Origin: a virus
Reading direction: 5' to 3' (one strand)
IMG/VR virus record: IMGVR_UViG_3300010883_000137
Location: 1 to 37,595 of that record
DNA: 37,595 bases
Shown here: positions 1-37,595 of the stretch, one piece after another
Layout: every line of letters begins with the position of its first letter
Position numbering within the stretch: the first letter of the stretch is position 1
Program-made: the position numbers and the translations under genes
Notes under the pieces: model-generated
What the model saw: only the letters and a program-made list of their open reading frames with translations
Databases searched by the model: none
Told to the model about the DNA's origin: nothing

Positions 1-1
1 A

Positions 2-1135
2 GATACTAAAGATTCTGCTTATTTGTATTTTGAAAACTGTGCTATACAAATTACAAAAGACTCCACCACTATTATAGATTATTTAGACTTGCAAGGTTTT
101 GTTTGGAAAGACCACGTTATTGCAAGACCATATAAAGAATGTAAAAACCTTAAATGTGATTTTATAAGTTTTGTTTCTAATGTTTGTAACAAGGAAGAAC
201 AAAGAATTATGTCTATGGAAAGCTCCATAGGTTATTTATTGCATGGGTACAAAAATTTATCTTATTCTCCTGCGGTTATACTGAATGATGAACTTATATC
301 AGATAGTCCTAATGGCGGTACAGGTAAATCCCTGTTAGTTAATGCTTTAGGACAAATGAAAAAATTAGTCATTATAGATGGAAAAGCTTTTGCTTTTGAA
401 AAATCTTTTGCATATCAATTAGTTTCAGCTGATACTCAAATATTATGTTTTGACGATGTAAAGAAGCATTTTGAGTTTGAACGACTATTTAGTGTAGTTA
501 CCGAAGGTATTACATTAGAGAAAAAAAATAAAGATGCAATAAAAATTCCTTTCAGTAAGTCTCCTAAATTAATACTTACAACTAACTACGCAATAAAAGG
601 TAAAGGCGCTAGTTTTGAAAGAAGAAAATGGGAACTAGAATTTAAACAACACTATACCACAGGCTACACGCCTCTTATGGAGTTTGGGCGTTTATTTTTT
701 GGCGATTGGAACGAAGATGAGTGGTGTGCTTTTGATAATTATATGATTAAAAATTTACAACTATATTTAAAAAACGGACTAATTGTTAGTGAATTTGTTA
801 ATTTAAAAATTAGAAAATTATCCGCTGAAACATGTCATGAGTTTATAGAATGGTGTGGTTTGTTGGATGAAACTCCGTCTGAAAAACTATTGTTGAATCA
901 AAAGTTATATAAATATGAATTATATGTTGACTTCATACAAGATAATCCAGATTTTGCCCCAAAAGCAAAAATGACTATATCAAGAAGAAAGTTCTATCAG
1001 TGGCTCGTAGCTTATGGAATATTTGCTACAGGTCATTCTCCTCTGGAAGGACGAGATCAACAAAATAGATGGATTATGTTTAAAGATGACACTATGAAAG
1101 AAGCAGATATAATAAAAGATGAATTTCAGTTCTGA
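2..1135 (+). CDS. Primase-associated replicative helicase (SF3/D5-like), 5'-truncated
   Basis: Probable replicative helicase of the primase-helicase type, which unwinds phage DNA at the fork using ATP. The frame is open to the window edge, so the N-terminus (often the primase half) lies outside; the TTG at 23 is only the first start-like codon inside. Seen: a P-loop, NGGTGKS, near bases 311-331; a Walker B-like strand, LCFDDV, near 446-463; and a sensor-like strand, LILTTNYAIKG, near 570-602. A basic, aromatic C-terminal domain (RRKFYQWL near 985-1010) follows and could bind DNA. P-loop, acidic strand, then a TTN sensor is the order in superfamily 3 helicases fused to phage/plasmid primases. 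It overlaps the next gene by 17 bases. The ATPase assignment is firm; the exact family (D5/P4-like or DUF5906) is inference. Confidence 0.75.
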   Translation, partial: DTKDSAYLYFENCAIQITKDSTTIIDYLDLQGFVWKDHVIARPYKECKNLKCDFISFVSNVCNKEEQRIMSMESSIGYLLHGYKNLSYSPAVILNDELISDSPNGGTGKSLLVNALGQMKKLVIIDGKAFAFEKSFAYQLVSADTQILCFDDVKKHFEFERLFSVVTEGITLEKKNKDAIKIPFSKSPKLILTTNYAIKGKGASFERRKWELEFKQHYTTGYTPLMEFGRLFFGDWNEDEWCAFDNYMIKNLQLYLKNGLIVSEFVNLKIRKLSAETCHEFIEWCGLLDETPSEKLLLNQKLYKYELYVDFIQDNPDFAPKAKMTISRRKFYQWLVAYGIFATGHSPLEGRDQQNRWIMFKDDTMKEADIIKDEFQF

Positions 1136-1382
1136 TTTAAAATGGTGTATTGAGAATGACTATCAGGTGTATATTTTGCCAGTGGGTTACAATGATATTA
1201 GAATAGCTATAAGAAAAGGAGGGATATCCTCACAAGGCAAAGACTATTATGTTGATAAGCAAGGCATAGAACATTATAGTTCAGAAATAATTGGCAGAGT
1301 GGTGTACAGAAATCAAAAGGACGCAATGAAAAGTTATCCTGATGTAATTAAACGATTGAGAAAAAAATATGATAACACTTAG
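1119..1382 (+). CDS. Small protein of unknown function (87 aa)
   Basis: I do not recognise a family. The protein is 87 residues with a basic C-terminus (KRLRKKY) and a glycine/tyrosine-rich centre. No membrane segment, signal peptide or metal-binding cluster is visible. The ATG at 1119 lies inside the end of the helicase gene (17-base overlap), and the 3' end overlaps the SNF2-type helicase gene by 14 bases, so it is probably translated by coupling within the replication operon. Its position between two helicases suggests an accessory role in DNA replication or processing, which is inference from context only. Confidence 0.6.
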   Translation: MNFSSDLKWCIENDYQVYILPVGYNDIRIAIRKGGISSQGKDYYVDKQGIEHYSSEIIGRVVYRNQKDAMKSYPDVIKRLRKKYDNT

Positions 1383-2604
1383 GGATTACCAAATTGACAT
1401 AAGCAAAGAAGCTACAAATCGTTTACATAAAAATCGTTTTGTTTATTTAGCTATGGAAGTTAGGACTGGCAAAACAATGACATCGTTAAATGCAATGGCC
1501 CATACTAATGGTGTAAAAAACGTTTTGTTTATTACAAAAAAGAAAGCTATTAGTAGTATTGAAAATGATTACAAACTTTTAAAACCTAATATTTCTTTAT
1601 ATGTTATTAATTACGAAAGTTTACATAAAATACCAGGGACAAAATGGGATGGAATTGTTTGTGATGAAACTCATAGTTTAGGTGCTTTCCCTAAGCCTAA
1701 CAAAAGAGCTAAACAAGTAAGAGATTTGATTCAGCTTTATAATCCTTATGTAATTTTATTGTCTGGCACGCCTACACCTGAATCATTTAGTCAAATGTAT
1801 CATCAAGTGTATGGTATTCCATCTAATCCTTTTTGTGCTTTTAAAAATTTCTATAAATTTAGTAACAAATACGTAAACATTACAAAAAGGTATTTAAATG
1901 GATTCAATACATTAGATTATTCGGGTGGTAAAACAAGCATTCTTACCGCTATGAAACCACATATAATTTCATACACACAAAAAGCGGCTGGCTTTCCTGT
2001 AACAACCAATGAATTTGTGTTGAAAGTAAAGTTAAAGAACTCAACTTATAAGTTATGCTCTAGGTTAAAAAATAATTTAGTGATTGAAGGCAAAGAAGAA
2101 ACTATATTAGCTGACACTGGAGTAAAATTAATGAGCAAACTACATCAAATGTATTCAGGGACTGTAAAATTTGAAAGTGGCAAGTCAATGATTCTTGATA
2201 ATTCAAAATCAGAATTTATTAAATCGCATTTTACTGGTAAAAAAATAGGTATTTTTTATAAGTTTAAAGAAGAATATAATGCTTTAAAAGAAACTTTTGG
2301 TAATAATTTAACTACTGAATTAGAAGAATTTAATACAACAAAAAAGAATATTGCTCTTCAAATTGTAAGTGGAAGAGAAGGAATTAGTTTACGTCATGCA
2401 GATTGTTTAGTGTATTACAATATAGACTTTAGCGCCACATCCTATTGGCAATCAAAGGATAGGATGACTACTAAAGAAAGGTTAGTTAATAATATATATT
2501 GGGTGTTTAGTGAAGGTGGTATTGAAGAAGAAATATACGAGGCAGTATCTAAGAAAAAAGATTACACTTTACGTCATTTTAAAAGAGATTTCCTATCTTT
2601 ATAA
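1369..2604 (+). CDS. SNF2/DEAD-like superfamily 2 DNA helicase
   Basis: Superfamily 2 ATPase of the SNF2/helicase type, expected to translocate on DNA during replication, recombination or repair. Motifs in order: a Q-motif-like LRDYQ at residues 4-8; motif I, EVRTGKT, with the P-loop GKT at 34-36; motif II, DETH, at 99-102; motif III, LSGTPTP, near 136-142; then a second RecA-like lobe ending in a motif V-like segment (SGREGISL) and a motif VI-like WQSKDR near 365-370. At 411 residues it is compact, as phage SNF2-like helicases usually are, with no accessory domain. It ends one base before the VRR-NUC start, so the two are probably co-translated and may act together. The motif VI arginine pattern departs from the usual QxxGRxxR. 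Confidence 0.85.
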   Translation: MITLRDYQIDISKEATNRLHKNRFVYLAMEVRTGKTMTSLNAMAHTNGVKNVLFITKKKAISSIENDYKLLKPNISLYVINYESLHKIPGTKWDGIVCDETHSLGAFPKPNKRAKQVRDLIQLYNPYVILLSGTPTPESFSQMYHQVYGIPSNPFCAFKNFYKFSNKYVNITKRYLNGFNTLDYSGGKTSILTAMKPHIISYTQKAAGFPVTTNEFVLKVKLKNSTYKLCSRLKNNLVIEGKEETILADTGVKLMSKLHQMYSGTVKFESGKSMILDNSKSEFIKSHFTGKKIGIFYKFKEEYNALKETFGNNLTTELEEFNTTKKNIALQIVSGREGISLRHADCLVYYNIDFSATSYWQSKDRMTTKERLVNNIYWVFSEGGIEEEIYEAVSKKKDYTLRHFKRDFLSL

Positions 2605-2605
2605 T

Positions 2606-2848
2606 ATGACAGAGCAGCAAATTCAATCAAAAAGAATTAAGCAACTTGAGTCAGAAGGGTATTACGTTATAAAACTTGTTAAAACTAATAAAAATGGCAT
2701 TCCAGATTTATTAGCTATTGCTCCTAACGCTAATGTTATTTTTTCTGAAGTTAAAAAACCAAAGGGTAAAGTTTCTGCTATTCAAGAATACAGATTAAAA
2801 GAACTAAACAAGCATGGAGTTAAAACAGAAGTCTATAGAGGTGACTAA
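2606..2848 (+). CDS. VRR-NUC domain nuclease (80 aa)
   Basis: Stand-alone VRR-NUC nuclease of the PD-(D/E)XK fold, a family of structure-specific DNA nucleases that often act as Holliday-junction or flap endonucleases in phages. Catalytic motifs seen: GIPDLLAI at residues 31-38 (Asp34), a strand with EVKKPKG at 48-54 (Glu48 and Lys50), and SAIQEYRL at 57-64, which matches the family's GxPDL...ExK...Q order. The start chosen is the ATG at 2606, one base after the helicase stop; the frame is open upstream to 2510, but that extension would run inside the helicase gene. Eighty residues is close to the domain's minimal length, so the protein is essentially domain only. It overlaps the next gene. 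Confidence 0.85.
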   Translation: MTEQQIQSKRIKQLESEGYYVIKLVKTNKNGIPDLLAIAPNANVIFSEVKKPKGKVSAIQEYRLKELNKHGVKTEVYRGD

Positions 2849-3134
2849 TTTTGAGTTAGAAGATTTGTTTTTAGAAAATTTAAGGAAGTTTGGTTTAGAA
2901 AACGCTATGATTGTAGCTGATTTTTTAGAAAATATTCATAATTTAAACTTTATTTCTGATAAAGTGGTAATTTATGGAGGTATGGTTAACATAACAAAAA
3001 ACTTTCCTATATTTTTTGAAGTAGAGTTTTTAAAAGACCTCCCTAACACAGCTGTATTAATTAACATAGAGCTTATTTCAGTAGATGAATATTTAGATTA
3101 TATAAATTTAAATTTATATTTAAAGCCACTATGA
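2814..3134 (+). CDS. Protein of unknown function, acidic (up to 106 aa)
   Basis: No family recognised. The product is acidic, rich in Leu, Asn and Glu, and predicted mixed alpha/beta, without a clear motif. The start is uncertain. The ATG at 2814 lies 35 bases inside the nuclease gene, while the in-frame GTG at 2841 (97 residues) overlaps it by only 8 bases and is preceded by a purine-rich TATAGAG. I favour the GTG because the N-terminal nine residues from the ATG look like read-through of the nuclease reading frame. The 3' end forms an ATGA overlap with the next gene. Confidence 0.5.
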   Translation: MELKQKSIEVTNFELEDLFLENLRKFGLENAMIVADFLENIHNLNFISDKVVIYGGMVNITKNFPIFFEVEFLKDLPNTAVLINIELISVDEYLDYINLNLYLKPL

Positions 3135-3466
3135 GAGAATCCAATAAAAAAAGACACATATTAAAGTTATATACAAACGACACTACTATAACTCACGAAG
3201 AATTAGCTTTACTTACTGAAAGTAGTTTGTATTACATAAAACAAGTAGTAAGAGATTTTCATACAGACTCTGTAGCTTATTACGACTATTGCATTTCTCC
3301 TAGTTGCGTAGATGAAGGAATTTATTTTTTATTTTCTAGCAATGGTGAAGAAAAAAAACTTAAAAAAACAGGAAATTATATTTATCCAGAGACAGAACTT
3401 ACTCAATTAGAAGAGTTGTATATACGTATAAATTTAGGAAAAAACATCTTTTACGAAAATAATTAA
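3131..3466 (+). CDS. Unknown protein with a possible helix-turn-helix (111 aa)
   Basis: No family recognised. The ATG lies in an ATGA overlap with the preceding stop, implying coupled translation. Residues near 19-43 (ITHEELALLTESSLYYIKQ and the basic stretch after it) have the spacing of a helix-turn-helix: a short helix, a Ser/Thr turn and a second helix with Lys/Arg. It may therefore bind DNA, possibly as a transcriptional switch; this is inference. The C-terminal half is lysine- and tyrosine-rich with no recognised domain. A 44-base A/T-rich gap follows before the next gene. Confidence 0.5.
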   Translation: MRESNKKRHILKLYTNDTTITHEELALLTESSLYYIKQVVRDFHTDSVAYYDYCISPSCVDEGIYFLFSSNGEEKKLKKTGNYIYPETELTQLEELYIRINLGKNIFYENN

Positions 3467-3510
3467 TTTTTTTTGTATATTTATGTAAATAAATTCATAT
3501 ATTAGTAAAA

Positions 3511-3747
3511 ATGGCGTATTCATTTAAAGATATTGACAAAATATTAAGTTTTAAGTCTTGGAACACTAAGCAAATTATTAGCGAAATGTTTAAAATAGAT
3601 GCAGACCTTTATTGTAATTTAGGATCTGAATCTACTAAAAGTGAAAAAAAAGAAGTCAAAAGAAAATCTAAATATATATATAAAGCTATAAATAAGATTG
3701 ACCCCACTATCGGAAAATCGCTTTTGTTCTATATGGATCAGGATTAA
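3511..3747 (+). CDS. Small basic protein of unknown function (78 aa)
   Basis: No family recognised. The 78-residue product has a lysine-rich centre (KSEKKEVKRKSK, about residues 43-54) flanked by predicted helices. Such charge could contact nucleic acid, but nothing more can be said. It follows the longest gap in the left arm (3467-3510), which is A/T-rich and could hold a weak promoter. The next gene starts three bases after its stop codon. A reverse-strand frame across it (3619-3822) is built from this gene's A-rich codons and is not counted. Confidence 0.5.
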   Translation: MAYSFKDIDKILSFKSWNTKQIISEMFKIDADLYCNLGSESTKSEKKEVKRKSKYIYKAINKIDPTIGKSLLFYMDQD

Positions 3748-3750
3748 AAT

Positions 3751-3939
3751 ATGAGTGGTAATAATTCTAACGAAGTTAATTTCAAGTACATCAATCAATT
3801 GATGAAAGAAATCAACAACCATTCTGATGAAGTATATGAGTCATTAGCGGATCAAGACTTCAGAACCCTAGACCACACTTTAAATAACTTTATAATTTTA
3901 TTGAAACAAACTCAACTGACCTATCAAGATGAAATCTGA
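3751..3939 (+). CDS. Small protein of unknown function (62 aa)
   Basis: A 62-residue, Asn-, Glu- and Leu-rich product, probably helical, with no recognisable motif. It starts three bases after the preceding stop and its 3' end overlaps the metallophosphoesterase gene by 11 bases, so it fits the operon's coupled pattern. Placement is the main evidence that it is a real gene. Confidence 0.45.
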   Translation: MSGNNSNEVNFKYINQLMKEINNHSDEVYESLADQDFRTLDHTLNNFIILLKQTQLTYQDEI

Positions 3940-5062
3940 TAAGCCTAAAAAATATCGTAAAACCAACGGTGAGTACGGTAAAAGATTAAGGTTAACTCCA
4001 CAAGAAGAGGATTTAATTCAAGAAAGCCGTGCTTTATCGGTAGAAAATGTAAACGAAAACTCAGCTTTAACTCTTCATTTAAAAGACAGAGGTATAAGTA
4101 AAAAAGATATTGTTAGTGTAAAACATTGGCAAAGTGCTTCTGGTGAATATAGATTCTCAATTGTAACTAAAGAGGATTTAGGAATGCAAGAAAAAGATAT
4201 ATTTGATAAAGTAAAATCTTTTATAACTAAATACTCTCCTGCTTATCCATCTATAAGACATGAAAATAAAAAACAATCTCCTCATTTATTAATAATAAAT
4301 CCAGCTGACATACATATAGGTAAATATGCTCATAAAAAAGAAACAGGCGAAAGTTACAACACACCCATTGCAATTAAAAGAGTTATTGAAGGAGTGCAAG
4401 GCTTAATAGACAAATCAAAAGGATTTAATATTGAAAAAGTATTATTTTGCATTGGCAATGATGTTTTGCATATTGACAATGTTTACGGTACTACTACAAA
4501 AGGAACCCCTCAAGACACTGATGGTAAATGGTGGGAGCATTACGAAGCTGCTTTATCTCTTTATGTTAATTGTGTAGAAATGCTAAGAGAAATAGCGCCC
4601 GTAGACGTAATACATAGTATGAGTAATCACGATTATCAATCTGGATTTCATTTAGCACACACTTTACAAGCTTGGTTTAGACACGCTCAAGATGTTACTT
4701 TTGACGTCAGTGTAGCTCACAGGAAATATTATACTTACGGAAAGTCATTAATAGGTTTAGAGCATGGAGATGGTGCAAAAATGGATAATTTACCCTTGTT
4801 AATGGCACAAGAGAAACCTTTACTCTGGTCTAAAACAAGCAGAAGATATTGGTATTTACATCATATTCATCACAAAGTTAAACACAAGTGGAGAGATGGT
4901 AAAGACTTTATAGGAGTTACTGTGGAGTATATGCGCAGTCCGTCTTCAGCTGACAGCTGGCACGCAAGAAAAGGCTATACAGGTGCTCCTAAGGCTGTTG
5001 AAGGCTTTCTTCACCATAAAGAGTATGGTCAAGTAGCTAGACTAACTCATTACTTTGATTAA
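3929..5062 (+). CDS. Calcineurin-like metallophosphoesterase
   Basis: Metal-dependent phosphoesterase of the calcineurin-like fold. In phages this fold is found in SbcD/Mre11-type nucleases and in phosphatases; the substrate here is unknown. The five metal-binding blocks appear in order: DIH at residues 127-129; GND followed by HID at 176-183; SNHD at 232-235; a histidine in LEHGDG at 277-282; and LHHIHHK at 310-316 in the position of the family's GHxH. The first 115 residues are a basic N-terminal extension that may bind DNA. The gene is last in the + strand operon, overlaps the previous gene by 11 bases, and its stop shares bases with the stop of the convergent giant gene. At 377 residues it appears complete. 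Confidence 0.8.
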   Translation: MKSDKPKKYRKTNGEYGKRLRLTPQEEDLIQESRALSVENVNENSALTLHLKDRGISKKDIVSVKHWQSASGEYRFSIVTKEDLGMQEKDIFDKVKSFITKYSPAYPSIRHENKKQSPHLLIINPADIHIGKYAHKKETGESYNTPIAIKRVIEGVQGLIDKSKGFNIEKVLFCIGNDVLHIDNVYGTTTKGTPQDTDGKWWEHYEAALSLYVNCVEMLREIAPVDVIHSMSNHDYQSGFHLAHTLQAWFRHAQDVTFDVSVAHRKYYTYGKSLIGLEHGDGAKMDNLPLLMAQEKPLLWSKTSRRYWYLHHIHHKVKHKWRDGKDFIGVTVEYMRSPSSADSWHARKGYTGAPKAVEGFLHHKEYGQVARLTHYFD

Positions 5063-8000
5063 TTATTTTCTAATACAGGGTTGTTAGGAGTAGAATATCT
5101 TTTAAATATTTGTAAAAATTCTTTATTAAAGTTATCGTAAATTTCATCTTGAGCTTTTTCTAACATTTTTATATCTATATAATCTTGACGACTCATATTG
5201 TCTTGATTTCTAATTAATTTTATATTATCTCTAGTTTTTTTTAATATTTTTTTCATTTTTTTAGATGCATTTAATAACCCGCGTGCGCTTCCATAAGTAT
5301 CTAAAGAAAATTTTTCTTTTTGTTTTCCAGCTTCTATGCCTTTTAACTGCTCGTCAACTCCTTTTAAAAACACTAATCTATCATAAAAAGATTGTTGATC
5401 TGCAAATCTGTTTTGCTCACCAAAAAACCTTCTAACTATAGGAATTTTAGTAGGATTAAATTTATAAGGCTTTTCACTTATAGCTTCCTGGTAAGAATCG
5501 GCTGCTAATTTTGGTAAAGTGTATAGAGTACCTAAGTATTGCTGCATTAAGTAATCAATATTATCTGGGTTAAAGTCAAAATTTCCTGAACTAGTAACGG
5601 TCCCTCCTGATTTTTCATTTGCTACCTCTGTAAGAAATCTAGAAATCTTTTTAAATGAACTTGTAGTGTATCTTCCTAGTTGAGAATCGGGCGTGGTGTC
5701 TGTGTCGCTGAATTTTTCGTTAGCTATTTGTTGTCCAAAATAATTTTGATTAGCCCAAACTTCCACTATAGGTCTAAGTGCGCTAGGGGTTGAATTAATT
5801 ATACCACCATCAACACCTTTTGCATCACTAAGACTTACAGGGGAAAACGCTTCTAAAGCCGAAACTGATAAGTTTGTTGCAAATTCACCTGCAGTTTTAT
5901 CGCCAACCGCTGAATCTATTGTTCCCGTACCTATATTGTGAAATATATTGTACCCATACGGGAGAGGGATTTTTATATATTTACCACCTGTCCCTGGGCG
6001 CATTATTATTATATTTCTTCTTTTTATAGATTCTGGAATTTCATCATAATAAGGCACTCCATCTTCGTCTTCATCTCCAAAAGATATATTTGCAAAAGCT
6101 ATCATTGCTGAAAAACTAGTCAACACACCAGCTAATTTTTGAGCTGGATTTAGTTTTTTGTCTTTAACACCAAACGCATTTAAAATTTTGTTGCCTTCAC
6201 CTGCTTTTGTGTCTTGAAAATTAGATATACCTATTGCTTTTCCAAATCTAACAGTACCTTGAACAGAAGCGTTAAAGAATAAATATAATGCTGAAGCATA
6301 TTGTTGGGTACCGCTTTGATTAAAGTTAATTGTTAAATCCTTGGCCAATGCTGCAGCTTCTTGATTTGTCATTCCGTCTTTTTTAGCCATTATATAAGCA
6401 GATAAACGAGTAGAATTTTCTGCAGCGTTATTAAAAGAGTCAATAACATTATTTAAAGATTTACTAAATTTTTTAAAATTAGTGGGATTTTCTATAGCAT
6501 CTACATCTTTTTTAATTTGATCTAAACTTTGAGTATAGCCATATCCAGTTTGACCTCCTTCAGCCAAAAAATCATCGTAATACTTGACCATTTCTACATT
6601 ATAACCTTTCTTCTTTAATTCAGCATCTGACAGTGTATTTCCGTCTGCATCTTGTGTTTTACCTAGTGTTACAGCTCTGATGGTCTTGAATGATTTACCA
6701 GAGTTCATAACTAAATCAGTTACTGTTTTAGCCATGTTTTTACTAAACAAAGGTATGTCTTTGTCTGCTATTGCGTTAAGAACTCCTGTTTGTATATCTC
6801 TAATATAATTAGTAACAACAAACTCAGGACTTAAGGTTGTATATACTTTTCGCATAAAGTTTAATATTTTTCTGGAATTTTTAAGTACTGCGTTTGTTTG
6901 CTCGGCATCAACTCCCAATCCGGTTCTTAATATTGTCCCTATACTAGGATCAGCTACAAAATCTATAAAATTTTCAACACCGTTTACCATTACTGTAACC
7001 ATCCCTGGATCTTTTCTCATATCATTAGGACTCATTTCTACTTCAATTTTATTTCCTGTATTAGGATCTCGTACCATTTCTTTCTTTCTATTTCCTTCGT
7101 TATAAAACGCATATTGATTCGTATCAGGATTACCCTTAAGCATGTTAAAAAGCTTAACTAATACATTGTTTTTGTCAATATTCATAATAGCATCAGTACG
7201 TCTTTGCATTATAGATGCTATAGGAGATTGAGCTTTTGTCTTTCGACCTGTCATTTTTGTTTTGCTTTTCCCTGCTTGTAAACCGCTGCCCGTAGGTTTT
7301 CCACTTTTGTTTTCTTTTGCTTTTTTAGGATCATTTTCTGCAAAACCCATTAGAGGAACGTAGGTTTCCCATTTGTTTTTTAACATATTATCATATGCTT
7401 TTTTACTTAAAAGCCCTGATTTTAATTGCATATCTAAAGTTTCTCGATTTGTTTTGTATATAAAATCAGCAGCAGTTTCTAAGTCTGACATTTTATCGCC
7501 AAACTTTTTTTGTAATGCCTTTAATATGTCATTAGCTTCTTTATCTGTCATTCCAGATCCATCATCGTTGTCTGAACCTCTTTCTCTAACTGTTTTGTTT
7601 CTATCTAAAGAATGTTTTGCGTATAAATAATCGTCAAATTCTTTGGTTGAAATACCCTTGTTATTTAACTTAAAAAGAAAATTACTCATACTTTTGTTAA
7701 ACTTCTCTAGTTTGTTACGAATTTTACCGTATACAACTTTTTCTGATTTATCGAAGTTTGAGTTATCTTTTTGATTTTTTCCCGTAAAGTTTTCTATAGC
7801 TTTTTGTAATTTTCTAACACCGGAGTATTTATCTACAAACTGAGTATATCTTATAGAGGCTTGCTCATTTAAATAATCTTTAGCTCGTTGAAAATAAGTA
7901 TCAGGTTTTTCTTTATTATCATTGTTTGAGTCTCTATCTGAGTCACTTATTACGTCTTTTGCTGGATCAAAATCTTCGTATTGTTCTTTTTTTCTATTTT

Positions 8001-11000
8001 CTTCTTTTTCAAAAGCCTCTTGATTGTTAGCTTCTTGCTGTAAATCTTGTGGAGCTTGATTAGGGTCCTTGTTAGCTACTTGATTTATATTTGCGTCTGT
8101 TGCCTCTAACCCCGTTAATTCTGTAAATCTTTTTTTAGCATTTTCTTTAGACGGGTTTTTTCTTTTCTTTGAAGCGTCAGGTAATTTTTTTGTTGGATTA
8201 TTTTTCATCTCCTCAACTAACATGTCAGTTGTAATGTCTATACCTAAATCAGAAGACATTTCTTGAGCAATAATATCTAAATCTAATCCTGTAGGCGTAA
8301 TCCATTTAAAAGATCTTTTATCTTTAGGTAGGGTATTTTTGTCGCCAAATCTATCAAAAGATTTTTTGTTTACTGTATAATCTCTAAATTTTTGTTTCCA
8401 TGGTTGTTCGCTATCCGGATCAGCTTCAAAATCGTTTTCTAAATTTTCTATTAATTTAGCTATTTGAGAAGGGCTTTCGGAATTATTTATTATTTCATCT
8501 GCATAATCATTTTCATTTATATTTTCATTCGGTACATAATCTTCATTTTTAAATTGCGTTTGCTCAATATAATCAGCTTGTTCTTTTCTATTAGCTTTTC
8601 TTGTTTTACCAGACTTATTGTTAGTAATACTTATAACCCCATCAACAAGACTTAATGTATTATTTTTATTTAATGACGATGTTATTTTCTTTTCGGTTGT
8701 CTCGGTTGTCTCATTGGCTTTGGTTTCGACGGAGCTTTCTGTGGTAGTTCCTGGAATATCACTGGATACTCCTTCATCCACTTCTGAAACAACTTGGGTT
8801 GTGTCCCCTTCAGTTTCAGATACTGTGCTTGACTCTTTATTGGCATCTTTTATTTCGTTTATTTTTTTATCTATATTTATTTTATTAAGTTCAATAGGTG
8901 CTAGCCCATCTTTTTCTCTTTTTATATTTTCTTTTTCAATTTGATTTATTGCAGTTTCTTTAGAAACTTCTTTATTTTGTTCTTTTATTAAAGCGTCAAC
9001 ATCAGCTACATCTTTATCCATTAAAGATTGTATTTGCTGATCTATGTCTGTAATTTTTTTGTCCATTTCTAATTTTAAAGGACCCTCTAAACTTTTTTTA
9101 TCATCTATTAAAGATTTTCTTCTATATAATAATTCAGCCATAGGCGTTATATTTTCAGAAACTTTTACCATCCCCTTCACTGTGTTGTTAGCAGCAGCCA
9201 TATTATAAAGCTCTCCATACGATTGAGCTGCATTTTCTTTAGAAATAAAATTTTCTTGTTCTAATTTTAACAAAGTTTCTCTTGCTTTTTTCATATCATT
9301 TGATAAAAATTTAACAAGATCAGATCGTTTATTTCCTTTAATTAATTGATTAGCTCCTAAACCAGAAGTAGCGGCTAAAGTTAAAGCTGATACTTCATAT
9401 ATTTCTCCTAATTTAAATTCAGCGGACCTAACTGTTTCTCCTAAATCATAGTTAATTAATGTGTTTATTCCTTTTTCTGCAGCGTATACTCCGAGCTCTT
9501 CAATTTGCTCTTTTACCGCTTCCTTAGTTAAGCCCCTCAACTTTCTATTTAATTCTTTTGTTGAAAATTCTTTTAAATTTTGTTTATTTAATACAAAATC
9601 AAGCATTTGTGCTTTTATTGATCGATTGTTTTTTAAAATCTTTGTATTCGATCCCATTAACCCAGACATAATTCCATCTAAAGTAGATATTGCATTTCCA
9701 TATATTATAGCTCTATCGTACGCATCAGTTTCGCTCATCCCAGCTATCATTAAATCCTGTTGTACGCCTTGAACATTATTTGCCATACTGCTTGTAAATG
9801 CAGCTAATCCCATTCCCATTGATGGACTAAACCCTGTTTTAGTTGAAATCCTTTTTCCCGTTCTAATAAGGCCAAACATATGCATTATAGTACTAGCAGT
9901 TGCAGGTACAAATGTGCCTGCTGTAGTATTAGTACTTGTTTCTTTAACATTATTTGAAGCTTTTTTTATTTCATAAATTTCTTTATCGGAAATAATTCCA
10001 TCCATCCAAACATTAGTTTTTTCATCTAATACTCGTCCATCCTCTGTAACTAGATATAATTCCCCTTGGTAAGAAACTTCTTTTCCTCTAGCAAAAACAT
10101 CTCTCTCAGTTGTTCCTATTTCACTTTGTTGAACGATTCTATTAACGTCAAGCAATTGTTCTGTTACTCCCGCAAATATACCTTTTGACTCGAAATTTTT
10201 TGGAGTAATTACTTGAAGTGCTTGATCAAAAAACGATGGAACTGCCGCAAATATGGGTAGCGTAAAATTATTAATTCCTTCCGCTGCTGCCATAGCTGTT
10301 TCGCCTACAAGATGACCAAAAGCAGTAGCATTATCATCTCTAGCAACATAGTACTTTCTCATTCTTTTCTTTAATTGAGCATCTCCCCTTTTGTCCCAAT
10401 GTTCATAATAATTTGGAAAATTTTCTTTTATTAATTCAGGATTATTTAAATTATTAATTGCACGAAATAACACTGTTTGGTATTGTTGTTCTTTTGTTCT
10501 TAACCTTACATATTCATCAGGGTCTTGAGTTTTTTTAAGTTGTTGTTCAATTAAAGATAAATCTCCGGATAATTTTTGTATTTTAGAAGTTTTAAAGGCT
10601 ATTACTTTTTGTAATTGTTTTTCTTCTATAAGAAGAATATCATCCAGCTGGCTTGTACTAAATCCATACTTTCCAAACCTGTACATCATGCTTTCTTTCG
10701 TGTATTGCTTTTTGGTAAAATCAATAAATTCTTGAACGTTAATACCTTCTTTGTTTAATTGACTTTTATTAATATTAGCTCCGTATTCTAATAAATCCGA
10801 ATTAATTTCTGAAGATGATTGATATTTATATTTATAATCAATATCTTGTAAGTCTGGGCTTTTCATATTTATCTGAAAACTATCATTAGCTTCGTTATCT
10901 TGAATAATTGCCAAAGCTAACTCATACTCATTAGGAACATCTAAGGGTTCATTTGGGCCATCTAAATCATATTCTCCGTATGTTTTTTTATCTCTGAATA

Positions 11001-11697
11001 CGGTGGAGCCATCAGGCAATTTTATTAATCCGTTTTTTTCATCTAAACCCTCGCGTAACTTATTTACTATATAATTTTCATCTAAAGTCGGAAATGTGAA
11101 TTGACCATTGTCACCCTTCTCAGCTGTATAAATTTGGCGGTTTTTATAATATTTGGCTTGTAACCATTGTGCTTTACCAGTAGATGACTGAGAGTTGTTA
11201 TATGATTGATCGAATGTTTCATTTTTTCCGTTAACTTTAAAAGTTACAGGAATTTTTTCTGTCCAAAGGGGGTTTTTTTTATGATCCTCAATGTTCTGTT
11301 GTATTGCTGCATTTATGTCTTCCTGTGGTAGCTTAAAATTCCTATTATACTCATTTTGCGGAATTACATTTGGGGTTTCTGGGATTGTTAGGATATCCCG
11401 AGAAATATCTATGTCTTTATAAGACTCTAGTATATCCGAAGAATTTTCCTCTGAAGTAGATTCCCCAGTGTTTGGGCCCCCAGAAAAGTTGGATTGATCT
11501 TTTTTTTTTATTCCAACATTTGTTCTCCAAGTTTCAATGTCGCTTTTTGTATACTTCTTGTCTGTAAGGTAAGAATGAACATTGTTTTGTATTTCATCAC
11601 TACCTGAAAAATTAGATTTCCAAGTTTCAAAATCACTTTTGGTTGCGCCATCCTTAGTTAGCGTGTTCCATATATTTTCAAGAATTTCATCGTCCAT
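5059..11697 (-). CDS. Giant internal virion (ejection) protein, polyvalent LPD38-like
   Basis: The largest gene here, 2212 residues, last in the late strand. It probably encodes a packaged protein ejected into the host with the DNA, in the position of T7 gp16. It opens with two copies of a short repeat (residues about 9-30 and 40-61) built around TKSDFETW and TKSDIETW. Several hydrophobic segments follow near residues 470-500 and 590-680. A long hydrophilic Ser/Thr/Glu/Lys-rich linker covers about 930-1250. The C-terminal part carries a YVPL block (about 1442), LSPEFVVTNYIRD (about 1620) and a segment with NFNQSG and FFNASVQG (about 1787-1810). That set resembles the large polyvalent-protein-associated domain LPD38, recognised from memory. 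No transglycosylase or protease site is visible. The virion role is inferred from order and size. Confidence 0.7.
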   Translation of the reverse strand: MDDEILENIWNTLTKDGATKSDFETWKSNFSGSDEIQNNVHSYLTDKKYTKSDIETWRTNVGIKKKDQSNFSGGPNTGESTSEENSSDILESYKDIDISRDILTIPETPNVIPQNEYNRNFKLPQEDINAAIQQNIEDHKKNPLWTEKIPVTFKVNGKNETFDQSYNNSQSSTGKAQWLQAKYYKNRQIYTAEKGDNGQFTFPTLDENYIVNKLREGLDEKNGLIKLPDGSTVFRDKKTYGEYDLDGPNEPLDVPNEYELALAIIQDNEANDSFQINMKSPDLQDIDYKYKYQSSSEINSDLLEYGANINKSQLNKEGINVQEFIDFTKKQYTKESMMYRFGKYGFSTSQLDDILLIEEKQLQKVIAFKTSKIQKLSGDLSLIEQQLKKTQDPDEYVRLRTKEQQYQTVLFRAINNLNNPELIKENFPNYYEHWDKRGDAQLKKRMRKYYVARDDNATAFGHLVGETAMAAAEGINNFTLPIFAAVPSFFDQALQVITPKNFESKGIFAGVTEQLLDVNRIVQQSEIGTTERDVFARGKEVSYQGELYLVTEDGRVLDEKTNVWMDGIISDKEIYEIKKASNNVKETSTNTTAGTFVPATASTIMHMFGLIRTGKRISTKTGFSPSMGMGLAAFTSSMANNVQGVQQDLMIAGMSETDAYDRAIIYGNAISTLDGIMSGLMGSNTKILKNNRSIKAQMLDFVLNKQNLKEFSTKELNRKLRGLTKEAVKEQIEELGVYAAEKGINTLINYDLGETVRSAEFKLGEIYEVSALTLAATSGLGANQLIKGNKRSDLVKFLSNDMKKARETLLKLEQENFISKENAAQSYGELYNMAAANNTVKGMVKVSENITPMAELLYRRKSLIDDKKSLEGPLKLEMDKKITDIDQQIQSLMDKDVADVDALIKEQNKEVSKETAINQIEKENIKREKDGLAPIELNKINIDKKINEIKDANKESSTVSETEGDTTQVVSEVDEGVSSDIPGTTTESSVETKANETTETTEKKITSSLNKNNTLSLVDGVISITNNKSGKTRKANRKEQADYIEQTQFKNEDYVPNENINENDYADEIINNSESPSQIAKLIENLENDFEADPDSEQPWKQKFRDYTVNKKSFDRFGDKNTLPKDKRSFKWITPTGLDLDIIAQEMSSDLGIDITTDMLVEEMKNNPTKKLPDASKKRKNPSKENAKKRFTELTGLEATDANINQVANKDPNQAPQDLQQEANNQEAFEKEENRKKEQYEDFDPAKDVISDSDRDSNNDNKEKPDTYFQRAKDYLNEQASIRYTQFVDKYSGVRKLQKAIENFTGKNQKDNSNFDKSEKVVYGKIRNKLEKFNKSMSNFLFKLNNKGISTKEFDDYLYAKHSLDRNKTVRERGSDNDDGSGMTDKEANDILKALQKKFGDKMSDLETAADFIYKTNRETLDMQLKSGLLSKKAYDNMLKNKWETYVPLMGFAENDPKKAKENKSGKPTGSGLQAGKSKTKMTGRKTKAQSPIASIMQRRTDAIMNIDKNNVLVKLFNMLKGNPDTNQYAFYNEGNRKKEMVRDPNTGNKIEVEMSPNDMRKDPGMVTVMVNGVENFIDFVADPSIGTILRTGLGVDAEQTNAVLKNSRKILNFMRKVYTTLSPEFVVTNYIRDIQTGVLNAIADKDIPLFSKNMAKTVTDLVMNSGKSFKTIRAVTLGKTQDADGNTLSDAELKKKGYNVEMVKYYDDFLAEGGQTGYGYTQSLDQIKKDVDAIENPTNFKKFSKSLNNVIDSFNNAAENSTRLSAYIMAKKDGMTNQEAAALAKDLTINFNQSGTQQYASALYLFFNASVQGTVRFGKAIGISNFQDTKAGEGNKILNAFGVKDKKLNPAQKLAGVLTSFSAMIAFANISFGDEDEDGVPYYDEIPESIKRRNIIIMRPGTGGKYIKIPLPYGYNIFHNIGTGTIDSAVGDKTAGEFATNLSVSALEAFSPVSLSDAKGVDGGIINSTPSALRPIVEVWANQNYFGQQIANEKFSDTDTTPDSQLGRYTTSSFKKISRFLTEVANEKSGGTVTSSGNFDFNPDNIDYLMQQYLGTLYTLPKLAADSYQEAISEKPYKFNPTKIPIVRRFFGEQNRFADQQSFYDRLVFLKGVDEQLKGIEAGKQKEKFSLDTYGSARGLLNASKKMKKILKKTRDNIKLIRNQDNMSRQDYIDIKMLEKAQDEIYDNFNKEFLQIFKRYSTPNNPVLENN

Positions 11698-11709
11698 TAT
11701 AAAAATTAT

Positions 11710-13413
11710 TTATCCCACATTAGCAGTAGTAGTAGTTTTTAAAAGTTGTTGTATGGTGCTCATCACTGTCCCAGAATCTGTTGTAGTACCACCTTTTTTA
11801 TCTATTATCCCAATCTCTGTTTTTTTGCCGTTCATCACAAGAAATAATGTTCCATTGTTTTTATCACTTTTGTTTGGTGTAAATTCTACCCTAGAATTTT
11901 TTGTTCCTGGAGTTTTTCCATCTTGTAAAAAACTATTAAAAGCATTTTGTACACTAGGCCCCATGCCCTCCACCATGTTCTCTCCTAGATTTTTATAATT
12001 TTCATTAATTGCAGCAATAGAGTCTGAACTCCATTTAAATTCCTTACCTGGTCTTGATGTTGAACTTTCTATCTTCAGTATAGACTCTGCAGTTAGTGCT
12101 TTATCAAAATTATCTTTCATTGCTTGATACTCTCCAGTTTTTTTGAATTGAGCTTTATATTTTTTTAACTTTTCTGCATTGGTAACTCCTGTAAGTGCGG
12201 ATATAAGTTGATCAGCCATCTGTTCTGCTGTATTATATATTGTTGTAGCGCCTTCACCTGATCTTATAAAATTAATAGGGATCGCAGGACTTGTACCGTC
12301 ATTTTTAGTTATAGTAACCCCTGTTCCATTTACGGTTATATCTTGTACATTAGGGAAATTTTGAAGTAATTGATTTATAGACTCGTTTCTCATTCCTTCA
12401 TTTGGATTAAATACATTAGCGAGATACCCATACTGTTGCCCTATAGTAGTTTCATTATTAGCATTTCCTGATCCTGTAATGTTTTCTGCGCTATAAATTT
12501 TATCTAATTGAGAGTCAATATATTCTTGTAACTCATTTTCCGCGGCAGTTATGTTAGCTTCAGAAAGCTCTGGTTGTAACAATCCGTTTTCATCTGGTTT
12601 AAGTAAAATAGTGTTTGCATTTACTTTAGTAGGATCTTCTGTAACATCATATCCACTTTGAGTTAATACACTTAAGGTATTTCTAGGGTCTGCGTTTACA
12701 CTATCTATATATGATTTTTTAGATTTTTTAAAACTATCTAGATTTCTTATATTTTCAATTGTTCCACCTTTACCATCTCTTCCTACGATTTTTCCTAGTG
12801 TTTCAGTAAACCCTGTTGTTGCTTTTAATATATCAAAATCTTTTGGTAAATCTGCTACACGATTATTTACAGTTGCCATGTCCATTAGCTTTCCATTCTT
12901 GCTTTGAAAGTATAACCTGCCGTCTTTAGGACCGACTACTAATCGGCTATTATTTATATCTACTTCTTTTAAAAAATTAGCATAACTTAGCTCTCCTTGT
13001 TTACTTAGTGTTCCTGATTCTTGAGCTTTTCTAGCAGCTGCATCTGTCTCTTGAAATGTTTTAGATATTTTTTCAAAGTTTTTCCAATCATCACTTAGTA
13101 TTTGAGTAGACCTTACTACTTCACTTGGTTTTAAATTGCCTTTTTTCATTAAACGATTTTGCATTAAAGCAAATTCTTTAGCTTGCTGAGCCGCATCTAA
13201 CACATAACCATTGTAAGTTGTATCAGAACCTAGAGCTTCTTGGTGATCTGAAATTTCAGTAATTAAATCATCAGATGCTTTTTGAATTTCACCTTTCTTT
13301 TTAACTCTTCTTTCGTCTTCCTTCTTTATACCATCAATTAGATCAGTTGTAATAGCAGACCAATCAACTTGTTCAATTCCTTCTTTATCTGCGTATCCTA
13401 TATAATTTGCCAT
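11710..13413 (-). CDS. Internal virion protein candidate (567 aa, T7 gp15-like position)
   Basis: No catalytic motif is visible. The N-terminal 170 residues are strongly helical and charged, with coiled-coil character; the rest is mixed, with Gly- and Asn-rich loops. It lies between a small gp14-like protein and the giant polyvalent protein, each separated by about 10 bases. That triplet, small then medium then giant, mirrors the ejection proteins gp14, gp15 and gp16 of T7. The assignment rests on gene order and on resemblance to internal proteins of flavobacterial podoviruses; it could instead be a tail-associated structural protein. The start ATG follows a T/A-rich leader without a Shine-Dalgarno sequence. 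Confidence 0.55.
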   Translation of the reverse strand: MANYIGYADKEGIEQVDWSAITTDLIDGIKKEDERRVKKKGEIQKASDDLITEISDHQEALGSDTTYNGYVLDAAQQAKEFALMQNRLMKKGNLKPSEVVRSTQILSDDWKNFEKISKTFQETDAAARKAQESGTLSKQGELSYANFLKEVDINNSRLVVGPKDGRLYFQSKNGKLMDMATVNNRVADLPKDFDILKATTGFTETLGKIVGRDGKGGTIENIRNLDSFKKSKKSYIDSVNADPRNTLSVLTQSGYDVTEDPTKVNANTILLKPDENGLLQPELSEANITAAENELQEYIDSQLDKIYSAENITGSGNANNETTIGQQYGYLANVFNPNEGMRNESINQLLQNFPNVQDITVNGTGVTITKNDGTSPAIPINFIRSGEGATTIYNTAEQMADQLISALTGVTNAEKLKKYKAQFKKTGEYQAMKDNFDKALTAESILKIESSTSRPGKEFKWSSDSIAAINENYKNLGENMVEGMGPSVQNAFNSFLQDGKTPGTKNSRVEFTPNKSDKNNGTLFLVMNGKKTEIGIIDKKGGTTTDSGTVMSTIQQLLKTTTTANVG

Positions 13414-13422
13414 AATATTTTT

Positions 13423-14325
13423 TTAAGCGTTATAACTTAGAGGTTCTGCGCCTAACCCTGCTGGCATATCATTAAATGCAGGTACTGGCGGGGGAGCGGA
13501 AATATCTATTACTGAATTATCTATTGCGTTATTATAACCAATAGCTGCATCTGCGTCACCAAAATCTATTGCTAAACTAAAATCTTCATTTTGAAGCAAC
13601 CCTCTTACATCCGAATTAGTGCCTATATCTGCTCCGCCTTCGCTTACATCCGTAGCTATGTGAGCCATTAAACTATCCACTTGATCTGACCTAATTGCGC
13701 CACTCTCAAGTGCCGCTTGTGCATATCTTTTTACAGCCCCTGAATATTCTCCTGTAGTAGCATCTCCTAAACTTTTACCGTATAATTCATTTATATTTTC
13801 ATCTCCATAAGCAGCCTGCAAACCTTTTGACAAAGTTTTTACAGCCCCAGCTGTAGCTTTAGCCGATGCGTTAGAAGCTTGAGCGGCAGCTTGCATAGCC
13901 CCTGTTCCTTGCGCAATTTCTAAATTGTAAAGCCTTGTATCTCTAGCTTCTTCACCTTCTATAATTGCATTATTTCTTTCAATTAAAGCCTTTTCTTGAT
14001 TTGCTTGTTGTGCTTGTTCTGCGGTTTGTCCTGCTTGAGCAACTGCGCCTACTCCAGCGGCTAAACTTCTAGTGTCAGCTCCTTGTAAGCTATCCATTAA
14101 ATCTTTTTGTAATACTTGTCTTTGCCTAAAACCTTGTTCGTATGCTTGCATAGGAATTTGAGATTGTTCAGCCACATTTTTGGTAGCAATAGCTCTAGCT
14201 TGATTTATTGCTGATTCAGCTTCTAAAGCTGCGTTTGCTGCTAATCTTTTTTGTTTTCCTGCTTGAATAAAGGACATACCTGTTCCTATAGCTGATAAAG
14301 ATAATCCAATTGCTATTCCTGCCAT
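13423..14325 (-). CDS. Small internal virion protein (T7 gp14-like)
   Basis: A 300-residue protein beginning with a hydrophobic segment (GIAIGLSLSAIGTGMSFI, residues 3-20) and then a long Ala/Gln-rich helical region (about 25-180). This is the layout of gp14-like ejection proteins, which insert into the outer membrane at the start of DNA entry. The C-terminal third is acidic and proline/alanine-rich. Its start overlaps the end of the cupin-like gene by 13 bases and it is followed by the two larger internal-protein candidates. The function is inferred from layout and position; no residue-level signature proves it. Confidence 0.6.
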   Translation of the reverse strand: MAGIAIGLSLSAIGTGMSFIQAGKQKRLAANAALEAESAINQARAIATKNVAEQSQIPMQAYEQGFRQRQVLQKDLMDSLQGADTRSLAAGVGAVAQAGQTAEQAQQANQEKALIERNNAIIEGEEARDTRLYNLEIAQGTGAMQAAAQASNASAKATAGAVKTLSKGLQAAYGDENINELYGKSLGDATTGEYSGAVKRYAQAALESGAIRSDQVDSLMAHIATDVSEGGADIGTNSDVRGLLQNEDFSLAIDFGDADAAIGYNNAIDNSVIDISAPPPVPAFNDMPAGLGAEPLSYNA

Positions 14326-14840
14326 AATTTTTTAAAATTTTTTATAACCTTTTTTGGAAGGTCATTATAATTATTTGTATATACATCAGCCTCTGCTTCT
14401 TCAAAAGTTTTAGCGTTTGTTTTATATACGCAACACCAAGTTGTATCTTTGTGTACATATAATACTCTTTGAGTACCTATTTTGGTAAATATTTTATGAG
14501 GACCTCTAACAGTCCTTACAACCCCCTTGTCATTTAAATAAGAAACCAATCCCTTTAATACAAATGAGGGGTGGTCTTGCCTATGTATCATACTAACTAT
14601 AACACTACCGGTTGGCATAAATAATTCTCTAGTATATAAACCTCCTTCTAAATTCTGCTTTAAAGGAAATACTTGTTTCATTATTTCACTTTGCTCTTCA
14701 CCGGCTTTATGAGACATTACTTCATCAAAACTTTTTAACTTATCCTCAAATGTTTTAATTTTATCCCACATTATACCTGTTAATTGAGGGATGCCACCTA
14801 AAACCTTTTTAGCTAATAATGATTCGTTACTATCAATCAT
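14313..14840 (-). CDS. Cupin-like virion-associated protein
   Basis: A 175-residue protein with a helical first third and then a run of beta strands of jelly-roll type. GLYTRELFMPTGS (67-79), HRQDHPSFVLKG (86-97), and GTQRVLYVHKDTTWCCVY (122-139) match the order of small phage cupin-fold proteins. His86, His90 and His130 could bind a metal, but the canonical cupin glutamate is absent, so activity is doubtful. The start chosen is the ATG at 14840; the frame stays open to a TTG at 14855, but a TAnnTTTG promoter box covers that stretch. It sits between tail and ejection genes, where T7 encodes gp13. Its role is unknown. Confidence 0.55.
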   Translation of the reverse strand: MIDSNESLLAKKVLGGIPQLTGIMWDKIKTFEDKLKSFDEVMSHKAGEEQSEIMKQVFPLKQNLEGGLYTRELFMPTGSVIVSMIHRQDHPSFVLKGLVSYLNDKGVVRTVRGPHKIFTKIGTQRVLYVHKDTTWCCVYKTNAKTFEEAEADVYTNNYNDLPKKVIKNFKKLWQE

Positions 14841-14844
14841 AAAA

Positions 14845-14852
14845 CAAAGATA
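14845..14852 (-). promoter_or_regulatory. Bacteroidetes-type -7 box TATCTTTG, cupin-like gene
   Basis: TATCTTTG on the - strand matches the Bacteroidetes -7 consensus TAnnTTTG. Only four bases separate it from the ATG at 14840, so transcription from it would start at or next to the start codon and give a leaderless message. No TTG-type -33 box is seen at the expected spacing. It would drive the cupin-like gene and the three internal virion genes. Confidence 0.4.
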
Positions 14853-14858
14853 CAAATT

Positions 14859-15650
14859 TTACGGGTAACTTTTAAAGATACTGGATCCTACTGCAAATAA
14901 TTCAACTGGAGATACGCTAGTATTAGTTAAAGTATATTCTAATACATATCCTCTTATTCCATGAGATTCTGCTACACTATTTTTTAAGTATACAATAAAA
15001 TTATTTGCTAATGCAATTTGTGGCGCTGGAGCCCCTGTAATATTATCTATAGTAACGTTGTATGATCCGCCTACTAAAATATTGCTTACAGCTGTAACAG
15101 GTCCTATTTTTGTAGGAGCTGGTACTGGATTTACTGCCGTGTTTGTTTGATAAATTATGTCACCTATACTAATAATGCTACCTGGAGGTTTTGTAAATGA
15201 TATAACACATGCTGTTGTCCCTGGGTTTACTACTCCGGTGTTTACTCCTATACCATTTGCAGATCTTAAATTAAAATTAACAGTAGATGAATTATCTCTA
15301 ATAAAAGCAAACCAGTCCCCTTCTTTTTCTACAAAATAAGAACTTTCAATTCTTCCCCCTGTTTGATGTAAATCTGTTGTTACTACAGCTCCCCAAGCCG
15401 AATCAGACTCTAAACTTAATGTTTTCCAAAGCTTAGCCTCTAATGGCTTTACATTAAATACACTAGTTATTGTAGAGTTATAATCAACTCCATAATAAGA
15501 GTTTCTTCTTTCGTTTGTATTGTGTCTGTACAACCTACCGTTTTTAAATGAATAAAAATAATTGTTCATACCTATCATTTTTTCTGGATGATATGAATAA
15601 AAAGAAGGCCATCCTTTGCTATCTCCGCTATATGAAAGTGTTATTGCCAT
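14859..15650 (-). CDS. Tail structural protein, possible detached nozzle domain
   Basis: A beta-rich 263-residue protein. Its N-terminus, GWPSFYSYHPEKMIGMNN followed by FYSFKNGRLYRHN (about residues 13-45), and its C-terminus, ELFAVGSSIFKSYP, resemble the end of the beta-propeller region in nozzle/muzzle proteins of crAss-like and flavobacterial podoviruses, recognised from memory. Residues about 125-215 form an insert with repeated beta strands. The gene starts three bases after the stop of the 151-residue Cys-rich gene and is two genes downstream of the nozzle. I infer that it is a tail-tip component, perhaps a nozzle domain made as a separate chain. No enzymatic motif is visible. Confidence 0.5.
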   Translation of the reverse strand: MAITLSYSGDSKGWPSFYSYHPEKMIGMNNYFYSFKNGRLYRHNTNERRNSYYGVDYNSTITSVFNVKPLEAKLWKTLSLESDSAWGAVVTTDLHQTGGRIESSYFVEKEGDWFAFIRDNSSTVNFNLRSANGIGVNTGVVNPGTTACVISFTKPPGSIISIGDIIYQTNTAVNPVPAPTKIGPVTAVSNILVGGSYNVTIDNITGAPAPQIALANNFIVYLKNSVAESHGIRGYVLEYTLTNTSVSPVELFAVGSSIFKSYP

Positions 15651-15653
15651 AGA

Positions 15654-16109
15654 TTAAGGTGTTATACAATTAGTTCCAGAACATGTTTTTATGTCCGCCA
15701 CATAATTACCGTTTGTTATTTGAAATTGTTTGTAAGTTCCTGTTGCTGTGTCGGTGCTAGTAGCTGCGTACGCATACCATCCGTTTGTTAATGCTGCTCC
15801 TAATATAGTGTCGCCAAGCGATAAAGTACTATAAGTTGCATTAACATTAGAACTTTTAGAGCTATTAATAACTCTATTTGTTCCGTCACAAAAATCTGTA
15901 CACGTAGATCTAACTCCTGAAATATAAAATACATTACAGTTACAAGCTGAACTTGTACCTAAAACACCAGTTGTTTGTTGACGAACAGTAGTTCCAAATG
16001 TATACCATCCGTCTGGGGCTTTAGTAGATAAAACAGAGTCTAAATACACTGCAGTAGCTCCTGCAAAATTAACTGCGTCTATATAGTATGTATTATCTGT
16101 AGCTGCCAT
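15654..16109 (-). CDS. Cys-containing tail protein related to the nozzle C-terminus
   Basis: A 151-residue protein of two related units, each with a YY start, a VY-D-S/A middle, a GWY core and a final cysteine pair. The first unit (YYIDAVNFAGATAVYLDS, then LSTKAPDGWY and later CNC) aligns by eye with a stretch near the end of the nozzle protein (YYLDASTFATATIVYSDS, then LTTKAVNQFY and CASC). It therefore looks like an extra copy of the nozzle's distal module encoded as its own chain. Ten bases separate it from the nozzle gene and three from the next. The role is probably tail tip or surface; receptor binding is possible but not shown. Confidence 0.55.
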   Translation of the reverse strand: MAATDNTYYIDAVNFAGATAVYLDSVLSTKAPDGWYTFGTTVRQQTTGVLGTSSACNCNVFYISGVRSTCTDFCDGTNRVINSSKSSNVNATYSTLSLGDTILGAALTNGWYAYAATSTDTATGTYKQFQITNGNYVADIKTCSGTNCITP

Positions 16110-16119
16110 TATTATAAAT

Positions 16120-19100
16120 TTAACATGTTATTACTTCAGTTACCATTCCTGATGAATTTACACTTAATACTTGTGTTCCAATTTTATAGAAACCTGTGGT
16201 TGCAAAATTAGTTCCTGCTTCGTTTGTGTATAAAAAGCTATTAACTAAAGGGATTGAACCGCTTCCGCTAAAGTAGTAAGTATTTCCTATTGATGATCCA
16301 GCGCAAGCACCTGATCTAGTTGAGTTTACTGCTCCCCCTAGCAACATTGTGTATGTACACCCTTCACAACAAACTTCTTGTTCACTTGTTGAACTATAAC
16401 ATAACGCTATAATAGTTCCGCACGACGCACAATTTTGGCTCGACAATAAAAAACCTGCTGATTGTTCTCTTGAAATTCCGTCTATTTGATAAAATTGATT
16501 TACAGCTTTAGTTGTTAGAGAAGAATCTGAATATACAATTGTTGCTGTTGCAAACGTTGAAGCATCTAAGTAATAAATTGCATTAGGTCCTGTGCAACAA
16601 GCAATTTCATTTGTAGCTCCATACCTTAAACTAACACTTGTTGCAGTTGTATAATCGTATATTAAATATAAATATTGAGACGAAGAATTAATGTAAGTAA
16701 AATTCGCTGTGTAATACCCTGTGCTTGGATTTGTAATTGGTGTTGCTGTAGCCAAACTTGCATCGCTTAATAAAGCAGGTATTTGAGCTGACGTATATAA
16801 TGTATTTGAAACTAAATATTTAAAACTATCTGTTGATGAATCAAATATTAATGTATCAAAATCTATTTTATTAGAAGCCATATAAACAGTTGATCCTGAA
16901 GGCGGAAATAACCCTACAGAAGAATTACCTGTGTTACTATTATAATTAGACAATTGCAATGATCCAAATTCTATAAGCTCGCTAGATATAGAACTTGTAG
17001 TGGATCCATCTGTCCAATAATATTCATTGTGTATAAATTTTGTTTCGTCAGGAGGATTACCTACAGTTACTTGTACTACTGTTAATGATTGCGTAACAGG
17101 ACATGTAACTTTCCCTGAAAAAGTTATTGTTCCTGATGGAACTACCTCTAATGTAGCAGAAGTGGGAGTAGCGGCAGATTTTACAATAGAAACTGAACCT
17201 ATTCCTGTTGCGTTTACTGTCCCCGTTACTGCTCCCCATGTGTAATTTAATGTAGCTGTGCCAATAACATTGTAGTTAATTGTAAAACTTCCTTGTGCTG
17301 ATCCCAATAATATTTCAAAAATTGTAGTAGTAGAAAAATTACTTAATCCGAAAGAAGTTCCGCAATTTACTGATATGTTTGTAGATGATCCTGGTGATCC
17401 AGGATTTATATTGTCATTAGAAGACAAAACATATTCGTTCATATACGGGTCGTAACCTCCTAATTTTTGAGTAGAAAATTTTGTGTTAAACAAATCTCTA
17501 AAATAAGAACGCATTCCTGTTTCTGAAACTACAGACAGTTTATCTGTAGATATTTCGTTGTTACCTTTTAATTGTATTATTGCTCCTCTTTTAGCGTCAG
17601 CAAAATATCTATCAGGACCATAGGAAACAAAACTTTCTGGATTATTACTTATGCCAAACTCTTCTAGTCTTGCTATTTGAGTGCCTAAAACTGCGTTATT
17701 TGATACAACAGCGCCACCTCCATCAGATGTAGATAATAAATTTTTATTAGCTAATACATACGATATTCTGTCTTCTTGTAACACCAGTATATTTGTGTCT
17801 CTAGAGTGTAACACTTGTATTTCTCCAAAAGATTTTTCTAAATCTTTAAAATTAGTTACAGATAAATTAAATTCATTAAGCCTATTTATGTTTGTTTCTT
17901 CATTAAATATACCGCTGTATGTCAGGCCCGCATATCTGTCAGATTCTTTAAAATCTTCTTCAGAAACCGAAGTTACTCTTTGACCTAAATTAAATGAATA
18001 ACCATCTATTCTATCTTCTACCTTATAACTTTCTACTCCATTTCCAAATGAAAAACAATCAAATGTATCCAAATTGACAATACCTGGTAATGTTATACTT
18101 TGGTTTTGGTCTGTAGGTTCTGTACCTGATTGATGGTATCTAGTTGAGCTTATATTAAAAACTTGATCATTTTCATAATAAATATCGTTATCTATATCAA
18201 CAGGAACAGTTTCAAATATAATAGGAGAAGAAGCAAATGCTATAGTAATTCTTCCGTCTACCCTTGAAGATTCTCCTCTAGAACCTTTTGTACCACTTGA
18301 TAATAGTAATTTTAAACTAGTTGTAGGAGATGCTGGGTCGTTTATAAACTGATAATTATTTATACCAGGTTGAGCAAAATAACTTAAATTTTCATTCCCT
18401 ATAATTAAAGAAAAAACATTTTCATTAACAGTGTTGTCTGTACCGCTAGAAATACCTTCGGCAAAAGTTACATTTTCGTTAATACAAAATTCAGATAAAT
18501 TATTATAATTTTGACTTGCTGCTATTGTTCTCTTGTAAATATATTTTCTAGAACCTGTGGTACTATCTTTACCGTTTCTGTTAAATGTAAAATCAAACGA
18601 CACTCTACTTCCTTCAGGAATATCTACGTTAGTTGAAGCACTTCCGTCTGCAAGTACACTAAAACAATCTATTCTAATTTGTGGAAAACCACTTCTTTTA
18701 CCTGAAGTATTAGATTCTCTTCCAGAGTCAAAATTGTTTGCTTGTCCTTCTCCTAATGTTACTGCAAAATTATTAGGTATTATTTTCATATAAAGACCAG
18801 CTAATTCTGACGTATAAGGAGTGTTTCCTGCGTTTGCTGATTGAGTAATAAAATTTATAGCTTTGGCTTCTATTTCTAAAATTGTAGTTGTAACATAAGA
18901 GCTTAAGGGTCCATTTACATCAGTTTTAACAACTAATTCATCTCCTACAGTAGCTTTAGTTTGATTTTGAGCTTCTAATTTAAAATATATTGCATTGTCA
19001 ACAGTGTCTCTGTAAAATATATTACTGTATATTGTTTCATAAGTTGCTTCAGATCTTTTTGTAACAAACTTATATTTTTTAGCCCAACTTGGAGCAAGCA

Positions 19101-20964
19101 TTGTAGAAGGAATAGTTATTCTAATTGAGTTTGCGTTTACAGATTTATCCGCAGAAACAAATATTGTGTTTGTTGGTGAAACTAAAGCGGTTGAGCTTCT
19201 TAAATATTCATCCATATAAACAATCCCTACTTCATAGTTTCTATTACTATGTAAACTTTTATTATTACCTTGATTTATAAATTCAGAAGTAACCGTACTA
19301 ATATCAAAATAACCATACAGCTTAGTTGCTGGAGTGGTTGTTTCTTTATATTGCATTGATAAAATTTGAAAACCTATTATATTGCTAGAAGGGCTAGCTG
19401 TTATTAAAATACCCTGGTCAGTTCCAGTTATTCCGCTTTCTTCTTTTTGCCAAGCGTATGCTCCTGAATCTGTAGGAGAAGCAACTACAGTACAATTAAA
19501 TTGATCTGTTAAAGTAGACCCTAATGCACAATTTGCTACTGTTTGTATATATTGAACCTCTGATCCAATTCTAGATTTAAAAAATGTAGAAATTGCTAAA
19601 TCATACACACTTGCGTAATCTTGATCTAAAGTAAATTCAAAGTCTAAAGTTGTAGAAACTTGAAATGTCGGTATGTTTGATCCTGCCGGGCCTACATATT
19701 TTGTTCCCGAATAAACTACAGTAATAGACAAAAAAGCGCCTTCTTTTAATCCTTGTACTAATGCATCTGTTAAATCAATAGTAAATTTAGAATCAGGAAT
19801 TGTTTCACTTTGGCTAGGGTTTATAGTATATGTTATTCCGGTTGCCTTAGTGGCTGGTAAAGCAAAATTTAATATAGGTGCAGATATTAATTGTGTAGTA
19901 AAATTTAATTGATTAACTAAATTATATCCATCTATATAATTACCATACAATAATCTATTACCCATTATTGTTTGCGCCTTAGCTTTTCTAGGGACGTTAT
20001 CATAAAGTCTAGATAATTCACTAGAACCTAAAACTGTGTATATTTTACTATTTTGAAATTGTTGAGAAACAATTTGATTGTCCCCCCATCCTTGATCATT
20101 TTTTTTAAACTTTTCAATTACATTTATAATAGTGCTGTCTGAAAATTTAAAACATAAGTCTACACCTTTTACATCTATAGGACCTGTATTAAAATAAACC
20201 TCAACTGTGTTGTAGATATTCATCATACCTTCATTAGTGTAATCATCTATATTTAAACTAAATGCACCAGGTACAAAAGCAATATCTGTAAATTGAGATA
20301 ATGCACTATATTCATCATCTTGATACTGGTATCTATAAGAAAAACTAACCATTCTAGTTTCTAAATAATTTTCTTCTGTTCCAGAATTTAACAAAGTATA
20401 AGTAGGTGCAGCTATAGGAGGTTTAACAATCACATTTAATTGATCGTTAGTAACAACGTCAACATCAGCTACAGGGCTAGGATAGTTTCTAGTTACATTT
20501 ATTTTTCTAGGAGGATTTAAATCATCTGTAAAAAATAATAAATCTCCAATTTTATTTACGCCTGTAATAATATTTGTAGAACTAAAATTTAAAACGCTTG
20601 TAGATATAACGTGATAAATTAAACTGTTGTTAGATATGTTGAAAGAAACAATCATATCTACTTTCCCAGTGACAGAAGACTGTGCGTTATTAGAATCATG
20701 AACAAACCAATAAATAGTTTCGTTTGCTCCATCTTCATAAGCGCCAATACAAGTAGTAGTGCTTGCATCTAGTAACTCTACATTTTCATATAACAATGTA
20801 GTTAAAATGTCATTACCTTTAGAATTTTCTACTGAACCAATTTCTGTGGTTTCTGTAGAACCAAGGCGCACGTTTAATGCGTCTACATATTCTCCTGCCG
20901 GTAAAAGCCTTTCGTCGACAGACTTATTCATTCTGCCTTTAATAAAATTACTGTATGTTATCAT
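16120..20964 (-). CDS. Tail nozzle / muzzle protein (1614 aa)
   Basis: Main protein of the short tail, forming the nozzle below the ring proteins and the DNA exit channel. The N-terminus (residues 5-50: NFIKGRMNKS, DERLLPAGEYVDALNVRLGS, then GSVENSKGN) matches the start of the T7 gp12/P22 gp10-like and crAss-type muzzle family, recognised from memory. A beta-propeller-like body follows, with SYGPDRYFADAKRGAIIQLKGN-type sequence near residue 1110. An Ig-like insert lies about 1190-1310. The last 160 residues are cysteine-rich (CC, CASC, CCEGC) and contain two copies of a module also found in the next gene. The size fits crAss-type muzzles and is about twice that of T7 gp12. The start overlaps the ring-protein stop by four bases (ATGA). 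Confidence 0.75.
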   Translation of the reverse strand: MITYSNFIKGRMNKSVDERLLPAGEYVDALNVRLGSTETTEIGSVENSKGNDILTTLLYENVELLDASTTTCIGAYEDGANETIYWFVHDSNNAQSSVTGKVDMIVSFNISNNSLIYHVISTSVLNFSSTNIITGVNKIGDLLFFTDDLNPPRKINVTRNYPSPVADVDVVTNDQLNVIVKPPIAAPTYTLLNSGTEENYLETRMVSFSYRYQYQDDEYSALSQFTDIAFVPGAFSLNIDDYTNEGMMNIYNTVEVYFNTGPIDVKGVDLCFKFSDSTIINVIEKFKKNDQGWGDNQIVSQQFQNSKIYTVLGSSELSRLYDNVPRKAKAQTIMGNRLLYGNYIDGYNLVNQLNFTTQLISAPILNFALPATKATGITYTINPSQSETIPDSKFTIDLTDALVQGLKEGAFLSITVVYSGTKYVGPAGSNIPTFQVSTTLDFEFTLDQDYASVYDLAISTFFKSRIGSEVQYIQTVANCALGSTLTDQFNCTVVASPTDSGAYAWQKEESGITGTDQGILITASPSSNIIGFQILSMQYKETTTPATKLYGYFDISTVTSEFINQGNNKSLHSNRNYEVGIVYMDEYLRSSTALVSPTNTIFVSADKSVNANSIRITIPSTMLAPSWAKKYKFVTKRSEATYETIYSNIFYRDTVDNAIYFKLEAQNQTKATVGDELVVKTDVNGPLSSYVTTTILEIEAKAINFITQSANAGNTPYTSELAGLYMKIIPNNFAVTLGEGQANNFDSGRESNTSGKRSGFPQIRIDCFSVLADGSASTNVDIPEGSRVSFDFTFNRNGKDSTTGSRKYIYKRTIAASQNYNNLSEFCINENVTFAEGISSGTDNTVNENVFSLIIGNENLSYFAQPGINNYQFINDPASPTTSLKLLLSSGTKGSRGESSRVDGRITIAFASSPIIFETVPVDIDNDIYYENDQVFNISSTRYHQSGTEPTDQNQSITLPGIVNLDTFDCFSFGNGVESYKVEDRIDGYSFNLGQRVTSVSEEDFKESDRYAGLTYSGIFNEETNINRLNEFNLSVTNFKDLEKSFGEIQVLHSRDTNILVLQEDRISYVLANKNLLSTSDGGGAVVSNNAVLGTQIARLEEFGISNNPESFVSYGPDRYFADAKRGAIIQLKGNNEISTDKLSVVSETGMRSYFRDLFNTKFSTQKLGGYDPYMNEYVLSSNDNINPGSPGSSTNISVNCGTSFGLSNFSTTTIFEILLGSAQGSFTINYNVIGTATLNYTWGAVTGTVNATGIGSVSIVKSAATPTSATLEVVPSGTITFSGKVTCPVTQSLTVVQVTVGNPPDETKFIHNEYYWTDGSTTSSISSELIEFGSLQLSNYNSNTGNSSVGLFPPSGSTVYMASNKIDFDTLIFDSSTDSFKYLVSNTLYTSAQIPALLSDASLATATPITNPSTGYYTANFTYINSSSQYLYLIYDYTTATSVSLRYGATNEIACCTGPNAIYYLDASTFATATIVYSDSSLTTKAVNQFYQIDGISREQSAGFLLSSQNCASCGTIIALCYSSTSEQEVCCEGCTYTMLLGGAVNSTRSGACAGSSIGNTYYFSGSGSIPLVNSFLYTNEAGTNFATTGFYKIGTQVLSVNSSGMVTEVITC

Positions 20965-21884
20965 TTAAGCCACTTGTCTTGGCCTCTAAGATTCATTAAA
21001 AGTCTGCCTGGGTGGATGTCACTCAAACGAATTTTTGCATTTCTTAAAAGCGCTGATTTATCTTTCCTTGCTCTGTTTATAATATATTCTTGCACACCAA
21101 ATTTAGAATTTAAAATTACAAATTTAACATAAGCATATATATATTCTTCAAACATTTTATTTACAGTAACTTGTGAATCATTACCGTTTTCCATACCATC
21201 AGATACATACTCTAATATACATAATTGATTAGCCATTCCAGAACTAAAGTTTATAACACCCGCTTTTTTATCTATCTTATATGTAGGATTTGAATTTGCT
21301 GTTTCTGTATTTAAACCAAATCTTGCTCCTATTCCATAATCAAAATACCAAGCTCCGTCTACGTTCCATCCCGGTCTACCGTCGTAAGGACTTGCAGGAT
21401 TTAAATAAATTGATTTTTTTGTTCCCGCCATTCTTTCAGCATCTAATTGAGAAAACTCTGCTTGTAATACGTTTCCATCTTGATCAAATAATATTTTACA
21501 ATTGTTGTCTTGCAAATAACTTGATGCCCAATTAGTTTGAATATTTTCTGTTAAAGGAAATAATAAACCATCTTTGTATAAAGATATTCTTACGTAATTT
21601 ACATAATCAGGAGGTAGAATAAACCTTAAACTTGTGCATACGTCTAATTCTAATATTTTAATTTCTTTAAAGGCATCATAATTAAGTTCTTGTATAGCTC
21701 TTTTAGCATGAAATAAAACTTGATACCTTTCTACGTTATTTAATAATTCGTTATTACCAACATACATTAACATAAAGTTGTTTACTATCTCTTCTAATGA
21801 AACATATTGATAGCTACCCCAATTAGTGTTTTGAGGAGCTGTTCCTGAATTTTCATAATATTGATATCCTGTTAAGTACGCCAT
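20961..21884 (-). CDS. Ring/adaptor protein at head-tail interface (tail tube A-like)
   Basis: A 307-residue protein, probably one of the dodecameric rings that join the portal to the nozzle. The helical block NFMLMYVGNNELLNN with RYQVLFHAKRAIQELNYDAF (about residues 36-72), then LPPDYVNYVRISLYKDG, is characteristic of tail-adaptor proteins in the T7 gp11/P22 gp4 class and of stabilisation proteins in crAss-like phages (from memory). A C-terminal helical pair (EEYIYAYVKFVILNSKF) and a basic tail complete it. It lies directly upstream of the nozzle gene with a four-base overlap and two bases downstream of the other ring gene. Confidence 0.7.
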   Translation of the reverse strand: MAYLTGYQYYENSGTAPQNTNWGSYQYVSLEEIVNNFMLMYVGNNELLNNVERYQVLFHAKRAIQELNYDAFKEIKILELDVCTSLRFILPPDYVNYVRISLYKDGLLFPLTENIQTNWASSYLQDNNCKILFDQDGNVLQAEFSQLDAERMAGTKKSIYLNPASPYDGRPGWNVDGAWYFDYGIGARFGLNTETANSNPTYKIDKKAGVINFSSGMANQLCILEYVSDGMENGNDSQVTVNKMFEEYIYAYVKFVILNSKFGVQEYIINRARKDKSALLRNAKIRLSDIHPGRLLMNLRGQDKWLK

Positions 21885-21886
21885 AA

Positions 21887-22834
21887 TTAAGTTTGTTGTT
21901 GATCTTCTTTTGCTTCCTCGGTTGCACCAAATTTAGTAACCGACGGCTCTCTAATTGATATACCTGCGTATTGCAATATTCTGTTTACTAGCATAGGCTC
22001 ATCTGATTCTGGTAATTCAAAATCTTGATAATCTGCTGCAGTGTCATTAAACAATGGAGCGCCATCTTGCAATTGCACATACGTCCATTTAGGAGGTCTA
22101 GGAAATCTTATATACTGTGTTTTAATGTCTGCTGCACCTCGAATTGTGCTTGGATAAACAGTTATAGTGTTTCCTACCAAAGTTGTTGTAGCACCTCCTA
22201 AAACATACGCAGGGTATGTAGTATTTGGAGCGGTTAGATTTGAGTTAGTTAATCTAAATATTTTATTTTGCGTTACTCTTTCTACTTCTCTAATATTTGT
22301 AGAAGAATAAATAGAATAATTTTGAGCTGTTGTCATTATATCTGCACTTATACTTAAAAGATTATTACTATCTATAGCCGTAACATAAGCCTGAGTGGTG
22401 CTAGTGGTATTAACAACAAGACTACCTACGCTTACCGTAGAAGCAAAATTTTGCGTTGAATCATTTAATTTAAATGCAGTTGTCGCCCCGTCTGTTGTTC
22501 CAAAATCTAATAAATTTGAATAATAATAAATTTTATCTATAAGATAATAGTCTGAAGGAAGAGCGTAAGTATTTGCCACTCCTGTTTGAGATAAAAATGC
22601 TTCTACAGAAAAACTATCAATAACTTCAATTAATCCTTTAGTAATATCTGCGTATCCAGATCCAGATAATCTAGTGTTTTCTTTAGTTATTTGGCTATTG
22701 TATAGATAAAAATAATCTTCAAACAAATCCATTTGCGCTTGTGTAGCAAAAAGGTTAAAATCTGATGGAGATATATACCCGTAGTTGTTTTTATTTATTA
22801 TAGATAAAACTGAATTTCTAACAGAGTTAATCAT
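21887..22834 (-). CDS. Ring/tail stabilisation protein (315 aa)
   Basis: First gene of the tail operon. Residues 1-60 are helical (FNLFATQAQMDLFEDYFYLYN), a pattern seen in ring and stabilisation proteins of podoviruses. Residues about 115-175 hold a beta-rich insert (SVGSLVVNTTSTTQAYVTAI and following) like small inserted domains in other flavobacterial virion proteins. PRPPKWTYVQ and ESDEPMLVNRILQYAG lie near the C-terminus. It has its own TATCTTTG box 16 bases before the ATG and is isolated from the upstream gene by an intrinsic terminator. Assignment as a ring protein is based on these segments and on the order ring, ring, nozzle. Confidence 0.65.
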   Translation of the reverse strand: MINSVRNSVLSIINKNNYGYISPSDFNLFATQAQMDLFEDYFYLYNSQITKENTRLSGSGYADITKGLIEVIDSFSVEAFLSQTGVANTYALPSDYYLIDKIYYYSNLLDFGTTDGATTAFKLNDSTQNFASTVSVGSLVVNTTSTTQAYVTAIDSNNLLSISADIMTTAQNYSIYSSTNIREVERVTQNKIFRLTNSNLTAPNTTYPAYVLGGATTTLVGNTITVYPSTIRGAADIKTQYIRFPRPPKWTYVQLQDGAPLFNDTAADYQDFELPESDEPMLVNRILQYAGISIREPSVTKFGATEEAKEDQQQT

Positions 22835-22850
22835 TACTTATTGTTTTACA

Positions 22851-22858
22851 CAAAGATA
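22851..22858 (-). promoter_or_regulatory. -7 box TATCTTTG, tail operon promoter
   Basis: TATCTTTG matches TAnnTTTG and lies 16 bases upstream of the ring-protein ATG. It begins three bases downstream of the T-tract of the upstream terminator, so old transcription would end exactly where new transcription would begin. No TTG -33 box is found about 20 bases further upstream, because that position is the terminator stem. Confidence 0.5.
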
Positions 22859-22861
22859 AGC

Positions 22862-22893
22862 AAAAAAAAAGCACCCTATTTTTTTTAGGATGC
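22862..22893 (-). terminator. Intrinsic terminator after the decoration-protein gene
   Basis: On the - strand an 8-bp stem (GCATCCTA with TAGGGTGC, one G-U pair) encloses a seven-A loop and is followed by nine Ts. It lies 28 bases after the stop of the 95-residue gene, in the correct orientation to end that transcript. Confidence 0.8.
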
Positions 22894-22920
22894 TTTATCT
22901 TGTTTCAATCAATTTGCTAA

Positions 22921-23208
22921 TTACGAAAGGATTGTTACTGCTAAGCTAGTTACTGAAACTCCACCTGGAAGTTCAACTTTAACTACTGCGTTAGTCCAAG
23001 CCGTTTCTGCAGCTGATCTTAATGCATCGTTCATTGCCATTGCAAATCCTGAAGTTAATGCTACTCCTACCACAGCTAAGTGATGACTACCGTTGCCTAA
23101 ATGAATTTGAGCAGCAGTTGATGAATTAACGTCAGAATAAAGAACTTGGTCAGCGTTGATGTACACTTCACCTTCGTTCGATGTTTGTAAAGAAAGATAT
23201 TTTGCCAT
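22921..23208 (-). CDS. Small head-decoration / auxiliary capsid protein candidate
   Basis: A 95-residue protein beginning MAKYLSLQTSNEGEVYIN, beta-rich with an Ala-rich helix in the middle (about 55-73) and a hydrophobic C-terminus. Small proteins of this style next to the capsid gene are often head-decoration proteins, but I do not recognise a named family. It has its own promoter-like box and an 18-bp palindrome upstream and a strong terminator downstream, so it appears to be a single-gene transcription unit. That suggests abundant or separately timed expression, consistent with a virion coat component. The coding frame is firm; the role is inference. Confidence 0.55.
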   Translation of the reverse strand: MAKYLSLQTSNEGEVYINADQVLYSDVNSSTAAQIHLGNGSHHLAVVGVALTSGFAMAMNDALRSAAETAWTNAVVKVELPGGVSVTSLAVTILS

Positions 23209-23229
23209 GTTTAAAAAATTATGGATTTT

Positions 23230-23247
23230 ATAAGGAATATTCCTTAT
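23230..23247. repeat. 18-bp perfect palindrome upstream of the decoration gene
   Basis: ATAAGGAATATTCCTTAT reads identically on both strands. It starts two bases downstream of a TAnnTTTG box, so it covers the expected transcription start and the first leader bases of the 95-residue gene. It could be an operator for a dimeric repressor or a 5' stem protecting the message. Confidence 0.65.
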
Positions 23248-23249
23248 TG

Positions 23250-23257
23250 CAAAAATA
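23250..23257 (-). promoter_or_regulatory. -7 box TATTTTTG, decoration gene promoter
   Basis: TATTTTTG followed by C matches TAnnTTTG(C), just after the stop of the 249-residue gene and 41 bases before the decoration ATG. The palindrome follows immediately. The box lies in a T-rich stretch, so it is weaker evidence than the CTTTG boxes elsewhere. Confidence 0.35.
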
Positions 23258-23259
23258 AA

Positions 23260-24009
23260 CTATTTTTTTATCTTATTTTCTAGCAATTTTAATGATTCTA
23301 TGCCTTGATCTGACTGAAAGTAAGAAGCCACAATATAATATGGGTTTTCACCGTAAGGTATAGTTAGCATTTTTGTTTTATTTTGTTTTAAATTAAAATA
23401 AACGTCTTTGTTTTTATTTCTTAATGATAATAAATTAGCACTAAAAAATTTAACTACTTTATCTTGTAGCTCTAACATTGGGTCGTTTACTAAATTAATA
23501 AATTCTTTAGGCTCACGTTTTGAATATATTAAAACATCTCTTTTTAATTCAGGAGTTGTCATTTTTTCTGCTTTTACACCATATAAAACTCTGCCTATAC
23601 TTTCCAGTTTAGTAAGAGTCAAATCTCTAGCCATAAGCTGAGCGTCTAATTCAAAATTCATTGAGTCAAATTCTTCTGAAGCATCTCTTTCGTTATCAAC
23701 TTCGTTATAAATTTCTCCGTTACCTGGATGATACACTAAAAATTGCTGCAACACTGGATTAGTTCTAGGGACTCTTAAAAAGCCTTCTTCAAATAATATA
23801 GGTTCAATAATTGCATTACCATCTTGCTCATCTTCAAAAGGAGATTGTTGGTTTCTGGCATACCTTAAAGGTTTGTTGGTTTCGCCATCAAAATAAAGAA
23901 GAGGAGATCTTCTTGTGTTTCTAGATGATAGCATGTATGTTAATGGAGCGGATTTTCTTTTAAGTACGTATACTTTATCTTCCGATACTGTTTTTTTTGT
24001 GTTTTTCAT
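23260..24009 (-). CDS. Virion-region protein of unknown function (249 aa)
   Basis: A 249-residue soluble protein immediately downstream of the capsid gene. No enzymatic motif is seen. Its N-terminal part, with the pieces APLTYMLSSRNTRRSPLLYF, RYARNQQSPFEDEQDG and RVPRTNPVLQQFLVYHP (residues about 21-93), looks like a compact domain I have seen beside capsid genes in marine phages without a known role. The C-terminal half is helical and charged. A terminator lies between it and the capsid gene, so it is either expressed by read-through or from a promoter I cannot recognise in the A/T-rich leader. A head-completion or accessory role is possible. Confidence 0.5.
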   Translation of the reverse strand: MKNTKKTVSEDKVYVLKRKSAPLTYMLSSRNTRRSPLLYFDGETNKPLRYARNQQSPFEDEQDGNAIIEPILFEEGFLRVPRTNPVLQQFLVYHPGNGEIYNEVDNERDASEEFDSMNFELDAQLMARDLTLTKLESIGRVLYGVKAEKMTTPELKRDVLIYSKREPKEFINLVNDPMLELQDKVVKFFSANLLSLRNKNKDVYFNLKQNKTKMLTIPYGENPYYIVASYFQSDQGIESLKLLENKIKK

Positions 24010-24035
24010 TTGATATAATTTAATTTTTAATAATA

Positions 24036-24063
24036 ATAAAAAGGGGAGAAATTAATCTCCCCT
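24036..24063 (-). terminator. Intrinsic terminator after the major capsid gene
   Basis: On the - strand an 8-bp perfect stem, AGGGGAGA with TCTCCCCT, encloses the loop TTAATT and is followed by TTTTTATTATT. It starts about 20 bases after the capsid stop codon. The second half of the T-tract is broken by As, so some read-through into the next gene is likely. Confidence 0.8.
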
Positions 24064-24082
24064 AATTAAGTTTACTTAACTT

Positions 24083-25513
24083 TTATGCTTCTTGGAATAA
24101 GAAGAAGTTATTTGCACCTAAAGTACAAAGCGCTCTTTCTGATAAGAAGTTAACTTGCATTACATCTGTTCCGATAGTTGCTGCACCTCCAGCACCACCT
24201 GTAATCCATGTTTTATACCTTCTATCTTCAGTTTCAGAAGCTCTGTATCTTACATGTAAGAATGGTCTCTTAGCGTTTTTACCTAAGACTTGGTCGTATA
24301 CGGTAGTTGAACCAGCGGGTACTAATACACCATTGATTTTTCCACCTACTAAACCACCTCTCATAGTAATATCATTAAGATATTTCCAGTCTGTTTTGTA
24401 AAAGTCATAACCTCTTTTGAATCCAGAGAATCCAAGATTTAAAGCCATATTCTCATCATTGTCAAAAAGACCATATGAAGTACCACCTGCTCCTTGAGAG
24501 TTTTGTGTAGCTAACATATCATCTATATCAAAAGAAAATTCTCTATTTACAAATAATACATTTTCTTCTATTGATCCTTGTTTGTCAAGACGTTGAATTA
24601 CTGCATCGAAATCAGCTAATGTAGTTGGGTTACCACCTCCATAAACGTTTCCTCTGTTTCCAATTACATAGAATAAACCTTCAGAACCTTTGTTACCTGC
24701 TCCCGAAGCTACTCCTGCAGCAATTGCAGCAGCACCTGAATTAGCTTCAGCTGGTACAGCTTCCACCATTGCGGTTTCTAAATAATCTTCAAATCTCAAT
24801 CTTGTTTCATGTTCAGATTTTAAATACCATAGGTATCCTGTTGCTCCATTTTCAGTAGTAACTTCAATCCATCCGATTTGCGCCATATCAGAACCTGATA
24901 CTTCGTATAAATCTTTGATGATAATTGGGCTATTACTAAATATAGCGTCATCAGCTTCTAAAGAATTTTGCATTGCTGCAGATCCCTTTTGGAATTCTGA
25001 TCCATAAATAAATACAGAAACTACATCTGCTGCTGCAAATGTTTGTCCACCTGCTTCGTAATACGCTACATCAAATGTTCCGTTAGCATAATCAACTGCA
25101 GTTACAATCCCTTTATTAGATAAAGTTGATCCTGCCGCATTGTTAGACAACATTACTGTTTGTCCAACTCTTACTGCAATTCCTCCAGTTCCAGGGTTCA
25201 ATGCATCAGCAACAGTAATTGTTGCAGTGTCTTGAGCCGCAGCCTGATTTGATTGACAGTTTATGTATTTAGTGTGTAATCTACCTTGTTCTGCCCATTT
25301 GATAAGGTCAGAGTTACAAGGCATTTCAGCGCCTACCATTCTTAAGAAGGATGCTACTGTTCTATTTCCGTATCTTTCAAATTCTTTTTCATATGTATCC
25401 GGTAGATACTGATTTAAGAAATCAAAAGTTGTCATATAGTTTGATTGTGTTGCAACTCTTTCTGCACTCGGTTGAAGTGCGTACGTTGGAGCTGCTGCTA
25501 CTTGTCCAGCCAT
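24083..25513 (-). CDS. Major capsid protein
   Basis: Forms the icosahedral head shell, presumably with the HK97 fold. The 476-residue protein follows the scaffold gene and precedes a strong terminator, as highly expressed capsid genes often do. Residues about 18-75 resemble an N-arm with YMTTFDFLNQYLP and KEFERYGNRTVASFL. Residues about 90-170 are an inserted beta-rich domain. The C-terminal half carries GFSGFKRGYDFYKTDWKYLN, RPFLHVRYRASETEDRRYKT, and near the end FLSERALCTLGANNFFLF, recognised from memory as typical of capsid proteins in crAss-like and related Bacteroidetes phages. No cleavage motif or protease gene is visible. The ATG follows an A-rich leader. Confidence 0.85.
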   Translation of the reverse strand: MAGQVAAAPTYALQPSAERVATQSNYMTTFDFLNQYLPDTYEKEFERYGNRTVASFLRMVGAEMPCNSDLIKWAEQGRLHTKYINCQSNQAAAQDTATITVADALNPGTGGIAVRVGQTVMLSNNAAGSTLSNKGIVTAVDYANGTFDVAYYEAGGQTFAAADVVSVFIYGSEFQKGSAAMQNSLEADDAIFSNSPIIIKDLYEVSGSDMAQIGWIEVTTENGATGYLWYLKSEHETRLRFEDYLETAMVEAVPAEANSGAAAIAAGVASGAGNKGSEGLFYVIGNRGNVYGGGNPTTLADFDAVIQRLDKQGSIEENVLFVNREFSFDIDDMLATQNSQGAGGTSYGLFDNDENMALNLGFSGFKRGYDFYKTDWKYLNDITMRGGLVGGKINGVLVPAGSTTVYDQVLGKNAKRPFLHVRYRASETEDRRYKTWITGGAGGAATIGTDVMQVNFLSERALCTLGANNFFLFQEA

Positions 25514-25537
25514 TTTTTTACTTTTTTTTAGTTATTA

Positions 25538-26674
25538 TTATTTTTTGTTGCTTCTAATCTTTAAACCTCGACCTGTGTCGGTGTCTAGAGACCTTACTTT
25601 AAATCCTGATTTTGCTATTGCTTGTGGTGCCTGTCTCAAGTCCATATTTATATTTTTGGATTTTTTTGAAACATTGTCAATTGCATCAGCTTGGCCTTGC
25701 TCATAAAAGAACTTAGCGTATTTATCTGGATTCATTGCCATTGAAAGAGCTCTGTGATATTGATCAGCATTCTTGATTAAACCTTTGTCGTCTATATAAT
25801 TTTGTATAAAATTATTTATACTTGACTGAGAGCTTTTTAACTCATCTTTAGATTTAGGAGAATAAGAAACGTTTTTGTCATTAATATTAAACTCAAAACC
25901 TTTGAATTTATCATTAAAAACTTTTTCAGTTTCTTTAGAAAAATATTCTAATTTTTTTCTGCTTTCTTCTTTAAAACTTTTACTACTATCAATGTACTCT
26001 CTGTAAGCTTTTAATTCTTTATCGGACTGCTGAGGTAAAGATTCCCTTGACTCAAGTGGAGCTTTATATTTCTCTTTAAGATCGTTAAAGTATTTTTTTG
26101 CTTTAGATAGTTCTCGTTTGTGCGCTAATTTTCTTCTTCTTATTTCTCTTTCGTCGTCTAAACCGTCGTCATATCCAAACTTATCTTCCATAAGATCTTT
26201 AATGTCCTCTTTGTCTAAACCATCTTCTGTTTGAGAATAATAGTTAGCTAATAAAGATTCAGGTGTTTCAGCATCGTAGTCTTTGTTTAATTTAACATAG
26301 TCTTCTATACCTCTTCCTGTTTCTTTTTTATAATTAAAATAAGAAAGAACGTCTTCTGGTAAATCAGGAGTGTTCTCTTTTACTTCTACTAATTCGTCTA
26401 GAGAAGTAATTTCCCTCCCATAACGATTTCCAATATATGAAAGAACGTCTTCATCGCTCATTTTAAGAGCTTGAACTTCTTCAATTTTTTCTTCTACTAC
26501 AGGTTCTTCAACTTTTTCTGTAATAGGACTTTCTACCCCTACTTCTTTTACTGTAGTAGTGTCTTGTGTTAATGCTTCTTGTTCTGCATCATGCTTAGCA
26601 AGTAATGCATTTTCTATCTCTTGCGTGGATTTTTCTTCCATTACGCCTAGATCTTTAACTGTAATGTTTTTCAT
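25538..26674 (-). CDS. Capsid scaffolding protein
   Basis: A 378-residue, highly charged helical protein between portal and major capsid genes, the usual place of the scaffold that guides procapsid assembly and then leaves. The first 75 residues are acidic and Val/Glu/Thr-rich, the middle (about 170-270) has Lys/Glu-rich coiled-coil character, and the C-terminus is basic (SGFKVRSL followed by GRGLKIRSNKK), which fits an electrostatic contact with the capsid protein as in P22-type scaffolds. No protease motif is seen. It has its own TAACTTTG box 15 bases before the ATG. Confidence 0.75.
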   Translation of the reverse strand: MKNITVKDLGVMEEKSTQEIENALLAKHDAEQEALTQDTTTVKEVGVESPITEKVEEPVVEEKIEEVQALKMSDEDVLSYIGNRYGREITSLDELVEVKENTPDLPEDVLSYFNYKKETGRGIEDYVKLNKDYDAETPESLLANYYSQTEDGLDKEDIKDLMEDKFGYDDGLDDEREIRRRKLAHKRELSKAKKYFNDLKEKYKAPLESRESLPQQSDKELKAYREYIDSSKSFKEESRKKLEYFSKETEKVFNDKFKGFEFNINDKNVSYSPKSKDELKSSQSSINNFIQNYIDDKGLIKNADQYHRALSMAMNPDKYAKFFYEQGQADAIDNVSKKSKNINMDLRQAPQAIAKSGFKVRSLDTDTGRGLKIRSNKK

Positions 26675-26689
26675 TTGATTTAATTTTTA

Positions 26690-26697
26690 CAAAGTTA
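26690..26697 (-). promoter_or_regulatory. -7 box TAACTTTG with CATTA core, scaffold/capsid promoter
   Basis: Core CATTAACTTTGTA on the - strand, 15 bases upstream of the scaffold ATG, in the 50-base gap after the portal gene. It shares this core with the boxes at 29204 and 37307. It would drive scaffold and major capsid genes up to the terminator at 24036-24063. Confidence 0.6.
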
Positions 26698-26724
26698 ATG
26701 ATAAATTATACTAAATTTTAAGGA

Positions 26725-29160
26725 TTATCTTGGTTCAAATTCTGCTAAATCAAAGCCATCTAAACTATCTTCGTTAGATTCAAAAGAAACAGGCGGTAAA
26801 TTGTTGTTACGTTGTTGTATTAATTGTGACTGCTCTGTATTAGCTTGACTTAACCTTTTGTCTTTTGCTTTTTCTCTATTATCTTCTCTTTGCTGTAGGT
26901 TTTGTACTTCCATGCCTTTTAATTGCATTTGCATTTTAAACTCTACTTGCATTAATTTTTCTTTTAATTGTGCTTCAGCATTAAGTTTTTCTATTTCAAA
27001 AGCAATAACTGCTTGAGATTGCTTCATGTTTATTTGAGCCTCCATTTGAAGTTTTTGGCTTTCTTGTTGCGATTGCATTTGCTGTAATTGCATTTTGGTT
27101 TGAGCCTCCATTTGTTGTTTTTGCATTGCTGCCTGCTGGTCTTGCTCTTGCTTTCTTACACGTTTTACTTTTAATAATTGATTTGCAAGTTTTAAGTTTC
27201 TTAATTCACGGATATCAATAGCGTCTTCAAGATTAATATCTTGTTTAGATAAAGCCATTTGTATATTTTGTTCTAATTGTGCTTTTTCTTCTTCATCAGG
27301 AGCTACTTCTATAAATATACCAAAGTCATATATATATAAGTCTTTTACGTCTTCTAATATACCAACGTTATACTTTCCAATTTGCATTGTAAATTCTTCT
27401 GCAAAATCTGCATACTCTAATACATCAGCAATTCTTAAAGATACGCCCTCTGCCATTCTTTGCGTTATAGCTAAACTAGCTTCTAATATATGTCTTGTTG
27501 CAGTGTTGCTATTTAATGCCGCTAATTTTTGAACTCCAACTAATGAATTTGGATCTGGAGTAGAACCATCTCTAGCTTCGTTTAATCCTGTTACTCCACG
27601 TAACATTCCTAAATAATGATTATAACTTGCAATTAAACTTTGCATTTTTGCCTGACCACTGCTTGAAGTTAATTGAGTAATTGGAACTCTTGCGTTATTA
27701 AACTCACCATCTTGAGTGTAGCTTCTTCCTATTACACTACCTGTTTGAAAATATAATTTTAATGCATCTTGCGGATTATATGCTGCACCTGTGCCTAAAT
27801 CTACTTCATTTAACCCATCTGCATCTATAAATACACCGTCTGGAACTACTTTAGATATTACTTGTTGTAATTTTAAATGAGTTATTTGTATTAAGTCAGC
27901 AAAACTAATCATTCGTCTAACTAAAGATTCTATATTTCCTTTGTACATTCTAGGGGCACACGCCACGTAGTTAGGCATTGCATGTTGAGATGCAGACTTT
28001 GGCCTAACCATGTTTTCCATCATTTTCCATTGTAGCATTGTGCTAGTACCCATTACCATAACTCCTTCATACCAAACATCTATAGTTTTAGATATTTTTT
28101 TAAATTTACCTTCTTCCATTTTTTCTTCTGGAGGATTAAATTCAGAGTCTTTTTCAATCATTCTAGCACCACCTCCTTCTAATTCTTTTTTCTTATAATT
28201 AAAAGTATTGGTAGTTTTATAGTTAAAATATAATAAAGTTGCTGTGTCTCTAGAAAATACACTATTTTCATACATCTGAGCTACATTAAAATAATCATAC
28301 CATGATTGGCTGTATTGAGAAATTTCTCTTAAATCATCGCTAGTTAATGTAGGGTCTATTTTTAATAATTCATTAATAGCAACTGTTTTAATTTCTCCCC
28401 AATAAAAACAATCTTTAAAATGAGGATCTTCTGAATAGCTGTATACCATATTAGCTGGATCTACATATTCAATTCTTACACCATCTCCGGCTAAAAACAT
28501 ATGTTTGCTTATTCCTATACCTAAAACAGTTAAATCATAATCAACTCTTTTTCTTACTTCATTATAATGATTGTCATCTAATATTGTGTTAATTGCAGTC
28601 TCTTCTGCTATCTCTATCCCTGGCTTATAATTAAGCTGCATATATAGAGCTAATTCTTGATCGTTATTAGGTAATTCGTCAGGGTCTGTAGAAAAAGGAT
28701 TTACTCCAAAGCCTTGTTGTATTTGATTTAATAATGGCTTAGCTACCATATCTCCTTCAATCATATCTTGAAATTGAGATCTTTTTTCAGCTGACATAGC
28801 ATCTTGAGCGTAAGCTTGAACTTTAAATAAACGATCAGACATTCCGTTTACAACAATGTCGACAAATTTAGGTATAATAGGCACTGGAGTCCAGTCTAAA
28901 TTTAAATAACTTAAATCTCCATCAATAGCTAATTCGTTTTTATATTTAGCTACTGATTGTTCTCCTCTAGCATATAATCTTAATCTATGAAAATCTTGCC
29001 ATTGGCTGTAAAATCTACATTGATTTCCACTTTTTCTAAACCACTCGTATTGTATGGATTGTCCTATTTGTAATCCAAACTCGTAGGTTGCTTTTTCCGA
29101 ATCAGAACTAAAATTATCCGGGAACCCAGCTGGATTAATATCTACTTTTACGTCTTTCAT
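26725..29160 (-). CDS. Portal protein
   Basis: Forms the dodecameric ring at one capsid vertex through which DNA is packaged and released. It directly follows the large terminase gene, sharing one base in TAATG. At 811 residues it is close to crAss-type portals. Residues 50-120 contain FYSQWQDFHRLRLYARGEQS and LNLDWTPVPIIPKFVDIVVN, a combination I recognise from crAss-like and other Bacteroidetes podovirus portals. The central part (about 540-640) includes the helical GLNEARDGSTPDPNSLVGVQ block. The last 140 residues are a long Gln/Met/Lys-rich coiled coil, probably the C-terminal barrel facing the head interior. No frameshift is seen. Confidence 0.85.
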   Translation of the reverse strand: MKDVKVDINPAGFPDNFSSDSEKATYEFGLQIGQSIQYEWFRKSGNQCRFYSQWQDFHRLRLYARGEQSVAKYKNELAIDGDLSYLNLDWTPVPIIPKFVDIVVNGMSDRLFKVQAYAQDAMSAEKRSQFQDMIEGDMVAKPLLNQIQQGFGVNPFSTDPDELPNNDQELALYMQLNYKPGIEIAEETAINTILDDNHYNEVRKRVDYDLTVLGIGISKHMFLAGDGVRIEYVDPANMVYSYSEDPHFKDCFYWGEIKTVAINELLKIDPTLTSDDLREISQYSQSWYDYFNVAQMYENSVFSRDTATLLYFNYKTTNTFNYKKKELEGGGARMIEKDSEFNPPEEKMEEGKFKKISKTIDVWYEGVMVMGTSTMLQWKMMENMVRPKSASQHAMPNYVACAPRMYKGNIESLVRRMISFADLIQITHLKLQQVISKVVPDGVFIDADGLNEVDLGTGAAYNPQDALKLYFQTGSVIGRSYTQDGEFNNARVPITQLTSSSGQAKMQSLIASYNHYLGMLRGVTGLNEARDGSTPDPNSLVGVQKLAALNSNTATRHILEASLAITQRMAEGVSLRIADVLEYADFAEEFTMQIGKYNVGILEDVKDLYIYDFGIFIEVAPDEEEKAQLEQNIQMALSKQDINLEDAIDIRELRNLKLANQLLKVKRVRKQEQDQQAAMQKQQMEAQTKMQLQQMQSQQESQKLQMEAQINMKQSQAVIAFEIEKLNAEAQLKEKLMQVEFKMQMQLKGMEVQNLQQREDNREKAKDKRLSQANTEQSQLIQQRNNNLPPVSFESNEDSLDGFDLAEFEPR

Positions 29161-31406
29161 TAATTGTTTATTTCGCTAAGCATTCCCTTGTTGTTGTACT
29201 GTGCAAAGTTAATGCTTATTTTTGACACTTTTTGTTGCGGAGTATAGAGATGTTTTTGATTTGCCATAATAGCTAGACCGGAACTTATTGACGCATCAAA
29301 CTTAGTTCTATTGTTTATATCAAACCTTGCCCAATCTTCTAATGTTCTACTAAAATACATACTACCCATATCATCTTGCTCTCTATACACTCCTTCTAAA
29401 TCCATTCCCACATGCTTTTCTATATAACTTTCTATTGCTGCTGCGTGAGATTGTTTTACGTCTTCAGAACTATTTGGTATACCGCCTAATTCTTTTTCAG
29501 TTTTAGAAAGTTTGTTAAATGTTTTGTCTGGTCTGTTTAAACTATAACCTCTATAACCTCTGTTTTTAAAATGATACAATAATCTTGGTTTGTTATTTTC
29601 ACACAAAATAGGCATACCATAAAAGATACAAGCCATTAACACTTCTTCAAAAAATATTTCAGCTGTTTGAGGGCGTGCAACATATTCTAAAAAAAATTCA
29701 TTACTAGGCGCATTATCCATGTTAAATTTTGTTAAACCATGTAAAGCGCCGTTGGATCCATTCCCTCCAACTGTGCCTGAAATATCATAAGAATCACACC
29801 CAAAAGAACCTAAATGCTCATTACCTGGCGTAATTCTACCATTAAAGATACGTTTATTATTTTGAAGGTTTTTCTCTGGCAACCACGAAACAATAAATCT
29901 ACCTCTAGAGTCTGGTGTCCATATTACTTCAGAGTCTTTTTCTCCATTTTTCCAAGTAAATCTACCCTTGGTTATAAAACGTTCTTTTATTAATGAATCA
30001 TTATAATCTATTTGTTGATATATTTTGGTAAGGTTAAATAAAGACTGTTTACTTTCGTCTCTAAATGCATGAGATTCAGTTCTTGGAAACTGCCTATAAA
30101 ATTCATTTAAACTATCTGCATCTGATTTTAAAGAATCAACTTCATTTGTCCAGTAATCAATTGCTCCTATTTTTATTATTTCATTATCAACTCCTATTAT
30201 TTTTTCTTTAGGTGTTTTAAATATTGGCTGACCGTATATATCTATATATCCTTCAAAATTCCATTCCATAGGAATAAATAAATTATATAAACCACTTTTA
30301 GTTTGACCATTTTGATTACGTTTATATACGCTTGAATCATTAAATAATTTTTTAAAATTAGCCCCTCCCTTGTCTAATGCATTAGATGTAGACCCCATCA
30401 TGCATTTTCCAATAATTCTACTACCTAGTCTTAAACATGTTTTGGTAACAGCCCAGTTATTTAATATGTTATCTGGCCTCATCCATTTTCCAGATTCATC
30501 GTGTATTAATAGTTTTAATTTTTCTCCATCATAAGAGTTGTCTGATGTATTTTTCCAATCAATAGTAGTGTCTAGCCCTTGAACATCCTCACTATCTGTT
30601 TCATACATATTTTTTTTAGTGATTTTAGACGCTGGGACTCTGTATGCTAGCTCTGTTTTAGGCTTATCCATACCATCTTGCACTGGTTTAAAAAAGAAAG
30701 GAAAATTATTAGAAATAGGAACTACTTTGTCTGTAAACATTTTTTTTGCATCTGCCCCTGTTTTTGATAATATACCTATTCTTGCATCTTTATTTATTGT
30801 TGCTGTATTTACTGCTTCACAAGAACCCATAAAAGAAAACCCTGAACGTCTAATTTTTAGATAGCACATGCCAAATGACCTATCATCTGCTTTGCAAGCT
30901 TCCCAAAATATATAAAATATTCTATTTGCTTCTCTGTAATCAGGGTGACCTACATCAATTTTAGTCCATTGCAAATACATGTAATGAGTTCCTGTTATGT
31001 ACGTAGGATTTCCATTGTTATAAAACCAAAAACCTTGTTCTCTTTTATCAAACTCTTCTTCTATATAATCAACCCACTTTACTTTAAAATGCTTTGGCAT
31101 ATCGTGCCATTGAAATATAGAGGCTATTTTAGAAAGTTCTTTTGTGTAAGGAAAAGCCTCCCAATATTGTTCTTTTTTTTTATTACTTCTTTTGTGTATT
31201 TTTTTAGGAGCTAATGGTAATCCAATTTTTAAACCATTTATTTCACAAATTTCTCCAACTGTTCCGTCTTTGCTTATTACTACTAAATCATGCTTAGAAT
31301 CATAACCATATACCCAAGATTTATTTAAGTTTCTTTTTATAAAAACTTGTTTAGGTATATAGCTACTTAATGTTCTGTATATGTTATTTAGATCGTCTTT
31401 CTGCAA
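29160..31406 (-). CDS. Large terminase subunit (packaging ATPase-nuclease)
   Basis: Motor protein that cuts concatemeric DNA and pumps it into the head through the portal. ATPase lobe: a Walker A-like segment KIRRSGFSFMGS at residues 184-195, in which the usual P-loop lysine is a phenylalanine; Walker B LLIHDE at 299-304 with catalytic Asp303-Glu304; and the coupling motif GKCMMGSTSN at 333-342. Nuclease lobe of RNase H type: FGCDSYDISG with Asp538, an acidic ILCENN near 600-605, and SSEDVKQSHAAAIESYI at 646-662. At 748 residues it is long for a terminase but usual for crAss-like ones. The start is a TTG at 31406; no in-frame ATG lies between the upstream stop and this point. It overlaps the preceding gene by 23 bases. 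Confidence 0.85.
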   Translation of the reverse strand: MQKDDLNNIYRTLSSYIPKQVFIKRNLNKSWVYGYDSKHDLVVISKDGTVGEICEINGLKIGLPLAPKKIHKRSNKKKEQYWEAFPYTKELSKIASIFQWHDMPKHFKVKWVDYIEEEFDKREQGFWFYNNGNPTYITGTHYMYLQWTKIDVGHPDYREANRIFYIFWEACKADDRSFGMCYLKIRRSGFSFMGSCEAVNTATINKDARIGILSKTGADAKKMFTDKVVPISNNFPFFFKPVQDGMDKPKTELAYRVPASKITKKNMYETDSEDVQGLDTTIDWKNTSDNSYDGEKLKLLIHDESGKWMRPDNILNNWAVTKTCLRLGSRIIGKCMMGSTSNALDKGGANFKKLFNDSSVYKRNQNGQTKSGLYNLFIPMEWNFEGYIDIYGQPIFKTPKEKIIGVDNEIIKIGAIDYWTNEVDSLKSDADSLNEFYRQFPRTESHAFRDESKQSLFNLTKIYQQIDYNDSLIKERFITKGRFTWKNGEKDSEVIWTPDSRGRFIVSWLPEKNLQNNKRIFNGRITPGNEHLGSFGCDSYDISGTVGGNGSNGALHGLTKFNMDNAPSNEFFLEYVARPQTAEIFFEEVLMACIFYGMPILCENNKPRLLYHFKNRGYRGYSLNRPDKTFNKLSKTEKELGGIPNSSEDVKQSHAAAIESYIEKHVGMDLEGVYREQDDMGSMYFSRTLEDWARFDINNRTKFDASISSGLAIMANQKHLYTPQQKVSKISINFAQYNNKGMLSEINN
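29204..29211 (-). promoter_or_regulatory. -7 box TAACTTTG inside the terminase 3' end, portal promoter
   Basis: Core CATTAACTTTGCA lies within the last 17 codons of the terminase gene, 43 bases before the portal ATG. Its flank (AAAAATA two bases upstream of the core) matches that of the box at 37307 almost base for base. It would give the portal a separate transcript from terminase. Confidence 0.5.
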
Positions 31407-31662
31407 ATCCTTGTTTACTATTATTGTCTTGTTCGCTTTCTCCAGTTAGTAATTCATTTTCTAATTCTATTCTGGTTAATATTTCAAATGCATCAAATAT
31501 TGCTAATTTTTTTGTAGCTGCAGCATTTTTTAACCTGTCTGGAGCTAATTCATCGTCAGCTTCATATTTAATTATATCTTCTTTTGCTACTTTTATTAAT
31601 TGTGTAACAGCCTGTCTTCCAGCTTTTATAATTTCCATTTTCAATTGTAAAGAATTCATCAT
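31384..31662 (-). CDS. Putative small terminase subunit (92 aa)
   Basis: A 92-residue, mainly helical protein directly upstream of, and overlapping by 23 bases, the large terminase gene; this is the usual place of the small subunit that recognises the packaging site. Visible segments are AGRQAVTQLIKVAKEDIIKY (15-34) and APDRLKNAAATKKLAIFDAF (40-59), with a hydrophilic tail. There is no clear helix-turn-helix, so the call is by position and resemblance to proteins in the same place in other marine phages. It starts in an ATGATG overlapping the stop of the preceding gene. Confidence 0.5.
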   Translation of the reverse strand: MMNSLQLKMEIIKAGRQAVTQLIKVAKEDIIKYEADDELAPDRLKNAAATKKLAIFDAFEILTRIELENELLTGESEQDNNSKQGFAERRSK

Positions 31663-32222
31663 AACACTATAGTTATATTGTTAGTAAACATTCTATAAAG
31701 TTTTTCTCCATTAATATAAAATGGATATTCACTTTCTGGCTCAAATATTACTTCATCTCCTTCGTTTACATTTAAATCTTTTAAATCGTTATTACCATAT
31801 ACTACTGTGCCTGTTAATGGCTCTTCAGATCCTGGTTTTAAAATATAAGAATCTTTTAATTTAGAGGGTTTTACAAAACAATATTTAGAATGAGTATTCC
31901 ATTTTTCATTATTGTAATATAAAAAAAACTGATCAAAATCTATAAAATATAAATCTTCTTTAAAAAAACTTCTACCACTTTTTTCTCTTCCTCTCATGTC
32001 ATAATATATTTTAAATACATTATGGTGGACTAATAAAATATAACCAGGTTTTATATTTCCTGTATACCCTAATGGAACCGATACCACTTTAGCAAAACGA
32101 TTTGTTGTAGTGTGATCTTCTTGTGAAACACTAGTAATAAAATCTATATCTCCTATTTTTTTTATGTTGTCGTATCTCCTCCCCTTTAAAGGTTTGGTAA
32201 TAAAATAAAAAGGCGACCTCAT
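31659..32222 (-). CDS. Possible tandem GroES-like co-chaperonin-fold protein
   Basis: A 187-residue beta-rich protein that reads as two similar halves. First half, about 42-115: AKVVSVP, IKPGYILLVHHNVF, then DFDQFFLYYN. Second half, about 116-187: GTVVYGN, VNEGDEVIFEPESEYPFYIN, then EKLYRM. The order small strand (xxVVxVP or GTVVYG), then PGD/EGD-like turn with a hydrophobic strand, then a closing strand resembles the GroES/Cpn10 barrel. Phages such as T4 encode a GroES substitute (gp31) for capsid folding, which would suit a gene beside head genes. The match is by eye and weak at the GroES mobile loop, so a different beta-barrel virion protein is possible. Translationally coupled on both sides. 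Confidence 0.4.
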   Translation of the reverse strand: MRSPFYFITKPLKGRRYDNIKKIGDIDFITSVSQEDHTTTNRFAKVVSVPLGYTGNIKPGYILLVHHNVFKIYYDMRGREKSGRSFFKEDLYFIDFDQFFLYYNNEKWNTHSKYCFVKPSKLKDSYILKPGSEEPLTGTVVYGNNDLKDLNVNEGDEVIFEPESEYPFYINGEKLYRMFTNNITIVL

Positions 32223-32446
32223 TAAAAATTAATATTATATTCGATTGATACTGGCATGTTAGAATTAAATTCTTTCCATAGCAATATTTCATTTTTTTGC
32301 TCTATCCATATTTTTATAGAGTCATTACTTTGAATTTTTTTTATTAAGTGTATTTTGTAGTTTCCGCCTAAGACATCTTGACCTACTATGTAATGCATAG
32401 CACTAGACTTGTAGTCTGCTCCTATGGAAATTTTTCTTATATCCAT
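32222..32446 (-). CDS. Small conserved-looking protein of unknown function (74 aa)
   Basis: A 74-residue protein beginning MDIRKISIGADYKSSAMHYI, then a beta-rich remainder. The opening resembles short proteins seen near terminase genes of marine phages (from memory), with no known function. It starts 30 bases after the tail-fibre stop and shares one base (TAATG) with the next gene. Confidence 0.5.
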   Translation of the reverse strand: MDIRKISIGADYKSSAMHYIVGQDVLGGNYKIHLIKKIQSNDSIKIWIEQKNEILLWKEFNSNMPVSIEYNINF

Positions 32447-32476
32447 GATAAATTAAATTTTATTTAACTATTATAC

Positions 32477-35400
32477 TTATGTTAAATCTACTGTCATATC
32501 TGCAGAATTTAAAATTCTGTATTTAATATTATAAAACAATGTACTATCTCCTCCTGATGGATTTTGAGCATTGCTACTAAGCACTATTTGCCCGTTTACT
32601 ATAGGTGAGTTTGATACATCTTTATAATAGTTCCAATTATCTACAAGACCCATTGTTAAAGTACCTGAAACAGAATTACCTAACACTCCTGAAGTTGAAT
32701 TACGATATTTAAAACTAGGGAATATGTTGTTTGAATAGTCAGAAGTAACAAAATTATAATGAACTCCTACTGAATCTACAACAATTATTTTATTAGCACC
32801 TGGCGCAGAAATTATTGGCACTGGGTTGGTAAACATATTTAATATTTGAGATGACATTATTTGACCTTGAATAACTCGAGTTCCATCTAACCCTAAAGTA
32901 TAATTAGGAATATTTAATATTCCATTTGAAAAACTAGAAACTCCCGACGTACCTGTGGTAGTTAAACTAGTAACTGTACCTCCGCCACTACCAGACAATC
33001 CTACTCTAACCCAAATGGCACTTCCTGCAACACCTGTTTGCGTACATACATAAATATTATCTGAAGTATATCTAATTTCTCCAATTGTTCCTGTATCTGT
33101 TAAGTTGGCAGGAGCTGTATTTAATGCTGTTAAATTTAATTGACCATTTACATTTATAGAGCCACTGATTGAAACTCCAGACGATGTTGTGTTAAGTTTT
33201 TCAACATTGTTGTGAAAAAGTTGAACGCTTCCTTCTGCATTTGCTTGAAGCATTCTCTCGTCTGTATCACTTTTAAGGCTTATTTCGTTTGCACCACTTA
33301 TTATTAAATTACCAGTTCCTATTTCTTTAATATAACTATTACTTCCATCATGATATATTGATAGATCTTCTCCATTTCCAAATGTAATAGCGCTTAAGTC
33401 TGGGAATTTAGTATAATGTAATCCGTTTTCTACAGCTAGTGACCCATCTAATCTAAAATATTCTATTGTGGCTCCAGCACCATTATCTGATTCAAAAATC
33501 ATAGAACCATTGTCGGTACCTTGTCTGAATATTAAAGTACCCGCTGTATTTATAAATAAGTTTTCCCCGCCATCTGCTGGAGCTGGATCATGATAAATTC
33601 TCATGTCATTGCCAGTCCCTAATTGAAACTGAACATTATCACCCATAATTAATGGGCCTGTCATTGTTCCTCCGCCTAACGGTAAGTAAGATGTTCCTCC
33701 ACTAGCATCTATCCAAGATGTAGTAGTTCCTGTAGAAGATAAAATTTGTCCCGATGTACCTGCGTTTCCTGCTGAATCAAAAATTTCAGCTGAAGCTTGG
33801 AATGATCCTGCTACGTTTAATTTACTTCCACTGGCAACTGAATTTGTAAACTCCAATCCTAAAGCTCTTGATCCATCTGTTGTTCCTACTCCTATATCAA
33901 ATAATGAGTCTGTGTTTCCTGCTACGTTATATCTACCTATAGAAAATTGCTGTACTTGATCTGCTATAGTTCCTTTACCTGCTGCAAAAGAATCTTCACC
34001 ACTTGCTACTGTAGCTTCACCTGTTGCTGTTGAGTTAGGTCCGCTCGCTAACGTATTATCTCCTAAAGCAGTAGAGTGATCTCCTGTTGCATCTGTTAAG
34101 TACCCCATTGCTGTAGATGCTTCTGCTGTTGACTCTGTATTTTGTCCTGAAGCAAAAGAACTTATTCCGCTAGCTATTGTAGTGTTGTTCATTGCTGCCG
34201 CCATAGCGCCGCTAGCTGTTGTTAGTTTTCCAGAAGCAAACGATGAAGCGCCACTTGCTGTAACTTGATCTCCTATTGCTATTGCTACGGTAGAAGAAGA
34301 AACTGCTGTGTTTCCTATTGCTACTCCGTAGTCGTTTGATGTCGTGCTGTCAACTCCCATTGCAAAAGAATTAACTCCTGCTGCGGTAGTCGTACGACCC
34401 ATAGCTACTGATGCGCTCCCGCTAGCAGTTGTTGTTGTACCTGCAGCAAATGAGTCTTGTGCGCTTGCAATTGTATTTGATCCTGCAGCAAATGATGAAG
34501 CTCCACTTGCCGTTGTAGTGTGTCCAGAAGCAAATGATGAAGCTGCACTTGCAATTGTAGTGTCTCCAAATGCTACAGATTGTGCCCCTTGTGCTTTAGC
34601 TACATTACCAAACGCAAATCCGTTTAGCGCCGTTCCTTCAGATAATGTTCCTCCTGTAAAAGAACTTATTCCGCCAGCTGTTGATAATGAAGAATCTCCT
34701 ATAACAAAAGATTTAAATCCAGCTGCTACAGTACTAAAACCATGAGCTGAAGAATTATCTCCCGATGCCGTAACGCCTTTACCCATTGCGTAAGCCGCAA
34801 CTCCACTTGAGGTACAGTCTGCAAATGCTACTGAAAAAGTATTACTTGCTGTAGAAGCTCCAAATGCCATAGCCCCTGATCCGGAAGCCGTACATCCCGA
34901 TCCTATTGCTACTGCATTTAGTCCGCTTACCGTATGTGTTAATCCTAATGCTATTCCATTACTACCAGAAGTTAAAACATTGTCTTTACCTATAATAGTA
35001 CAACTGCTACCTGTAGATGAATTATTTGCGCCAAATATAAAATTATAAGTTTGACTTGCTGATGTTGTAATTCCTGATCCTGCTAAAAAATTTAATGTTC
35101 CTACATCAGTAATGTTAGCTAAATCAAATGCTCTAATTGTGTTGTTAGTTAAATTTACTTCAAATCCAGCTACTCCGCCTGATCCGAATTTTATATTGTT
35201 TACAGAACTTGTTGATTGCGATATAAGCGAATTACCTAAAGTTGTTGAAGCTCCACTACCCGTCCACATAGCTAAAATATCTCCGTTTCCAGATCCACTA
35301 ACACTACCTACATTGTCATTTATCCAAGCGGTAGTTGTTCCTGTACTAGATAGTAATTGTCCAGCAGTTCCTGACGCTCCTGATGAATCTAATAATTTTC

Positions 35401-37024
35401 CCGTAGCTCTTATATCACCTGTTACGGTTAATGAACTAACGCCCCCTGTATTAATAAATCTTAATCCTGTTAATCTTGATGCATCCGAAGAACCAACTCC
35501 AATAGAAAACAATTCACCTGTTACAGATGATGAAGAATTATATTTTCCTATTACAGTTTGATACATTGATGAGCTTGTAGTTCCTAAGCCTAATGCAACA
35601 GAATAATTTTGTCCTGATACTGATGAATCTCCTACAGCAAAAGAATAATCACCTGATGCTGTGCTAGATGTTCCTAGCGATATAGCGCCTATGCCTGATG
35701 CTGCTGATAAATAACCAAAAGACAAAGAATTTGCTCCAGATGCTACTGATTGTCTACCTATTGCTAACGCGTTTAAAGCAGTAGCTTGATTAGTTTGACC
35801 TATTGCTATTGCATATGCAGATGATGCTAAGTTACTTGTTCCTATAGCATGTGTGTGATCTCCACTTGCCGTGTTATTACTACCTACAGTAAATGAGTAT
35901 ATCCCACTTGCCGTATTATTATAACCTAATGCTGTTGCGCTTGTTCCACTTGCAATTGTGTCTTTACCAAAAGCTACTGATTGAGGTCCTGAAGCTAAAA
36001 CAGTGTTTCCTGCTGCAAAAGATTCTGCTCCTGACGCAGTTGAACTAAGGCCCATTGCTGTTGCATGTAATGCGCTTGCGGTTGTGCTTTTCCCTGTTGC
36101 TAAACTGTAATTTGCAGAATTAATATTAGACTCATTTAAAGATACGCAGTTAGTAAATCCGCTTGCAGTTGTTCCTGCTAAAATAACATTACCTATATCT
36201 GTGTAAATATATCCAGCTCCCGACACTCTTGTTATAGGTGAATTTCCTAAAGTTGTTGAGCCTATCCACATAGGTATTGTGCTTGCCGTACCTGAGCCTG
36301 CCAAAATAGATGTATTGTCTACTTTTTGCCAAACTCCACTATCGCTATACACAGCCCAGTCTCCAATCTTCCAATCTGTTTCTCCGTCTAAATCTACAGA
36401 ACCTGCTACATTTACTATGTAGTAATATCCTGCAGCTACAGTTGCCAGCAATAAATCTGGATTACCTCCGTCTCCTGCTGCCCCGCCTTCCGCTTGAGTT
36501 CTTGCGTCCCAAGTACCTTGATAAGATAGTCCAGCCGCTACTTGATCCACCCATCTAATTCCTGAGAATGTTGAGGATAAAATCTGTCCAGAAGTTCCTG
36601 AATTTCCTAAATCATCTAATAATGTTGAGTTTAGTTCTAAAGTTGAGTTTGTTACAACTGCTCCGTTAAAAGTAGCAGAGCCAGTAAATGTTGCAGCTGA
36701 AGCCACTCCTAAAGTATTATTTAAAAGTGTCGCCCCAGTTACAGTTAGTTGACTTGCAAACGATACCGCTCCACTTACGCTTAATGTGCTACTTATTGTT
36801 TGCACACCTACTAAAGTAATGTTTCCGGTAAGGTTTATATTGTTTGTCGCAGTATTTCCAGCTGCTAATACTTCTGCTAAAGTATTATCTGGATCTAACA
36901 TAGCAATGCTAAGCGCCGTACATGTTTTAGTTGCTAGATAATTATCTGCATCTGTTAAAACTAAATAGTCTGCTGCTGCAGGTACTATATTTCCGTATGC
37001 GCTAGTATTACTAATTTTACTCAT
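32477..37024 (-). CDS. Tail fibre with YadA/Hep_Hag-type repeats (1515 aa)
   Basis: Long trimeric-type fibre, expected to contact the host surface. The N-terminus (MSKISNTSAYGNIVPAAADY, then a KTCTALS segment) probably anchors it to the virion. Two repeat blocks (residues about 305-495 and 673-1032) consist of near-14-residue units AxGxxTxASGxxSxA, the pattern of YadA-like adhesin heads. Each block is followed by a related stretch with IGVG, then GTxGQxLSSTG and a Trp. Residues about 1110-1290 carry IYHDG-type repeats common in marine phage fibres. The C-terminal 140 residues (IISAPGANKIIVVDS onward) form a distinct tip domain. It lacks an S74 chaperone at its own end; that domain sits in a separate gene upstream. 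Confidence 0.8.
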   Translation of the reverse strand: MSKISNTSAYGNIVPAAADYLVLTDADNYLATKTCTALSIAMLDPDNTLAEVLAAGNTATNNINLTGNITLVGVQTISSTLSVSGAVSFASQLTVTGATLLNNTLGVASAATFTGSATFNGAVVTNSTLELNSTLLDDLGNSGTSGQILSSTFSGIRWVDQVAAGLSYQGTWDARTQAEGGAAGDGGNPDLLLATVAAGYYYIVNVAGSVDLDGETDWKIGDWAVYSDSGVWQKVDNTSILAGSGTASTIPMWIGSTTLGNSPITRVSGAGYIYTDIGNVILAGTTASGFTNCVSLNESNINSANYSLATGKSTTASALHATAMGLSSTASGAESFAAGNTVLASGPQSVAFGKDTIASGTSATALGYNNTASGIYSFTVGSNNTASGDHTHAIGTSNLASSAYAIAIGQTNQATALNALAIGRQSVASGANSLSFGYLSAASGIGAISLGTSSTASGDYSFAVGDSSVSGQNYSVALGLGTTSSSMYQTVIGKYNSSSSVTGELFSIGVGSSDASRLTGLRFINTGGVSSLTVTGDIRATGKLLDSSGASGTAGQLLSSTGTTTAWINDNVGSVSGSGNGDILAMWTGSGASTTLGNSLISQSTSSVNNIKFGSGGVAGFEVNLTNNTIRAFDLANITDVGTLNFLAGSGITTSASQTYNFIFGANNSSTGSSCTIIGKDNVLTSGSNGIALGLTHTVSGLNAVAIGSGCTASGSGAMAFGASTASNTFSVAFADCTSSGVAAYAMGKGVTASGDNSSAHGFSTVAAGFKSFVIGDSSLSTAGGISSFTGGTLSEGTALNGFAFGNVAKAQGAQSVAFGDTTIASAASSFASGHTTTASGASSFAAGSNTIASAQDSFAAGTTTTASGSASVAMGRTTTAAGVNSFAMGVDSTTSNDYGVAIGNTAVSSSTVAIAIGDQVTASGASSFASGKLTTASGAMAAAMNNTTIASGISSFASGQNTESTAEASTAMGYLTDATGDHSTALGDNTLASGPNSTATGEATVASGEDSFAAGKGTIADQVQQFSIGRYNVAGNTDSLFDIGVGTTDGSRALGLEFTNSVASGSKLNVAGSFQASAEIFDSAGNAGTSGQILSSTGTTTSWIDASGGTSYLPLGGGTMTGPLIMGDNVQFQLGTGNDMRIYHDPAPADGGENLFINTAGTLIFRQGTDNGSMIFESDNGAGATIEYFRLDGSLAVENGLHYTKFPDLSAITFGNGEDLSIYHDGSNSYIKEIGTGNLIISGANEISLKSDTDERMLQANAEGSVQLFHNNVEKLNTTSSGVSISGSINVNGQLNLTALNTAPANLTDTGTIGEIRYTSDNIYVCTQTGVAGSAIWVRVGLSGSGGGTVTSLTTTGTSGVSSFSNGILNIPNYTLGLDGTRVIQGQIMSSQILNMFTNPVPIISAPGANKIIVVDSVGVHYNFVTSDYSNNIFPSFKYRNSTSGVLGNSVSGTLTMGLVDNWNYYKDVSNSPIVNGQIVLSSNAQNPSGGDSTLFYNIKYRILNSADMTVDLT
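33929..35008 (-). repeat. Second YadA-type repeat block in the tail fibre gene
   Basis: About 25 degenerate units of some 42 bases, coding for the 14-residue motif with ASG and SFA/AxG. Codons differ between units, so the DNA is not an exact tandem repeat; protein periodicity is the clear signal. Long reverse-strand open frames here are a by-product of the repeat. Confidence 0.7.
35540..36112 (-). repeat. First YadA-type repeat block in the tail fibre gene
   Basis: About 13 degenerate 42-base units coding for the same 14-residue motif (for example TASGIYSFTVGSNN, then TASGDHTHAIGTSN). It is shorter than the second block. Confidence 0.7.
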
Positions 37025-37275
37025 TATTCTGCGATTTTAGCAGGCTCTTCAGGTTTGTCTGTAATTTCTCCACTTTCAAGGTTAATTACTACGTCAGCGC
37101 CGTATTTTGTAGTTAATTCTTTTTCTATTACAGAAAATTTTTCTTTTAACGCATCCAATCCTTTAACAATTAAAGACTGTTGATAAGCGCTATCTGCTAA
37201 AGCCATTTTACTTTTTGCAAACTCTTGGTTAATTTCTTGTAATTCTTGTAATTCTTTTTTTTCTAATGATTTCAT
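37024..37275 (-). CDS. Small coiled-coil protein (83 aa)
   Basis: An 83-residue charged helical protein (KELQELQEINQEFAKSKMAL and onward to about residue 60) with an acidic C-terminus. No family is named, but short coiled-coil proteins are common beside fibre genes. It shares one base (TAATG) with the fibre start, has a TACCTTTG box 32 bases before its ATG, and is therefore the first gene of the transcript carrying the fibre. A fibre chaperone or assembly role is possible; this is inference. Confidence 0.5.
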   Translation of the reverse strand: MKSLEKKELQELQEINQEFAKSKMALADSAYQQSLIVKGLDALKEKFSVIEKELTTKYGADVVINLESGEITDKPEEPAKIAE

Positions 37276-37306
37276 TATAATATTATTTTATGGTTATTTA
37301 TAGGTA

Positions 37307-37314
37307 CAAAGGTA
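37307..37314 (-). promoter_or_regulatory. -7 box TACCTTTG with CATTA core, fibre operon promoter
   Basis: Core CATTACCTTTGTA on the - strand in the 49-base gap between two genes. It shares the flank AAAAATA, two bases upstream of the core, with the box at 29204. It would drive the coiled-coil and tail fibre genes and perhaps continue to terminase. Confidence 0.6.
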
Positions 37315-37324
37315 ATGAATATTT

Positions 37325-37595
37325 TTAAATGTTATTTTCTAATTGTGTTATTTTGTTTTCTAATGTTTCTACTTTTTCAACTAAGTCTTTTATTGCTTTC
37401 ATTAAATATGGAACCATACCAGATGGATTAAATCCATAGTAAGGTTTTTCGTCTTCACCAAGAAACTGAGGATATGCTTCTGGGAAATTACTAACTTCGT
37501 TTTGCGCAATAAAACCTAATGTCTTATCTTCGGAAACATCTTGAGTTTTAAATCTAAATTTCTTAGGCTCTAAAGCTTTAAATTTACTTAGAGTA
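37325..37595 (-). CDS. C-terminal S74 endosialidase-type chaperone domain, 5'-truncated
   Basis: Read in the - strand from the window edge, 89 residues end at TAA 37327-37325. Only the last part of the gene is inside and no start codon is available. Segments seen: KFRFKTQDVSED, then TLGFIAQNEVSNFPEAYPQF, then FNPSGMVPYLMKAIKDLVEK, and a final leucine-zipper-like helix (KVETLENKITQLENNI). This is the pattern of the intramolecular chaperone (peptidase S74) domain that folds phage fibres and spikes and then cleaves itself off. The N-terminal part, outside the window, should be a fibre or spike. The catalytic Ser/Lys region of S74 domains lies upstream of the visible segment, so self-cleavage cannot be judged. 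Confidence 0.7.
   Translation of the reverse strand, partial: TLSKFKALEPKKFRFKTQDVSEDKTLGFIAQNEVSNFPEAYPQFLGEDEKPYYGFNPSGMVPYLMKAIKDLVEKVETLENKITQLENNI

What the first reader, a model, noticed from the sequence alone, without database searches (positions are those of the whole stretch)
33710..36112. Large internal duplication in the tail fibre
Both YadA-type repeat blocks are followed by a similar stretch (residues about 495-570 and 1031-1105): FSIGVG or FDIGVG, then SR-LGL-F-N, then DSxGxxGTxGQxLSSTGTTTxW. The whole unit, adhesin head plus connector, therefore seems duplicated, with the second repeat block about twice as long. It would build a fibre with two adhesive heads in series. Such repeats could vary in number among related phages.
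Basis: seen in the sequence. Interest (0 to 1): 0.5.

Follow-up and report, generated by a model that had tools for sequence, protein, structure and literature searches.

The report
Two-headed tail fibre of swappable parts
This viral gene, probably a tail fibre, carries two adhesin-like heads in series, each set between the same short linker pieces; close relatives carry one such head, a different part or none at that spot, so the fibre looks like a kit whose parts are exchanged.

Summary
The 1515-residue ORF at 32477-37024 (-) has two YadA-like head blocks (about 14 and 26-27 repeats of 14 residues), each followed by a similar connector (38 of 76 identical; 0 of 1000 shuffles reach the score). 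"One duplicated unit" is half the story. The connector has a cap that goes with the heads and a linker (LB) that occurs three times here. LB and a second linker (LA) also alternate in headless 637-699 aa versions of the same gene (15 of 62 complete relatives). The heads sit in two of those slots. Sister phages (~85% DNA identity nearby) show exchange: L084/L085 keep both heads with one repeat fewer and no tip; L176, 98.6% identical to L084 on its 3' side, keeps head 1 but has another roll in place of head 2, one breakpoint lying in LB; L095 has only a 175-aa anchor-plus-tip fibre. More distant relatives also have short C-terminal YadA-like rolls at this locus, so heads are not unique to this clade. 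Binding and trimer are inferred. A new variant of a known kind.

The parts
32477..37024 (-). probable tail-fibre gene, 1515 aa
   Evidence: open frame; syntenic with fibre genes next to the GroES-like and terminase genes in relatives
36890..37024 (-). N-terminal segment, probably the virion anchor, residues 1-45
   Evidence: shared with ORFs upstream of the terminase in relatives, 86% over 36 aa with L095
36548..36625 (-). linker B copy 1, residues 134-159
   Evidence: profile match; regex
36305..36541 (-). knob domain (YQGTWDA...), residues 162-240
   Evidence: the stretch 140/147-265 is 44-51% identical to headless fibres L097, L103, L104, L112
36233..36301 (-). linker A copy 1, residues 242-264
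   Evidence: profile match; similarity to copy 2, 0 of 1000 shuffles
35522..36112 (-). head 1, about 14 repeats of 14 residues, residues 305-501
   Evidence: Pfam YadA_head, lag-14 identity 0.38, AlphaFold beta-roll matching BpaC Z 22.7
35402..35563 (-). cap of head 1, about residues 488-541
   Evidence: alignment with cap 2 and with caps of other fibres
35321..35398 (-). linker B copy 2, residues 543-568
   Evidence: profile match
35222..35299 (-). linker A copy 2, residues 576-601
   Evidence: profile match; alignment A4 with headless fibres
33926..35062 (-). head 2, about 26-27 repeats, residues 655-1033
   Evidence: Pfam YadA_head, lag-14 identity 0.34; no structure model made
34464..34568 (-). 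42-bp tandem array (2.5 copies, 82% matches) inside head 2: one 14-residue repeat duplicated at DNA level
   Evidence: Tandem Repeats Finder; lies in the stretch where window and L084 differ by one repeat
33791..33955 (-). cap of head 2, about residues 1024-1078
33710..33787 (-). linker B copy 3, residues 1080-1105
   Evidence: profile match
32993..33706 (-). C-terminal shaft, residues 1107-1344, with a segment (1129-1277) that has relatives in cyanophage proteins
   Evidence: 85% identical in L084; tblastn hits in cyanophages
32480..32890 (-). C-terminal tip domain, residues 1379-1515
   Evidence: 47-66% identical in L103, L104, L112 and 36% in L097; absent in L084/L085; well-predicted fold, pLDDT 90

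Best explanation
The gene encodes a modular tail fibre of a podovirus-like phage related to Flavobacterium and Cellulophaga phages. Its plan is anchor - linker B - knob - linker A - [head 1 + cap] - linker B - linker A - [head 2 + cap] - linker B - shaft - tip. Headless relatives have the same linkers and knob with 45-74 residue fillers in the same slots, so the A-slot-B scaffold does not depend on the heads and is probably older than their presence in these slots (parsimony; loss of heads is not excluded). Probably one head entered a slot and was copied to the second before window and L084 parted. Heads gain or lose 14-residue repeats, and slot contents are exchanged, with linker B as one site of exchange. 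Shown by sequence: plan, similarity, exchange, repeat difference, head 1 fold in a monomer model. Inferred: trimerisation, presence in the virion, receptor binding by the heads, order of events.
For: Connector and linker statistics. Pfam YadA_head and PDB matches to BpaC, BoaA, CbpF and YadA; model of head 1 with VIA Z 22.7 to BpaC (198 residues, rmsd 3.6) and 20.3 to YadA, unrelated left-handed helices near 9. Headless orthologues with four LB and three LA at 79-81% terminase identity; slot fillers 45-74 aa against 277 and 477 here. L084/L085: same two-head plan in two assemblies. L176 against L084: 98.6% over 1942 nt and 88% over 635 nt of head 1 and cap 1, slot 2 and most of the shaft replaced, 5' break within LB, 3' break sharp. 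L095: 175-aa anchor + tip fibre between stretches 80% and 85% identical to the window's. Pfam on the 72 ORFs next to the GroES-like gene: YadA_head in 4, the count expected from the clade members L274, L275, L276 and L084. Heads diverge most: head 1 52%, head 2 middle 44%, knob 90%, cap 2 96% identical to L084.
Against: YadA-like rolls are not confined to this clade: in the wider group fibres L125, L130 and L145 match PF05658 above its cut-off, L149 at 24.8 bits against 25, L134 weakly, and 2 of 75 further ORFs at E between 0.00082 and 0.001; my own head profile had missed them. So heads may be an old stock of the group and headless forms may be losses. The cap and linkers are not modelled reliably (pLDDT under 50 beyond residue 193). 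No tail-labelled PHROG matches this protein itself. dN/dS is below 1 in the 11 of 12 parts where it could be computed, dS near saturation, so positive selection on heads is not shown. Cap 2 scores nearly as high with L093 (91) as with cap 1 (110). L084, L085 and L176 are cut at their 5' ends, so what precedes head 1 in L176 is unknown.
Confidence: 0.72

Rival explanations
1. One reading: one tandem duplication of a unit 'head + connector' made both halves, and head 2 then grew.
For: The caps are each other's best match outside their orthologues (110 against at most 77 and 91 for the five outside caps in hand). Linker A before each head also repeats.
Against: Linkers A and B are repeated in the same order in headless orthologues, and linker B has a third copy before the knob, so the linkers do not need this event.
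Confidence: 0.3
2. The YadA-like rolls are spacers that lengthen the fibre, and binding is done by the knob or the C-terminal tip.
For: A tip domain is kept in 175-187 aa fibres without any head (28 of 62 complete upstream ORFs) and is well folded in prediction. Repeat number varies without loss of frame.
Against: L084/L085 and L176 have heads but no tip. Heads are the fastest-changing part. Titles of solved YadA-like heads name ligands (collagen for YadA, CEACAM for CbpF, immunoglobulin for EibD).
Confidence: 0.3
3. The two-block plan is an assembly artefact of a repetitive gene.
For: A contig 99.96% identical to the window (L001) ends at window 35064, right at the start of head 2, so the junction of unit 1 and unit 2 is not confirmed for this very virus.
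Against: L084 and L085 are separate contigs with the same plan; blocks and caps differ too much in DNA to be mis-joined copies.
Confidence: 0.04

Closest known systems
YadA-like head domain (Pfam PF05658; YadA, BpaC, BoaA, CbpF)
   Same: 14-residue repeats, left-handed beta-roll fold in the model of head 1
   Different: placed in the middle of a phage fibre, two in series, each closed by a cap ending in a phage linker; no autotransporter barrel matched
Marine (pelagi)phage tail fibre with a C-terminal YadA domain in a variable 'metaviromic island' (PMC3909814, passages read)
   Same: YadA-like domain in a marine phage fibre, in the part that varies between close relatives
   Different: there one C-terminal domain behind a T7-type N-terminus; here two internal heads in linker-bracketed slots, with exchange partners identified
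Domain mosaicism of phage receptor-binding proteins (PMC10684548, passages incl. part of the abstract)
   Same: recent exchange of domains in tail fibres
   Different: that study is a broad survey; here one locus with located breakpoints and a bracketing linker pair
Headless orthologous fibres (L097, L103, L104, L112) and MW202828.1 protein UOF82518.1
   Same: same locus; linkers B in all, anchor, knob and tip in the first four
   Different: no heads; UOF82518.1 has seven linker-B matches and another C-terminus
Fibres of more distant terminase relatives with a C-terminal YadA-like roll (L125, L130, L145, L149, L134)
   Same: same position about 1.2 kb before the terminase; YadA-like repeats; L130 and L134 carry the anchor
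   Different: short roll near the very C-terminus, followed by a short W.V.ING..Y end; no linker-bracketed pair of heads detected
Flavobacterium phage immuto tail spike (MW353176.1, P0002)
   Same: 14-residue head repeats followed by a similar cap FIIGNG....RSN
   Different: other shaft, no linker B after the cap

Membership tests
YadA-like head domain | 14-residue repeat recognised by PF05658 above its cut-off | tested here: met
   113.5 bits against 25, 14 stretches
YadA-like head domain | left-handed parallel beta-roll fold | tested here: met
   model of head 1 aligns to BpaC Z 22.7, YadA Z 20.3; Foldseek whole-model TM-scores for these heads were low, about 0.2-0.5; head 2 not modelled
YadA-like head domain | homotrimer | not testable with these tools
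   only single chains could be predicted
Trimeric autotransporter adhesin | C-terminal membrane barrel (YadA anchor; feature recalled) | tested here: not met
   Pfam scan at E up to 1 lists no anchor family in the 1515 aa; the C-terminus is a domain shared with phage fibres
Phage tail fibre | N-terminal segment shared with other fibre genes at the same locus | tested here: met
   anchor profile found in ORFs of 53 of 84 sources examined, the window included
Phage tail fibre | matches a profile labelled as tail protein | tested here: inconclusive
   no tail-labelled PHROG for this protein at E up to 0.01; orthologue L103 matches phrog_13892 minor tail protein and phrog_31460 tail protein
Phage tail fibre | present in virions, needed for adsorption | not testable with these tools
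   needs experiment

The most novel reading that the evidence does not exclude
The linker pair A/B is a general bracket of fibres of Bacteroidota phages: linker B is both the joint that sets chain register and the stretch of shared sequence where recombination cuts, so that binding parts are plugged in and out of slots, giving fibres from 175 to over 1500 residues at one locus of otherwise similar phages.
Probability: 0.35. Interest if true: 0.6.

Novelty: new variant of a known kind. Interest (0 to 1): 0.42.

Why it matters
It turns a repeat seen in one protein into a comparative series (no head, one head plus another roll, two heads) at one locus of closely related metagenomic phages, with an exchange between nearly identical phages whose break lies in the repeated linker. 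That makes it possible to test how phage fibres gain and lose binding parts, and whether heads or tip decide the host. Modularity of such proteins and YadA-like domains in marine phage fibres were already known.

Tried and rejected
Head profile first built out of register failed its own positive control and was rebuilt; the head counts are void. Even the rebuilt profile is insensitive: it missed the heads of L275 (= L176) and the C-terminal rolls of L125, L130, L145, L149 and L134, which Pfam finds. Two scripts failed on an empty linker seed set and were corrected. The apparent lack of 349 residues in L001 was a repeat-induced false match: at DNA level it is collinear with window 27480-35064. 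Gene conversion between linkers in L084: the two copies are 23 of 25 identical in protein but only 56 of 75 in DNA, no better than orthologues (58 and 60 of 75), so recent conversion is not supported. Similarity of the starts of the two heads is weak (1 of 1000 shuffles reaches it). Search of bacterial genomes for the cap gave 48 pattern matches and none confirmed, so the donor of the heads is unknown. Linker search of genomes: 20 of 41 pattern matches confirmed, many of them Bacteroidota. Heads in 100 linker-selected sources (selected by the linker, flanks cut at 4 kb): 7 ORFs flagged; three are this clade (L084, L175 = L085, L176); L210 and L240 pass Pfam's cut-off and L250 does not (21.7 bits); L262 is not a YadA head on reading. 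Solved-structure matches of the tip are weak (best listed TM 0.52), so no family is named for it. Antisense ORFs 34344..34745 and 35112..35561 were taken as shadows of the repeat and not pursued.

Full report
What is there. The region 33710-36112 (-) is residues 305-1105 of a 1515-residue ORF, 32477..37024 (-). At E up to 1 Pfam lists only YadA_head (PF05658, E 4e-33) and a weak beta-roll match below its cut-off. The two head blocks can be written in rows of 14 residues, about 14 rows for head 1 and 26-27 for head 2, with small shifts of register in the first part of head 2. The connectors after the heads align over 76 columns with 38 identities, score 182 against a shuffle maximum of 68; among 2346 pairs of 80-residue windows of this protein the best pair is these connectors. 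The DNA of the two connectors is recognisably similar only over the linker (77% over 83 nt), so the repeat is old.

The connector has two halves. The first (about residues 488-541 and 1024-1078) continues the roll and ends it (IG.YN....LF.IGVG..D.SR..GL.F). Similar caps follow head repeats in a Flavobacterium phage (FIIGNG....RSN) and in L210, L240 and L250, and one is found in L093. The second half is linker B (543-568, 1080-1105), present a third time at 134-159 before the knob domain. A second motif, linker A (242-264 and 576-601), stands before each head (0 of 1000 shuffles in window and in L084; 1 of 1000 for a wider cut).

Where the phage belongs. The terminase is 72% identical to that of MW202828.1 (Podoviridae sp., Manatee Spring) and 45% to Flavobacterium phages of genus Elemovirus; 89 phage records match, each covering at least 80% of the query, 68 of them Flavobacterium and 15 Cellulophaga phages. 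A host in the Flavobacteriia is therefore likely (inference).

Headless versions of the same gene. The 80 loci kept from a capped list and fetched by the GroES-like gene next to the fibre are the nearest relatives. In 72 of them an ORF of 120 aa or more ends within 1500 nt upstream (for each locus the nearest ORF with any fibre module was taken, otherwise the nearest); 8 have none. Of the 72, 62 have a stop codon upstream within the locus and 10 run off the contig. Pfam finds YadA_head in 4 of the 72; it names one, L084; L275 (= L176) matches, and L274 and L276 (= L085) carry the heads by my profile, so the four are this clade and the 62 complete ORFs have none at that threshold. Of the 62, 28 are 175-187 aa proteins made of anchor and tip, and 15 are fibres of 637-699 aa with anchor and tip and three or four copies of linker B. 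In L097, L103, L104 and L112 the order is anchor-LB-LA-x-LB-knob-LA-x-LB-LA-x-LB-tip. The window has anchor-LB-knob-LA-head 1-LB-LA-head 2-LB-shaft-tip. By order the heads fill the places of the second and third x, which are 45-74 residues long in L097, L103 and L104 and 277 and 477 here.

The wider group. That head profile is insensitive. Pfam on the 82 ORFs of 250 aa or more upstream of the terminase (listed; two of them, L104 and L112, scanned; five; 75) finds YadA_head above its cut-off in L125, L130 and L145, at 24.8 bits against 25 in L149, at 18.6 bits in L134, and in 2 more ORFs at E between 0.00082 and 0.001 (not named by the tool). In those five the roll is near the C-terminus, about 1.2 kb before the terminase, that is at the same locus, and is followed by a short end of the type W.V.ING..Y (W.I in L130). 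YadA-like rolls are thus in the stock of this phage group; what is particular to the window's clade is two long internal heads between linkers. Laminin_G_3 (16 of 75) and Peptidase_S74 (13 of 75) are the commonest Pfam parts of the other ORFs.

Exchange among close relatives. L084 and L085, about 84-86% identical to the window in the neighbouring genes, have both heads, one 14-residue repeat fewer in head 2 (with 2 residues more elsewhere in it) and end where the window goes on to its tip. The window has a 42-bp tandem array in that stretch of head 2. L176 is 98.6% identical to L084 over 1942 nt and 88% over 635 nt of head 1 and cap 1, but between these linker A, head 2, its cap, the last linker B and most of the shaft are replaced by a different roll; identity falls off through linker B on one side and rises sharply at TAPANATDAG on the other. 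L176 is cut at its 5' end inside head 1. L095, about 85% identical to the window in terminase and portal, has a 175-aa fibre: the anchor (86% over 36 aa) joined to a tip-type domain. So block number, block identity and repeat number differ within one small clade.

Divergence. Against L084 the heads are the least conserved parts (52% for head 1, 44% for the middle of head 2); the knob (90%), cap 2 (96%) and shaft (85%) are conserved; linker B1 is 25 of 25 identical in protein. dN/dS is below 1 in the 11 of 12 parts where it could be computed, with dS about 0.7-1.2, so this shows weaker constraint on heads, not positive selection; residues 1-151 could not be compared.

Structure. In the model of head 1 plus connector 1 (two sequences in the alignment) blocks of ten residues have pLDDT 67-96 over residues 1-180 and 88-96 over 81-170; from residue 194 on it is below 50. 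Foldseek puts BpaC, CbpF, YadA, AtaA and BoaA first, two matches at E up to 0.001, with low TM-scores; VIA-align gives BpaC Z 22.7 over 198 residues, YadA 20.3, against about 9 for unrelated left-handed helices. The phi29 appendage protein gp12 appears at Z 14. The tip is well predicted (pLDDT 90, mostly strands), with counterparts among uncharacterised phage proteins but only weak solved matches.

Mechanism. Most likely a trimeric fibre held by its N-terminal anchor, with rigid heads and a knob strung along the shaft at linker joints and a distal tip. Heads offer large repeated surfaces for binding; slots allow exchange. Plan and exchange are shown; trimer, virion location and binding are inferred. 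Whether one head was copied into the second slot is likely but not proven (cap scores 110 against at most 77 and 91 for five outside caps).

What is known. A YadA-like domain in a marine phage fibre, in a region under-recruited from viromes, was described in PMC3909814 (passages read). Domain exchange in receptor-binding proteins is well documented (PMC10684548, passages). Searches for YadA or trimeric-autotransporter heads in tail fibres (listings read) returned no paper whose listing describes two heads in linker-bracketed slots; the library is open-access only.

Noticed in passing
L095:374-899 compared with window 32477-37024: 175-aa mini fibre (anchor + tip) at the same locus as the 1515-aa fibre in a phage about 85% identical in neighbouring genes
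   Followed up: yes
L176:1-1932: second head slot filled by a different roll with NTxLGxxAGxxxTTGxxN-like repeats
   Followed up: partly
L125:1-927, L130:1284-6794, L145:2-1099, L149:3-1343, L134:1224-6803: C-terminal YadA-like rolls followed by a short W.V.ING..Y end in fibres of more distant relatives at the same locus
   Followed up: partly
window 37325-37594: end of another fibre gene with a chaperone-of-endosialidase-like C-terminus (Peptidase_S74, just under its cut-off)
   Followed up: no
window 31659-32222: 187-aa GroES-like protein (phrog_13932 co-chaperonin, E 8e-17) between fibre and terminase
   Followed up: partly
window 5059-11697: 2212-aa protein with an LPD38 polyvalent-protein domain
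   Followed up: no
window 35064: a 99.96% identical contig from another sample (L001) ends here, at the start of head 2; repeat-caused or variant-caused assembly break
   Followed up: partly
L117, L118, L126, L137, L157, L172: two anchor-bearing ORFs in a row: a 181-201 aa anchor + tip protein and a longer one, with linker-B matches
   Followed up: no
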